This document shows positions 1 through 64,000 of a stretch of DNA of 64,000 bases, piece by piece. The stretch lies in contig JAJGOT010000216.1 in assembly GCA_022457155.1 (NCBI GenBank), forward strand, positions 883,501-947,500, given 5' to 3'. A program made the position numbers and the translations under genes. Each line of letters starts with the position of its first letter. Position 1 is the stretch's first letter. This DNA is from Cladopsammia gracilis. Taxonomy: Eukaryota; Cnidaria; Anthozoa; Scleractinia; Dendrophylliidae. Under the pieces are notes generated by a model. It was not told where the DNA came from. It worked only from the letters and a program-made list of their open reading frames with translations, and did no database searches.

Positions 1-68
1 ACGTCACGAGTTTCATTCGGGCAAATTAAGTTCAGCCCCCCCGACAAAATTTTTCCCGTACGCCGACG
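1..68. mobile_element. Right end of a hAT-like element (truncated by window edge)
   Basis: This stretch matches 36,698-36,764, the right end of the complete element at 35,321-36,764. It ends in CGTACGCCGACG and is followed by CCTAGTAA, the same 8-bp target sequence as in the complete copy. The rest of the element lies left of the window. The shared insertion site means the element was already in place when the flanking gypsy/satellite block was duplicated. Confidence 0.55.
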
Positions 69-262
69 CCTAGTAATGGTAGATGATGCACAGTGATGTT
101 GGATGATGCGTAGTGATGGTAGATGATGCCTAGCGATGGTAGGTGATGGTAGGTGATGTCTAGTGATGGTAGATGATGTGTAGTTACGGTCGATGATGAC
201 AAGTGATGGTAAGCGATTTCTAGTGATATTAGATGATGTCTAGTGATGTTGGATGATGCCTT
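69..262. repeat. 20-bp satellite tract 1
   Basis: Imperfect tandem units of about 20 bp (GATGATGCCTAGTGATGGTA and relatives, alternating TAGTGATG and TAGTTACG half-units). The tract runs directly into reverse transcriptase coding sequence near position 262 with no LTR or gag between, so the satellite has replaced the 5' part of the retroelement. Confidence 0.9.
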
Positions 263-1132
263 GGCTTTGCTGGGTACTATCGTTCATTTGTGAGGGGATT
301 TTCACACATTGCTAAGCCTCTACACCAGTTGGCTTCCCAGCAGTCAAAGAAATAGCCCCAGAAGAAAGCGCAGTTCCAGTGGACGCCACCTGTCAGACAG
401 CCTTCGAGACTCTGATCAACAAGTTGATTTCCCCACCAATCCTGGCTTACCCTGATTTCAGATTGCCCTTCATACTCTACACTGATGCTTCTGGAGAAGG
501 ACTTGGTGCTGCTCTCTACCAGGTCCAAGATGGTCAGCCCCGAGTTATTGCATATGGTAGTCGCACACTTAATGATGCGGAGCGCAAGTACTCAGCTTAC
601 CGCCGTGAGTTCCTTGCTCCGAAGTGGGCCGTTACTAAGAAATTCCGTTCTTACCTGTACGCTCACAAGTTTCATGTGTTGACGGATAGTAACCCACTCA
701 CATACCTGGTCACTTCTGCTAAGCTGTCTGCCACAGACCATCGTTGGCTTTCAAGTTTGGTGTCCTTTGATTTTACAATCACCTACCGAGCGGGGAAGGT
801 CCATGGTGATGCAGATGGCCTCTCCCGCATGCCACACATCCATGGCTTGGGTGCCAAACCCATGCCAGATCAAGATTACATCAAACCCTTCCTGGACAGA
901 CTGTCTCCTTCCTCAGAGGATACACTTGCTTTCTGTCCAGTTGAGGCCTTTCAGGCAATTTGTTAGTTCCATCACGCAACTCAACCATTTAATGCCAATG
1001 AAGTTCCAAATCCAGCAGTCAAAGCGCTCAGCATGTCCACTCAGACAGTGGGCACTGCATTAGACAGTTCGTCCAGCAGCCCATTCATCAATTGGCCAGA
1101 ACTACAGCAAAAGGACCCTTCTATCAGTTAGG
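262..1132 (+). pseudogene. Ty3/gypsy pol fragment, copy A: end of reverse transcriptase plus RNase H
   Basis: The reading frame opens inside the RT connection region (GFAGYYRSFVRGFS at about 263-304). It continues into RNase H with TDASGEGLGAAL, the YSAYRREFLA glutamate segment, LTDSNPLTYL and GDADGLSRMP, which supply the expected acidic residues of a gypsy RNase H. The copy is dead: a TAG lies at 353-355 where copy B reads CAG, one G is missing near 384 relative to copy B, and a stop follows at about 964. No start codon is expected because this is the interior of a polyprotein. A second copy lies at 36,936-37,695. Confidence 0.85.
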
Positions 1133-2909
1133 TACTAGATCTCTTTGACCAAAACCAGTCGCTGGACAAACTCAGACCAGACAATCCATCTAATCCAGAG
1201 CTCTCTTGGCTGTTCAGAGAAAGGAGTCACTTGGTCCTGCAAATGGGCATTCTGTACAGGAAGCTGGTAGTAGACGGCAGTGAGACTCTACAGTTGGTTC
1301 TACCTGGCGCAATGAGAAGTCGCGTTCTACATGGTTTCCACGATGAAGTGGGTCACCTTGGTCGGGACAAAACTCTTGATTTGATTCGCCTCCGCTTTTG
1401 CTGGCCGGGCATGGTGCAAGATGTTGAAGCACACTTAGCGAACTGAGAGAGATTCATCAAGAGGAAGTCTCCAGACCCACCCAAAGCAGCAATGGTTCCA
1501 ATTCTCGCTAGTGAACCAATGGAACTGTTGGCCATTGATTTTCTCTCCTTGGAGAAAGGTAAAGGTGGTTTCGACCATGTGTTGGTCGTGACTGGCAGTT
1601 TCACAAAGTACTCTTGGGCATTTCCAACACGTAACCAGCAGGCTCCGACAGTAGCCAAATTGTTGTGGGAGAAAATCTTTGTGAATTTTGGTTTCCCGCA
1701 GCGGTTACTCTCGGATCAAGGTCGTGACTTTGAATCGCGAATCATCAAAGACCTGTGCAAGATTGCTGGAATCGAGAAGACCAGGACCACCCCGTATCAC
1801 CACAAGGGAATGGTCAAACAGAAAGGTTCAATCGCACACTCCTGGGCATGCTAGGCACACTTGATGATGACAAGAAGAACGACTGGCCAGAGTATGTTGC
1901 TCCAATAGTTCATGCCTACATCTGTACCAAGCACGCTTCCACTGGGTACTCCCCCTATTTCCTCATGTTTGGTCGTACTCCACGCCTACCAATTGATGTT
2001 GCCTTAGGGAAAACCTTTGAGGATGCCGGTGCACAGCCGTAGACCGTCTAAGCAGAGAACTTGCGGGCTAGTCTCCAACATGCCCATGAATTGGCGGCAG
2101 CGAATGCACGCAAGAAAGTGCAGTCCAACAAGAAATGGTATGATGTCCATTCCTCTCCTGGTGTTCTCCTTCCAAGTGACTGCGTCCTGGTGAGGAATCT
2201 CAACCCCAGGGGAAAGAGTAAGCTCAAGGACCGATGGGAAGACATCCCTTATGAAGTTTCACAGCATGTTGGGAATCTGCCTGTGTATGTGGTACAACAG
2301 GAAGGAACTGGAAAGAAGCGTACACTCCATCGCAACTTACTCCTTCCCTATCGTGTCCCCCACGAGCCAGAGCCAAACACAGTGCTAACCAACAAGAACA
2401 CACAACAGAGAGCACAGCGCCGTGACCGGTACCCAGAAACCAACCAGGATGCTATTGCTGACTCCGCAGATGTTACTGGAGAGTTAGAGTCTATTGCTGT
2501 TATCACCACAAAGGAAAGCGAGCTAGACCCTAGTGTTTCGGCCTCTTTTCCTGCCATTGTCGAGGAGCAAGCACCGGATAACCCACCTCCAGTGATTAAC
2601 CCCTGTACTGCTCCAGCACCTGTGGGAGTTGCTGTGTCCCTGGAAGTTGAGTCGGATCAACTAGAGGATCCCCAAACTATAGTAGAGGAATTTGCAAATC
2701 CATCAAAAGGAGGTGAAGAGATTATTGACCCTCCGGTACCTGACACAACAGGAATGGGAATTACTCGATCAGGTCGTGTATCCCGACCTCCGGACCGCTT
2801 TGTCTGTGGCCCTACCTGGTCTCAGAAAGCTGCAGTGCTGCTATCTCTTGCAACTCAGGATAATCAGACTGTTATACAGAATGTGTTTCGTGCGTGGTTA
2901 GGTGATTAA
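1133..2909 (+). pseudogene. Ty3/gypsy integrase and C-terminal tail, copy A
   Basis: This holds an HHCC-type N-terminal zinc region (HDEVGHLG, then CWPGM, H and a cysteine position mutated to TGA near 1,444). The rve core follows with D in LLAIDFLSLE, D in [10 protein letters not shown] and the glutamate region after the TPYH segment. A one-base loss near 1,800 relative to copy B breaks the frame just before the catalytic glutamate, which is read in the next frame. Stops TAG at 2,040 and TAA at 2,049 are also present in copy B, so they predate the duplication. The open tail (2,052-2,909) ends with GITRSGRVSRPPDR, typical of gypsy pol C-termini. Confidence 0.85.
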
Positions 2910-2960
2910 TGACAATCAGCCAAACTCACTATTTTCTGAACTTCGGGACGAAGTTCCTCT

Positions 2961-3075
2961 TGCGAGGGGGAAGTGTGTATTAGTGACATAAATAGGGACT
3001 CGTTGTTGTCTCGCAGATAAGGACATAGTGGCCCTTTGTTTTAGTGATCGTTGTTCTTTTGTATAAAGTGACTTT
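2961..3075 (+). other. Polypurine tract and start of a 3' LTR
   Basis: The purine run GAGGGGGAAG ends at 2,973 and is followed by TGTGTATTAGTG, the expected layout of a PPT abutting an LTR. After about 100 bp the LTR-like sequence passes straight into the 20-bp satellite. Copy B shows the same layout (PPT 39,831-39,840, LTR start 39,841). The LTR end and any primer-binding site cannot be seen. Confidence 0.6.
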
Positions 3076-3775
3076 GGGTGATGTCTAGTGATGTTGGATG
3101 ATGCCTAGTGATGCTAGATGATCTCTAGTCAGTCTAGTGATGGTAGAAGATGCCTAATGATGTTAGACGATGCCTGGTGATGGTAGGGGATGCCAAGAAA
3201 TGGTAGGTGATGTCTAGTTACGTTGGATGATGCCAAGAGATTGAAGATGATGTCTAGTGATGTAAGATGATGCCTAGTGATGCTAGATGATGCCAAAAGA
3301 TGGTAGGTGATGTATTGTGATGGTAGATTATGTCTAGTGATGGTAGGTGATGGCTAGACGTAGTGGCCTTGGATGATGTCTACTGACGTTGGATGATACC
3401 TAGTGATCGCAGATGATGCCTAGTGATGGAAGGTGATGTCTAGTGATGGTAGATGATGTCTAGTGACGTTAGATGATGTATAGTTACACTGGATGATGCC
3501 AAGTGATAGTAGGTGATGACTAGTGATGTTAGATGATGTCTGGTGATGTTGGATGATGTCTAGTGACGTTGGATGTCTCGTAATGTTGGATGATATCTAG
3601 TTACGTTGGATGATGCCTAGTGATGGTGGATGATGCTTAGTGATGCTGGAGTATGCCTAGTGATGCTGGATGATGTCAAGTTACATTGGATGATGCCTAG
3701 TTACATTGGATGATGCCTAGGGATGCTGGATGATGCCTAGTGATGCTGAATGATGGCTAGTGATGCTGAATGATT
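3076..3775. repeat. 20-bp satellite tract 2
   Basis: About 35 imperfect units of the GATGATGCCTAGTGATGCTG type. Frequent TAG and TGA triplets within the unit preclude coding. It starts inside the presumed LTR and ends at a GC-rich hairpin. Confidence 0.9.
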
Positions 3776-3860
3776 CCTCGCGAAGCGAGGGCCGAAGGCC
3801 CGAGCGTAGCGAGGTTAATAAATTTGTCGTCCCTCGGGAGCTGAGCCGCGTGAATTCGAG
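3776..3860. repeat. GC-rich hairpin repeat end
   Basis: Short nested palindromes (CCTCGCGAAGCGAGG, GCCGAAGGCC, a second GCGTAGCGAGG arm) interrupt AT-rich DNA. It looks like the terminus of a dispersed element. No ORF or tRNA fold is seen. Confidence 0.4.
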
Positions 3861-5640
3861 CGAAAATTATATTTATATGTATATATATATATACTTGATG
3901 GTGTCCGGCAGTTGCCTGGCAACAAAAATCGCGACCGCTGACAATGGCGTATTCATGTTTATTCATGGCGGCCGTGCCGGCGGCCGTTTAACCTTACACA
4001 TAGTCTGAAAAAATGTTTACTCTCGGTGAAACACATCTAATTTCTGATGCAAAAAAGAAAGAACAGCAAAAACAACAACGCTGGATTCCACAAGTGGCTG
4101 GAAATCCTTGTCCGTGAAAATTAACCACCGAAATTCCGCTGAACGGTGACTTGAAATTCAGCGCGATCGCGATTGAGCAACGAAGAGACAACGAGAGCAT
4201 AGATTACAGAGACTTTGAACAGCCTAGGCACATCGTTTGACTAGATTCAAACGCCTTGACAAAATGCCGCCATTAGAATTCTGAACGAAACCGATCAGGA
4301 GCGGCGACACCGACTGGAAGTGTTGGACAAAATGATTCTGTTTGTAGACGCAACGAGAGGCGGCAAGAATTACACAATCAGCTAAATAATCCTGACGAAT
4401 ATCTTTCATACCTGATACGGTAGGGAAAAGCAAACACTGATTACAGGAAAGGCTCAGAGAAGAAGAGCGATTAAGAAATTTTCAGCTGAAGAAATGTAGC
4501 TCAAATCACCGGCTAAACTACTGAGAGGATAATCACCGAAAAATAATTCTCTTACTACACACTGTAATTTGATATTTATTGATATTCTCACTAACGTCAC
4601 TAAGGAACTTTTTAAATGATGAAAACTACAGATGACACAGTTAGAAATTATTTCCCAAATATACAACATTTACATGATGTAGCCTTGTTTGTGAATGAAA
4701 CAGTGGTTGAGTTGTATACGTATACAGTATCTTGAGTTTAAAGCATTCTTCATAAAATAGTTCAATCAGAAATAACATTCGAATGGTTTGGTAAGAAGAA
4801 TTTCTGTTTACAATTTGGATAAAAACATTTTGTTAGCAAAAAACAATTTTCTGTTAGCAATCATGACCAGCTAATGTCAATGTGTAGCAGCCGTATACAT
4901 ATAGCTAAACACATGACACATCAACATTACTGCTTCACATTTATTATTGGAACGGCGATCAGTAACTTACATCTCCTCACAATATCAGTGTACGAGCAAG
5001 TACATAGATTATACAAATCGAGAACCTGATCACCTTCAACATAAGTTGTCTGTGGAAATTGAATACAAATTCAATGTAGTTATATGGCTATTTGAACTGC
5101 ATTGACACCAGTAAGGAGAATGTACATCAACAAATTAATTTTCATTTCAAGATTTTTAAAGGCGCTAACTGGTCATGAAGGCCTAAGTCCTGGTCTTAAC
5201 CTACAAATTCTCCATCCAGGTCTCTATACATTCCTTATGGTATTTGCAGAGAATCTGTTGCTTCATCTTGAATATTCATGTTTTGTAATCAATTTTGTAA
5301 TTCTCATGACCAGTGTATCCAAAATATAGTATTGTTACTGCTGGGAGAATCTCATGCCACTTTCACCATTGAGTTGTTATTTTTTGGACAACATCACTTT
5401 TCAGTAGCGGTAACCTCCTGTGATCTCAACCATTCAAACGAATAGAGAATTGCATTACCAATTGTTTGATTCCCAGTATATAGAACAAAAACTATAGCAG
5501 TATGTAAAGGGAACAGGAGATAGCACTAGCTCACAAGTTTCAAAAATGGAATTTAATTGAGATAATAAAAAAAATGCCCCACAACAGTACTTAATACATC
5601 CACTTTCAGACCAATTTTCCTTCTGATAAAAATTAATGAA
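3861..5640. other. Anonymous AT-rich DNA
   Basis: This holds a short TA run (3,870-3,892). Its ORFs of 60-80 codons are scattered and show no recognisable motif, splice pattern or duplicate elsewhere in the window. I see no gene here. Confidence 0.5.
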
Positions 5641-5644
5641 GATG

Positions 5645-5690
5645 GGGGGGGGGCAGTCCCATGGCAGTCCCATGGCAGTCCCATGGCAGT
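5645..5690. repeat. G-run and three 13-bp repeats
   Basis: A run of nine or ten G is followed by three direct copies of a CAGTCCCATGG-containing unit. It is a simple local expansion with no coding evidence. Confidence 0.7.
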
Positions 5691-5876
5691 TACAGCGACC
5701 CACAGCTCAAAACCCAACACTGACCAACACCAGCTCCCATTTATTTTATTTTAGGAAGACGGGGCACAAAGTACAAGTTAAATTGAAGAGACTGAGAACG
5801 AAAAGGTCATTGCCAGCAAGCAACCCAACCTCTCCATTTAAATCAAAAATTCCATCTCTCCCTCCCACATCGCTAA

Positions 5877-6180
5877 AATTTTGCAGTGCATCCTCCCCCG
5901 AGCTTCGCGAGGTTCTGCGAGACACGTATTTCTAGTACTAATGATATTTATTTATACAGGGTGCGTTCTCACAGAACGTGGTTTTCAGAACGGCCCTGTT
6001 AAAAAAAAAATACATACAAACAATAAGACAATACGTGATAAAACGTTAAAATTGCTACATGCCTAAATGCTACCTAAATGTAAAGCGATACTGAATAAAA
6101 ATCTAAAAATTACTCTTTATACTAGAAATACGTGTCTCGCAGAACCTCGCGAAGCTCGGGGGAGGATGCACTGCAAAATT
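5877..6180. mobile_element. Inverted-repeat element with 60-bp arms
   Basis: The arm 5,877-5,936 (AATTTTGCAGTGCATCCTCC to TATTTCTAGT) is the reverse complement of 6,121-6,180. The arms enclose about 184 bp that recur without them at 59,160-59,350. A fold-back element or two inverted insertions around a common core would both fit. Confidence 0.65.
5937..6120. repeat. Dispersed 185-bp repeat, copy 1
   Basis: The sequence starts ACTAATGATATTTATTTATA, carries a GTTCTCACAGAAC hairpin and an A-run, and recurs at 59,160-59,350. Its family is not recognised. Confidence 0.6.
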
Positions 6181-6265
6181 TGTTTGGTTTATTTCTTTTT
6201 CGGTTAAATGGACATACACTTCTGTTATCCATCGAAATGAGTGATGTTTTTTTTCCTGTTATCAG

Positions 6266-6377
6266 GTTTCCTTGTTTTGGGAAGTATAACCCATGTGATT
6301 TGTGCAACGAGGAAGAGAAAGACCATGGAATGAAGTATGCCACACGAATGGTTTGCGGCTTCTGCTAAAGAGAGCAG
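6266..6377 (+). pseudogene. Dead duplicate exon of a CHY-type zinc-finger gene
   Basis: This has the same length (112 nt) and splice borders (TCAG before, CAG-GTTTGT after) as the exon at 16,738-16,849. Flanks from about 6,181 to 6,970 match 16,650-17,470. Several metal ligands are lost: the second cysteine of the CC pair is Phe, another Cys is Tyr, and the His of the CxxCH motif is Asn. TGC is followed by TAA near the 3' end. It is a decayed segmental copy of the 16.7-kb exon. Confidence 0.75.
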
Positions 6378-7005
6378 GTTTGTTTCATCCTGGTAGATTT
6401 TAGCGTTATTTATCACAAAAAATAAATCTTGATCATTTTCTTATCTAATGTTAAAAATGCAGGTTATGAAAAAGACGGAAATGTTGGGTTGGTGCGAAAC
6501 GTATCATACAGTCCTGAATTCTGAAGTCAGTTTATGACAAGACCTTTTTTTATCTGTCATCAGCATTGTATTTTAAGTCTGATTTTATGGTGACAAATAA
6601 GGCAGATTATTTTCACGGGCCCGGAACTCTAGAATCCCTAGAATGGTTGTGTAGTTTTTAGAATGTAAACCACCCCAACGTGTTTCTCTGATTCTAAGAA
6701 TTCTCTGAATTTTATTGCTTAGCTTTCAAAACCAATAAATGTAAACATTGCGCACATAAAATTGCTTTCCTTGCCCGAAAAGTTATCAAGACTTTCAAGG
6801 AACAGTCTCCAAGTTAAACTAGGAAACATTGTTGCGGACGCAAATGTTTGCCAGTTTAGCCGCGTGAAAAACATTTGTTGCACCGGCATTTGTCATCACG
6901 GTGCATGAAATATGCAGATTTTGAACCGATTTTAAACCTTGTTTAGAAAAACAAGCGGGCTGTTGCTAGCATGGTATACTGAATTACTCGTCAGAGCACA
7001 GAAAT

Positions 7006-7006
<1 letters not shown>

Positions 7007-7064
<58 letters not shown>

Positions 7065-7065
7065 C
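7007..7065. repeat. (TA)n microsatellite
   Basis: A long TATA run. The predicted IYIYIY peptides in this stretch on both strands are artefacts of it. Confidence 0.9.
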
Positions 7066-7205
7066 ATATATTATTCCTCAAAAATATCCTTGTCGTGATA
7101 TTAAATCCTGACAAACTTATAAAACAATCACAAACTGGAAAATTCGACTTTGCCGATATTTCGTCTTTATTTCAAAAGATACAACTCAGCCAATATATAT
7201 TTAAC

Positions 7206-7386
7206 AAATAGATTCCATTTGGCCGTGTGTCTGTTAAGTTATAGATCACAGATGACGTCAAAATGTGGTAAGAACAAAGAAGTGGCACACGAGCCGTAGA
7301 CGAGTGTGTCACTGATGTTCTTACCACATTTTGACGTCTTTTGTGATCTATAACTGAACAGACACACGGCCAAATGGAATCTATTT
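7206..7386. mobile_element. Palindromic MITE
   Basis: AAATAGATTCCATTTGGCCG at the left is matched by its reverse complement at the right end. Complementarity of about 70 nt per arm runs through GTCAAAATGTGGTAAGAAC and leaves a short central loop. It is non-autonomous; the flanks give no clear target duplication. Confidence 0.7.
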
Positions 7387-7727
7387 GTTTTATACAATGA
7401 ACAGAAAAGTAAAATGAGTAAAATTACGAACTTGCCTCGTAGCGCTCGACTGTTCGAAGATTTGTTCCAGTTTAGGTATTTTTCAAGCCGCCAAGAACAC
7501 TTTTCGTCTTGGTTTCTTCTTTTCCTTGCTCGTAAACAGCTCCTGCTAAACATTTTTCGAGCCTATCACTTGCTCAATCCAGAATAATCTCGCAAACATT
7601 TTCAAAATTGTGCGCCATGTTGGACAAAACAAAGCAAACAATTTTTCTATGATGTCAGCCGTGCGTCTGTACTCTGATAGATCATAGGCAACGACCAATC
7701 ACAGAGCGCATAGTACTCAGTTCATTG

Positions 7728-7758
<31 letters not shown>

Positions 7759-8243
7759 GCTGTCCGGACGATGTCTGTGATTGGCGAACGATACAATTGA
7801 AATATCACTTGAACAATGCCCCTATCTCTAATCCCTATCCCAGCGGGACAAATCTATTGTTTTCTTAGCGAATCACAGACATCGTTTGGACAAGTGCAGG
7901 ACTATCCCATGCGCTACTTTTTGATAGGAAAATCACCTGACGCGTGCGTCAATGCATGGCGAGTGCACGTCGCGCGCGCACGCAGCTGAAACCCTTTCTA
8001 GCCTTCTTAACACTTATCTCCCTGAATTCTTGGACACAAAATTGCCTGTTTAGAGGCGCAAGAAAAAGCAAAATAATCAAAATTTTGTCTTTCTCTTATG
8101 CTTCCGCTTGTGCTTATGTTTGCCTCATAAGAGTAAAAAGGCGTTCATAGTCAAACAAGTAGTTGCTGTTGTTACTGTCTTGTTGTCAAATATTTTATTG
8201 GCATTCAATGAGGTTGTTGATACAGCAGCGCGTCACAGTTGAA

Positions 8244-8247
<4 letters not shown>
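7387..8247. other. Anonymous repeat-derived DNA
   Basis: A TA run lies at 7,732-7,757. From about 8,020 the segment CCTGAATTCTTGGACACAAA onward is shared with 29,510-29,720, which places it among the tRNA-block repeats. I see no gene. Confidence 0.5.

Positions 8248-8278
<31 letters not shown>
8248..8278. repeat. (AAT)n microsatellite
   Basis: About ten AAT triplets immediately upstream on the plus strand of a tRNA-Ala relic. Confidence 0.95.
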
Positions 8279-8281
<3 letters not shown>

Positions 8282-8287
8282 CGGAAT

Positions 8288-8353
8288 GGAGAATCCGGGT
8301 ATCGATCCCGGTACCTCCCGCATGCAAAGCGGGCGCTTTTGAGCTTATCCCCC
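8288..8353 (-). pseudogene. tRNA-Ala(UGC) pseudogene
   Basis: The acceptor 3' half, T-arm and anticodon arm (TTTGCAT loop) are intact. Six bases of the D-arm are missing (CGCTTTTGAGC in place of CGCTCTACCATTTGAGC on the plus strand), leaving 66 nt instead of 72. It cannot fold a D-stem. Confidence 0.8.
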
Positions 8354-8802
8354 AGACACTGAATAATTCTTCTCTTAGGGCAACTGTATTTTTCATTTTA
8401 AAATTTCGGCCTAATGAACTTAAGAGCTACAACTGTATTTGTAAGCTAAATTTACGTATAAACCAGGTAAAAGCTGATTCATTGTGAGAGAGGTAGTCAC
8501 TGCCACATTTTTCTGCAATCTTTCTTCTTTGGCTTCAGCGCATTACATACATCAATGACATGACATCAAATGAGGTCGTTGATACAGCAGCGCGTCACAG
8601 TTGAAAGTTATTAAAGTAAGATCATTCTTAAAACTTTTTGTTGGCCTCGGTGCATCAATCATATGAGGGTCACGGTTATTACATAAAAAGACACAATGGA
8701 GCAAGGAAAGCGGTCAGGCACTCCGAGTGTCATTCCTTTGGTGAAAATGTTATAAAAACAAACTTTGATCATTTTGAATCGGCTGTAGCTATTTCACGAG
8801 CT
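8354..8802. repeat. tRNA-block flanking repeat
   Basis: This is the 5' flank shared by the tRNA-Ala units; the same modules recur at about 19,400-19,800, 25,070-25,200, 59,800-60,190 and 63,330-63,560. Nothing codes here. Confidence 0.6.
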
Positions 8803-9649
8803 TTAAGGTGGTTCGATACAGTTTTCTGGAGACCATACCAACATCTTTCAATCGGCTTTTAAGCGATCTTCTCCAAGTCAGATCAACGTGAAATTTTCAC
8901 CACTAACTTGTTTTGAATTGAAGTTTGGCAAAATGTATTTTCTGGTAAAATCGATATTACCATGACAACGATAAACAAGAAACTTAGAAATCAGTCATAG
9001 TGAAATTTAGCGCGTTTAAGATCTCGCATTGAAAATCACACATAGACATCTTAAAATATGGTATATGGCATATATATTTTGAAAGAATAAAAAAATTTTG
9101 TATGTTTGAATTAAAATAAATCGCAAGAACATTTTAAACCGTACTTTTTGTATAGAAGTAATATATGAACCATGAGATTAACACTGGTTTCGTGAAATTA
9201 CTTCCAAATAGTGTCATAATGTAGCTTCATGTTATGTTTGCACGCCAGGAAAGTTTTGTGTACTTTCTCCTTTGCGATCTTGAGAACTACCATTTTTCCT
9301 AACATCGCTCCGTGTGTAATTTTTGGGTAGTTTTCGATTTCGATCGATTTTGCGAAAATCTCAGAAACGGCTCGATGGATTGTTTTAAAAAAATCACCAC
9401 GTATGCTTGGTGATGTGAAAAATATTATCTCAAAGTTTCATTGGCATTGATTTATTAGAACACCTTGAAATTTAAAGATGAAGACGACGTTCAAAGTGGC
9501 CGATAGTTGGCGTTACAAATTCGGCATGGTTGTTAACTTATGCTAATGATTTCAAATCAATGCGCACCACATTCCTCCATGATTAATACATTTCATGGTA
9601 ATCTGCTTTGCATCTATTACACGCAAATCGTGCCTCGCGCGTGCTTATT

Positions 9650-11231
9650 GAGGGGGACATTGGGGGGTAGCCCATACCGCAATACCGCAGCCTAAAATCA
9701 AAAATACCGCAATACCGCAAGGAAAATCAACAAATACCGATACCGCAGGTATGGATATCAGGCAGGTACAAATATTTTTGGAGGGTTGTAGGATAAGCGA
9801 TCTAGTTACGGTCAGTTGCGCGTGTAAGACTTACCTCGTAGAAGGAACTAAAGCTTTCGCAGCAAATGACCACGTGACACTCTAGTAACAGTTCCAGGTT
9901 GCATACCGAAAATGTTAATTGCTCTTTCCAATTATATCCCTTTGTCCTCTAACACTCCGAATGTGTGGTTCCAGAAAATATCCATATCCCCTACACGGAT
10001 GGTCAGTGGGGATCATTTAGACCCCCACTCCCCAACCCACTCGACTTTTCTTTTTACCTTTTTCAAATTCACAACTGTGTCATGCTTTAAAAAAACGTTC
10101 CCTTGGTTTGCACACAACATTTGTGACCTCTCACGCGAAAACGATACTGACGGCTATGAGTTCGAGCCGTTCAAGCCGTTCACCCAGTGCCGTTCATCAG
10201 CCGTTCACGAACGGCAGGAGGCCGTTCGAACGGCTGTGGTTTCGTGATTAGCCATTCAAAAAATTTATTCAGCCGTTCGAACGGCTGCTGCTAGCCGTTG
10301 CCGTTCAAAAAAACCCTTCAGCCGTTCGAACGGCTGCTGCTAGCGTTCAAAAAAAACTTCAGCCGTTCGAACGGCTAGGGCTATCCGTTCGGAAAAAAAA
10401 TATTCAGCCATTCGAACGGCTAATGGTTTACCTATTCCCCGGAATCCGGAATCTTGAGCGTGAAATCCTAAAAGCCGGAATGAATCAAAACATGAAAAAT
10501 AAATAAACTTAGTCCGTTTAATTTTTCGTACATGACATCGCGTGGCGCAGTTTTCCGATTCCTTACTTTACCTTTTTGACTATAGCGTGACCTGATTGTA
10601 TAACGCACGCTGTGGTCTAAACTGACTCTAAACTGAGTATAGTGCGACACATCGCGCTTCGTTGTCAAGCACATTCACAGGCTTAGCCAATCTATAAACA
10701 GGATAGATGAGAGTGAAATCGTGGCGGCACAAGCGGCCCGTTGAAACGAAGCAGTCGCGATTTTAAATTTGTCACATTCCATCATGAGTTTATGAATGAC
10801 GCTATTGTAATACGGTAGAGATTACACATGTCATCTAGGGATCTCTTAGGCTCGATTTTCAGGTGTTGAGCTCGATTTTCAGCCGTTTGAGGAGGTCCGG
10901 TTTTCAAATCCTCCTCCCAACAAGTGGTGTGCGCGAAGGAACGCGGGCGCACAAAACGGCTGGTAATCGAGCCTAGAGATCTCTAGGAGTGTTATTTCAT
11001 AATACTATTTGGGGAATGACAGCAAAGGTCAGCAAATCATCAGCCTGTCAAATACCGAAATACCGCGCAAAAAAAACGTGTTTCACCGAATACCGCAGTC
11101 CGAAATAATCAAATACCGCATACCGCAGTCTCAGACAATACCGAAATACCGCGTTCAAAAATAAAATTTACCGAAATACCGCACAAAAAATGGACCAATA
11201 CCGCGATACCGCGAACCCCAATGTCCCCCTC
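9650..11231. mobile_element. 1,582-bp DNA transposon, copy 1
   Basis: Termini GAGGGGGACATTGGGG and CCCCAATGTCCCCCTC are flanked by the perfect 6-bp duplication CTTATT (9,644-9,649 and 11,232-11,237). Subterminal zones carry many CGGTAT-type repeats (TACCGCAATACCGCA), probable transposase sites. Internal ORFs of 111 and 68 codons are the same in the inverted copy at 22,268-23,849 but resemble no transposase I know. The superfamily is unresolved. Confidence 0.8.
10219..10425. repeat. Array of CAGCCGTTCGAACGGCTG palindromes
   Basis: Five near-perfect copies of an 18-bp dyad spaced about 43-55 bp apart, with half-sites between, inside the 1,582-bp element. They are also present in copy 2 (about 23,075-23,280). 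The spacing suggests binding sites for a dimeric protein. Confidence 0.75.
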
Positions 11232-12543
11232 CTTATTAAAAAATGCGCGCTACATTCCTTAGTGATTAATACATCCATTGTACGCTCTATAATGCAAATT
11301 TCTTTGCAACTGTTTTCTTTTACGTTCAAAATGCTTGCTGTGAAAACGTCTTTGAAACGCAAAAGGGCATTAATTGCGCAAAATAATCATAAAAAGAGAC
11401 CACAGGATGGGAATCAGGAAAGAAATCAGGACTAGTAGCAGAAAAAGCACCACCACGAGTGACAAAGGACAAAAAAATCCTTTGTAAAATAATCAATTTT
11501 TTTGAAGAAAGACAACACTAAATGTTGCACCGGGCTATGTTGTTAAAAGTTTCTGTCAGTCACAAATGCAATAATTCTAGGTTTTTACATGTACTATGTG
11601 GGCTTAATATAGTGCACATGATCCTAACGTTAACAAACACGCGCGAGGCACGATTTGCGTGTAATAGATGCAAAGCAGATTACCATGAAATGTATTAATC
11701 ATGGAGGAATGTGGTGCGCATTGATTTGAAATCATTAGCATAAGTTAACAACCATGCCGAATTTGTAACGCCAACTATCGGCCACTTTGAACGTCGTCTT
11801 CATCTTTAAATTTCAAGGTGTACTAATAAATCAATGCCAATGAAACTTTGAGATAATATTTTTCACATCACCAAGCATACGTGGTGATTTTTTTAAAACA
11901 ATCCATCGAGCCGTTTCTGAGATTTTCGCAAAATCGATCGAAATCGAAAACTACCCAAAAAGTACACACGGGGCGATGTTAGGAAAAATGGTAGTTCCCA
12001 AGATCGCAAAGGAGAAAGTACACAAAACTTTCCTGGCGTGCAAACATAACATGAAGCTACATTATGACACTATTTGGAAGTAATTTCACGAAACCAGTGT
12101 TAATCTCATGGTTCATATATTACTTCTCTACAAAAAGTACGGTTTAAAATGTTCTTGCGATTTATTTTAATTCAAACATACAGAATTTTTTTATTCTTTC
12201 AAAATATATATGCCATATACCATATTTTAAGATGTCTATGTGGGATTTTCAATGCGAGATCTTAAACGCGCTAAATTTCACTTTGACTGATTTCTAAGTT
12301 TCTTGTTTATCGTTGTCATGGTAATATCGATTTTACCAGAAAATACATTTTGCCAAACTTCAATTCAAAACAAGTTAGTGGTGAAAATTTCACGTTGATC
12401 TGACTTGGAGAAGATCGCTTAAAAGTCGATTGAAAAATGTTGGTATGGTCTCCAGAAAACTGTATCGAACCACCTTAAACTGCAGCTTAATTGTTAAAAA
12501 CAATTAGTTTAAAAAGTTTAAATAGTAAAAAAAGAAAGGAAGT

Positions 12544-12615
12544 GGAGAGTCCGTGTATCGATCCCGATACCTCCCGCATGCTAAGTGGGCGCTCTACCAT
12601 TTGAGCTAATTCCCC
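12544..12615 (-). tRNA. tRNA-Ala(AGC), weakened
   Basis: 72-nt cloverleaf with TTAGCAT anticodon loop and A and B boxes. One anticodon-stem pair is A-C and the T-arm has a mismatch, so it may be a decaying copy. The 5' end reads GGGGAAT. Confidence 0.6.
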
Positions 12616-12848
12616 AGACGGTGCTGAAAACTTTCGGTTTACTTGTAATATTTGACCCTGCTTGACTGGCTAGTTTCGAACAAGTAAGCAACTAAAATAC
12701 TTTTTGTAAACTAAAATTAAGTAATAGGATTTTCATAACGAAAGAAGTAGTAGCTGCTTTATTATTTCTGAAACTTTTTTTCAGCTTTAGTGCTTCACAT
12801 CAAGAACGGATTGTTTGGTCAGCCAAAAACAAAATACTAATAAAGGTT

Positions 12849-12910
12849 GCAGAATCCGGGTATCGATCCCATTACCTCCCGCATGCAAAGCGGGCGCTCT
12901 ACCATTCCCC
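12849..12910 (-). pseudogene. tRNA-Ala(UGC) pseudogene
   Basis: The anticodon arm with the TTTGCAT loop is present, but about ten bases of the D-arm/acceptor junction are deleted (ACCATTCCCC in place of ACCATTTGAGCTAATTCCCC on the plus strand). Confidence 0.75.
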
Positions 12911-13052
12911 TATCGGTGGCTGTAATCTCTCATAAGATACCGACATCCTATTATACTGGGTCAGCCAACTTAGATCCGAGTGTAAGCTAAAATAAGCTAA
13001 AATAGTTTCTTTATGGAAAGGTAGGCGCTTCTACAGTATTTCTGAAATCATT

Positions 13053-13118
13053 TTTCAAATGAGAATTGTGATTGTGCACCTTCCGCATGCGAAGCGGGCG
13101 CTCTACCATTTGAACTAA
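13053..13118 (-). pseudogene. tRNA-Ala(CGC) relic
   Basis: The D-arm and TTCGCAT anticodon arm survive, while the T-arm is replaced by unrelated GTGATTGTGC sequence. The same relic recurs near 20,440, 25,535 and 60,800, so it was amplified as part of the unit after it died. Confidence 0.65.
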
Positions 13119-13389
13119 TTGAACTAAAAAAGACAACTAACTGCATGTCATACATATGTGTCAACATTTCACCCTGTTGGACCTGTCCAGCCACCTCGGA
13201 CTGAGTTATTTTAAGCCTGATTTCTGAAGGAAAGAAGATATTGTAAACTCAAACATAAGAGTAAAAACGTGTTCAAAGTCAAAGAAGTAGTTGCTGTTGT
13301 TTCTGTCTTGTTGTTAAATATTTTATTCGCATCAAATGAGGTTGTTGATACAGCAGCGTGTCATAAAAATAAAATAGAAAACAAGGGAT

Positions 13390-13461
13390 GGAGAATCAGG
13401 GTATCGATCCCGGTACCTCCCGCATGCAAAGCGGGCGCTCTACCACTTGAGCTAATCCCCC
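13390..13461 (-). tRNA. tRNA-Ala(UGC)
   Basis: 72 nt, 5' end GGGGGATTAGCTCAAGTGG with the A box, TTTGCAT anticodon loop and a B-box GGATCGATACC. The acceptor keeps the G3-U70 pair that identifies tRNA-Ala. One T-stem mismatch (CCCTG). A T-rich stretch follows the 3' end. Confidence 0.8.
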
Positions 13462-13627
13462 AGACAATGAATATTTCTTCTCTTCGGGCAACTGCATGCT
13501 TCATTTTAACATTTCGAGCCCAGGACCCAAATATTCAGTTTCGTTGCACCTCTCCTCCGGACCAGGTGTTTTCATGGGGGAGTGGGTTGGGAGATTTTTT
13601 GTCTCATAGACATCCTAGCTATTCCAA

Positions 13628-14430
13628 ACTATGATAACTTTGCAAATACCCATCCATTATGCATAAAACTTGACAATGTTGTTCATCAAGGGGTCATCTA
13701 CCGACATCCCCATTATTGTTTACTCCACATGTTGCCATGGCAACTGTTTCTATGGAAACGCATACGAAATGAGAAAAACCATCATTTTGTCGATGTTTCT
13801 GCTGCATTTTAAGGGTGAATTATCACAAAACACATTATACAGAGATTTTAAAACACTTTTTACTAGAGCCAAGGTGTTTTCGTGGGGTAGGGAGGGGAGG
13901 TCCCGTTGTTCCCTATCAAGACATGATCGGAAATGCGAGGTTTATGGCCATACATTCACCACTTTATTAGGAACACTTTTGAAATTTAGGTGGAAAGAAG
14001 AACTGTTCTGATTGTTTCTATCAGCTACCGTCATCTTAAGTTCTTGTTTATGTGTTTCCATGGCAACGACTGCCAGGATTACAGATCAAGAACATTAGAC
14101 CAAGATAACCTGCAATATTAAAGTCAATATCAGGTAACATCTGATATTCGTTTAACTACTTATTTATTTTCATGTTCTACTCGCGCTCTACACTTCTTGG
14201 TATGAACTACTTCACAAGGTGAAACACTCAAGTGCACAACATGGATCTGGAGTCTCCAGCAGGGCGAGGGATGGGTAAAGAATTCTCCCTAGAAAATTAA
14301 TTTATCACAAAAGTTTGTAGAAATACCTCGTTTGTTGTAGTGCACAGAAATGTGCACGAGCTATTTACACAATACACGACTTTCATCTTGTTACAATGCA
14401 CTGCTTGACACAGGTTCTTCTGAAATACAT
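13628..14430. repeat. Duplicated non-coding flank of the PIN-like gene, copy 1
   Basis: This is nearly identical to 27,366-28,160. It contains no motif-bearing ORF and presumably holds the 3' end of the duplicated unit (the gene reads on the minus strand). Confidence 0.65.
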
Positions 14431-15778
14431 TTACAGTTCTTCCTCATCCTCATCCTCATCGCCATCATCGTCATCATCTCCTTGGCCAGTAACACTGTTT
14501 ACACATTGACCAGTGCATGTGCAGGCGTCAGTGCAGGGAAGACTGTTTCTTACACATGAACAGCGTCTGGTATGGCAAGCGCCTTTGCATACGCAGCAGA
14601 CTAGCTCCATCACGGCCTCTGGAGCTGGTGCCAGATTTGTCCAGACGATCTCTGGGCGACCATCCCTTAGCTGCCAGCCTTGGTGTTAAGGACCTACGTC
14701 TGTCTGTGGATGTAGAGCACTCCTCCAAATATGGGCTGATAATTTACTCGCTTGAGATGCTGCTCCAAGGCGGCACTTGTTGGAGGAAACTTATGGGACT
14801 GCACATTTTTGCCTTTGCAGAACATCCCATACCTCAGCTCATTCGCGCGGGTACATTGGTGTTCATTGTAGAGCCTTTTTCCAGCTTAACCATTTGAGCC
14901 TCGCTCAAAGGAACATTTTCACCAAGGACATCTACACTGCTTCTAATGACTTCATCATTCTTAACGATTTCCAGGGCCTTCTTTTTCCTTTTTCCAGCAA
15001 ATGCACTGATGGAGTCACATCCTGTCAGGCACGTAGGCTCGGGAGAACCTGGCACATGTGGGGACCCAGCTTCTCACACAGACGAGTAATACTAAAGAGT
15101 CGCGACCTACTTCTTGTGCCACTGACCAGAGTTATTTCAGCAGGAGTGGCGGCTTGACGGTGGCATGCCAACACTTCAACGTCTGTGTCAGAGGAGATTA
15201 TTGCGACTCCTTGATGCCGATTGGAAGAAGAATGGAAAGCATGTAAGAACATTCTGGTGTCTGCCTCTTCTTGAATGCTGTACAATTCCAATGCCTCAGT
15301 TGCTACTACTCTACCGTCCGAGATATCGAGCCTGGTGCAACGGTTTCCGTGGGTGATGTAGACTGTTCGGTTCCCAATCTTCCGAGCAAAGGCTTGATTG
15401 GTTGACCATTCATTGGCAAGAAAGTCCATAAGACCCTCCTTATTGGCTCCACTCGACATGAATTTTCTCCATTGCCGCGGACAAAGCTGTTGCGGGCTTG
15501 TGGTGTTAACTGTCAGATGGCCGCCACTACTTCTCTTCTCCCTCTCAATGTTCTTTATCCTGTTTATCGAGACCTTGGGATACTGATCTCCTACAAAATC
15601 GATTCTTGTAGCCTCTCCTGCACTCGTCAAGATTCTGTTCAGTACCATCTCTGCCAGGTCAGCGAATCTGTCTGGGATCTTGCTAAGCATCTGTAGCATG
15701 GCCATAGCATCGATGATGACTGTTGTTGATCGTTCCGGTAGGTGCTGTAGACACTTCTCTCCCTGAATTCTTGGACAC
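14431..15778 (-). pseudogene. PIN/FEN-like nuclease with Cys-rich C-terminus, broken copy
   Basis: This is the copy of the gene at 28,161-29,522. The ORF 15,025-15,705 carries QEEADTRMFLHAFHSS and IISSDTDVEVL, then loses frame just before TGCDS. That motif reappears in another frame (14,834-15,055), followed by a further break. The terminal Cys-rich CVCKGACHTRRCSC segment and acidic tail are open at 14,431-14,613. DTD is intact here, whereas copy 2 reads DRD. It is clearly inactivated. Confidence 0.7.
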
Positions 15779-16067
15779 AGTAGTTAGAAACGTAGGCCAA
15801 GTTGACAACAGAAGGTGGTTTTGATCTCTGGCCTTCTTGGCTTGCTTAATGTCGTTCAAACTGATTCCATCTAGCCTTTTCTTATCAAAACCTAGCAGGA
15901 AAGTGTTGTCCCCGCTAAGCCACCATGTTAGCAGCCAAGCTGTCTGGTCCCAAGCAGACCAGAATTTAGGTGGTGTTGACCGACTTGCATGCAAGACCAT
16001 ATTGGAAGTAATAATTTCTGAGTTTGGTCAATGCTGACAATGCAACCATGTGCACTGTAGTCTCCTA

Positions 16068-16143
16068 TGCAGCCGTTATCTGGGTCGTGACGCAATGCTC
16101 AGGAGGAGCATTACATGACAACCCAAATATCGGCTGCATATGT
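16068..16143. repeat. Short hairpin MITE
   Basis: GCAGCCGTTATCTGGGTCGT pairs imperfectly with the ACAACCCAAATATCGGCTGC segment around GAGCATT/AATGCTC. It is about 76 bp with no coding content. Confidence 0.5.
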
Positions 16144-16737
16144 GACTAATGTGCACTGAGAACCATCTCTGATGATTCGCCTCAGAGGTTTCCTTCTTAA
16201 CTCAGTCTAGGAGGGAAGAATTAAAGAACTCAAGTGCAGTAGCAACAAATATCATTAGTCAGTTATGGGATGTTCCAACTTGCCTGCATTCACCAAAGTC
16301 AAACCTAACAGACACTTCCCATAAGTGAAACACAAACATTTGGTTTTATCAAGCTGATGTTTCGAGCGCTAGCCCTTTGTCAGAGCGAATCATTAAATCC
16401 AGTTTCTGTATTTCACTTCCCCACCGATGCAGCACCACAGTTTTTTAGAAACTACCCCCTTTATTCACTCCCCATAAGAGAACACCTTGAAAGAGGACAC
16501 CCACCCAGTCATGGCCACAGCCTCAAAAGTGTCCAGAGATGGAATGTTGCATTGAAGTGACATTAATTTTTTTGCTGCAGTCGTGATTGATAATCAATGG
16601 AATTTTTTCCCGCCACATCCCCTTAACATATTTAGGTAACAGGACAACAGTTATCAATGGTTTATTTCGTTTTCGGTTGAATGGCCATACACTTCTGTTA
16701 TCCATCGAAATGAGTGATGTGGTTTTACTGTTATCAG

Positions 16738-18106
16738 GTTTCCTTGTTGTGGGAAGTGTTACCCATGTGATTTGTGCCACGAGGAAGAGGAAGACCATGA
16801 AATGAAGTGTGCCACACGAATGGTTTGTGGTTTCTGCTCAAGAGAGCAGGTTTGTTTCATCCTGGTGGATTTTAGCATTATTTATCACAAACATAAATCT
16901 TGATCATTTTCTTATCTAATATTAAAAATGCAGGTTATGAAAAAGACGGAAATGTTGGGTTGGTGCGAATAGTATCATACAGTCCTGCATTCTGAAGTCA
17001 GTTTATGATGAGACCTTTTTATCTGTCACCAGCATTGCATTTTAAGTCTGATTTTATGAAGACAGGAAAGGCAGATTATTTTCTCTGGTCCGGAACTATA
17101 TTTTTATTTCAGAATCCAAAATCTCTAGAATGGTGGTGTAGCTTTTAGAATGTAAACCACCCCGACGTGTTTCTTTGACTCTAAGAATTATCTGAATTTT
17201 ATTGCTTAGCTACCAAAACCAACAAAATGTGAATGTTTACTGTAAATTTTGCGCACATAAAATTGCTTTCTTTGCCCGAAATTAAAGTTATCAAGACTTT
17301 CGAGAAACGGTTCCCAGGTTAAACTGGGAAACATTGTTGCGGACCCAAATGTTTGCCAGTTTAGCCACGCGAAAAACATTTGTTGCACCGGCATTTGCCA
17401 TCACGGTGCATGAAATATGCCGATTTTGATCCGATTTTAAACCTTTGTTTACCTTGTTTAGAAAAACAAGCGGGGATGTTACTACAACCAGTTGCAAAAA
17501 TGTTGAGACACTTGACCAGGAAAACACTTTTTCTTAGTAAACATCCCATAAAATCACACATCTCAAAGGTTAAACAACTCCCCCCTCCCTCCCCTATTTT
17601 CAATGTTGTTCCTCGAAAATTTCAGCATGATCTGCTATTGTGACCAACTTTGAGAAGGGAGAGCGAGGGGTCTGAAACACTACGACCTTATAAGTACCCT
17701 TGACGTCCAAATTAGGTACAATGTCTCAAGTCTTTTTGCAACTGGTTGTAGCATGGTATGAGCACACAAATTTTTCTATATATATATATAAATATATACT
17801 TTCAATTCTCAGTGGGATATTTTTCTCTATTCACAACAGCCTTGCAGTGGGTGTAAGGCGTCGGTCACCAAGACACGCTCGGCGCACTGGGAAGGAGACA
17901 AAGGATGCTGGGACACACTGTCCATGAGTAGGTCAGTGCACGTGCTTCCCTCGTGCCTAATAATGACGTAATCTTCTTATGTAACATGTTATGTTTGCTT
18001 TGCATTTAGAAACGACGACCAAAAGTACAGGCAGTTGGGGAAAAGAGCGTCACGCAAGGCCCAGAAACGTAATGAAGGAAAAGGAAAGGGGCGCAAGGGA
18101 AAATAA
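16738..18106 (+). CDS. Host CHY-type zinc-finger protein, last three exons
   Basis: Exon 16,738-16,849 follows a TCAG acceptor and ends at CAG-GTTTGT. It reads FPCCGKCYPCDLCH, then DH, then CGFCSREQ, the Cys/His ladder of a CHY zinc finger. The next exon ends at 17,931 (AG-GTCAGT) and begins at 17,813 or 17,840, both AG acceptors in frame. It reads PCSGCKASVTKTRSAHWEGD. The last exon, 18,010-18,106, joins in phase to complete an Arg codon, encodes a Lys/Arg-rich tail (RKAQKRNEGKGKGRKGK) and stops with TAA at 18,104-18,106. Upstream exons were not found and may lie beyond the inserted repeats. This is the only convincing spliced host gene. Its exact function is unknown; CHY fingers bind zinc and occur in ubiquitin-ligase and mitochondrial proteins. 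Confidence 0.75.
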
Positions 18107-18217
18107 ATAACATGAATGTATCGCGCACTTTCAGGGAGAAAATGGGAAAACTAACTTATTTCATCAATTTGTTTCTCGTAAATAACTATGGAAAACGACA
18201 TGGAGTTGTCATAAATT

Positions 18218-18343
18218 TTATATTAAACTTCCGATTCAAAAGGTTACAGTCTGTGCTTAATATTGCAATTTGTATTATAAAAAAATGTTATATTAAACTT
18301 TCGATTCAAAAGGTTACAGTCTGTGTTTAATATTGCAATTTGT
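18218..18343. repeat. Direct repeat in the presumed 3' UTR
   Basis: A 56-bp segment (TTATATTAAACTTCCGATTC to ATTGCAATTTGT) at 18,218-18,273 is repeated at 18,288-18,343, downstream of the CHY gene stop. Confidence 0.8.
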
Positions 18344-18381
18344 TTTAATAACTAAAATTGAACAATTGTCAAGTACATATT

Positions 18382-18387
18382 AATAAA
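18382..18387 (+). terminator. Candidate polyadenylation signal of the CHY gene
   Basis: An AATAAA hexamer about 275 nt after the stop, followed by a GT/T-rich stretch. The cleavage site is not proven. Confidence 0.45.
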
Positions 18388-18389
18388 AT

Positions 18390-19880
18390 GGGATTTTGTG
18401 TTCAAGTTTTCTCCTCGAAAAGACCTTGCCCAATTGATAAGTCAAAACCGTAAATTGGTAAAACAAAAAGCAAACAAAAAGTTCTAGGCGTTTAAACGAG
18501 TAAAATTGGTCGTGTGAATTTAAAGCTTTCTATATTTCCTAAAAATTCTGCGTTAAGGAGGCTCGTAAGGATTTCTTCCTTTTAAGAGTGTGTCTAAATG
18601 ATGAAATATTAAAAAATAACGCAACCGGTAATATGTACAACTCTTGGATATCTATACGACGCTATTATCAGGCAATACTTTAAGGGGGTGCTTATGACGT
18701 CATATCCAATACCATGACAACAGTACAGCCCTCCGAAAAGAGCCTCTAAAACCCAGTTTCCGCTAATTATCTTTAAAACTAATTCGGTGTGACCTATTAG
18801 TTTTTTTCTCTGTTTGAAAAGCACAACTTATTTTCTTTCCTTTTTGACTTTTTAACAAAAATCTATCTAGTGGAATTCAAGTTATTTCCAATAAGGTTGT
18901 TGTCAGATAAAAAAAAATTCCGCTAGATAGTTTTTTCTCCAACTCTTGTTTAAGATAGGAAATACCGAATACTGCTTGCAAACAGAAAATCAGGATAGGT
19001 CACCGAACAAACTTTCGAGATAAAGGGGAATATTTTTTGCACGATTTATTCCCGGTTCGCGCGATTTTACGCGGTATTTTCATTTCCGGTGAGCTGCACG
19101 CGCTGAGCGGGGTCGTAGGTGTCCAAACGATGTCTGTGATTGGCGAACGATACAATAGCCCTTTTCACGGTTAACTCTGCTCATTTGCATTACAATGAAA
19201 TCTAGCATCTATCGCCCCCCAAAAATCCAGTCGAGCCACCTTAAGAGTAAAAACGTGTTCATAGTTAAAGAAGTAGTTGCTGTTGTTACTGTCGTGTTGT
19301 CAAATATTTTATTTGCATCAAATGAAGTTGTTGATACAGCAGCGTGTCAGAAAAAAAAAACAACAGGTCAACCGTTTGTTTCATTTTAAAATTTCAGCCT
19401 AATGAACTAAAGAGTTGTGCAACTGTATTTGTAAGCTAAATGTACGTAAAAACCAGGTAAAAACGGATTCATTCTGAGAGAGGTAGTCATTGCCACATTT
19501 TTCTGAATCTGGCTTCAGCGCATTACATACATCAATGACTGAGATTTGTTAGTGCATAAAAGAAGACTGGAACTCTAACAATCAAAAAATTTCCCAATCG
19601 TTGGCGTAAGATCATTCTTAAAACTTTTTATTGGCCTCGGTGCATCAATCATATGAGGGTCACGGTTAGTACATAAAAAGACACAATAGAGCAAGGAAAG
19701 CGGTCAGGCACTCTGAGTGTCATTCCTTTGGTGAAAATGTAATAAAAACAAACTTCGATCATTTTGGATTGGCTGTAGCTGTTTCACGAGCTTTTAACTG
19801 GAGCTTAATTGTTAAAAAAGTTTAAATAGTAAAAAAAGTCTTTTATCATTTATATCAAGTGTGGTTCAACAAAAGCGAGA
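18390..19880. other. Anonymous DNA leading into the next tRNA block
   Basis: No ORF with a recognisable motif is seen. From about 19,240 the sequence is the recurrent tRNA-unit flank (AAAGAAGTAGTTGCTGTTGT). Confidence 0.5.
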
Positions 19881-19890
19881 AAAAAAAAGT

Positions 19891-19962
19891 GGAGAATCCA
19901 GGTATCGATCCCGGTACCTTCCGCATGCTAAGCGGGCGCTCTACCATTTGAGCTGATCTCCC
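19891..19962 (-). tRNA. tRNA-Ala(AGC)
   Basis: 72 nt, TTAGCAT anticodon loop, A and B boxes conserved. The 5' end is GGGAGATCAGC, slightly divergent from the consensus acceptor. A run of T follows the 3' end within a few bases, a good Pol III terminator. Confidence 0.75.
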
Positions 19963-20199
19963 GGTCGGTGCTGAAAACTCCCGGTTTACTTATAGCATTT
20001 GACCCTGTTTTATTGGCTAGTTTGGAACAAGAAAGCAACTAATGAAAATACTTTTTGTAAACTAAAATTAAGTAATAGGATTTTGATAGCGAAAGAAGTA
20101 GTAGCTGCTGTATTATTTCTGAAACTGTTTTTCAGCTTTAGTGCTTCACATCAAGAACGGATTGTTAGGTCAGCCAAAAATAAAATACTAATAAAGGCT

Positions 20200-20271
20200 G
20201 GAGAATTCGGATATCGATCCCCGTACCTCCCGCAGGCAAAGCGGGCGCTCTACCATTTGAGCTAATTCCCC
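20200..20271 (-). tRNA. tRNA-Ala(UGC)
   Basis: 72 nt with 5' end GGGGAATTAGCTCAAATGG. The anticodon loop is TTTGCCT, where an A-to-C change at the position 3' of the anticodon is unusual. The T-stem carries changes. It is probably weakened. Confidence 0.65.
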
Positions 20272-20436
20272 TATTCGTGGCTGTTATCTCACATAAGATA
20301 CCCACATCCAATTACATCTTAATTAATAGATTGGGTTAGCCTACAAGATCCGAGTGTAAGCTAAAATAAGGTAAAATAGTTTCGTTGTGGAAAAGGTAGG
20401 CGCTTCTGCAGTATTTCTGAAATCATTTTTCAAATG

Positions 20437-20502
20437 AGAATTGTGATTGTGCACCTTCCGCATGCGAAGAGGGCGCTCTACCATTTGAACTAATCCCCCA
20501 TG
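20437..20502 (-). pseudogene. tRNA-Ala(CGC) relic
   Basis: This is the same T-arm-less relic as at 13,053, here with AAGAGGG weakening the anticodon stem. Confidence 0.6.
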
Positions 20503-20558
20503 CAGTCGAAAGCTATTTTTGCTATTTAAAAGACAACTAACTGCATGTCATACATACA

Positions 20559-20717
20559 CCTAATTCAATAAAGGTTGCTTTGGCAGTTGGTCATTGGTAA
20601 TTGGGATTTGGCATTTGGCATACGGAACACAATGCAATGCTTCGCTTGAGTGACCGCCAAACAATAGCTTTCCAATGCCCAATTACCAATGACCAAAGCA
20701 ACCTTTATTGAATTAGG
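20559..20717. mobile_element. CCTAATTCAATAAAGG MITE, copy 1
   Basis: Ends CCTAATTCAATAAAGGTTGC and its reverse complement, with extended complementarity through CATTGGTAATTGGG. Related copies at 24,183-24,321 and 25,651-25,809 sit in different places in otherwise matching tRNA units. Confidence 0.75.
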
Positions 20718-20719
20718 TA

Positions 20720-20900
20720 TACAGCTATTTCAATTAACGTTGTCGGATGACAGCTCAAAGCCTACAAGCCAAGACCGCAAGGTAGTATGGATAGTTGTTA
20801 ATAGCAGTTGTGGTGAAGGTTTATGCATTAAATCCCATACCACCTTGCGGTCTTGGTTTTGAGCTTTTTTCATCCGACAACGTTAATTGAAATAGCTGTA
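20720..20900. mobile_element. TACAGCTATTTCAATTAACG MITE
   Basis: Terminal inverted repeats of more than 30 bp, with inner pairing between GACCGCAAGGTAGTATGG and its complement. It is inserted immediately beside the previous MITE. Confidence 0.75.
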
Positions 20901-21141
20901 TGTCAACATTTCACCTTGTTGGACTTGTTCAGGCACCTCGGACTGAGTTATTTTAAACCTGATTTCTATAAAAAGAGGATATTCTAATCTCAAACATAAG
21001 AGTAAAAATGTGTTCATAGTCAAAGAAGTAGTTGCTGTTGTTACTGTCTTGTTGTCAAATATTTTATTCGCATCAAATGAGGTTGATAATACAGCAGCGT
21101 GTCAGGAAAAAAAATAAAAATAATATTAAAAAACACGGAAT

Positions 21142-21213
21142 GGAGAATCCGGGTATCGATCCCGGTACCTCCCGCATGCGAAGCGGGCGCTCTACCATTT
21201 GAGCTAATCCCCC
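21142..21213 (-). tRNA. tRNA-Ala(CGC)
   Basis: Consensus 72-nt gene: GGGGGAT/ATTCTCC acceptor with G3-U70, TTCGCAT anticodon loop, perfect CCGGG/CCCGG T-stem, and a TTTTTT run about ten bases past the 3' end. Confidence 0.9.
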
Positions 21214-21489
21214 AGACACTAAACGTTTCTCCTCTTAGGTAACTTTATTTGTAAGCTTAAATTGAGTTAAAGGCGGATATATTGTGAGAGAGGTAGTCAC
21301 TGGCACATTTTGTTCTGGAATCTTTCTTCTTTGGTTTCAGCGCATTCTACAATGACATGAGATTTGTTAGTGCATAAAAAAGATTAGAGCTCTACCAATG
21401 AAATGATTCCCAAGAGATTGTTCTAAATCCTTTTTGTTGGCCTAGCCTCAGTGCATCAAATCATGAGGGTTGTTAGTACTTTTTTCTGA

Positions 21490-21695
21490 AGCATGTCTGC
21501 GGTCCGCAATCCTAAATCCTTGAATCCGATTGGCTAATGACGCGCGCTCCAGCGGTCCCGATTTTCCCATCCGGACGCCGCGTACGGACCGCTCCTAATC
21601 TTACAGAAAGATTTTGTCGGCCTCGAGCCGTACTCAAGACCTCGGGCACAGTTTTTCCTATACGGACCTCCCGGCCGGTAAAAAACATATATTTA
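21490..21695. repeat. GC-rich insertion in a tRNA-unit flank
   Basis: Between TTGTTAGTACT and AAAGACATATTGCTAGAGC, about 200 bp of CpG-rich DNA is present that the homologous unit near 24,835 lacks. It ends at GGCCGGTAAAAAACATATA. The opposite-strand ORFs here are not convincing. Confidence 0.5.
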
Positions 21696-21961
21696 AAAGA
21701 CATATTGCTAGAGCAAGCAAAACGGTCAGGCACTCTGAGAGCCTTTTGAAACAATTTCCCATCAGCGGTTGATCGATTCCTTTGGTAGAAATGTTATATA
21801 AACAAACTTTGATCATTTCGGACAGGCTAGCTATTGGATAGCTACAATTATTTAAAAATAGTTTTTCAATGTGAAAAAAAACTTTTTATTATATCACTTT
21901 ATTATAACATGTAAATGTGGTTGTGGATCAACAACAACAACAACAGCGAGAAAAAAAAAAT

Positions 21962-22033
21962 GGAGAATTCGGGTATCGATCCCGATACCTCCCGCATGCT
22001 AAGCGGGCGCTCTACCATTTGAGCTAATCCCTC
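21962..22033 (-). tRNA. tRNA-Ala(AGC)
   Basis: 72 nt, TTAGCAT loop, 5' end GAGGGAT that disrupts one acceptor pair, T-stem with one change. A T-run terminator follows. Confidence 0.7.
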
Positions 22034-22267
22034 AGACACTGAACATTTCTTCTCTTAGGGAAACCGTATGCTTCATTTTAAAATTTCAGCCTCTTGATCT
22101 AAAGAGCTACAACTGTCTTTGTAAGCTAAATTTACATTAAAAAAAAATACAGTTAAAAACAGATTCATTGTGAGAGAGGTAGTCGCTGCCACAGTTTTCT
22201 GAAATCTTTTTTCTTTGGCTTCACCGCATTACCTGCATCAATGACATGAGATTTATTAATGCATAAA

Positions 22268-23849
22268 GAGGGGGACATTGGGGTTCGCGGTATCGCGGTA
22301 TTGGTCCATTTTTTGTGCGGTATTTCGGTAAATTTTATTTTTGAACGCGGTATTTCGGTATTGTCTGAGACTGCGGTATGCGGTATTTGATTATTTCGGA
22401 CTGCGGTATTCGGTGAAACACGTTTTTTTTGCGCGGTATTTCGGTATTTGACAGGCTGATGATTTGCTGACCTTTGCTGTCATTCCCCAAATAGTATTAT
22501 GAAATAACACTCCTAGAGATCTCTAGGCTCGATTACCAGCCGTTTTGTGCGCCCGCGTTCCTTCGCGCACACCACTTGTTGGGAGGAGGATTTGAAAACC
22601 GGACCTCCTCAAACGGCTGAAAATCGAGCTCAACACCTGAAAATCGAGCCTAAGAGATCCCTAGATGACATGTGTAATCTCTACCGTATTACAATAGCGT
22701 CATTCATAAACTCATGATGGAATGTGACAAATTTAAAATCGCGACTGCTTCGTTTCAACGGGCCGCTTGTGCCGCCACGATTTCACTCTCATCTATCCTG
22801 TTTATAGATTGGCTAAGCCTGTGAATGTGCTTGACAACGAAGCGCGATGTGTCGCACTATACTCAGTTTAGAGTCAGTTTAGACCACAGCGTGCGTTATA
22901 CAATCAGGTCACGCTATAGTCAAAAAGGTAAAGTAAGGAATCGGAAAACTGCGCCACGCGATGTCATGTACGAAAAATTAAACGGACTAAGTTTATTTAT
23001 TTTTCATGTTTTGATTCATTCCGGCTTTTAGGATTTCACGCTCAAGATTCCGGATTCCGGGGAATAGGTAAACCATTAGCCGTTCGAATGGCTGAATATT
23101 TTTTTTCCGAACGGATAGCCCTAGCCGTTCGAACGGCTGAAGTTTTTTTTGAACGCTAGCAGCAGCCGTTCGAACGGCTGAAGGGTTTTTTTGAACGGCA
23201 ACGGCTAGCAGCAGCCGTTCGAACGGCTGAATAAATTTTTTGAATGGCTAATCACGAAACCACAGCCGTTCGAACGGCCTCCTGCCGTTCGTGAACGGCT
23301 GATGAACGGCACTGGGTGAACGGCTTGAACGGCTCGAACTCATAGCCGTCAGTATCGTTTTCGCGTGAGAGGTCACAAATGTTGTGTGCAAACCAAGGGA
23401 ACGTTTTTTTAAAGCATGACACAGTTGTGAATTTGAAAAAGGTAAAAAGAAAAGTCGAGTGGGTTGGGGAGTGGGGGTCTAAATGATCCCCACTGACCAT
23501 CCGTGTAGGGGATATGGATATTTTCTGGAACCACACATTCGGAGTGTTAGAGGACAAAGGGATATAATTGGAAAGAGCAATTAACATTTTCGGTATGCAA
23601 CCTGGAACTGTTACTAGAGTGTCACGTGGTCATTTGCTGCGAAAGCTTTAGTTCCTTCTACGAGGTAAGTCTTACACGCGCAACTGACCGTAACTAGATC
23701 GCTTATCCTACAACCCTCCAAAAATATTTGTACCTGCCTGATATCCATACCTGCGGTATCGGTATTTGTTGATTTTCCTTGCGGTATTGCGGTATTTTTG
23801 ATTTTAGGCTGCGGTATTGCGGTATGGGCTACCCCCCAATGTCCCCCTC
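22268..23849. mobile_element. 1,582-bp DNA transposon, copy 2 (inverted)
   Basis: This has the same length as copy 1 and encodes the same predicted 111- and 68-aa ORFs, in opposite orientation. It is flanked by CATAAA at 22,262-22,267 and 23,850-23,855. Together with copy 1 this fixes the ends and the 6-bp target duplication. The near-identity implies recent movement by a transposase encoded elsewhere. Confidence 0.85.
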
Positions 23850-24182
23850 CATAAAAAAGACTGGAGCTCTAACAATGAAATAATTTCCCTACCGTTGGCG
23901 TAACATCATTCTTAATACTTTTTGTTGGCCTCGGTGCATCAATCATGTGAGGGTTGTTAGTACATAAAAACAATGGAGCAAGGAAAGCGGTCAAGCACTC
24001 TGAGTGTCATTCCTTTGGTGGAAATGTTATATTAACAAACTGATCATTTTGGATCGGCTATCTATTTCGCAATCTTTTAAGAGCTAATTGTTAATTACAA
24101 TTAGTTAAAAAAAGTTTATATAGTAAAATTGTTTTTGTTTTTAAATCCTTTATTATTCATATCAAATGTGGTTGTGTATATA

Positions 24183-24321
24183 CCTAATTCAATAAAGGTT
24201 GCTTTGGTCATTGGTAATTGGGCATACGAAACACAATGCAACGCTTTGCTTGAGTGACCGCTAAACAATAGCTTCCCAATGCCCAATTACCAATGACCAA
24301 AGCAACCTTTATTGAATTAGG
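24183..24321. mobile_element. CCTAATTCAATAAAGG MITE, copy 2
   Basis: This is inserted in GTTGTGTATATACAACAACAGC; the uninterrupted site is seen at about 60,270. Both termini are perfect inverted repeats. Confidence 0.75.
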
Positions 24322-24493
24322 TGTATACAACAACAGCGAGACCCTAGTCGGTGCTAAAAACTCTCGGTTAAGATGTAGCTGCTGTTGTTACTGTCTTGTT
24401 GTCAAATATTTTATTGGTATCAAATGAGGTTGTTGATACAACAGCGCGTCACAGTTGAAAGTTAATAAAAAAGATAATCAGAAAACAAGGAAT

Positions 24494-24565
24494 GGAGAAT
24501 CCGGGTATCGATCCCGGTACCTCCCGCATGCGAAGCGGGCGCTCTACCATTTGAGCTAATCCCCC
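24494..24565 (-). tRNA. tRNA-Ala(CGC)
   Basis: Consensus 72-nt gene, TTCGCAT anticodon loop, all stems paired, G3-U70 present. Confidence 0.9.
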
Positions 24566-25297
24566 AGACACTGAACGTTTCTCCTCTCAGGTAACTTTAT
24601 TTGTAAGCTTAAATTGAGTTAAAACAGATTCATTATGAGAGAGGTAGTCACTGCCACATTTCAGTTTTCTGGAATCTTTCTTCTTTGGTTTCAGCGCATT
24701 CTACAATGACATGAGATTGGTTAGTGTATAAGAAAGATTGGAGCTCTACAAATGAAATGATTCCCCATTGGCTGGCCAGAGATCGTTCTAAATACTTTTT
24801 GTTGGCCTAGCCTCAGTGCATCAAATCATGAGGGTTAGTACATAAAAAGACATATTGCTAGAGCAAGCGAAACGGTCAGGTACTCTGAGAGCCTTTCGAA
24901 CCATTTTCCCATCAGCGGTTGATCGATTCCTTTGGTAGAAATGTTATATAAACAAACGTTGATCATTTTGGACAGGTTAGCTATTGGATAGCTACAATTA
25001 TTTAAAAACAGTTTTTCAATGTGAAAAAAAACTTATTATTATATCACTTTATAATAAGGGTGAGGGTCACGGTTAGTACATAAAAAGACACAATAGAGCA
25101 AGGAAAGCGGTCAGGCACTCTGAGTGTCATTCCTTTGGTGAAAATGTTATAAAAACAAACTTTGATCATTTTGGATTGGCTGTAGCTGTTTCACGAGCTT
25201 TTAACTGGAGCTTAATTGTTAAAAAAGTTTAAATAGTAAAAAAAGTCTTTTATCATTTATATCAAGTGTGGTTCAACAAAAGCGAGAAACAAAAAGT

Positions 25298-25369
25298 GGA
25301 GAATCCGGGTATCGATCCCGGTACCTCCCGCATGCAAAGCGGGCGCTCTACCATTTGAGCTAATTCCCC
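25298..25369 (-). tRNA. tRNA-Ala(UGC)
   Basis: 72 nt, TTTGCAT loop, 5' end GGGGAATTAGC, intact T-stem. The 3' flank (CACTTTTTG) belongs to the AGC-type unit, while the 5' flank is that of the UGC unit. This suggests recombination within the tRNA. Confidence 0.85.
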
Positions 25370-25529
25370 TATTCGTGGCTGTAATCTCACATAAGATACC
25401 CACATCCTATTACATCTTAATTAATAGATTGGGTTAGCCTACTAGATGTAAGCTAAAATAAGGTAAAATAGTTTCGTTGTGGAAAAGGTAGGCGCTTCTG
25501 TAGTATTTCTGAAATCATTTTTCAAATGA

Positions 25530-25592
25530 GAATTGTGATTGTGCACCTTCCACATGCGAGGAGGGCGCTCTACCATTTGAACTAATCCCCCA
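25530..25592 (-). pseudogene. tRNA-Ala(CGC) relic
   Basis: The T-arm-less relic again, with further changes in the anticodon arm (ACATGCGAGGAGGG on the plus strand). Confidence 0.6.
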
Positions 25593-25650
25593 TGCAGTCG
25601 ACGGCTATTTTTGCTATTTAAAAGACAACTAACTGCATGTCATACATACA

Positions 25651-25809
25651 CCCAATTCAATAAAGGTTGCTTTGGCAGTTGGTCATTGGTAATTGGGATT
25701 TGGCATTTGGCATAAGGAACACAATGCAATGCTTCGCTTGAGTGACCGCCAAACAATAGCTTCCCAATGCCCAATTACCAATGACCAAAGGAACCTTTAT
25801 TGAATTAGG
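25651..25809. mobile_element. CCTAATTCAATAAAGG MITE, copy 3
   Basis: Occupies the same relative place in the unit as copy 1 but lacks the second adjoining MITE. The left terminus is mutated to CCCAATTC. Confidence 0.7.
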
Positions 25810-26049
25810 TATATTTTAACATTTCACCTTGTTGGACATCTTCAGTCACCTCGGACTGAGTTATTTTAAGCTTGATTTCTATAAAAAGAGGATATTGTAA
25901 ACTCAAACATAAGAGTAAAAATGTGTTCGTAGTCAAAGAATTAGTTGCTGTTGTTACTGTCTTGTCAAATATTTTATTCGCATCAAATGAGGTTGTTAAT
26001 ACAGCAGCGTGTCAGGAAAAAATAAAAATAATATTAAAAAACACGGAAT

Positions 26050-26121
26050 GGAGAATCCGGGTATCGATCCCGGTACCTCCCGTATGCAAAGCGGGCGCTC
26101 TACCATTTGAGCTAATCCCCC
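26050..26121 (-). tRNA. tRNA-Ala(UGC)
   Basis: 72 nt, TTTGCAT loop, one anticodon-stem mismatch from CGTATGC on the plus strand; otherwise consensus, with a TTTTTT run downstream. Confidence 0.8.
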
Positions 26122-27365
26122 AGACGCCGAACGTTTTTTCTCTTCGGGCAACTGTATGCTTCATTTTAAAATTTCGAGCCCAGGACCCAAAAATTCGGTT
26201 TCGTTGCACCTACCCTCCGGACCAAGTGTATTTGGTATCAAATTAAAGCTTATTTTCCATATTGTACAAATTTACTTGTTACCAGCTTAGTAACTGATGC
26301 ATAAGGGAGATATAGTGGTGTTTTCATGAGGGAGTGGGTTGAGAGATTTTTTGTCTCATAGACATCCTAGCTATTTCAAACTAATACATATAGTTAGCCT
26401 TAGCCTAGTTGTTGCTTGTCAAAAAATACCCGAGAAACTGATTTGGAAATCAAAATTGCAAAAATACACAAACATATTTGCATAGGCGACAAGAGTATAA
26501 AATCTAAGTCTTGTTTTGTTTACATAAAATCGCTTTTCAATCTATGTAATGAATGAACAAACACATAAAAATGGACAACACAATCTTCTTTCGAAACATT
26601 TTATTCAAATCTCCATTAGTTTATGTTTAAAAGCAAAACGCGTACCATTTATATAGCGCATCGAGGCCGAGCCGTGTCTTCGATGATTCAAATTCAAGAA
26701 ATTAATACAACTGAATTTAAACTACATTTTATAAACAATTCTCCATAACTAACGAGAACACAAACAAAAAGTCAATCAAAGATTGAAATCAAGATAAATT
26801 CCCATCGAAAAATGTAATTTTTTTTACCTTTAAGTCCCTCCGGCGACTACTGTACTTGGAAATTCTTTAAATCTCCGCTTTGGTGCTGAAATCCGTAAAA
26901 CGAACCCCTCTCTTCGCATTGCTAAAAACGTACATAGTTCCTCAAAGCAAGATTTTATCCCTGAAAGCTCTTCTTTTTCCACTAAAGCTGCTTCTGAGTA
27001 TCCCTTTTAAAATTAGTATCCTGTCTTGAGTAGCAAACCGCAAAAAAAATGTTGGGTGATAACGACTTTCATTCTCCGTTAAAAACAGCAAAAAAGTGTT
27101 TACCGAGCTGACGGCTGTGTAGCCGCTTGAAAAACAAAGCCTCAAAGATCCCGGATGTCGTGTGGCGTCACACGCGCATGTTTTTCGACGTCATACGTGC
27201 CAGCGAGCTAGCCAAAAGCGTACGGGGGGCGGAGGGCGGAGGGTGAGGTACGGCGGGCACACAACACGCCCGCGAAACATTCCGCTAGCCATGACCATGA
27301 AAAATGACGAGCATAGGTTCTATGAGTATGGTGCTCCGCCGGGCCTTCGGCCCGCGGGCTCCGCT
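26122..27365. other. Anonymous DNA with a CpG-rich patch
   Basis: No recognisable gene. A minus-strand ORF at 26,942-27,145 has no known motif. A CpG-rich stretch at 27,160-27,365 ends in a GCCGGGCCTTCGGCCCG hairpin. Confidence 0.45.
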
Positions 27366-28160
27366 ATGATAACTTTGCAAATACCCACCCATTATGCATG
27401 AAACTTGACAATGTTGTTTATCAAGAGGTCATCTACTAACATCCCCATTATTGTTTACTCCACATGTTGCCATGGCAACTGTTTCTATGGAAACGCATAC
27501 GAAATGAGAAAAACCATCATTTTGTCAATGTTTCTGCTGCATTTTAAGGGTGAATTATCACAAAACACATGCATAGATTTTAAAACACGTTTTACTAGAG
27601 CCAAGGTGTTTTCGTGGGGTAGGGAGGGGAGGTCCCGTTGTTCCCTATCAAGACATGATCGGAAATGCGAGGTTTATGGCCATACATTGACCACTTTATT
27701 AGGAACACTTTTGAAATTTAGGTGGCAAGAAGAACTGTTCTGATTGTTTCTATCAGCTACCGTCATCTTGAGTTCTTGTTTATGTGTTTCCATGGCAACG
27801 ACTGCCAGGATAACAGATCAAGAACATTAGACCAAGATAACCTGCAATATTAAAGTCAATATCAGGTAACATCTGATATTCGTTTAACTACTTATTTATT
27901 TTCATGTTCTACTCGCGCTCTACACTTCCTGGTATGAACTACTTCACAAGGTGAAACACTCAAGTGCACAACATGGATCTGGAGTCTCCAGCAGGGCGAG
28001 GGATGGGTAAAGAATTCTCCCTAGAAAATTAATTTATCACAAAAGTTTGTAGAAATACCTCGTTTATTGTAGTGCACAGAAATGTGCACGAGCTATTTAC
28101 ACAATACACGACTTTCATCTTGTTACAATGCACTGCTTGACATTGGTTCTTCTGAAACAT
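27366..28160. repeat. Duplicated non-coding flank of the PIN-like gene, copy 2
   Basis: This is a near-identical partner of 13,628-14,430, including two CATGG-rich stretches (GTTGCCATGGCAACTG). No motif-bearing ORF is seen. Confidence 0.65.
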
Positions 28161-29522
28161 TTACAGTTCTTCCTCATCCTCATCCTCATCTTCCTCATCG
28201 CCATCATCTCCTTGGCCAGTGACACTGTTTACACATTGATCAGTGCATGTGCAGGCGTCAGTGCAGGGAAGACTGTTTCTTACACATGAACAGCGTCTTG
28301 TTTGGCAAGCGCCTTTGCATCCGCAGCAGACTAGCTCCATCACGGCCTCTGGAGCTGGTGCCAGATTTGTCCAGACGATCTCCGGGCGACCATCCCTTAG
28401 CTGCCAGCCTTGATGTTAAGGACCTACGTCTGTCTGTGGATGTAGAGCACTCCTCCAAATATGGGCTTGATAATTTACTCGCTTGAGATGCTGCTTCAAT
28501 GCGGCACTTGTTGGAGGAAGCTGATGGGACTGCACATTTTTGCCTTTGCAGAACATCCTGCACCTCAGCTCATTCACGCGGGTACATTGGTGTTCATTAT
28601 AAAGCCTACAAACGGCCTCTTCCAGCTTAACCATTTGACCCTCGCTCAAAGGAACACTCTCACCAAGGACTTCTACACTGCTTCTAATGACTTCATCATT
28701 CTTAACGATTTCCAGGGCCTTCTTTTTCCTTTTACCAGCAAATGCATTGATGGAGTCACATCCTGTCAGGGCATGTAGGCTCGGGAGAACCTGGCACATG
28801 TGGGGACCCAGCTTCTCACACAGACGAGGAATACTAAAGAGTCGCGACCTACTTCTTGTGCCACTGACCAGAGTTATTTCAGCAGGAATGGCGGCTTGAT
28901 GGTGGCATGCCAACACTTCAACGTCTCTGTCAGAGGAGATTATTGCGACTCCTTGATGCCGATTGGAAGAAGAATGGAAAGCATGTAAGAACATTCTGGT
29001 GTCTGCCTCTTCTTGAATGCTGTACAATTCCAATGCCTCAGTTGCTACTACTCTACCATCCGAGACATCGAGCCTGGTGCAACGGTTTCCGTGGGTGTAG
29101 TAGACTGTTCGGTTCCCAATCTTCCGAGCAAAGGCTTGATTGGTTGACCATTCATTGACAAGAAAATCCATAAGACCCTTCTTATTGGCTCCACTTGACA
29201 TGAATTTTCTCCATTGCCGCGGACAAAGCTGTTGCGGGCTTGTGGTGTTAACTGTCAGATGACCGCCCCTACTTCTCTTCTCCCTCGCAATGTTCTTTAT
29301 CCTGTTTATCGAGACCTTGGGATACTGATCTCCTACAAAATCGATTTTTGTAGCCTCTCCTGCACTTGTCAAGATTCTGTTCAGTACCATCTCTTCCAGG
29401 TCAGCGAATCTGTCTGGGATCTTACTAAGCGTCTGTAGCATGGCCACAGCATCGATGATGACTGTTGCTGTTCGTTCCGGTAGGTGCTGTAGACACTTCC
29501 CTCCCTGAATTCTTGGACACAA
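28161..29522 (-). pseudogene. PIN/FEN-like nuclease with Cys-rich C-terminus, one in-frame stop
   Basis: The open frame 29,522-28,416 (368 codons) carries EEADTRMFLHAFHSS, then IISSDRDVEVLACHH, then LHALTGCDSINAFAGK. These acidic clusters in this order suggest a PIN/FEN-like nuclease fold, which is inference. A single TAA at 28,416-28,418 separates it from a same-frame continuation ending in CCGCKGACQTRRCSCVRNSLP, CTDACTC and QC (CXC/tesmin-like spacing), then an acidic tail to 28,161. The catalytic-looking DTD of the other copy is DRD here. The N-terminus is probably incomplete. It is repeat-associated and probably transposon-derived. Confidence 0.65.
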
Positions 29523-29969
29523 AATTGCCTGTTTAGAGGCCCAAGCATAAGCAAAACATTCAAAATTTTCTCGTTCTCTTATGCTTCCGCTTATGCTTAT
29601 GTTTGCCTCATAAGAGTAAAGCTGTATTCATAGTCAAAGAAGTAGTTGCTGTTGTTACTGTATTGTCAAATATTTATTGGCATCAAATGAGGTTGTTGAT
29701 ACAGCAGCGCGTCACAGTTGAAAGTTAAAGAATCTGACCCACCCAGTTTGCATTGCGCGCCTACGTTGGTTCATCCGCCATTTTCAGGGCCCCAGAAAGT
29801 CCATACTGTATTGTAGATGAGAAATTCACTCGTGCAAGAGGTGATATGCTTGCCCAAATATGGAATAGAACCGTATTATAACAATAAAAGAAGCGCACAA
29901 TGCAAACTGGGTGGATCAGACTCTTTAATAAAAAAAATTTCAAAAGTTAATAATCAGAAAGCACGGAAT

Positions 29970-30041
29970 GGAAAATCCGGGTATCGATCCCGGTACCTCC
30001 CGCATGCAAAGCGGGCGCTCTACCATTTGAGCTAATCCCCC
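29970..30041 (-). tRNA. tRNA-Ala(UGC)
   Basis: 72 nt, TTTGCAT loop, 3' end ATTTTCC, which turns one acceptor pair into G-U or mismatch; other stems are consensus. Confidence 0.8.
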
Positions 30042-30326
30042 AGTCACTGAATATTCCTTTTCTTCGGGCAACTGCTTGTTTCATTTTAAAATTTCGGCCT
30101 AATGAACTAAAGAGCTATACAACTGTATTTGTAAGTTAAATTTACGTAAACTGTAAAAACGGATTCACTGTGAGAGAGGTAGTCACTGCCACATTTTTTA
30201 AAAATCTTTCTTCTTTGGCTTAGGCGCATTACATACATCAATGACATGAGATCAAATGAGGTTGTTGATACAGCAGCGCGTCACAGTTGAAAGGTATTAA
30301 AAATAATGATAAAATAAACGCAGAAT

Positions 30327-30398
30327 GGAGAATCCGGGTATCGATCCCGGTACCTCCCGCATGCGAAGCGGGCGTTCTACCATTTGAGCTAATCCCCC
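30327..30398 (-). tRNA. tRNA-Ala(CGC)
   Basis: 72 nt, TTCGCAT loop, consensus acceptor and T-arm, one substitution in the D-stem side (GGCGTTCTACC on the plus strand). Confidence 0.85.
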
Positions 30399-30929
30399 AG
30401 ATACAGAGCGTTTCTCCTCTTAGGTAACTTTATTTGTAAGCTCAAATTGAGTTAAAACAGATTCATTATGAGAGAGGTAGTCATTGCCACATTTTTCTGA
30501 AATCTTTCTTCTTTGGTTTCAACACATTCTACAATGACATGAGATTTGTTAGTGCATAAAAACGATTGGAGCTCTACCAATGAAACAATTCCCCAACGCC
30601 TGGCCAAAGATCATTCTAAATACTTTTTGTTGGTCTAGCCTCAGTGCATCAAATCATAAAGGTTATTAGTATATACAAAGACTCATTGCTGGAGCAGGCG
30701 AAACGGTCAGGCACTCAGAGTATTTTAAACTAATTTCAAACAGCTGTTGATCGATTCCTTTGGTTGAAATGTTATATAAACAAACTTTGATCATTTTGGA
30801 CAGCCTAGCTATTGGTAAGCTACAATTATTTAAAAATAGTTTTTCAATGTAAAAGAAAAAAAGTTTTGTTGCATCACTTCATTATTAAATGTGGTTGTGG
30901 ATAAACAACAACAACGGCGAGAAAAATAT

Positions 30930-31001
30930 GGAGAATACGGGTATTGATCCCGGTTTCTCCTGCATGCAAAGCGGGCGCTCTACCATTTGAGCTAATCCCC
31001 C
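30930..31001 (-). tRNA. tRNA-Ala(UGC), weakened
   Basis: 72 nt, TTTGCAT loop, but the T-loop/B box is changed (GTATTGATCCCGGTTTC on the plus strand) and the acceptor has one mismatch. It may be a pseudogene. Confidence 0.55.
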
Positions 31002-32111
31002 AGACACTGAAAGATTCCTTTTTTAGGACAACTGTATGTCTTGATTTTATTTCGCCCTATTGAACTAACGAGCTACTAATGCTGTGCTCACATTAGCACC
31101 GAAACATATTTACACACTGCATCACCCTTCGTTACAAGTGAGATTTCTCCACAAAATCATACATCAAGTTCAAGCTCGATTTGTTTCGGTTCATGTCTAA
31201 TTATAAACATTTTATGCCACATATGCAGCTTATTGCTGCCTCGTAAAACAAGATAATGAATAACTAATGAGAAATTGAAATTGCAAACATATTTAAACGA
31301 CATTTGCGCTAACGTGTTTCGTCTGGCTTAGATCGAAAATACCTCGTGAGGCTGTTTCTTTGGGATAAGCTTTCACTCTTGAAAAGTCTAATATTGATTG
31401 GGTGTTCCGGAGCTATGATTGGTTCATCGCACTATATAAGTTCATTATGAGAACATTCATTCTCACTCTCGCGCAGTTCCATACGGCCTTTATCACCACT
31501 CTAGGTCGGCCAAAGTGCATTTTTAGTTGGCCGATAAACCGATTGCCGAACTATGTGCATCGTGAAGTGTTCGATCATCCCCATGTTGTTAATCCGTTGT
31601 TGTTGTTTAGTTGTACCGCCCGTAGGTTTAATTATAAGAGCGCTTTATTAATCGAGTACGCAAAAAGCATCTGGAACTCTGGTTGTGCCTTTTTGGGTCT
31701 TTTTGGCGTTCGGCCAGTTTTCTGGCCTTTTCTGACAAGAATCCATGCAGATTTCATTGTGACCTATAAAGTATTCCTTTGCAACCTTGTATTAGAGCAC
31801 GGGAAGAACACCGATTCCTTATTTGGTCCTAAACAGTTGCATGGTAGCGTTGCGTTTTTGCTTTCTACGAGATTGAATGAGAGCTGTTTATTGTGACACT
31901 TGGTTAAAGCCCGTTTACACAGGCGATTTTTTGTGCAATTGTTGTCGCACCTTTCGATGCAATCTGATGTTTGTCGCTCGCAAGTTGCATCTTCAAATCG
32001 CACGTGTAAACGGGTGGTGATCTCAGTGCGATTTGTGTTAATAGGTTCGTGTTCCAGTACTCTGAAGTAAAAATCAACAACAACAACTTCACTTAAACCA
32101 TCACCAATCAT
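31002..32111. other. Anonymous DNA with a GCGATTT-type repeat
   Basis: At about 31,910-32,040 a repeat with GCCCGTTTACAC and TGCGATTTGTG motifs matches 58,370-58,500 and 62,630-62,910. The 164-codon ORF at 31,402-31,896 has no recognisable motif. Confidence 0.5.
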
Positions 32112-33408
32112 AACTAGACGTCATCCAACATCACTCCACGTCATCCAACGTCACTAGACATCATCCTACATCACTAGGCATCATCCAGCATCACTAGCCA
32201 TCATCCCAACGTAACTAGACATCATCCTACATCACTAGGCATAATCCAGCATCACTAGGCATCATTCAACGTAACTAGGCATCATCCAACATCACTAGCC
32301 ATCATCCAGCATCACTAGACATCATCCTACATCACTAGACATCATTTACCATAACTAGGCATCATCCAACGTAACTAGACGTCATCCAACATCACTAGCC
32401 ATCATCCAACATCACTAGCCATCATTTACCATAACTAGGCATCATCCAGCATCACTAGGCATCATTTACCATAACTAGGCATCATCCAACATCACCAGGC
32501 ATCATACAGCATCACTAGGCATCCTCCAACGTAACTAGACATCATCCAACATCACTAGGCATCATACAGCATCGCTAGGCATCATCCAACGTAACTAGAC
32601 ATCATCCAACATCACTACGCATCTTCCAACGTAACTAGGCATCATCCAACGTAACTAGACATCATCCAACATCACTAGGCATCATCCAGCATCACTAGGC
32701 ATCATCCAACGTACCTACACGTCATTCAACATCACTAGGCATCATCCAACATCACTAGGCATCATCCAACGTAACTAGACATCATTCAACATCACTATGC
32801 ATCTCCTGCCATCACCAGGCATCGTCTACCATCATTAGGCATCATCTACCATCACTAGACATCAGCCAACATTACTAGCATCAACTACCATCACTAGGCA
32901 TCATCCAACGTCACTAGGCATCATCCAACGTAGCTAGACATCATCCAATACAACTAGACATCATCCAACGTCACTAGGCATCATCTAACGTAACTAGACA
33001 TCATGTAACATCACTAGACATCATCCAGCATCATTAGGCATCATCCAACATCACTAGGCATCATACAACGTCACTAGACATCATCTAACATCACTAGACA
33101 TCACCTACCATCGCTAGGCACCATTCAGCGTAACTATGCATCATCTTAGATCACTATACATCATCTACCATCACTAGACATCACCTACCATCACCTACCA
33201 TCACTAGGCATTATCCAATGTAACCAGATATCACCCAACGTCACAAGACATCATCCAGCATCACTAGGCATCATCCAATATCACTAGACATCTTCTACCA
33301 TCACTAAACATCACCTACCATCACTAGACATAATCCAGCGTAACTAGACATCATCTACCATCACTAGACATCTACCAACGTCACTAGACATCATATACCA
33401 TCACTAGG
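32112..33408. repeat. 20-bp satellite tract 3, reversed orientation
   Basis: The unit reads CATCCAACATCACTAGGCAT on the plus strand, the reverse complement of the other tracts. About 65 units. The inversion implies rearrangement or independent expansion. Confidence 0.92.
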
Positions 33409-34792
33409 AGAAAAGTTTTGGGTTTGCTAAAACATGTCTAAGTGCTATTCACGAACGATGTCTTATGACCATCCTAAGTTAGTGTAACTTAACAGTCTCT
33501 TAAGTTTAGTGGTCGCTGGCAGTTATCGATTAGTAAAGGTAAGCCAATCAGAGATGGTTTTTATGGCGCGGTGTTATCAATAGTAATTTATGAAAATTAC
33601 ATGAATGAATATTTTGTCTTGTGTAAAATGTTGTTCATGGTCAGCAGCGAAAGCAATAAACAAATCTATCATCGTTTAGGATCCAAGGGTTTATTTTTCA
33701 CGAAAAACGGAAATATAACTCGCAATGAGATAGAAATGTGGAACCTGTTATTGACCCGGGAAAATATTTAATGCTTCTTTAAAATGTTTATCTAATCAGT
33801 AACTATTGTGATACACAAATAAACACGCTGAAAATCGACGTAAAACTCGTCAACAATCGAATTTAGCCCCAGTCAAGACAAGTCTTAATAAGTTAGGAGG
33901 TCAATATTGACCTCCTAAATTTAGGAGAAAAATTAGGACATATTTTAAGTTAGGCGGACTTCGTGAATACCAATTAAGACATGTCTTAAAAATTTAGGAG
34001 GTCCAAAGTCTAGGAGAAAAAGTTAAGACATGTCTTAAAATAGGAGGTCTTCGTGAATACCAGTTATCCCCCAAGTTATATCTTATGATGCTTTCGTGAA
34101 TATGGCCCCAGGGTACTATACTTGGCTTTACAGAATTTTACGGGTTCGGAAGACCCCAGGGAGATTCAGTTATACACCAGAGAGAGTAGGCTATGAAAAA
34201 TAAGATTTTAACCCCTGGGTGGTGCCTTAAGGTAACCCCGAGAGAGAGAAACGTGTACTTGGCTGGTAGATGTTTCAGGATGAAATATCAAAAATGAAAC
34301 GAACAAAAAAAAGTTGAAGTGTGCTTGCTTTTGTTTCATCTATCAGTTTACCGAATCGTGCGAGATGTCTATCTAGTCAAGTCATCGATGGCGGACGATC
34401 TCCAGTGACGGCGGATGATGTCTTATGATAGTATACGAAGTCTAAATATATTGAATAATTAACAGGATGAGGTTGAGCATGATAGCGATAATTATGAAGG
34501 CCAAAGTTTGTTTTATCTGCCGAAGCCGAAGGTTGAGGCGGATAATACAAACTGAGGCCGAATCCAATAATTGTTTTATTATGCATATTCCTGAGCTGCA
34601 CTTGTAAAGACAAGAGCGCGCACAAAAAAGTGATCAATGCACAGCACACAAACTCTTGTCTGTAGGTATGACGTCACTTCTACATATATAAAATTCATTG
34701 TCTGTAGGTATGACGTAACAGAAACAGCAAGCAATAATTAGCTGCTTGCTTATAGCCAATCAAAATCGAGCTAGTGACACCAATGTATAATA
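33409..34792. other. Anonymous DNA with nested short palindromes
   Basis: Repeats of TTAAGACATGTCTTAA and GGAGGTCAATATTGACCTCC occur at 33,870-34,060, with CTTCGTGAATAC boundaries, consistent with a decayed MITE. No gene is seen. Confidence 0.5.
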
Positions 34793-35320
34793 ATGTCTAG
34801 TAACGTTAGATGATGTGGAAAAGATGATAAATGGTAGACGATGGTAGATGATGCAAAGTGATGATAGGTGATGTCCAATGATGGTAGATGATGTATTGTG
34901 ATGGAAGATTGTCTAGTGATGGTAGGTGATGGCTAGACGTAGTGACCTTGGATGATGTCTAGTGAAGTTGGATGATGCCTAGTAATGGTAGATGATGCCT
35001 AGTGATGGTAGGTGATGTCTAGTGATGGTAGATGATGTCTAGTGACATTAGATGATGTATAGTTATGCTGGATGATGCCTAGTGACTTTGGATATATATT
35101 AATGTTGGATGATATCTAATTACGTTGGATGATGCCTAATGATGCTGGATGATGTTTAGTTACGTTGGAGGCCCTAGTGATGCTGGATGATGTCTAGTTA
35201 CGTTGGATGATTCCTAGTGATGCTGGATGATCTCTAGTGATGCTGGATGATTTCTAGTGATGTTGGAAGATGCCTAGTTACGTTGGATGATGCCTAGTTA
35301 CGTTATATGATGCCTAGTAA
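34793..35320. repeat. 20-bp satellite tract 4
   Basis: Plus-orientation units, ending exactly at the CCTAGTAA target duplication of the hAT-like element. Confidence 0.9.
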
Positions 35321-36764
35321 CATAGGCGTACGAGGGGGAGGGGCTGAGGGGGCTGCAGCCCCTCCCCCAGTCGTAAAAAATATAGTATAATTCTGGCAAA
35401 ACTGGTCGACTATTTGGGCAGGTATTGAACGACAAATTTGCGTTATAGTCGGCCAAGGGACTGGGAATGATAATGCAGACCGCGCAGGGACTGAAAATAA
35501 GTATAACATTTGGCGACCATCTTGCTTATTAGGACAGTATGTGTGGTTGGTATCTGGTCGATCGAAGTATGTCTTCGTCGAAGTCTCGTAAAAGATCTTA
35601 TCGGTACCGTGTGAATTGCGAAGAATGCGAGATCTAGAAGCTCATCATCTCGGATCTATTTTTTTAATTTAATTACAACAAAAGAAAAAGATTGAAAAAC
35701 ACTACTTACAATACGTACACTCTTCACTACAATGCCTACACTATTATAATATGATACATTAAGTTCTTACAATACAGTCCTTACACTATTTACAATACAA
35801 AACTTACATTACTTACAATATGGTACTTACGCTTCTTTCAAACTAAAGCTACAGTTTTATCACTAACATTACTTGCTATTTCCAATGAAAAAGACTAATT
35901 ACGATAAATAAAAACTAATTACAGTAAAATCTCCACTTACAATGCAATACTTATCTTACTTATTCACAGCGGTAGAAAAGTAAAATGTCAGCGAGTGCTA
36001 GAATTTACGGTGTCCTATGAGGCTCAGTAACGCAATTACCTACTTTTGTTTCTGTGAAATAAAACTTGATTCTTTGAAACGCAAACTTGATTCTTTTGAA
36101 TTAAACTTGATACCTTAGAAATAAAACTTGATTCTTTGAAACGCAAAACTTGATTCTTTGAAAACACAAACTTGATTCTTTGAAACTAACGCAAACTTTA
36201 TTCTTTGAAAACACAAACTTGATTCTTTGAAACGCAAACTTGATTCTTTTGAATTAAACTTGATACCTTAGAAATAAAACTTGATTCTTTAGAAATAAAA
36301 CTTGATTCTTTGAAAACACAAACTTGATTCTTTGAAACGCAAGTTGATTCTTTAGATTCTAAGTTTGCATTTTCGGAGAATCAAGTTTGCGTTTCAAAGA
36401 ATCAAGTTTGTGTTTTCAATGAATCAAGTTTTATTTCTAAAGAATCAAGTTTGCGTTTCAAAGAATCAAGTTTGTGCTTTCAAACACTATCAAGTTTTAT
36501 TCCTAAAGAATCAAGTTTGCGTTTCAAAGAACCAAGTTTGTGTTTTCAAAGAATAAAGCTTGCGTTAGTTTCAAAAAATCAAGTTTGTGTTTTCAAAGAA
36601 TCAAGTTTTGCGTTTCACAGAATCAAAAGTAGGTAATTGCGTTACTGAGCGGCCTGATAGGACACCGTAACAATCATCATCGTGACGAAAAAACATGACG
36701 TCACGAGTTTCATTCGGGCAAATTAAGTTCAGCCCCCCGACAAAATTTTTCCCGTACGCCGATG
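35321..36764. mobile_element. hAT-like non-autonomous element, 1,444 bp
   Basis: Termini CATAGGCGTACG and CGTACGCCGATG are imperfect inverted repeats starting with CA, flanked by perfect 8-bp copies of CCTAGTAA (35,313-35,320 and 36,765-36,772) in satellite DNA. An 8-bp duplication fits the hAT superfamily. No transposase ORF is present. Confidence 0.7.
36005..36670. repeat. 666-bp fold-back with internal AAACTTGATTCTTTG repeats
   Basis: TTACGGTGTCCTAT at the left pairs with ATAGGACACCGTAA at the right. Both arms are built of 15-20-bp units (AAACTTGATTCTTTGAAACG) and their complements. It sits inside the hAT-like element and the predicted repetitive peptides are not real proteins. Confidence 0.75.
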
Positions 36765-36935
36765 CCTAGTAATGGTAGATGACGCCCAGTGATGTTGGAT
36801 GATGCCTAGTGATGGTAGATGATGCCTAGCGATGGTAGGTGATGGTAGGTGATGTCTAGTGATGGTGGATGATGTATAGTTACGCTCGATTATGACAAGT
36901 GATGGTAAGCGATTTCTATTGATATTAGATGATGC
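36765..36935. repeat. 20-bp satellite tract 5
   Basis: Counterpart of tract 1. It joins gypsy coding sequence about 60 bp further downstream than in copy A, so the two copies have different satellite/pol breakpoints. Confidence 0.85.
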
Positions 36936-37695
36936 CAGTTGGCTTCCCAGCAGTCAAAGAAACAGCCCCAGCAGTTCCAGTGGACGGCCACCTGTCAGAC
37001 AGCCTTCGAGACTCTGATCAACAAGTTGATTTCCCCACCAGTCCTGACTTACCCTGATTTCAGATTGCCCTTCATACTTTACACTGATGCTTCTGGAGAA
37101 GGACTTGGTGCTGCTCTCTACCAGGTCCAAGATGGTCAGCCCCGAGTTATTGCATATGGTAGTCGGACACTTAATGATGCGGAGCGCAATCACTCAGCTT
37201 ACCGCCGCGAGTTCCTTGCTCTGAAGTGGGCCGTTACTGAGAAATTCCGTTCTTACCTGTACGCTCACAAGTTTCATGTGTTGACGGATAGTAATCCACT
37301 CACATACCTGGTCACTTCTGCTAAGCTGTCTGCCACAGACCATCGTTGGCTTTCACGTTTGGTGTCCTTTGATTTTACAATCACCTACCGAGCGGGGGAG
37401 GTCCATGGTGATGCAGATGGCCTCTCCCGCATGCCACACATCCATGGCTTGGGTGCCAAACCCATGCCAGATCAAGATTACATCAAACCCTTCCTGGACA
37501 GACTGTCTCCTTCCTCAGAGGATACACTTGCTTTCTGTCCAGTTGAGGCCTTTCAGGCAATTTGTCAGTTCCATCACGCAACTCAACCATTTAATGCAAA
37601 TGAAGTTCCAAATCCAGCAGTCGAAGCGCTCAGCATGTCCACTCAGACAGTGGGCACTGCATTAGACAGTTCGTCCAGCAGCCCATTCATCAATT
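36936..37695 (+). pseudogene. Ty3/gypsy RNase H fragment, copy B
   Basis: The frame is open for about 250 codons from TTGGCTTCCCAGCAG. RNase H motifs are all present: ILYTDASGEGLGAAL, AYRREFLALKWAV, LTDSNPLTYL and GDADGLSRMP. Unlike copy A it has no early stop or one-base loss, so it preserves the RNase H best. It is cut by unrelated sequence from 37,696 and is a fragment of pol. Confidence 0.85.
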
Positions 37696-38187
37696 CTCGG
37701 GTGAATTAAGGAATGGGTTTCGCTCGATTTAAAGGGGTGTGGTTTATTTTAAAATATATTTGACTTATTGCCTTTAAACTTTCTAACAGGTTTTTAATTG
37801 TTGAAAAAAATTTTTTTGCTTACAGGAATGGACTTGCTACGTCACGTGACTTGCCACGCCCAATTTTTAGCAATATTTTTCGATCCAAATTTACGAGATT
37901 TTGGAAAAAATATTTTTCTACTTAATTTGTTTTCTATCAGTGTCCATTAGCACAAGGTTTATGGGACTAATCGGGGTTTTCCAAAATTATTTGTTTTCTG
38001 TAAACTATAACGTTTTAATTTGCGAGGGAGACTGGGACTAGAGGAAAACAATGAATAATTATGTAGCAATAACAGTTTTTGAAATTCCCCGTTTAATTTG
38101 ACGTATTACTTTGTAAGTTGAAGACTGAGGAAGGTAAAACGGGAGCTTTTAATTGAATTTTCATGCCGTAATCTGAAAATTCCAAAG
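37696..38187. other. Foreign insert replacing part of gypsy copy B
   Basis: About 490 bp of AT-rich sequence replaces the roughly 165 bp seen in copy A at about 1,094-1,258, the linker ahead of the integrase. No coding signal or terminal repeats are seen. Confidence 0.6.
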
Positions 38188-39725
38188 CTGGTAGTAGACG
38201 GCAGTGAGACTCTACAGTTGGTCCTACCTGGCGCAATGAGAAGTCGAGTTCTACATGGTTTCTACGATGAAGTGGGTCACCTTGGTCGGGTTGGTCTTTC
38301 TCTCCGAACTGAAAGAGATGCATCAAAAGGAAGTCTCCAGACCCACCCAAAGCAGCAATGGTTCCAATACTTGCTAGTGAACCAAAGTAACTGTTGGCCA
38401 TTGATTTTCTCTCCTTGGAGAAAGGTAAAGGTGGTTTCGAGCACGTGTTGGTCGTGACTGGCAGTTTCACAAAGTACTCCTGGGCATTTCCAACACGTAA
38501 CCAGCAGGCTCCGACAGTAGCCAAATTGTTGTGGGAGAAAATCTTTGTGAATTTTGGTTTCCCGCAGCGGTTACACTCGGATCAAGGTCGTGACTTTGAA
38601 TCGCGAATCATCAAAGACCTGTGCAAGATTGCTGGAATCGAGAAGACCAGGACCACCTCGTATCACCCACAAGGGAATGGTCAAACAGAAAGGTTCAATC
38701 GCACACTCCTGGGCATGCTAGGCACACTTGATGATGACAAGAAGAACGACTGGCCAGAGTATGTTGTTCCAATCGTTCATGCCTACAACTGTACCAAGCA
38801 CGCTTCCACTGGGCACTCCCCCTGTTTCCTCATGTTTAGTCGTACTCCACGCTTACCAATTGATGTTGCCTTAGGGATAACCTTTGAGCATGTCGGTGCA
38901 CAGCCGTAGACCGTCTAAGCAGAGAACTTGCGGGCAAGTCTCCAACATGCCCATGAATTGGCGGCAGGGAATGCACGCAAGAAAGTGCAGTCCAACAAGA
39001 AATGGTATGATGTCCATTCCTGTCCTGGTGTTCTCCTTCCAGATGACTGCGTCCTGGTGAGTAATCTCAGCCCCAGGGGAAAGAGTAAGCCCAAGGACCG
39101 ATGGGAAGACATCCTTTATGAAGTTTCACAGCGTGTTGGGAATCTGCCTGTGTATGTGGTACAACAGGAAGGAACTGGAAAGAAGCGTACACTCCATCGC
39201 AACTTACTCCTTCCCTATCGTGTCCCCCACGAGCCAGAGCCAAACACAGTACCAATCAACAAGAACACACAACAGAGAGCACAGCGCCGTGACCGGTACC
39301 CAGAAACCAACCAGGATGCTATTGCTGACTCCGCAGATGTTACTGGAGAGTTAGAGTCTATTGCTGTTATCACCACAAAGGAAAGCGAGCTAGACCCTAG
39401 TGTTTCGGCGTTTTTTCCTGCCATTGTCGAGGAGCAAGCACCGGAGAACCCACCTCCAGTGATTAACCCCTGTACTGCTCCAGCACCTGTGGGAGTTGCT
39501 TTGTCCCTGGAAGCTGGGTCGGATCAACTAGAGGATCCCAAAACTATAGTAAAGGAATTTGCAAATCCATCAGACGGAGGTGAAGAGATTATTGACCCTC
39601 CGGTAACTGATACAACAGGAATGGGAATTACTCGATCAGGTCGTGTATCCCGCCCGCCGGACCGCCTTGTCTGTAACCCTTCCTGGTCTCAGAAAGCTGC
39701 AGTGCTGCTTTCTCTTGCAACTTAG
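38188..39725 (+). pseudogene. Ty3/gypsy integrase and C-terminal tail, copy B
   Basis: The N-terminal zinc region is truncated by a deletion of about 80 bp after GHLGR. The catalytic core is open (38,394-38,909) with D in AIDFLSLE, D in SDQGRDFES and E in [11 protein letters not shown]. It then meets the same two stops found in copy A. The tail 38,928-39,725 ends with GITRSGRVSRPPDR. Without the zinc region and with the shared stops it cannot be functional. Confidence 0.85.
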
Positions 39726-39830
39726 GATAATCAGACTGTTATACAGAATATGTTTCGTGCGTGGTTAGGTGATTAATGACAATCAGCCAAACTCACTGTT
39801 TTCGGAACTTCGGGACGAAGTTCCTCTTGC

Positions 39831-39942
39831 GAGGGGGAAGTGTGTACTAGTCACATAAAGAGGAACTCATTGTTGTTTCGCAGATAAGGACATAGTTGCC
39901 CTTTGTTTTAGTGATCGTTGTTCTTTTGTATTAAGTGACTTT
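39831..39942 (+). other. Polypurine tract and LTR start, copy B
   Basis: GAGGGGGAAG followed by TGTGTACTAG, matching copy A; satellite begins about 100 bp later. Confidence 0.6.
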
Positions 39943-41090
39943 GGGTGATGTCTAGTGATGTTGGATGATGCCTAGTGATGTTGGATGATGTCTAGTCAGT
40001 CTAATGACGGTAGAAGATGCCTAATGATGTTGGACGATGCCTGGTGATGGTAGGCGATGCATAATGATGGTAGATGATGCCTAGTGACATTGGATGATGC
40101 CTAGTGACGTTGAATGATGCCTAGTGATGCTGGATGATGTCTAGTGATGTTGGATAATGTCTAGTTTCGTTGGATGATGCCAAGAGATGGTAGGTGATGT
40201 CTAGTTACGTTGGATGATGCTAAGAGATTGAAGATGATGTCTAGTGATGTTAGATTATGTCTAGTTACGTTAGATGATGCCTAGTGATGCTAGATGATGC
40301 CAAAAGATGGTAGGTGATGTATAGTGACGGTAGATTATGTCTAGTGATGGTAGGTGATGTCTAGTGATGTCGGATGATGTCTAGTCAGTCTAGTGATGGT
40401 AGAAGATGCCTAATGATGTTAGACGATGCCTGGTGATGGTAGGCGATGCATAATGATGGTAGATGATGCCTTGTGACATTGTATGATGCCTAGTGACGTT
40501 GAATGATGCCTAGTGATGCTGGATGATGTCTAGTGATGGTAGGTGATGTCTAGTGATGGTAGATGATGTCTAGCGACGTTAGATGATGTATGGTTACACT
40601 AGATGATGCCAAGTGATAGTAGGTGATGACTAGTGATGTTAGATGATGTCTGGTGATGTTGGATGATGTCTAGTGACGTTGGATGTCTCGTAATGTTGGA
40701 TGATATCTAGTTACGTTGGATGATGCCTCGTAATGTTGGATGATATCTAGTTACGTTGGATGATGCCTAGTGATGCTGGATGATGTTTAGTTACGTTAGA
40801 AAGTGAGATACCTAGTGATGCTGGATGATGTATAGTTACGTTGGATGATGCCTAGTTATGCTGGATGATGCTTAGTGATGCTGGATTATGCCTAGTGATG
40901 CTGGATGATGTCAAGTTACATTGGATGATGCCTAGTTACATTGGATGATGCCTTATTAAGTTGGATGATGCCTAGTGATGATGAATGATGGCTAGTGATG
41001 CTGGATGATGCCTAGTGATGCTGAATGATGCCTAGTGATGTTGGATGATGCCTAGTTACGTTGGATGATGCCTAGTGATGCTGAATGATG
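39943..41090. repeat. 20-bp satellite tract 6
   Basis: About 57 units in plus orientation, interrupted at TGATG by the Polinton. The array resumes at 57,116. Confidence 0.93.
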
Positions 41091-41217
41091 AGTAGTGAGT
41101 GGGGGATGGCTCAAATACCGTTTTTCGAGGCCGTTAATTCGCGGGTCTCACTAAAGTTCGACCCGCGAATTAACGGCCTCGAAAAAACTGTATTTGAGCC
41201 ATCCCCCACTCACTACT
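41091..41217. repeat. Terminal palindrome, left end
   Basis: Arm 41,091-41,147 pairs with 41,160-41,217 around a 12-nt loop TCACTAAAGTTC. There is only one mismatch and one extra T in the T/A run. The outermost bases of the element are therefore repeated inverted 127 bp inside it, as in a hairpin-telomere junction. Confidence 0.9.
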
Positions 41218-41431
41218 GGACGGATCAGAGCACTCATAAACTGTGTTCGCGGCTAAATTTGCAACAGTTTTGGTAATTTCAAAGGCTCCCGCCTTTAAAA
41301 AACGTGTAAATTTCTTCGAAATTTTACCTCTACCTAAGAGGGGTGGGGTAAATGCATTTTTGCCCGAGCCGCCCGCAAACGGCAAGCTAGACATAACCGC
41401 CAATTGAAGAAAGGTAAAAACCTTGTATAAA
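41091..41431. repeat. Left terminal inverted repeat
   Basis: About 98% matching the reverse complement of 56,778-57,115; similarity extends through the CAATTGAA box and TTGTATA to the first gene's leader. The outer 127 bp form a palindrome. Confidence 0.9.
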
Positions 41432-41432
41432 G
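41401..41432 (+). promoter_or_regulatory. CAATTGAA-class promoter of the first left gene
   Basis: CAATTGAAGAAAGG at 41,401, then CCTTGTATA, with ATG 32 nt from the box. The same arrangement precedes the next two genes and polB. Confidence 0.6.
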
Positions 41433-41885
41433 GTGACAATGCCCTTCGTCAACGAACCAATGACTGCCGTTGCGTTTTTGAAAATGCGGGGAATTGAGTT
41501 GAAAGAAGGTGATGACTTGTATGCGAAGAACAAAGGGACGTTCGAATACAATCCTTGCAGACATTACGGCTTACACCTCACACAAGGCCATTCGCTTGTT
41601 GAGCATCAAAAATACGCTTGTAAGAAGCTGCGAACAGAACCCCGGCCGAAAGAGCTTTGTCTCGGCTGTAATCAAAGATTGTCTAGACAAACTGTTTCCC
41701 TACACTTTAAAAACGGCTGCCCGTCTTCGAAACGGTGTGTTCCCCCACGTTTTGTTCCTAACGTTTGTAATTATCCAAGCGTTCTAATAGTTCATAGCGA
41801 TGGATACGAATGTGTTGTACCTGAGAAAGATCTTGATTATTTTTTAGAAACTTATGACATAGTTTCTGTTAGCAAGGAATTTTAA
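41433..41885 (+). CDS. Putative zinc-binding protein, first left-end gene
   Basis: Open 150 codons. ATG lies 32 nt after the CAATTGAA box and 8 nt after TTGTATA. The mid-region ELCLGCNQRLSRQTVSLHF followed by C and C (CxxC, then H and C) resembles a single zinc finger. The rest has no recognisable fold. It sits just inside the left TIR with two other genes of the same promoter class, so an early or regulatory role is inferred. I do not recognise the family. Confidence 0.65.
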   Translation: MTMPFVNEPMTAVAFLKMRGIELKEGDDLYAKNKGTFEYNPCRHYGLHLTQGHSLVEHQKYACKKLRTEPRPKELCLGCNQRLSRQTVSLHFKNGCPSSKRCVPPRFVPNVCNYPSVLIVHSDGYECVVPEKDLDYFLETYDIVSVSKEF

Positions 41886-41916
41886 CACCTCTTGTGCGAA
41901 CGGGCTCCGTTATTAC

Positions 41917-41949
41917 CAATTGAATAAACGCTTACCCCTTGTATGCACG
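41917..41949 (+). promoter_or_regulatory. CAATTGAA-class promoter, second left gene
   Basis: CAATTGAATAAACGCTTACC then CCTTGTATG, with ATG 33 nt from the box. It is almost identical over 30 bp to the copy at 42,214, suggesting duplication of the promoter. Confidence 0.65.
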
Positions 41950-42168
41950 ATGGGGCGTGGAAGAAAAGGCATTGTTACTCAAAGCAGAAAAAAGATGACA
42001 AGAAGAAGGAAACCAGGATCACAATTCTTTCTTTCTGATCAACAAGAACCCATAAGAAGTAATTATGTAGATCATGTTGACCCCTACGCAGAACAACTAT
42101 TAGAACAAATGTCACCAGCACAGCTTTACTATCTTATGCTTCTAAAACAAGGAAACCTTTTTTCATAA
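41950..42168 (+). CDS. Small basic protein
   Basis: 72 codons from the ATG at 41,950 (MGRGRKG), chosen because it lies 33 nt after the promoter box; the frame extends upstream but only from a TTG. The N-terminal third is Arg/Lys-rich (SRKKMTRRRKPG), and the C-terminal half is predicted helical (YAEQLLEQMSPAQLYYLML). Nucleic-acid binding is plausible. The family is not recognised. Confidence 0.6.
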   Translation: MGRGRKGIVTQSRKKMTRRRKPGSQFFLSDQQEPIRSNYVDHVDPYAEQLLEQMSPAQLYYLMLLKQGNLFS

Positions 42169-42213
42169 GTTGAGAGGAGGAGATTCCTGTGCATAACTGG
42201 GCTCGGGTTTTAC

Positions 42214-42245
42214 CAATTGAATAAACACTTACCCTTCGTATATCA
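42214..42245 (+). promoter_or_regulatory. CAATTGAA-class promoter of the exonuclease gene
   Basis: CAATTGAATAAACACTTACC then CCTTCGTATATCA, with ATG ATG at 42,246 and 42,249. Confidence 0.65.
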
Positions 42246-43330
42246 ATGATGACGACAACACAATTGTTCTTGAACTTTCTCAAATCGAGGACCACTGGTC
42301 TGAAACAAAAGAGCGCCGACTGAGTGAGCTACCGACAAAATACTATTGGTGCATCCGAAATTGCAACCTTGACCGGAGTTTCGCCATTTGAAACACCAAA
42401 GAGCTTGCTCTTAAAGAAAATACAGCCAGCCGACATGCACAACAATACGGCCTGTACCTGGGGCAATCTGTTTGAGCCGCTCGCACGTAAGTACTTTGAG
42501 CAGAAGCATTGTGTTAGAGTTTTTGCTCACAGTATATCTATAAATCTAGCAACAGATCACCCATTATATCGAAAGGTCACATGCAGCCCTGATGGCTATT
42601 ATCTAGACAAAGAAAACACTTTAATTCTTTTGGAGTTCAAGTGTCCTTTCAAGCGGAAAATAGCTATGTCTCGAGTTCTTAGTTATTATGCAACCCAGCT
42701 ACAAACGGGTCTTTGTTTTAGCGGGGCTATGGTCAACAAAGGCCTTTTTGTTGATTCTTACTTCAGAATGTGCTCTATAAAACAGATAGAGCCAAGTTTG
42801 AATCATAATAATCTTCTAAACGGCGGAAATAAATACAAGACAAAGGGGCGCAATACACTCGCCTGGGGCATCTGTTATTTATTTTCAAAACAAAAGCTAA
42901 CAAGCAATCAAACCGAACTTATTGACATCGGCGCTCTTAAACAAACTCAGACGTTTGAGCAAATAATGTCTTCAATAGCCGAGAAAGACCTATGGTGTTC
43001 TTACGGCGCGGTTAGAATGTCGTTTAGCAAACAGTACGGAGACGAGAAGTATTTGCGGTACAACAGAATGAAAGGGGCTTTCCTTGCTCCAGACGAGGGG
43101 CCTAGACCGGTGGCAGTTTTCGTATGGAAATTATTGTCAAGAACGAGGAGTTCTTGAACAGTATTCAACCGAAGGTCGAGCGCTTTCACGAGAACTTGGC
43201 AAGTCTTCGCAAAAAAATACATGAAAATTTATCAAACCAAAACCAACTTAACACAACCATACCTGGTGAAACTTTTGAAGACAACATCGGCGATGGCAGT
43301 GCCCTGTTGGAAGCCTTTCTAATTGAGTAA
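42246..43330 (+). pseudogene. YqaJ/lambda-type exonuclease, disrupted
   Basis: The core (42,324-43,157) has IGASEIATLTGVSPFETP, WGNLFEPLARKYFEQKH, SPDG and LLEFKCPFKR, the ordered residues of the PD-(D/E)XK YqaJ/lambda-exonuclease fold used in recombination-dependent viral replication. The promoter-proximal ATG frame (42,246) hits TGA at 42,321-42,323 just before the core; a W and R pattern expected ahead of the core is in another frame. At about 43,120 the frame breaks again and a helical C-terminal segment (VKNEEFLNSIQPKVERFHEN) continues to 43,330 in a different frame. It probably acts with PolB when intact, and this copy is broken twice. Confidence 0.75.
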
Positions 43331-43388
43331 GCGGCAACGCTTACTCCAGATCTCGGAAAGCATTGTCCCATAAATGTTCGTTTTTAAT

Positions 43389-43709
43389 TCACATATTGTT
43401 TGACATCTGTTGTCTCAGGCAATTTACAAGCACTCGTTGCGGGGCTTCAAGCGGTATTGTAATGTCCAGGATCTTGTATATCACAAACGTATAAGAGATT
43501 CTCGGAAGCCGAGCTTGTATAAATTTGAAGGTGCGTTTCGTCTCATTGATTTGATCTAGAGTCAGTTTCACAGGCAGCAATTTGAGCTTATTGTTAAGCC
43601 GGGTCAAAGCATAGCCAAACGCATAACATCGCGCCGACTGGCTTTGCCTTGGCTTGTAAAAATTGTTTTGATCAGTATATGCCGGAGCATAATCCTCTAG
43701 AACTTCCAC
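43389..43709 (-). CDS. Unrecognised ORF, 106 codons
   Basis: An open frame without a good ATG or promoter motif (the first usable codon is GTG). It overlaps the 3' end of the adjacent membrane-protein gene in another frame. The composition looks protein-like (YAPAYTDQNNFYKP, LKLLPVKLTLDQI). It may be a 5'-truncated gene or the remnant of one whose start was lost. Function unknown. Confidence 0.35.
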   Translation of the reverse strand: MEVLEDYAPAYTDQNNFYKPRQSQSARCYAFGYALTRLNNKLKLLPVKLTLDQINETKRTFKFIQARLPRISYTFVIYKILDITIPLEAPQRVLVNCLRQQMSNNM

Positions 43710-44252
43710 ACGACCGCATTTTTTGGGGCTTTGTTTTGCCAGAACGGATTTCGTTCTTTATTTCGACCTCACGCAAGATGATTGCGAACTCTGAATCGCT
43801 GACCTTCTTGTCAGTTAGAGCCTTTGAAACCAGCTCACATACAGAGTTTCGTTTTGCAAGGGCGAGTGTATATATTTTCTCATGTTTCCTGATATTTTTT
43901 CGAGCTGCCTGCTAAACATAGTGAGGCCGGCCGCTGAAAAACCTGTCATAGCTGCCACGCCGGCAATAGCAGGGCTGGCTATGAGCCCGGCTCCTGTCAG
44001 AGCTGTGGCGATTGTTGCTGAAGACAAGCCTATAGAAATGAAACCAAAGCTTACTGCTGCTCCGTGAACAAAGGTGTGTGTTCGCTTGTATTTCTTAGAA
44101 ACTTGCCTGTAATGATTAGCCTCCGACTCAAGCTCCTTTTGCAAGTCAGAGATTTTCTTGAGTCTGAAGTCTTCACCGTTGGATAAGACTGGGTAAAGTG
44201 ATTGAGTCTCGCTGTATTCAGGAGCTGATGGCAACATGTTAGCCGAGCTCAT
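43697..44252 (-). pseudogene. Membrane protein with glycine/alanine-rich hydrophobic hairpin
   Basis: From ATG at 44,252 (TATA-like ATAATGTATAC lies just upstream) it has a charged coiled-coil stretch (ISDLQKELESEANHYRQV) and a long hydrophobic region (FGFISIGLSSATIATALTGA to GFSAAGLTMF), likely two membrane helices. The frame breaks near 43,880; the next-frame continuation (TLALAKRNSVCELVSKALTD) is well formed. A second break lies in the A-run near 43,722, and the last frame stops at 43,697. It is a likely virion or membrane-associated protein; function unknown. Confidence 0.6.
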
Positions 44253-44271
44253 GGTTTGTATACATTATATT

Positions 44272-44946
44272 TTAATTTATCTCAAGTTCAAATTCAAGAG
44301 GTATGTTATTGAAGTTGAAAAGGTCATTGTTCTCATCCCTCACAGACAGTGTTATGCTGTTTACATAATCACCAGACGAGACGTCACGCAATAGGTTCTG
44401 TTGTGTTGATTCATAGAAAACTTTCTCATATGGCTTTCCTCGAACGTCAAATTTAGCCAAAACAGTCGAAGGCTTACCGTTGAACAGGTTCTGTTATTTA
44501 TCTACCAGATCACAGTGGATAAAGTAAGTGCTTGGTGAGTCGAATTTTTTACTGGTTATATGTGGAAGCGTTTGTAGGTCCTTGCCAAACAATAATCTGA
44601 TATTATTGGAAAGACCTATTACATATTCGCCTCCTGGGTTCAAAATTGCCATAGCACCAAGAGGTGAATACGATTCCGCTTTAAGGTCTATAACCCGCTC
44701 TTCGTATTTGTCAACTATCGTTTTTGCTAAACTACTAGGAGTGTAAAAACTAGGATCAATGATGATTATAGTTGATTGGGCCTCCGAGCCTGATATTTTA
44801 ACAGATATTTGCCCTCTTTGTTTCAAATTATGCCACGTGTTGTAAAGTGAACAAGAAATGAGTCGGATGTAGCTCGGTTTCTGAAGAGGGTGATCGAAGT
44901 AGATGGTGTGAGGGTTCGAAGGTGCGACGATTGTTAACACAACCAT
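44272..44946 (-). pseudogene. Putative virion protein interrupted by a single in-frame stop
   Basis: Starts at ATG 44,946, 4-6 nt after TATATATATAC. Two open parts, 44,946-44,494 (150 codons) and 44,460-44,272, are in the same frame and separated only by TAA at 44,494-44,496. The combined length is about 224 residues. It is beta-rich (VLTIVAPSNPHTIYFDHPL at the start, NIPLEFELEIN at the end), compatible with a small jelly-roll or penton-like virion protein, but that is inference. Confidence 0.6.
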
Positions 44947-44986
44947 TGTGTATATATATAATTCATATAAATGTATTTATATAATC
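44933..44986. promoter_or_regulatory. Divergent TATA-type promoter
   Basis: TATATATATA at about 44,951-44,961 serves the minus-strand gene at 44,946, and TATTTATATAATC ends just before the plus-strand ATG at 44,987. The two genes start 40 nt apart, back to back. Confidence 0.6.
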
Positions 44987-46823
44987 ATGTTCGGCAGATG
45001 TCCAGGTGGTTTTAATCCTGGTTCAAATCTCGGTCTAGACATTGGCGGCCACGATTACGGACCCCCGCCCCCGTTTTTTCATCGTCCCCAAAATCCCCTC
45101 TATCAACACCCAACAACACAACCCACAGAAGATCCACAACTGGCTTGGGCGAGAACGCCAGAAGCCGCAAAACTCTCTACAGCGGCCAAGGCTAAGGCGA
45201 TCTCAGACTTCAAAAGGCGTTTCCCGCACGCTGATATGTCAAGATTTACAACAGACGTTTCTTTCGACGAAAATCACAAAGCTTCAGGAGAAGTGCTTTT
45301 CATAAAGGGCCCAGGCTCATGGGCTATGCCCTCAGACATACCGCACAAGAATTGGTCTCAAGCCCTGAAAGACGTTCTTGGCTTAGAGTATATTGGTGGG
45401 TTCCCTTATCAGTTGACGTTGAACCGAAACGCACAAAAACTAATCCCGGCTGTTGATTTCTCCACATCAATCGACAAGGATATGATGATTGGCTCAGTCT
45501 TGAACGATGAAGCGCAAAAGATCTATGTCACACCAACTGATTATTTCACAACGAAATACAGAAACATTTTCAGAGATACACAAATTTCGTTCAAAACCGC
45601 TAAATACGGCCGAAAGTGGCTCGGCGGTCCGCAAATGAGTTTCTGGCCACAACAACTGAACTTCGCTCTGTGGTGTGCAACAACCGGCTGCGGGATCTCG
45701 CGTGACCTTCTGTTTGATAAGAATTCTACTCTCTCCCTAACCCCGCAGCTCCGGTCATTTTACAGGTTTCACGTCTATTTCACAACAAGACGAATCCTCT
45801 CCAAGCTGGGTGGGAAACTGGGAAACAGAGCGTGAGTGCTTTGCCAGACGACCCCACATTCAACCAGAAAGACAACAAGTTCAACATCGACGCTTATAAG
45901 AGGGTTTGCCAAGAGTTCGGTGTCGACCCAAATTCTGACTTCCGTTTCACTTACGGTAAGAATCACGGCCTTGGCAATGTGTACATTTGGGTTACTGGAG
46001 GAGGGCAACATTTCTACCGATTACACCTATCCTGATCACGATCTAGCCCTGTTTGATGACGAGCGTGTGACCGACAGAAAAGACCCAAACTATCTCGCAA
46101 ACAGCATATCCTTCGTTCGTAGCGACCAAGGCGCGGTTAGTCAGTTTGAACACTTTGTACCGAATTATGCACAAGGGCTAACACAGCCAGGGCTCGCGCG
46201 TATGAACCAATCAATCGAGGCCTTTGTGTACTGCATTCTTGGTGCACAAGCAGACACTCGCAGCAGCATTCTTGGGAGTGGAGGGCGGGCGTTCGAAACG
46301 CAGAGAGTCTTCTTAACACTCTTAGAGGACGCCGTAAGACTGAATGACATATCTAAGAGCGTACAACATTATCAGCAGACCATCCAAGCAACAAAAGTGA
46401 GGCTAAACTTCGTGGTCGGCCCTGGGAGCTGGCTGATGCCGTCACGCATGGTTATCAACACAGAGAGCGTGGTGGGCTACAATAATAATCTTTTGCAGGC
46501 AACGCAAGGGATGAAGCTTGGTGTTAACAATGATGTCAATCTAGGCACAAAAAAGCATCCTTGCGCCCCATGGACGGTGGGCCGACAAAGATTAATCCCC
46601 AAACAGTCACCCATCGAACCCGATTCACAAACAGGCGACACAGGCACAGGGCATAGCGCCAAAAGCCCCACAACCAGCCACCAGCGCACCAGCCCCCTCC
46701 ACACCAGAGACCGCAAGTCCACAGACAACACCAGAGAGTGTCACAGATATGCATCACGCAAACAAGGCACTCATCGGAGTGGGTGCGCTTGCTTTGGCGG
46801 GCTTCGTTGCCTGGATGAGTTAA
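44987..46823 (+). pseudogene. Large structural-cluster protein with C-terminal membrane anchor, multiply frameshifted
   Basis: ATG at 44,987 (MFGRCPGGFNPG) directly follows TTATATAATC. A Pro/Gly-rich N-terminus leads to an open first part ending at 45,835 (MSFWPQQLNFALWCATTGCG, RFHVYFTTRRIL). The sense continues in a second frame (LPDDPTFNQKDNK), then a third from about 46,000 (EAFVYCILGAQADTRSSILG), then after about 46,550 a Pro/Ala-rich linker and a final hydrophobic segment ALIGVGALALAGFVAWMS stopping at 46,821-46,823. Length is about 610 residues if unbroken. The function is not established; the position beside the capsid genes suggests a minor virion protein. Confidence 0.6.
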
Positions 46824-47749
46824 CGCTTGCGTTTCAATGTCTTCTCTATCAAGAAGGCAGCCACGGCAAGGATAAGCAGCCAGGCGTTCTTGCCAAGAAA
46901 GCTGATCACTTGACCGGCCGTGCGAAACACAAAGCTTACGATGGCCCCCAGCAGACCTGGCAGAATGGAGGCAATCTTCTTACCCAGCTCTTGCAAACCA
47001 TTGCCAACGGCCTTACCAACTGTCTTTAACCCCTTTTGGAGGTTGCTAACGATAACACCGATTACTGTGCCCACAGCAGCCAAAACCCCCACCACGGTGA
47101 AGCCATATTTCTTGAAGGCCCTTTTCACTCTCTCGCGAAGGGAGAGTTTTTCCTCAAGTCGTTCTCTCTCGGCAGCAAGCTCTTCTCTTCTCTCGGTGTT
47201 TTCTTGCACCTTCTCCCTGGCTCGTTCACGGGTGGCGGGGTCTTCGTTTTCATCATTCGCAACTCTCTGATCTTCTTGGATGTTTCTGTTAACCACTTCG
47301 AATTCTTTATCCAGTTCCTCCAGTGCTTGTTGCGCTTCATCGTTATTTGGCCCAAGAATATTTCGTATTTCTTGTGGCATCTTGGTGTTAAAAGTTTTTT
47401 GGGTATCCCCCCTTGACAAAGTGTACACAGGGTACCATTTGTCTTTACCCAGCTTTCTAACCTCGAGGATAGCCTCTCCTGACCTTTTTGTTTCCCTGTA
47501 CCGAGCTTCAAGTTTAGAGTTATCCACAAGGGGAAATTCGTTCTCAATCTCCCTCATTGCAAACTCCTCTCTCATGGTCATTATTCGCCCTGAAGGGGTC
47601 CCCTCAATGAAAGAGGTTTCCTCAGCGCGTGAACCGCGTTCTGAGGGGCGATTCATTGTTGTCATCGGATAAGATTCACCCGAAAGCCCAGGTTGCGAGC
47701 CAGGGAGTGTAGTTTCGTCATCATCATGACGAGCATCAGTGTGCTCCAT
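46820..47749 (-). CDS. Coiled-coil, multi-pass membrane protein
   Basis: Intact 309 codons. Residues 1-130 are polar. Residues 140-210 are strongly charged coiled coil (EELDKEFEVVNRNIQEDQRV, RREELAAERERLEEKLSLRE). The last 90 residues hold hydrophobic helices (YGFTVVGVLAAVGTVIGVIV, LPGLLGAIVSFVFRTAGQVI, NAWLLILAVAAFLIEKTL) ending in KRKR. The gene converges on its neighbour: both stops lie in the shared TTAA at 46,820-46,823. It faces the capsid gene across a TATA-rich spacer. Probably a virion membrane or scaffold protein; no enzymatic motif. Confidence 0.75.
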   Translation of the reverse strand: MEHTDARHDDDETTLPGSQPGLSGESYPMTTMNRPSERGSRAEETSFIEGTPSGRIMTMREEFAMREIENEFPLVDNSKLEARYRETKRSGEAILEVRKLGKDKWYPVYTLSRGDTQKTFNTKMPQEIRNILGPNNDEAQQALEELDKEFEVVNRNIQEDQRVANDENEDPATRERAREKVQENTERREELAAERERLEEKLSLRERVKRAFKKYGFTVVGVLAAVGTVIGVIVSNLQKGLKTVGKAVGNGLQELGKKIASILPGLLGAIVSFVFRTAGQVISFLGKNAWLLILAVAAFLIEKTLKRKR

Positions 47750-47774
47750 AAGAGGATCTCTGTCTCCATAACCA

Positions 47775-47803
47775 TAAATATAAATTTATATATATATACT
47801 CTG
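47775..47803. promoter_or_regulatory. TATA-rich bidirectional promoter of the capsid gene
   Basis: AAATTTATATATATATACT ends 6 nt before the capsid ATG at 47,807. The opposite gene starts at 47,749. Confidence 0.6.
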
Positions 47804-47806
47804 GCT

Positions 47807-49032
47807 ATGGCTGTGCAACCAAACCTCCTCCCAACGAACGCAGAGAAGACTCTTGGTGCTATGAAAGCAGAGCGCACCGTAAAGCGCATCACATTTGATC
47901 GCTCTACAGCCAAGCCCGGCGAGACCCTGTACGTTTCGGTGCCCAAGCTCAACGAACATGAGGTTATCGTGTCGGGCTCGCTTGCCTTGCTCTTTAACAT
48001 CGACCTTGTCGGCGGTCACGCAAACAACTATCTTGTACAAAATGTCTCCAGAGCACTAGTTGACAGGCTCGTTGTCAAGTTTGCCGCCACCACTGTCCAG
48101 GATACCGTTGGGTATGATATTTACAAAATCTTTGAGGACCTCTTCCTTTCTTAGACAAGAGAGACAACATGCTCCCCGAGGGCATATAGAGTTTAGTTTT
48201 GAGCAAGATTCGCTCTAATGCCGGCGACAAGAAGACCTCTGGCGTGGATGCGGAAAACAAGCTGGAGACCATTTACAAAAACAAATACCGCATCAATCTT
48301 GACCACCAGATTCTAACAGACCCAGTGTCATGTACCCACAAGACTCTACAACGATTTGATATTCGAGAACGCTCGCCCCTGCTTCTCAAGTTGTCAAGGG
48401 TTCGGATACAAGAAAGCTTGTGTACAAGGTGACAAATATCCAGCTTGAGTACGAGACAATCCGAAGTAAACAGCTGGCTGACGAGGCAGCAAGTGTATAC
48501 TCTAGCGGAAAGGAGTTTGCCTACGACCATAGCATGCGAGAGGAAGTGGTCCCCTTCTCGAAGGGTTCAGACGCACGGCTGAATCTCAGGGTGAACCCGC
48601 AGCGCAGGTCACTGAAAGCCATCCTTCTGCTATTCATCGAACCCTACACGGCAGGAGCCAGGGACTCAGAAAAATACTTCAACCCAGACATAACCAAAGT
48701 TAATGTCACCATAAACGGCTCCCCCAACAGGATTTACAACGAAGGCATCAACGGGACCGACATGTGGGGTGAGGTCAGCCGACTCTTCAAAAAGAGGGGT
48801 GATGGCAGGCCCAACATGAATCTAACCAAATATCTCACGGGCAACAAGTTCGGCCTCCTTATCGACCTTAGATCAATGGCTGATACAACCCTACATGGCA
48901 ACGGTCAACGCCTTGTCAACACAAAGGACGGTGTACATCTTGAGATCGGGAAACGTGCACTGCCACATATACACCATCAGCGACTCACAGATGAACATCA
49001 TGGACAGGCAGCTGCAGGCGGTTCAGTATTAA
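47807..49032 (+). pseudogene. Major capsid protein (double jelly-roll type), frameshifted
   Basis: The ATG at 47,807 (MAVQPNLLPTNAEKTLG) follows the TATA run. I recognise the Polinton capsid family from VSVPKLNEHEVIVSGSLALL, VGYDIYKIFEDLFL, YSSGKEFAYDHSMREEVV, SDARLNLRVNPQRRSLKAIL and LLIDLRSMADTTLHGNGQRL. Breaks occur near 48,150, at a TAG about 48,187, near 48,325-48,365 and near 48,950. The final frame stops at 49,030-49,032, 16 nt before the ATPase ATG. Length of about 408 codons is normal for the family. It builds the icosahedral shell in related viruses. Confidence 0.8.
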
Positions 49033-49048
49033 ACGCACACATATAGGA

Positions 49049-49648
49049 ATGGATCCAAGAAAGCTGCCATTCAATGCACTAATTATCGGGCCGACTAACT
49101 CTGGCAAAACACAATATCTTCTGAATCAGTTGCGCGGCCCCTTCAGGGGCAAGTTTGACTATATTGTTCTCTTCTGCCCAACATTTGTCCACAACAAGAC
49201 ATATGATGGCTTCGTGGACAAGGAGCCACGCATGTTCGTGATAGACTGTCAGCAGCATGAGATTGAAGCCTGGTTAACTTTAGCCTGTTATTACTTCGAC
49301 GGGACAAACACGCTCTTTGTGCTCGATGACTGTGCTGCTTCGAAGGATGTGAAAGGTCGCACAAGTCAACTTGTGAAACTAGTCTTCAGTGCTCGCCACA
49401 GCGGCTTGTCGGTGTGGGTGCTAACCCAACAGTTAACCAGCATTGCGAAACCCTTTAGGGAAAACGTCGCAGCGATCGTGCTTTTTTACACCCCATCAAG
49501 CAAAACAACGAAGGCTATCTTCGATGACTATGCCGGTGAGCTTAAACATCAACAGTACAAAGAGTTGATTGCAAAATTAAAGGAGCGCAAATTTTCTCAC
49601 CTAGTCTTCTCTCTGCGACATCCCTATGGGGTTGAAGTGAAAATGTGA
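49049..49648 (+). CDS. A32/FtsK-HerA-like DNA-packaging ATPase
   Basis: Intact 199 codons. Walker A GPTNSGKT at residues 14-21, Walker B LFVLDDC ending at residue 95, and a sensor-like SVWVLTQQLTS segment. Small size and these motifs match the Polinton/adenovirus-like packaging ATPase that drives DNA into capsids. It directly follows the capsid gene, with CACATATAGG just before the ATG. This is one of the best-preserved genes, suggesting recent activity. Confidence 0.9.
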   Translation: MDPRKLPFNALIIGPTNSGKTQYLLNQLRGPFRGKFDYIVLFCPTFVHNKTYDGFVDKEPRMFVIDCQQHEIEAWLTLACYYFDGTNTLFVLDDCAASKDVKGRTSQLVKLVFSARHSGLSVWVLTQQLTSIAKPFRENVAAIVLFYTPSSKTTKAIFDDYAGELKHQQYKELIAKLKERKFSHLVFSLRHPYGVEVKM

Positions 49649-49653
49649 AAACA

Positions 49654-49670
49654 TATATATACGCTGTGCC
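49654..49670 (+). promoter_or_regulatory. TATATATAC late-type motif
   Basis: TATATATAC at 49,654-49,662 with ATG at 49,671. Confidence 0.6.
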
Positions 49671-49910
49671 ATGAACACCTCAACCAGTATCCACAAGCTC
49701 ACGGTCTTTTCACAGCTTCTTGGTGAATTGCAGAATCATGCGGAGGAGATGCAAATACAGATAATCAAAGCCGCTAACGCGGATGATCTGTGCCTCATGC
49801 TTCTTAGCCGCTATCCTTTGAAACTCACTGTGTGCCCAGACACCATGACAGCGCTTATAAGTGAGGTTAAAAGTCTTTTGCCTAACATCAAGAAAATAAT
49901 TGAAAAATAA
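49671..49910 (+). CDS. Small helical protein
   Basis: Intact 79 codons between two TATATAC motifs. Mostly predicted helix (VFSQLLGELQNHAEEMQIQI, TALISEVKSLLPNIKKIIEK) with no zinc or enzyme motif. Family not recognised. It sits in the structural cluster, so a small virion or assembly factor is inferred. Confidence 0.6.
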   Translation: MNTSTSIHKLTVFSQLLGELQNHAEEMQIQIIKAANADDLCLMLLSRYPLKLTVCPDTMTALISEVKSLLPNIKKIIEK

Positions 49911-49918
49911 ATACATAA

Positions 49919-49928
49919 TATATACGCA
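49919..49928 (+). promoter_or_regulatory. TATATAC late-type motif
   Basis: TATATAC at 49,919-49,925, ATG three bases later at 49,929. Confidence 0.6.
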
Positions 49929-50935
49929 ATGGCAACAAACCTCCCAGAAGACGTGGCCGCATTTGATATTGAAATCATGCAGCTGCTAGGGGCAGAGCCT
50001 GATAGCTCCTTGCCATCAGCGATTCCTGAAGTCTTAACAGGTAATGACACTCCAGCTCAACGCGAGAAACTGGCAGTCCTTGTTTCAACCGGAAAATCAA
50101 AAGAGGTCATCGGTGCCCAGCTCACACACGAGCAGGTGAAGCGCCTGACGGATAAACAGGTTGAAAAGTACTACAAAAGGTATGAAGCCTATGTAGGCAA
50201 CAAGACGACCGAGTCTCTGATTGACAGCGTTATAATGCTCGTAACCAAAGGCACCGGCATGGTTGTTAAGATTGACGATGTGGAGGCACTGCAGAAAGAA
50301 CTCAAAAATGACTACATGATTAACCATGAACTGTCAACTCTTGTAGGAAACTTTGCACTTGTTTTGATTACTACAAAACACATCGACTTCAAAAAGGAGC
50401 CAGAAGAGTTGCCTCCTCAACCTTCTCCACCTGTACACCCAAGCAGAGATGGGGAAGGTTATCCACTCGAGGGTTTTGATGAAGTTGACACATAATCTGA
50501 AAGGAACCTGGCAGGAACCTGGCAGGAACCACGAAGGAATCTTGTAGTACCTGAAGAAACAGTCGCGCTAGCACCCACAACCAACACACACGTTACCTCT
50601 GATACCCCAAAGACTGCTCCAGCCAAAACCCCTGGTCGTGTTGCTTCTGGCAAAAGGCTTGCTGAACGCAACCGGGCAAGAGAGGCAAGAAAACAAGCAC
50701 AAGCTTCTAAGGCAACAAACGAGCCCGGCACAAACTCGGCACCCCAAAACTCGGCAACACAGCATTTCTCATTCTTGGTGTTGTCGGGGTGATTGTATCC
50801 GCTTGGGGCGTCTATTACCAACGCGAGGCCATTATGAATACACTTAGGCGCAAAGCCCCGACCCCTGCGCCTGTAGAGGTGAATGAAGTTCAAACTCCTC
50901 CACCACCGAGACGAAGAATTCGCGAGATGGAGTAA
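49929..50935 (+). pseudogene. Structural-cluster protein with C-terminal membrane segment, stop and frameshift
   Basis: From ATG 49,929 the frame is open to TAA at 50,493-50,495, then continues in the same frame through a Thr/Pro/Ala and Arg/Lys-rich stretch (RVASGKRLAERNRAR). It shifts near 50,757 to a hydrophobic segment FLILGVVGVIVSAWGVYYQR and a proline-rich tail ending at 50,935. Next to the stop is a tandem GGAACCTGGCA repeat, a possible cause of the break. The N-terminal half is helical (QLTHEQVKRLTDKQVEKYYK). Function unknown; a membrane-anchored virion protein is plausible. Confidence 0.55.
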
Positions 50936-50944
50936 AAAAAATCT

Positions 50945-50958
50945 TATATATACACACA
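50945..50958 (+). promoter_or_regulatory. TATATATAC late-type motif
   Basis: TATATATAC at 50,945-50,953, ATG at 50,959. Confidence 0.6.
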
Positions 50959-51096
50959 ATGCCGAATCTCTTTCAAGTCTTCGTAAGCTCGGCTGCAATC
51001 GGAGGTATTCTTTTTGCTACGCTTGAATTCAACGCTGTCGCCCTAAAAACAGTTTGGCAAATAGTAACACATGACGAGGAGCAGAATGAAAATTAA
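50959..51096 (+). CDS. 45-residue hydrophobic peptide
   Basis: ATG 50,959 to TAA 51,094-51,096. MPNLFQVFVSSAAIGGILFA is hydrophobic, followed by a polar acidic tail (THDEEQNEN). It has its own TATATATAC motif 5 nt upstream of the ATG and is followed at once by the next promoter. Probably a single-pass membrane peptide. Family not recognised. Confidence 0.55.
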   Translation: MPNLFQVFVSSAAIGGILFATLEFNAVALKTVWQIVTHDEEQNEN

Positions 51097-51101
51097 AATC
51101 T

Positions 51102-51115
51102 TATATATATACACC
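51102..51115 (+). promoter_or_regulatory. TATATATATAC late-type motif
   Basis: TATATATATAC to 51,112, ATG at 51,116. It overlaps the end of the upstream gene's trailer. Confidence 0.6.
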
Positions 51116-51313
51116 ATGTCTGACAACAAGCTCGTGAAAGCTGTTCTTGATGCGGCCACAATCCCTGGCCTTGTCGCAAGTATTGCCTGGGTTGGCAAAA
51201 AGGTCGTCAAGGAAAATCTCACGGCCGACCCCAGTTCGAATCTCATGAACTATGTGAAGTTCACTGCCGTCATGGCTGGGAGCATCGCTCTTAAGAAATA
51301 CCTCGAGGACTAG
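51116..51313 (+). CDS. 65-residue membrane-associated protein
   Basis: The ATG at 51,116 (MSDNKLVKAVLDAATIPGLV) is chosen because the TATATATATAC motif ends 3 nt before it. A longer frame upstream runs through that motif. Two hydrophobic stretches (IPGLVASIAWVG and FTAVMAGSIALKK) suggest membrane association. Function unknown. Confidence 0.6.
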   Translation: MSDNKLVKAVLDAATIPGLVASIAWVGKKVVKENLTADPSSNLMNYVKFTAVMAGSIALKKYLED

Positions 51314-51338
51314 AAGATCCTCCCTGCCTCAATGTAAA

Positions 51339-51352
51339 TCATATATATATAG
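51339..51352 (+). promoter_or_regulatory. TATATATATA late-type motif
   Basis: CATATATATATAG, with a longer 20-nt leader before the ATG at 51,373 than for the other late genes. Confidence 0.5.
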
Positions 51353-51372
51353 CAACGGCCTCAATCGCTATT

Positions 51373-51783
51373 ATGGTTGGCGGAGCAATTTTGAATGCTG
51401 CCGCTTTCACTGGGGGCAATTATCTCGCAAAATATCTTTCCGGCGACAACGGACAAGCCGCTCTGGATGAGGAGACCAGACACGACAAGGCGTTAGAGGC
51501 CTATCAAGCAGCCTACGCTAAATATCAGAAAGACCGCACAAAGCTCCTCGACTGGATTGCCAGCAATGATCGGATCAAAGATCAAGCGAAACACAACTTT
51601 CAAGACACTGACCAAGCTCTGGTGCTCTACAACCAAACACATCGAGAGCAGCAAAAAACACTCCCCAAAGAGCCAGAGTTCTCTGACTTCTATAAACCTG
51701 GCCTACAGCAGAAGCAAGGCGAACTCTTGTTTAACGGCACTGGCGCACTCGCCCTTGGCTATGCGGCGTTTCGCTTTCTGTAA
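51373..51783 (+). CDS. Conserved structural-cluster protein
   Basis: Intact 136 codons. A glycine/alanine-rich N-terminus (MVGGAILNAAAFTGGNYLAK), a charged helical middle (EETRHDKALEAYQAAYAKYQ), and a hydrophobic C-terminus (GTGALALGYAAFRFL). No enzymatic motif. It ends 7 nt before the integrase start. A virion role is inferred from position only. Confidence 0.65.
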   Translation: MVGGAILNAAAFTGGNYLAKYLSGDNGQAALDEETRHDKALEAYQAAYAKYQKDRTKLLDWIASNDRIKDQAKHNFQDTDQALVLYNQTHREQQKTLPKEPEFSDFYKPGLQQKQGELLFNGTGALALGYAAFRFL

Positions 51784-51790
51784 AACACAT

Positions 51791-52780
51791 ATGTATATGG
51801 GGACGAAACTCTCAAAGATCTATTACAGCCCCAAAGGATACTGGAAAGGACTTGCCGCTGTCAAAAAGCTAGCTGCAGCAGCCAAGGTCTCTGATGATGT
51901 CGCAAAGAAATGGCTCGTCAAACAAGCCCTTTGGCAAATATATCTCCCTGCACCACGACATATCCCTAGGCCCAAGTTTGATGTTCAAACTCCTAATGCC
52001 GTGCATCAAGCGGATCTACTTTTTTTTGCCACACGACAAACTGCCTCATGGGCGAAAGATTTACAAATATGCTTTGACAGTTGTTGATGTAGCAAGCCGT
52101 TACAAAGCAACAGAGCCCTTGACTTCGAAAGAGTCTGATGAAGTTTCGAAGGCGTTGTCCCGGGTATATAGGCGTAGGCCTTTGAAATGGCCACGACTTT
52201 TGCAAGTAGACCCGGGGACAGAGTTTATGGGAGCTGTGACTAAAGAGATGGGGGCTCATAAAACAACCATTCGTCGTGGACGTGTTGATATCCACAGAGA
52301 CCAAGGAATTGTTGAAAGATTCAACAGAACCCTGGCTGAACGATTGTTTGGTTACCAGTATGCATTTGAAATGAATTTGCCCTCTGGCCGTTCGACTGCT
52401 TGGGTTAAAAGATTGCCAGATGTTGTCTCGGCCTTGAACAATGAAGTGACCCGGCTGACTGGAAAGAAGCCTGCTCAAGCAATCAAGCAACCTCAGCCAA
52501 GCCCGCAACCCCATATTTGAGACCAGTGGGGGTGAATGAGAAGAAGCTCCCTCCTCGGGTTAATTTGCGATATCTGTATTACCCCGGTGAGCTTGAGGGG
52601 GGTAGTCGACGGGCGACGGATCCGATCTGGTCCTTGAAGGTTTACAACATTGAGAAGGTTGTTACCAAACCAAACGAGCCTGTCGTGTATTACTTGTATG
52701 ACGGACCGAAGCGCGGGTTTGTCCGTGAAGAATTGATGGTTGTGCCGCCGGGCACTCAGTTGCCACCAGCTGGGTTGTGA
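51791..52780 (+). pseudogene. RVE-family integrase, two frameshifts
   Basis: Starts at ATG 51,791 or 51,797 in CATATGTATATGGGG. The N-terminal helical region (KGLAAVKKLAAAAKVSDDVA) resembles an HHH zinc/HTH region. The catalytic DDE is complete: D in HQADLLFF, D in LLQVDPGTEF and E in DQGIVERFNRTLAE, with classical D-D-35-E spacing. The first break is in the T8 run 52,020-52,027 and the second near 52,490. The C-terminal part (LRYLYYPGELEGGSRRATDP, GFVREELMVV) resembles the small barrel domain of Polinton integrases. It inserts the element into host DNA. Confidence 0.85.
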
Positions 52781-52965
52781 AAAAGTACTGTTGCAATCTG
52801 CTCTTTAGAGATGCTTTTTAAGGCTTCTATCTGTCTCGGGGAAAAAGATGAAGCCTTAGCGGCAGGCTTGTGTGCATTCTTGTGGGTGGCGAAATAGTAG
52901 CCATCACCAAAGTTTTTTGCCTTTCTTTGTGATGTAGTGAAGTACCCGCTTCTTCCTCGCCCCAT
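52756..52965 (-). CDS. Small basic protein next to polB
   Basis: 69 codons. ATG at 52,965 lies 8 nt after GTATATC on the minus strand. The N-terminus is basic (GRGRSGYFTTSQRKAKNF) and the C-terminus amphipathic (FSPRQIEALKSISKEQIATV). It overlaps the integrase 3' end by 25 bp on the opposite strand. Family not recognised; nucleic-acid binding is possible. Confidence 0.5.
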   Translation of the reverse strand: MGRGRSGYFTTSQRKAKNFGDGYYFATHKNAHKPAAKASSFSPRQIEALKSISKEQIATVLFHNPAGGN

Positions 52966-52995
52966 GTTGTGATATACTAGGGGAGTGTCTTTTGT

Positions 52996-55900
52996 TCAGT
53001 TGGCCGTGTGAAACTCGATTGGTTCTGTGTGGATACCGTCTGGCAGCACCCAACGCTTGTCGTAGTAGGCGCTGAGGCCCAGCTTGTGCTGCTGATATGT
53101 GAACATGGCCCCGTTGTGCATTCGAAAGCCCTTGTTGGTGGCCATGTCCCTGCCCCCTTGCAGGGCTCTTTCGTACCTATCCCAGCGAAGCTCGTTCTGC
53201 TTCTTGTTGACGCCCTTGGAGGACATCTTGGCCCCTCCGCCAGCCTCGTTTTCTACGTAATAACACTTGCTGCACAGGGCGATGGCCCGTGTACCTTCCT
53301 TCTTAAGCTTGAATAAGCCCAGCTCTCTACCGCTCCACTTGTCCCACACCAACCAATTCTTCTTCCCAGCCTCGAACTGGTCGCGAAGTTCTGGGCGAAC
53401 TGCTTCTTCGAGAGTGTCGTGAGCAAGAGCGAAGTACATGCTATCTGTGTCCATCTGGATAAGCTCGAAGTCGCGCCTGTCGATGAAGTAATCAAGGAAG
53501 TCGTAATAGAACTCCAGCATGCGGTGCTTGGCAAGTTGACACACAACAATGCCGACTTGAAAGGGGCGGTCGATTGTGATCTTTTGCTTGCGCAGCTCGA
53601 TCTTGTAGGCCTCTCCGATCTCTTCGAGGTCTTCGAACAAGGGTGAGCGGAGATTCTTGTCGACCTTGTCCTCGTCAGTTGTGTACAACGTTCTTGTTTG
53701 CCGCTCCACGGCTTCGATGAACTTGCCGTACGCACTGTTGCCAAGCAGCTTGAACACTTCGGCAAGCAGTGCCTTATCCTTGTCAGCATCGCCTTTCCTT
53801 CGGTTGTCGGCGACCTCGCGAACGAACCAGTCGAAGAGCTTTTTGGGTCTATAATCGATCGTGCGGTAGACTGCCGTGATCTTGAACCCACTGTTGAGGT
53901 ACCATTTCAAGAGGGTGCGTAGATAAGCATCTTTTTCGCTGACAACACACCCAGAAGCTTTTTCTGATCGGGAAAGCGGGTTCGGCCACTTTCTTGGAGG
54001 TAAGCGTGCATATGCTGAGGCACGCATTCGTTAGGCACTGGTTGGTTGATGAAGAACGGGGGAAACTCTTCGAACTGCTCCCACAACTCTCGAGGGACTT
54101 CGATGTCCACCTCCGCAAACTCGAACCACCTGCCTATGAGAAGGGGAAGGGAAATATTGCTAGCCGCTTGTACCGGGTCATTGTAATGCACAACCTTCTC
54201 TTTACCACAGGGCATCTCCTGCAGCATCGTGCTGGGGTAAAGAGAATTCGCATCGAACCCCACAACCCGTTTCGTGATGCGGGCTAAGTCGTATTTGTGA
54301 AAGCGAATGCGGGTTTCACCGCGCACGTGTTTGCGAGTGAAGACCAGGCTTGGCCCTCCAACCACAGCCCCCTTCAGCATGGCGTATGCTTCTGAGCCGG
54401 GCGCGTATAGTTCTGGAGCCCTGCGGCCCCGTCCCCCTCTCAATGAGCCTCGCAAGACGTATTGCATTGATACTCCTGGCAAGGAGACCGCGTCTTTGAA
54501 GATGTCAACCCCGAGGCTCGTGTAAAAGCCCTTCATCGTTTGGAGAGCTTCGAGGAAGGGAGACACGTCTAGATTGTTGTAATACTCCAGCCAGTCTCCG
54601 AATGTCTGCATACCTTTCTCGTGAAAGATGCGATTGCATTTCTCGTGCTCCTTGGGAGAAAGAACAAAGGCGTTTTTGAGTTGTGAGTACCAGCACTCGT
54701 ATGGGGGGAGTCCAGGGTAATCAAGCTTGTCAGCACTGTCAAACCACTCGTATGGGAGCCAGGACTTAGTCTGTGTCGCTCCATACATCTTGACCCACCT
54801 ATCGTACGTAATACCTGGGGGCAAATAATTCACGATGTCCAAGAACTTGTAGCTGGGAGTGTTGATGAACATGATGCGTCCCTGTTTCTCCGCGGCGAAG
54901 ACCTCGTTCTCTTGAGCAAAGTGAGAAACAAAGTACTTGCGGATAAGCCTGAGATCGTAATGCCCTGAGTTGAAGCCGACCACAGGGACTTGGTTGCACC
55001 ATTTGTCGATGAGCTTGAGTTGCTTCTCAGGGAGATTCTCAAGGTCTGGGGGCATATATTGGTCAGCCACAGCCTCTCGGATGGTTTCGGCACGCCACTC
55101 AAGGGAGGCATAAAACAGCCCGATAAGCTCGTCAGGGTCTTTGGAGCAAATGTACTCAGGCTCAGGGTTCAGCGTGTCGGCAATGGATACTGAGATGGGC
55201 ACATGTTCGCTTTCATAAGAGAGCCAGTATGTCGGACGAGCTGCGTTGGTCTTGTCCTGATACGCTTCGAAGTCGTAGACGATCGCGTGTGGATAAGTTT
55301 TGTTTCTTTTCTGTGGGCAACGGTCATTCAACCAGGGGTAAGGCCTTTCATGCTCCCACCTTTCAACCACGGTGTAACCGGCGTCTCGAAGCAACTGAGT
55401 TTGTTGCAGAGTCTTTTGGTAAGCAACCATCCTTGTGATTGTGTTGCCCCTTCGGTCAACATATACAACTTCGTCCCTCGTGCCCTCGGGGTAACACTCC
55501 TCGCAACCATGCCAGAAACAACCGTGAAACTGAAAAACTGTCCTGCTTTCTGGGTGATAGCCGTCGACTGGGGCCCCACAAATATAGCTCTCACCGCCAT
55601 GGCCACATCTGTGATGGTGAATGTGAATGCCGGCCTGTTTCGCCTCCCACTCGAGCCAGCACACTGCCTTGACACCGAAACCGCCTTCTGGGTAAAAGGC
55701 TTTCTCAAAAGCTGACTCCGGAGGGAGGACACGTTTCCCAGGACAGTCGAATTTTGTTTGACCTCGAGTACACGTCTTGGCGTGGCGAGTTAAATGACAA
55801 GCTTGTGTGAACCTCCCCCCACACTCACCACAAGTGTAATTGTTTGTGACTTTATTGAGATTGGTGATCAAGAAGGCATGGCCTGCATAGATACCGACAG

Positions 55901-56773
55901 TCATGGTTGAAGCGCCCACCTTGTCGTAATTAGCAGGGTTGTGAGATAAAAGGAATTCACCATTCGGGAGAACAAGGTAGGCGGCAATGCCTTGCTTGAA
56001 ATGCTTTTCGATTTTGGAAAAGTGCGCAAAGTTAGCTGGTCTCGAAGCCCCGGATAAAAGGCCAAGAAGCTTTCCGCGAGTTCTCTGGTTCTGCGGGTGT
56101 TGCGATCTCTGCGAGCTCCTCGATGGACAGCCAAGCAACGAAAGAGACAAAGATTATCATTGAAATTGTCAAGGGCAATGACTTCTCTTTTATTGCGAAG
56201 CCAATCAGGAAGCCACCCGAGGCCTATTTGCAGCGGTTGTCGATCAAGCACGACTTTTAGATCAAGCAGGACAGTGCATTCGTAAACCCATTTGGTGTCA
56301 GGCCTGTTGAGGTTTGCGTTTTGAAGACGAAGCTCTTCCTGGACTTGCAACCACTGTCGTGTCTCGGAGAGAGTGGCTAGCCAACGACTGTAGTGGCTGT
56401 TTTGATAAAACTGCCTCAACTCCTCGGTTTCAGTGTTTCGTAACTCGACTGTGAACCGTAAATTGATTGCATGCCGTGTGTGAACATTTTGTTTGATTTT
56501 GTTCAAAATTCTGGCGACAAGGGGTTTTTCGAGATCATTGATTAAACGAAACCGGATTATTCGTCTGCCGCGGTCAATCCATCGGTCAACCCGATCATAG
56601 ACTTGAACAAATTGTTCAAAAGCTAACTCCTGTGGGTTGTTTTGAGGCTCGACCTCAGCATTATTGTCGTCGGCAGGCTCGAACCGCTCAAGATTTCGTG
56701 CCTGTTCGTCCAGCCAGGCAATCAGATCGCGTTGATCGTCATCACGGTGTCTTCGTTGTCGGGGTTGCGCCAT
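52996..56773 (-). pseudogene. Protein-primed type DNA polymerase B, two frameshifts
   Basis: About 1,258 residues. ATG at 56,773 has TATATACGCA just before it and CAATTGAA 35 nt upstream. The N-terminal region holds NDNLCLFRCLAVHRG (residues about 206-219), like an OTU-type cysteine motif. The frame shifts near 56,040. Then a CGECGGRFTQACHLTRH zinc finger (about 55,830), a Vsr-like nuclease pattern VDGYHP...FQFHGCFWHGC (55,570-55,500), ExoI YDFEAYQD, ExoII FNSGHYDLRLI, PolA FDANSLYPS (54,257). After a shift near 53,915 come motif B KLLGNSAYGK and motif C MDTDSMYFA (about 53,450). All catalytic residues are present. It replicates the element. Confidence 0.88.
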
Positions 56774-56808
56774 TGCGTATATACAAGGATTTTACCTTTC
56801 TTCAATTG
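56774..56808 (-). promoter_or_regulatory. CAATTGAA-class promoter of polB
   Basis: On the minus strand CAATTGAAGAAAGG starts at 56,808, then CCTTGTATATACGCA runs to the ATG. It is the TIR counterpart of the 41,401 promoter, so the two outermost genes share a promoter by virtue of the TIR. Confidence 0.65.
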
Positions 56809-57115
56809 GTTATGTCTAGCTTGCCATTTGCGGGCGGCTCGGGCAAAAATGCATTTACCCCACCCCTCTTAAGTAGAGGTAAAATTTCGAAGAAATTTAC
56901 ACGTTTTTTAAAGGCGGGAGCCTTTGAAATTACCAAAACTGTTGCAAATTTAGCCGCGAACACAGTTTATGAGTGCTCTGATCCGTCAAGTAGTGAGTGG
57001 GGGATGGCTCAAATACAGTTTTTTCGAGGCCGTTAATTCGCGGGTCGAACTTTAGTGAGACCCGCGAATTAACGGCCTCGAAAAACGGTATTTGAGCCAT
57101 CCCCCACTCACTACT
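56778..57115. repeat. Right terminal inverted repeat
   Basis: Reverse complement of the left TIR with a few substitutions (for example CTACCTAAG against CTACTTAAG) and a short indel before the CAATTGAA box. Confidence 0.9.
56989..57115. repeat. Terminal palindrome, right end
   Basis: 127 bp, loop GAACTTTAGTGA, the exact reverse complement of the left loop, so both ends read outward identically. Confidence 0.9.
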
Positions 57116-58350
57116 TGATGTATAGTGACGGTAGATTATGTCTAGTGATGGTAGGTGATGTCTGGTGATGTTGGATGATGCCTAGTGATGATGGATGATG
57201 TCTAGTCAGTCTAGTGATGGTAGAAGATGCCTAATGATGTTAGACGATGCCTGGTGATGGTAGGCGATGCATAATGATGGTAGATGATGCCTAGTGATGC
57301 TGGATGATGTCTAGTGATGTTTGATAATGTAAAGTTTCGTTGGATGATGCCAAGAGATGGTAGGTGATGTCTAGTTACGTTGGATGATGCCAAGAGAATA
57401 AAGATGATGTCTAGTGATGCTAGATTATGTCTAGTTACGTTATATGATGCCTAGTGATGCTAGATGATGCCAAAAGTTCGTAGGTGATGTATAGTGATGG
57501 TAGATTATGTCTAGTGATGGTAGGTGATGGCTAGACGTAGTGACCTTGGATGATGTCTACTGACGTTGGATGATACCTAGTGATCGCAGATGATGCCTAG
57601 TGATGGTAGGTGATGTCTAGTGATGGTAGATGATGTCTAGTGACGTTAGATGATGTATAGTTACACTGGATGATGCCAAGTGATAGTAGGTGATGACTAG
57701 TGATGTTAGATGATGTCTGGTGATGTTGGATGATGTCTAGTGACGTTGGATGTCTCGTAATGTTGGATGATATCTAGTTACGTTGGATGATGCCTAGTGA
57801 TGCTGGATGATGTTTACTTACGTTAGAAAGTGAGATGCCTAGTGATGCTGGATGATGTATAGTTACGTTGGATGATGCCTAGTTATGCTGGATGATGCTT
57901 AGTGATGCTGGATTATGCCTAGTGTTGCTCGATGATGTCAAGTTACATTGGATGATGCCTAGTTACATTGGATGATGCCTTATTACGTTGGATGATGCCT
58001 AGTGATGATGAATGATGGCTAGTGATGCTGGATGATGCCTAGTTATGCTGGATGATGCCTAGTGATGCTGAATGATGGCTAGTGATGCTGAATGATGCCT
58101 AGTGATGTTGGATGATGCCTAGTGACATTGGATGATGCCTAGTGATGCTGGATGATGGCTAGTGATGCTGAATGATGGCTAGTGATGCTGGGTGATGGCT
58201 AGTGATGCTGGACGATGGCTAGTGATGGATGATGATGTCTAGTTACGGTGGATGATAACTAGTGATGGTAGATGATGCCTCGTGATATTGGATGATGTCT
58301 AGTTACGTTGGATGACGTGGAGTGATGTTGGGTGATGTCTAGTTATGATT
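57116..58350. repeat. 20-bp satellite tract 7
   Basis: Continuation of tract 6 right of the Polinton, with long stretches that also match tracts 2 and 6 at higher order (for example around 57,530-57,780 versus 3,350-3,600). Confidence 0.92.
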
Positions 58351-58369
58351 GGTGATGCAACTTGGCGGC

Positions 58370-58500
58370 GATTTTTGGGAAATCGCAGCAAATATCGCAC
58401 CCGAATCGCACCGAAATCGCCGCCCGTTTAAACATGCGACAAAAGTTGCATTGGAGAGCACGACGAAAATCGCATCAAAAATCGCATGTGTAAATGAGCC
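58370..58500. repeat. GCGATTT-type repeat, partial
   Basis: Dispersed segment with AAATCGCAGCAAATATCGCA and GCCCGTTTAAAC, related to 62,750-62,910 and 31,910-32,040. Confidence 0.55.
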
Positions 58501-58689
58501 TTTAGGGTTCAGCCGGTTTTAAGTTTGTGATGATTTTGCGGGCGCTGGCCCTCTCGAACTGGATAAAACATTTGAATGAGGCGCTGGTCTTTTGTGTGTT
58601 TGAAATTTGTTTGGTTTAATTGGCACTTGCCCTTTTTCATCTGATGAGCACTTTAAGGTTGCTTTGGTACTGGCTTTTGAAAGTTGTGA

Positions 58690-59155
58690 GCATTAAAAAC
58701 GGGCCTGACACAAGGAAAAGCATAAGCGGAAGCATAACAGCACTTGTGTCCATTAAAACGGGCCTGACACAAGGATAAGCATAAGCGAAAGCATAACAGC
58801 ACTTGTGTCCATTAAAACGGGCCTGACACAAATGAGACACAAGGATAAGCATAAGCGGAAGCATAACAGTACTTATGCCCATTACAAATGGGCCTAACAC
58901 AAGGATAAGCATAAGCGGAACCATAACAGCAGGTATATCCAATGAAAAGGGGCCTGAAACAAGGATAAGCATAAGCGGAACCATAACAGTACTTATGTTC
59001 ATTAAAACGGGCCTGACACAAGGATAAGCATAAGCGAAACCATAACAGTACTTATGTCCATTAAAACGGGCCTGACACAAGGATAAGCATAAGCGGAAGC
59101 ATAACAGTACTTATGTCCATTAAAACGGGCCTGACACAAGGAAAAGCATAAGGGG
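58690..59155. repeat. Minisatellite, about 59-bp unit
   Basis: Seven or eight tandem copies containing AAAACGGGCCTGACACAAGG and GATAAGCATAAGCGGAAGC. The minus-strand ORFs of 147 and 69 codons are products of the repeat. Confidence 0.85.
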
Positions 59156-59159
59156 AGCC

Positions 59160-59350
59160 ATAATAATACTAATGATATTTATTTATACAGGGTGCGTTCT
59201 CACAGAACGTGGTTTTCAGAACGGCCCTGTTCAAAAAAATACATACAAACAGTAAGACAATACGTGATAAAACGTTAAAATTGCTACATGCCTAAATGCT
59301 ATCTAAATGTAAAGCGATATTGGATAAAAATCTAAAAATTGCTCTTTATA
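59160..59350. repeat. Dispersed 185-bp repeat, copy 2
   Basis: Matches 5,937-6,120 with a few differences but lacks the 60-bp inverted arms. Confidence 0.65.
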
Positions 59351-59454
59351 CAAAATAATGCTGTCTGGATGTCATAAAATACTATAAAAATTAATCAAGT
59401 ATGTTTGATATGATTACAAAAATTGTACTTTCATTTTAAAGAGTAAAATAGATT

Positions 59455-59794
59455 TTGTTTCCTGTATTTCAGGGCTTAGCTTGTTAAAATCGAAAGCTGC
59501 CTGATATGGAATTTCTGTTTTCCCCAGTTCATTCTGGGAGCAGGAAGGTGCATAAGCAAAATAAGAAGCAGCATATGCAAAATAATCCAAATTTTCTCTT
59601 TTTCTTATACTTCCGCTTATGTTTATGTTTCCCTCATAAGAGTAAAAATAAAAATAAACTTTAATAAGAATAATAATCAAAAAACACGGAATGGAGAATC
59701 CGGGTATCGATCCCGATACCTCCCACATGCCGCATGCAAACTGAACATTTCTTCTCTTTGGGCAACTGTGTGCTTCATTTTAAAATTTCGGCCA
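59455..59794. repeat. 340-bp direct duplicate, copy 1
   Basis: Appears identical to 63,661-64,000, from TTTGTTTCCTGTATTTCAGG through a truncated tRNA-Ala. The window ends inside the second copy. Confidence 0.8.
59693..59750 (-). pseudogene. tRNA-Ala 3' half relic
   Basis: Acceptor 3' side and T-arm are present. The anticodon region is scrambled (CACATGCCGCATGCAAACTG on the plus strand) and the 5' half is absent. Confidence 0.75.
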
Positions 59795-60300
59795 AATGAA
59801 CTTTAACTGTACTTGTAAGCTAAATTTACGTAACAACCAGGTAAAAACGGATTCATTGTGAGAGAGGTAGTCACTGCCACATTTTCTGAAATCTTTCTTC
59901 TTTGGCTTCAGCGCATTACATACATCAATGACATGAGATTTGTTAGTGCATAATAATAAACTGGAGCTTTAACAATTAAATAATTTCCCAATCGTTGGCG
60001 TAACATCATTCTTAAAACGTTTTGTTGGCCTCGGCGCATCAATCATATGAGGGTTTTTAGTACATAAAAAGACACAATGGAGCAAGGAATTAAGCGGTCA
60101 AGCACTCTGAGTGTCATTCCTTTGGTGAAAATGTTATATAAACAAAGTTTGATCATTTTGGATCGGCTAGCTATTTCACAAGCTTTTAAGAGCTTAATTG
60201 TTAATTACAATTAAAGTTTAAATAGTGAAAAAACTTGTTTTAAATTTTTTTATCATTCATATCAAATGTGGTTGTGTATATACAACAACAGCGAAAAAAT

Positions 60301-60372
60301 GGAGAATCCGGGTATCGATCCCGGTACCTCCCGCATGCTAAGCGGGCACTTTACCATTTGAGCTAATCCCCC
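60301..60372 (-). tRNA. tRNA-Ala(AGC)
   Basis: Best AGC copy: consensus acceptor with G3-U70, TTAGCAT loop, perfect T-stem. One D-stem substitution (GGGCACTTTACC on the plus strand) is tolerable. T-run terminator follows. Confidence 0.85.
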
Positions 60373-60576
60373 AGTCGGTGCTGAAAACTCTCGGTTTATT
60401 TGTAATATTCGACCCTATGTGCCTGGCTAGTTTGGAAACTAAAATTAAGTAATAGGATTTACATAACGAAAGAAGTAGTAGCTGCTGTATTATTTCTGAA
60501 ACTGTTTTTCAGCTTTGGTGCTTCACATCAAGAACGGATTGTTAGGTCAACCAAAAATAAAATACTAATAAAGGCT

Positions 60577-60648
60577 GGAGAATCTGGGTATCGATCCCGG
60601 TACCTCCCGCATGCAAAGCGGGCGCTCTACCATTTGAGCTAATTCCCC
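60577..60648 (-). tRNA. tRNA-Ala(UGC)
   Basis: 72 nt, TTTGCAT loop, 5' end GGGGAATTAGC, one T-stem/acceptor change (AATCTGGG on the plus strand). Confidence 0.75.
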
Positions 60649-60794
60649 TATTCGTGGATGTAATCTCACATAAGATACCCACATCCTATTATACCTTAAT
60701 TTATAGACTGGTTGGCCAACTCGATCCGAGTGTAAGCTAAAATAAGGTAAAATAGTTTTGTTATGGAAAAGGTAGGCGCTTCTACAATATTTCT

Positions 60795-60842
60795 GAAATT
60801 TCGCATGCGAAAAGGGCGCTCTATCATTTGAATAATCCCCCA
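60795..60842 (-). pseudogene. tRNA-Ala(CGC) relic
   Basis: Only D-arm and anticodon-arm remnants (CGCATGCGAAAAGGGCGC on the plus strand); the unit's amplified dead copy. Confidence 0.55.
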
Positions 60843-61153
60843 TGCAGTCGACGGCTATTTTTGCTATTTTAAAAAAGAAACCTAACTGCGTGTCATACGT
60901 AAGTCAACATTTCACCCTATTGGACTTGTTCAGCCACCTCGGACTGAGTTAATTTAAGCTTGATTTCTGAAGAGGATATTAAAAATGTGCTCAAAGTCAA
61001 AGAAGTAGTTGCTATGAATGTGAATATATGAAAATCAAGTAGTTGCTGAAAAGTTGAGGTAGTTGAAGTAGTTGCTGTTGTTTATTCGCATCAAATGAGG
61101 TTGTTGATAATAAAAATTATTATTATAAAAATAATAATAAAAAAACACGAAAT

Positions 61154-61163
61154 GGAAAATCGG

Positions 61164-61197
<34 letters not shown>

Positions 61198-61225
61198 GGC
61201 GCTCTACCATTTGAGCTAATCCCCC
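61154..61225 (-). tRNA. tRNA-Ala(CGC), weakened
   Basis: 72 nt, TTCGCAT loop. One anticodon-stem mismatch (CTCGCGC on the plus strand), one T-stem change and 3' end ATTTTCC. Confidence 0.6.
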
Positions 61226-61745
61226 AGACACTAAATATTTCTCCTCTTAGGTAACTTTAAGTTGAGTTAAAACAGATTCATTATGAGAGAGGTAGTCAAT
61301 GCCACGTTTTTTCTGAAATCTTTCTTCTGTGGTTTCAGCGCACTACATCAATGACATGCGATTTGTTAGTGCATGAAAAAAGATTGGAGCTCTACCAATG
61401 AAATAATTCTCCAACGCCTGGCTAAAGATCATCCTTATGATACTTTATTGGCCTAGCCTCAGTGCATCAAATCACGAGGGTTGTTAGTACGTACAAAGAC
61501 TCATTGCTGGAGCAAGCGAAACGGTCAGGCACTCTGAGAGTATTTTAAACTAATATCAAACAGCTGTTGATCCATTCCTTTGGTAGAAATGTTATATAAA
61601 CAAACTGATCATTTTGGACAGCCTAATTATTGGTACTAAGCTACAACTATTTAAAAATGGGTTTTCAATGTAAAAAAAGGTTTCGTTGTATCACTTCATT
61701 ATTAAATGTGGTTGTGGATAAACAACAACAACAGCGAGAAAAAAA
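61226..61745. repeat. tRNA-block flanking repeat
   Basis: Matches 21,240-21,960, 24,600-25,050 and 30,420-30,920. No gene. Confidence 0.6.
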
Positions 61746-61746
61746 T

Positions 61747-61816
61747 GGATAATCCAGGTATGTCAGGTATCGATCCACATGCAAAGTGGGCGCTGTACCA
61801 TTTGAGCCAATCCCCC
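61747..61816 (-). pseudogene. tRNA-Ala(UGC) pseudogene
   Basis: The T-arm is rearranged by a small duplication (GGTATGTCAGGTATCGATCC on the plus strand) and part of the variable region is lost. Confidence 0.7.
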
Positions 61817-61877
61817 AGACACTGAACGTTTCTCTTTTTAGGACAACTATATGCCTTGTTTTTATTTCGCCCAATAG

Positions 61878-62028
61878 AGGGTTTTCACTCACGTGTCCTT
61901 CAGTCCTGTGGGACTCAAATGACAAAGCCCATGGCGGCCATGTTGGTGCACATAACAAAAGAAGTTCATTAAAATTCTTTTGTAGGTGTGCACCAACATG
62001 GCCGCCGTGACGTAACGTGAAAACCACC
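61878..62028. mobile_element. MITE with GGTTTTCAC termini
   Basis: GGGTTTTCACTCACGT at the left and ACGTAACGTGAAAACC at the right, with inner pairing between GGCGGCCATGTTGGTGCACA and its complement. The empty site is seen near 31,055. Confidence 0.7.
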
Positions 62029-62029
62029 C

Positions 62030-62625
62030 ATTGAACTAACGAGTTGCTAATGCTGTGCTCACATCAGCACCGAAACATATTTACACACTGCATCACCCTT
62101 CGTTACAAGTGAGATTTCTCCACAAAATCATACATCAAGTTCAAGCTGTATTTGTTTCGGTTCATGTGTAATTATAAAGATTTTATGCCACATATGCAGC
62201 TTAATGCCTGCCTCGTAAAACAAGATAATGAACAACTAATAAGAAATTGAAATTGCAAACATATTTGGACGACATTTGCGCTAAAGTGTTTCTTCTGGCA
62301 TAGATCGAAACTACCTCGTGAGGTTGCTTCAATCATTCTCAGAATGAACATGTTTCGATCATGATTCGCGCAATGCGCCGCCTGATGTGAACACTTTTCG
62401 TAGTGAAACATGTTTCATTCGTAATCAGACTTCAGTGACATGTTTCATGTTTTTGTTGTTTCATTTCGTGGGAATTGGCATCGGTGCTCTCCTTCAGCTG
62501 GCCAAGCCACTTCTTTGGGATACGCTTTCACTCTTGAAAAGTCTAAAATTGATTGGGTGTTCCGGAGCTATGATTGGTTCATCGAACCATATAAGGTCAT
62601 TATGAGAACATTCGTTCCCGCCCAC
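62030..62625. other. Anonymous DNA shared with 31,060-31,460
   Basis: Long similarity (GCTGTGCTCACATCAGCACC, GTGTTCCGGAGCTATGATTG) to the region after the tRNA at 30,930. No gene recognised. Confidence 0.5.
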
Positions 62626-62629
62626 CCAT

Positions 62630-62910
62630 TTTTGTGCAATTTTTGTCGCGCGCAAGTTGCATCTTCCAATCGCATGTGTAAATGGGCGGTGATTTCTGTG
62701 CGATTTGGGTGCGATTTGTCGCGCGATGTCGCAGAGGTTTCGAACATGTTCGAAACACGATGCAACTTGCCGGCGATTTTTGGGAAATCGCAGCAAATAT
62801 CGCACCCGAATCGCACTGAACTCGCCGCCCGTTTAAACATGCGACAAAAGTTGCATTGGAGAGCACGACAAAAATCGCATCAAAAATCGCATGTGTAAAC
62901 GGGCCTTTAG
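62630..62910. repeat. GCGATTT-type inverted-repeat element
   Basis: Dense GCGATTT and AAATCGC words in opposing halves with GTGTAAATGGGCGG and GTGTAAACGGGCC ends; a MITE-like structure. ORFs inside are not convincing. Confidence 0.55.
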
Positions 62911-63660
62911 GGTTCAGCCGGTTCAGTTTGTGATGATTTTGCGGGTGCTGGTCCTCTCGAATTGGATAAAATATTTGAATGACGCGCAGGTCTTTTGGTT
63001 GTTTGAAATTTGTTTGGTTTAATTGACACTTGCCGTTTTTCATCTGATGAGCACTTCAAGGTTGGTACTGGCTTGTGAAAGTAGTGAGCATTTTAGAAAC
63101 GGCGCTGACCATTAATAATTAGCGAGCATATTAACGATGGCGCTGGTCCTCTGAGAAGATGGTACAGATCGCGTGACGTTGGTGCAAGTTTCAAGCGAGT
63201 GTTGGCATAGTATTGGTTGGATACTATAGAATTTTGATTGTTTCCAGAGGACAGGACAGGGCTTATAATATTTTATTGTGTGTTCTCCATTTATTTCAGG
63301 TTGTTGGCTCATAAAGAAGACTGGAACTCTAACAATGAAATAATTTCCCAATCGTTGGCGTAAGATCATTCTTAAAACTTTTTGTTGGCCTCGGTGCATC
63401 AATCATATGAGGGTTGTTAGTACATAAAAAGACACAATGGAGCAAGGAAAGTGGTAAGGCACACTGAGTGTCATTCCTTCGGTGAAAATGTTATAAAAAC
63501 AAACTTTGATCATTTTGGATCGGCTGTAGCTATTTCACGAGCTTTTAACTGGAGCTTAATTGTTAAAAACAATTAGTTTAAAAAGTTTAAATAGTAAAAA
63601 AAAGTCTTTTATCATTCATATCAAATGTGGTTCAACAACAGCGAGAAAAAAAGTGGAGAA

Positions 63661-64000
63661 TTTGTTTCCTGTATTTCAGGGCTTAGCTTGTTAAAATCGA
63701 AAGCTGCCTGATATGGAATTTCTGTTTTCCCCAGTTCATTCTGGGAGCAGGAAGGTGCATAAGCAAAATAAGAAGCAGCATATGCAAAATAATCCAAATT
63801 TTCTCTTTTTCTTATACTTCCGCTTATGTTTATGTTTCCCTCATAAGAGTAAAAATAAAAATAAACTTTAATAAGAATAATAATCAAAAAACACGGAATG
63901 GAGAATCCGGGTATCGATCCCGATACCTCCCACATGCCGCATGCAAACTGAACATTTCTTCTCTTTGGGCAACTGTGTGCTTCATTTTAAAATTTCGGCC
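63661..64000. repeat. 340-bp direct duplicate, copy 2
   Basis: It begins immediately after GTGGAGAA, where an AGC-type tRNA should continue. It carries the same tRNA relic (about 63,900-63,950) and is cut by the window edge. Confidence 0.8.

Follow-up and report, generated by a model that had tools for sequence, protein, structure and literature searches.

The 16-kb Polinton carried by this stretch of DNA raises the question of why both its ends are palindromes, and whether such an element folds back its ends at some stage of its life. The window (the whole stretch analysed, 64,000 nucleotides) holds a degraded copy, whose features are collected in Table 1. A first-pass annotation had described the outermost 57-58 bp as repeated in inverted orientation 12 nt further in, with one mismatch and one bulged base, at both ends, and this was confirmed by alignment and folding. 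The 127-bp imperfect palindrome occupies the outermost part of each terminal inverted repeat (TIR). At the left, a 57-nt outer arm is followed by a 12-nt loop, TCACTAAAGTTC, and a 58-nt inner arm. Folded as a single DNA strand, the 127-bp end reached -68.6 kcal/mol, with 56 pairs, one mismatch and one bulged base (z = -21 compared to 200 shuffles). The right 127 bp (56989-57115) are the exact reverse complement of the left 127 bp, and the two TIRs differ at 3 positions over 306 bp, with divergence beyond. That the left loop is the reverse complement of the right one, also pointed out in the annotation, is true on the plus strand but uninformative, as it follows from the TIR; both hairpins share one orientation relative to the element.

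Table 1. Features of the Polinton and its termini, in window positions
Feature	Position	Strand	Remarks
Polinton, 16-kb	41091-57115		Degraded copy, PolB in broken frames
Left 5-bp target duplication TGATG	41086-41090		Adjoins left terminus
Left TIR	41091-41396	+	306 bp
Left terminal hairpin	41091-41217	+	Outer arm 41091-41147, loop 41148-41159, inner arm 41160-41217
ORF with YqaJ-like recombinase domain	42324-43157	+	Pfam E 7e-15
Packaging ATPase, Pox_A32 family	49049-49648	+	Pfam E 1.7e-13
rve integrase core	51894-52520	+	E 3.6e-5; 24.4 bits, below the Pfam cut-off of 32.6
PolB C-terminal piece, DNA_pol_B_2	52996-54027	-	E 4e-8, above the Pfam cut-off
PolB main piece	53907-56150	-	Weak C2H2 and Vsr-like matches, below cut-off
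Putative PolB N-terminal piece	55901-56773	-	Other frame; resembles start of aligned homologues by eye
Right TIR	56810-57115	-	306 bp
Right terminal hairpin	56989-57115	-	Inner arm 56989-57046, loop 57047-57058, outer arm 57059-57115
Right 5-bp target duplication TGATG	57116-57120		Adjoins right terminus

Each of the four arms has one occurrence of the outer 20-mer, and the rest of the window has none at up to 3 mismatches (shuffles: 0). Other palindromes of the window reach similar or higher self-alignment scores (for example near 35946 and 6826), so that palindromicity alone is not decisive; location at both termini and recurrence are. At 36046-36626, two adjoining tandem arrays in inverted orientation apparently form a long palindrome (score 292 near 35946).

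The element has the traits of a Polinton: a PolB of the protein-primed type, an rve integrase (weak match), an A32 ATPase and TIRs of the form AGTAGT...ACTACT. A frame break separates the PolB C-terminal piece from the main piece, which is 62-72% identical to its homologues among the matches listed, and DNA_pol_B_2 was detected in 21 of 22 aligned PolB sequences (E 0.1). The putative N-terminal frame has no Pfam match and terminates ~340 bp inward of the right end of the Polinton. The Vsr match is weak (E 0.011 in the window PolB; 7 of 22 alignment members at E 0.1), and nicking by this part of PolB at the stem asymmetry described below is a mere idea. Two segments of the majority sequence in the PolB alignment, CLFRCIAVH and GHAFLI, presumably belong to a vOTU domain. 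The predicted structure of the PolB piece had a mean pLDDT of 37.5, too low to use, and comparison with solved structures gave zinc-finger matches only, at chance level. Among the subset of window ORFs scanned, no convincing Pfam match to a maturation protease or capsid was found, and no Rep/NS1-like domain (HUH nickase). The viral_contigs set, searched with two DNA patterns and with PolB (single sequence and alignment), yielded no relatives.

The Polinton sits within a 20-bp minisatellite that borders it on both sides (39941-41098 and 57123-58358) and is also present at 3074-3778, 32099-33408 and 34840-35318. The window further contains two copies of a pol region that we take to be Ty3/Gypsy-like (316-2909 and 36933-39725, with rve at 38394-38906). 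Sixteen tRNA matches of varying score, all on the minus strand between 8287 and 61225, are perhaps tRNA-derived repeats, and two closely related minus-strand ORFs (15025-15783 and 28416-29627; 252 and 403 aa) represent a repeated gene or element.

Recurrence was examined in two samples of the host genome (G000, 878 Mb; the window lies on contig C501). A search with the 127-bp palindrome gave at least 91 matches (40 of 49 candidates scored), and the similarity set comprised 40 ends, 38 of them fetched from 26 other contigs, plus the 2 window ends. All 40 fold into a terminal hairpin. Type A (16 ends, including both window ends) has a stem of ~57 bp and the loop TCTCACTAAAGTTCGA or near; types B/C (24 ends) have a stem of ~80 bp and the loop CTCATTGCATT(T)CG or near. 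The centre is altered in two ends, L018 being without the tip and L030 without part of the inner arm. Across the sample, intact ends form imperfect palindromes of ~127 or ~182 bp (up to 184) that extend to the last base.

The second sample, anchored on PolB and blind to the palindrome, consisted of the best 60 of 3725 PolB candidates, that is, the 60 copies closest to the window, with distant Polintons outside its scope. Six were already in the similarity set, and the other 54 were fetched to ~1 kb past the PolB start. A full hairpin was present at 49 of these 54 ends and a remnant at the remaining 5: L066 retains outer arm and loop without the inner arm, L055, L069 and L085 keep the inner arm but have lost the outer side (the cut being at the loop in L055 and L085), and in L071 ~42 nt of outer arm adjoin the PolB start region in inverted copy. 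The first-pass annotation had proposed conservation of the palindrome in relatives as a check, and conservation is what both samples gave. It had also raised the possibility of relatives with the same genes and simple, non-palindromic TIRs, of which there are none in the best 60 of 3725 PolB copies of the host genome, and that of a local assembly duplication, ruled out by the presence of the architecture on many contigs. More generally, an assembly artefact was rejected, because many contigs carry the structure together with target duplications. An independent mini-element at each end is likewise unsupported, a hairpin or remnant being found at 54 of 54 ends reached from PolB. These data support the conclusion that the terminal palindrome is general among the sampled copies of the window's Polinton family, and that it is kept as a paired structure.

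The best 60 PolB copies are mostly 88-91% identical in protein to the window copy; 56 of the 60 have an open frame of more than 1000 aa, and 12 of the 60 have stops within the match. With 3725 PolB candidates (best 60 scored), this looks like a large recent Polinton expansion. Some ends are peculiar. In L071 (G000:C1013:1274940-1275860), the inverted PolB-start copy is 305 bp long and near-perfect, a fold-back rearrangement at the element end. L055, L085 and L066 are broken at or beside the loop, which could mean that the tip was opened ahead of integration or that a palindrome in the genome broke. L044, L045 and L046 (C1097, C894 and C827) have identical hairpins and related AT-rich flanks, owing to a duplicated locus or a shared target repeat.

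We then considered how the ends are joined to the target. An exact 5-bp duplication lies directly outside AGTAGT...ACTACT in all 15 elements read at both termini, and none has a duplication of 4, 6 or 7 bp. One terminus carries a changed base in C383 and in C19; C1435 and C707 have flanks in common, leaving 14 independent elements of 15, and C458, truncated at its right end, was omitted. The window duplication is weak evidence by itself, because its flanks are TGATG-rich minisatellite, but the 14 other elements agree. Duplications at the outermost base in 15 of 15 elements imply integration of opened full-length ends, not of a junction; the suggestion made in the annotation, that the integrase acts on a junction, is thereby left without support, and junction integration was rejected. 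Full-length opened ends were joined to a 5-bp staggered target. The 6-bp target duplication that is typical of Polintons, without defining them, was not found, the length being 5 bp in 15 of 15. Duplications of 5-7 bp are reported for related elements in the part of PMC7805220 available, and of 6 bp for vertebrate Mavericks in that of PMC8097293. At G000:C609:47083-53604, just 6.5 kb separate two hairpin ends flanked by a 5-bp duplication, possibly a shortened mobilised derivative.

The arm sequences vary among copies yet remain complementary. In type A (16 rows, 13 distinct), 96.6% of cells are paired and both sides have changed in 17 of 57 pairs; the values for types B/C (22 rows, L018 and L030 omitted) are 97.9% and 15 of 81. 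None of 500 shuffles, which ignore the relatedness of copies, reached the observed values, and slid structures gave 0-4 pairs changed on both sides. Further pair types were within the shuffle range for type A (288/500) and above shuffles for B/C (3/500). The PolB-anchored ends, 47 of 54 of which were caught by the script motif (missed were the five partial ends, L080 and L099), provided 38 distinct type-B hairpins. There, 100 cells had changed in both arms and were paired, 2 had changed in both arms and were unpaired, and 37 had changed in a single arm (outer only 16, inner only 21). Pair 74/110 was seen as GC, AT, TA and CG. Several of these changes are transversions without wobble intermediate that were compensated in closely similar copies, and they point to templated copying rather than slow selection. 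Mixed hairpins, with the outer arm of one allele and the inner arm of another, were also found (L079, L090 and L092). In the window hairpin, the outer 36 nt are identical to the outer arm of several type-B ends, the core is of type A, and the inner arm is an almost perfect complement of the type-B-like outer arm; it is probably a chimera, the arms of which were matched up afterwards. The covariation would be compatible with folding of either strand, at any stage.

We consider it very improbable that the stem-loop acts as RNA, regulatory or as a small-RNA precursor. A long hairpin, if transcribed, could be processed, but one-sided G-U changes are in no clear excess over A-C: G-T and A-C mismatches numbered 28 vs 21 in one count and 3 vs 8 in another (38 distinct type-B hairpins), as expected for DNA, not RNA. 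In addition, in all 15 elements read at both termini the end of the stem coincides exactly with the integrated terminus, and the hairpins belong to no Rfam family at the gathering threshold. Only a slim chance is given to the arms being paired protein-binding sites in double-stranded DNA (for an integrase, packaging or origin protein), with selection on site symmetry and not on folding. The terminal AGTAGT/ACTACT and TCAAA/TTTG, which could be such sites, are among the most constant segments of both arms; the paired changes, however, span the whole stem (57 or 81 pairs), and the cores are unlike.

The two ends of one element tend towards the same allele. Left and right hairpins were 92.9-100% identical in 12 two-ended elements, except for C756 and C1044, where one hairpin centre is partly deleted (74 and 86%, respectively); the next 60 nt beyond the hairpin are just 66.7-85% identical in C294, C304, C457, C697 and C756. 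For type A, identity was 92.9-100% within elements and 82.7-88.2% between them. For type B it was mostly 96.7-98.9% within an element, slightly above the value for left ends of different elements (mean 96.0%, range 93.4-98.4); copying from end to end is therefore argued from type A and from the shared alleles. The outer-arm allele was the same at both ends in 25 of 37 element pairs, taken from among the matches listed (opposite strands of the same contig; target duplication checked only for C1150); when the right ends were re-dealt 5000 times, such agreement averaged 4.5 pairs and never exceeded 12. In C1150, an unusual C-G pair is present in all four arms (both arms of L091 and L111). Mismatches common to both ends (window element, C609) indicate that arm correction is incomplete.

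The annotation had named both loop orientations, alongside conservation of the palindrome, as support for its idea. Inverted loops do exist, but nowhere near parity. Among 94 ends read, 89 have the standard loop (88 by pattern and L059 by eye, remnants included), 2 the inverted one (L074 and L095), and 3 are without a whole loop. Genome-wide, arm type GGGAGTCAAAT gave 148 standard vs 3 inverted loops (backward controls: 0), and equal flip/flop was rejected for this one arm type. Type A had no inverted loop in the count, and the 16 type-A ends read are all standard. In C19, a single insertion with a 5-bp duplication, one end is inverted and the other standard. In all three inverted cases (L074, L095 and L110 of C650), the tip alone is turned and the stem base is not. 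The stem base has a small asymmetry: 59 of 74 looped type-B ends were measured (the script measured the other 15 incorrectly), of which 57 had 21 nt outside and 22 inside and 2 had 21/21. By eye, 11 of 16 type-A ends had one nt more inside, 1 had two more and L042 one less; the asymmetry was absent in both window ends and in L043. Among the 59 measured type-B ends, none is inverted over the whole stem. A simple rolling hairpin would be marked by whole-end inversion at parity, which is absent in the copies sampled.

These data bear on two further explanations. One is hairpin transfer as in parvoviruses or poxviruses, where a closed or self-priming fold would be nicked at the stem base, recopied and inverted at each cycle, and the inversion would be masked by polarised resolution, as reported for the left end of minute virus of mice. 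The architecture is like that of parvoviral termini, rare inverted loops occur, and the one-base asymmetry is there in 57 of 59 measured type-B ends; a flip-only left hairpin was suggested by earlier studies for the LuIII minus strand, although the available text of the paper citing them doubts this (PMC1185569). With 3 inverted vs 148 standard loops, 0 of 59 measured type-B ends inverted over the whole stem, a polymerase of the Polinton type described as protein-primed, and the subset of ORFs scanned devoid of a Rep/NS1-like domain, we find it unlikely. The other is passive quasipalindrome correction by template switching at each copying, only the outermost bases being of importance for mobility. 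Palindromes are known to self-correct, and this process could yield equal arm matching without any function; the way the arms match, with four base-pair types at one site, resembles it. It nevertheless appears distinctly unlikely, as all of the best 60 PolB copies (60/60) have a long stem and loop or its remnant, types of dissimilar core included, and the one-base asymmetry persists despite correction.

On balance, and from integrated copies in a genome assembly, we lean towards the reading that the end of the window's Polinton family is a functional terminal DNA hairpin, which folds and lets arms and ends be rewritten during replication. Ends that fold as DNA would be expected to give paired change of the arms, end alleles in common, hairpins of mixed alleles and inversions of the tip alone. 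Extrachromosomal replication would most likely resemble that described for other Polintons, with a terminal protein priming strand displacement. Once displaced, the single strand would fold its ends into terminal hairpins, and its two ends could pair with each other as well. Copying or mismatch repair over the folded stem would rewrite one arm from the other, and end-to-end pairing would rewrite one end from the other, such that the four arms co-evolve. The hairpin would in this way restore and protect the terminal sequence required by the polymerase and the integrase. The asymmetric stem base and the standard loop would be retained since opening normally does not turn the end over, and occasional nicking and recopying inside the stem would invert the tip alone, producing the rare inverted loops. 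Polinton PolBs have been described, in the text available of PMC11071308, with a terminal-protein and a vOTU domain; taken together with the folding-type signals, this suggests protein-primed ends that also fold. We infer the role of the hairpin, the stage at which it would fold and any closure of the ends from sequence. Possible but doubtful is a bolder version, in which this Polinton lineage combines protein priming with genuine hairpin telomeres, the four arms being intercopied at each cycle and the base asymmetry blocking turning over. Such a lineage, if this version is true, would stand as a living intermediate, with protein-primed linear genomes on one side and parvoviruses and large DNA viruses, with their hairpin telomeres, on the other.

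Compared to known systems, the element is like other Polintons/Mavericks in its PolB, rve integrase, A32 ATPase and TIRs, and shares the terminal (AGT)2//(ACT)2 motif with vertebrate Mavericks (PMC8097293, as far as available) and perhaps, given a weak match (E 0.011), the VSR-like insertion in PolB with Polinton group I (PMC10328495, likewise). It differs from them in that the TIR starts with a ~127-184 bp palindrome and that the duplication is of 5, not 6 bp. In titles and abstract starts of the Polinton, Maverick and polintovirus literature, none of the matches listed deals with palindromic ends.

Like the termini of the parvoviruses AAV, MVM and LuIII, those of the window family have an imperfect terminal palindrome, then a non-palindromic repeat, a small stem asymmetry and an occasional inverted tip; unlike them, they have one dominant orientation and are accompanied by PolB and integrase genes, with no nicking Rep in the ORFs scanned. 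Telomeres of poxviruses, ASFV and chloroviruses are incompletely paired terminal hairpins beside inverted repeats, closed and in flip/flop forms, whereas the window family is known from integrated copies, with no orientation parity. Streptomyces telomeres also join palindromic ends to protein priming, which in the window family is assumed by analogy, and are the nearest precedent found for palindromes with a terminal protein; according to the available part of PMC4513846, their palindromes are short and several in number and lie in a 3' overhang that is patched once internal replication is over, unlike the one long hairpin on an integrating element seen here.

Bidnavirus ITRs resemble those of our family in going with a Polinton-type PolB and TIRs, but are reported, in the text available of PMC4061559, as not forming hairpins; the same source has bidnaviruses proposed to be a combination of parvovirus and Polinton, and the present finding therefore bears on the kinship of hairpin-ended and protein-primed DNA viruses. 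As of 2021, the extracellular form of Polintons had yet to be detected (PMC7805220, available part); many similar copies, exact termini and a covarying hairpin make the free form directly testable. The terminal-hairpin architecture is more than a local oddity, and suggests free DNA folding back its ends during copying.
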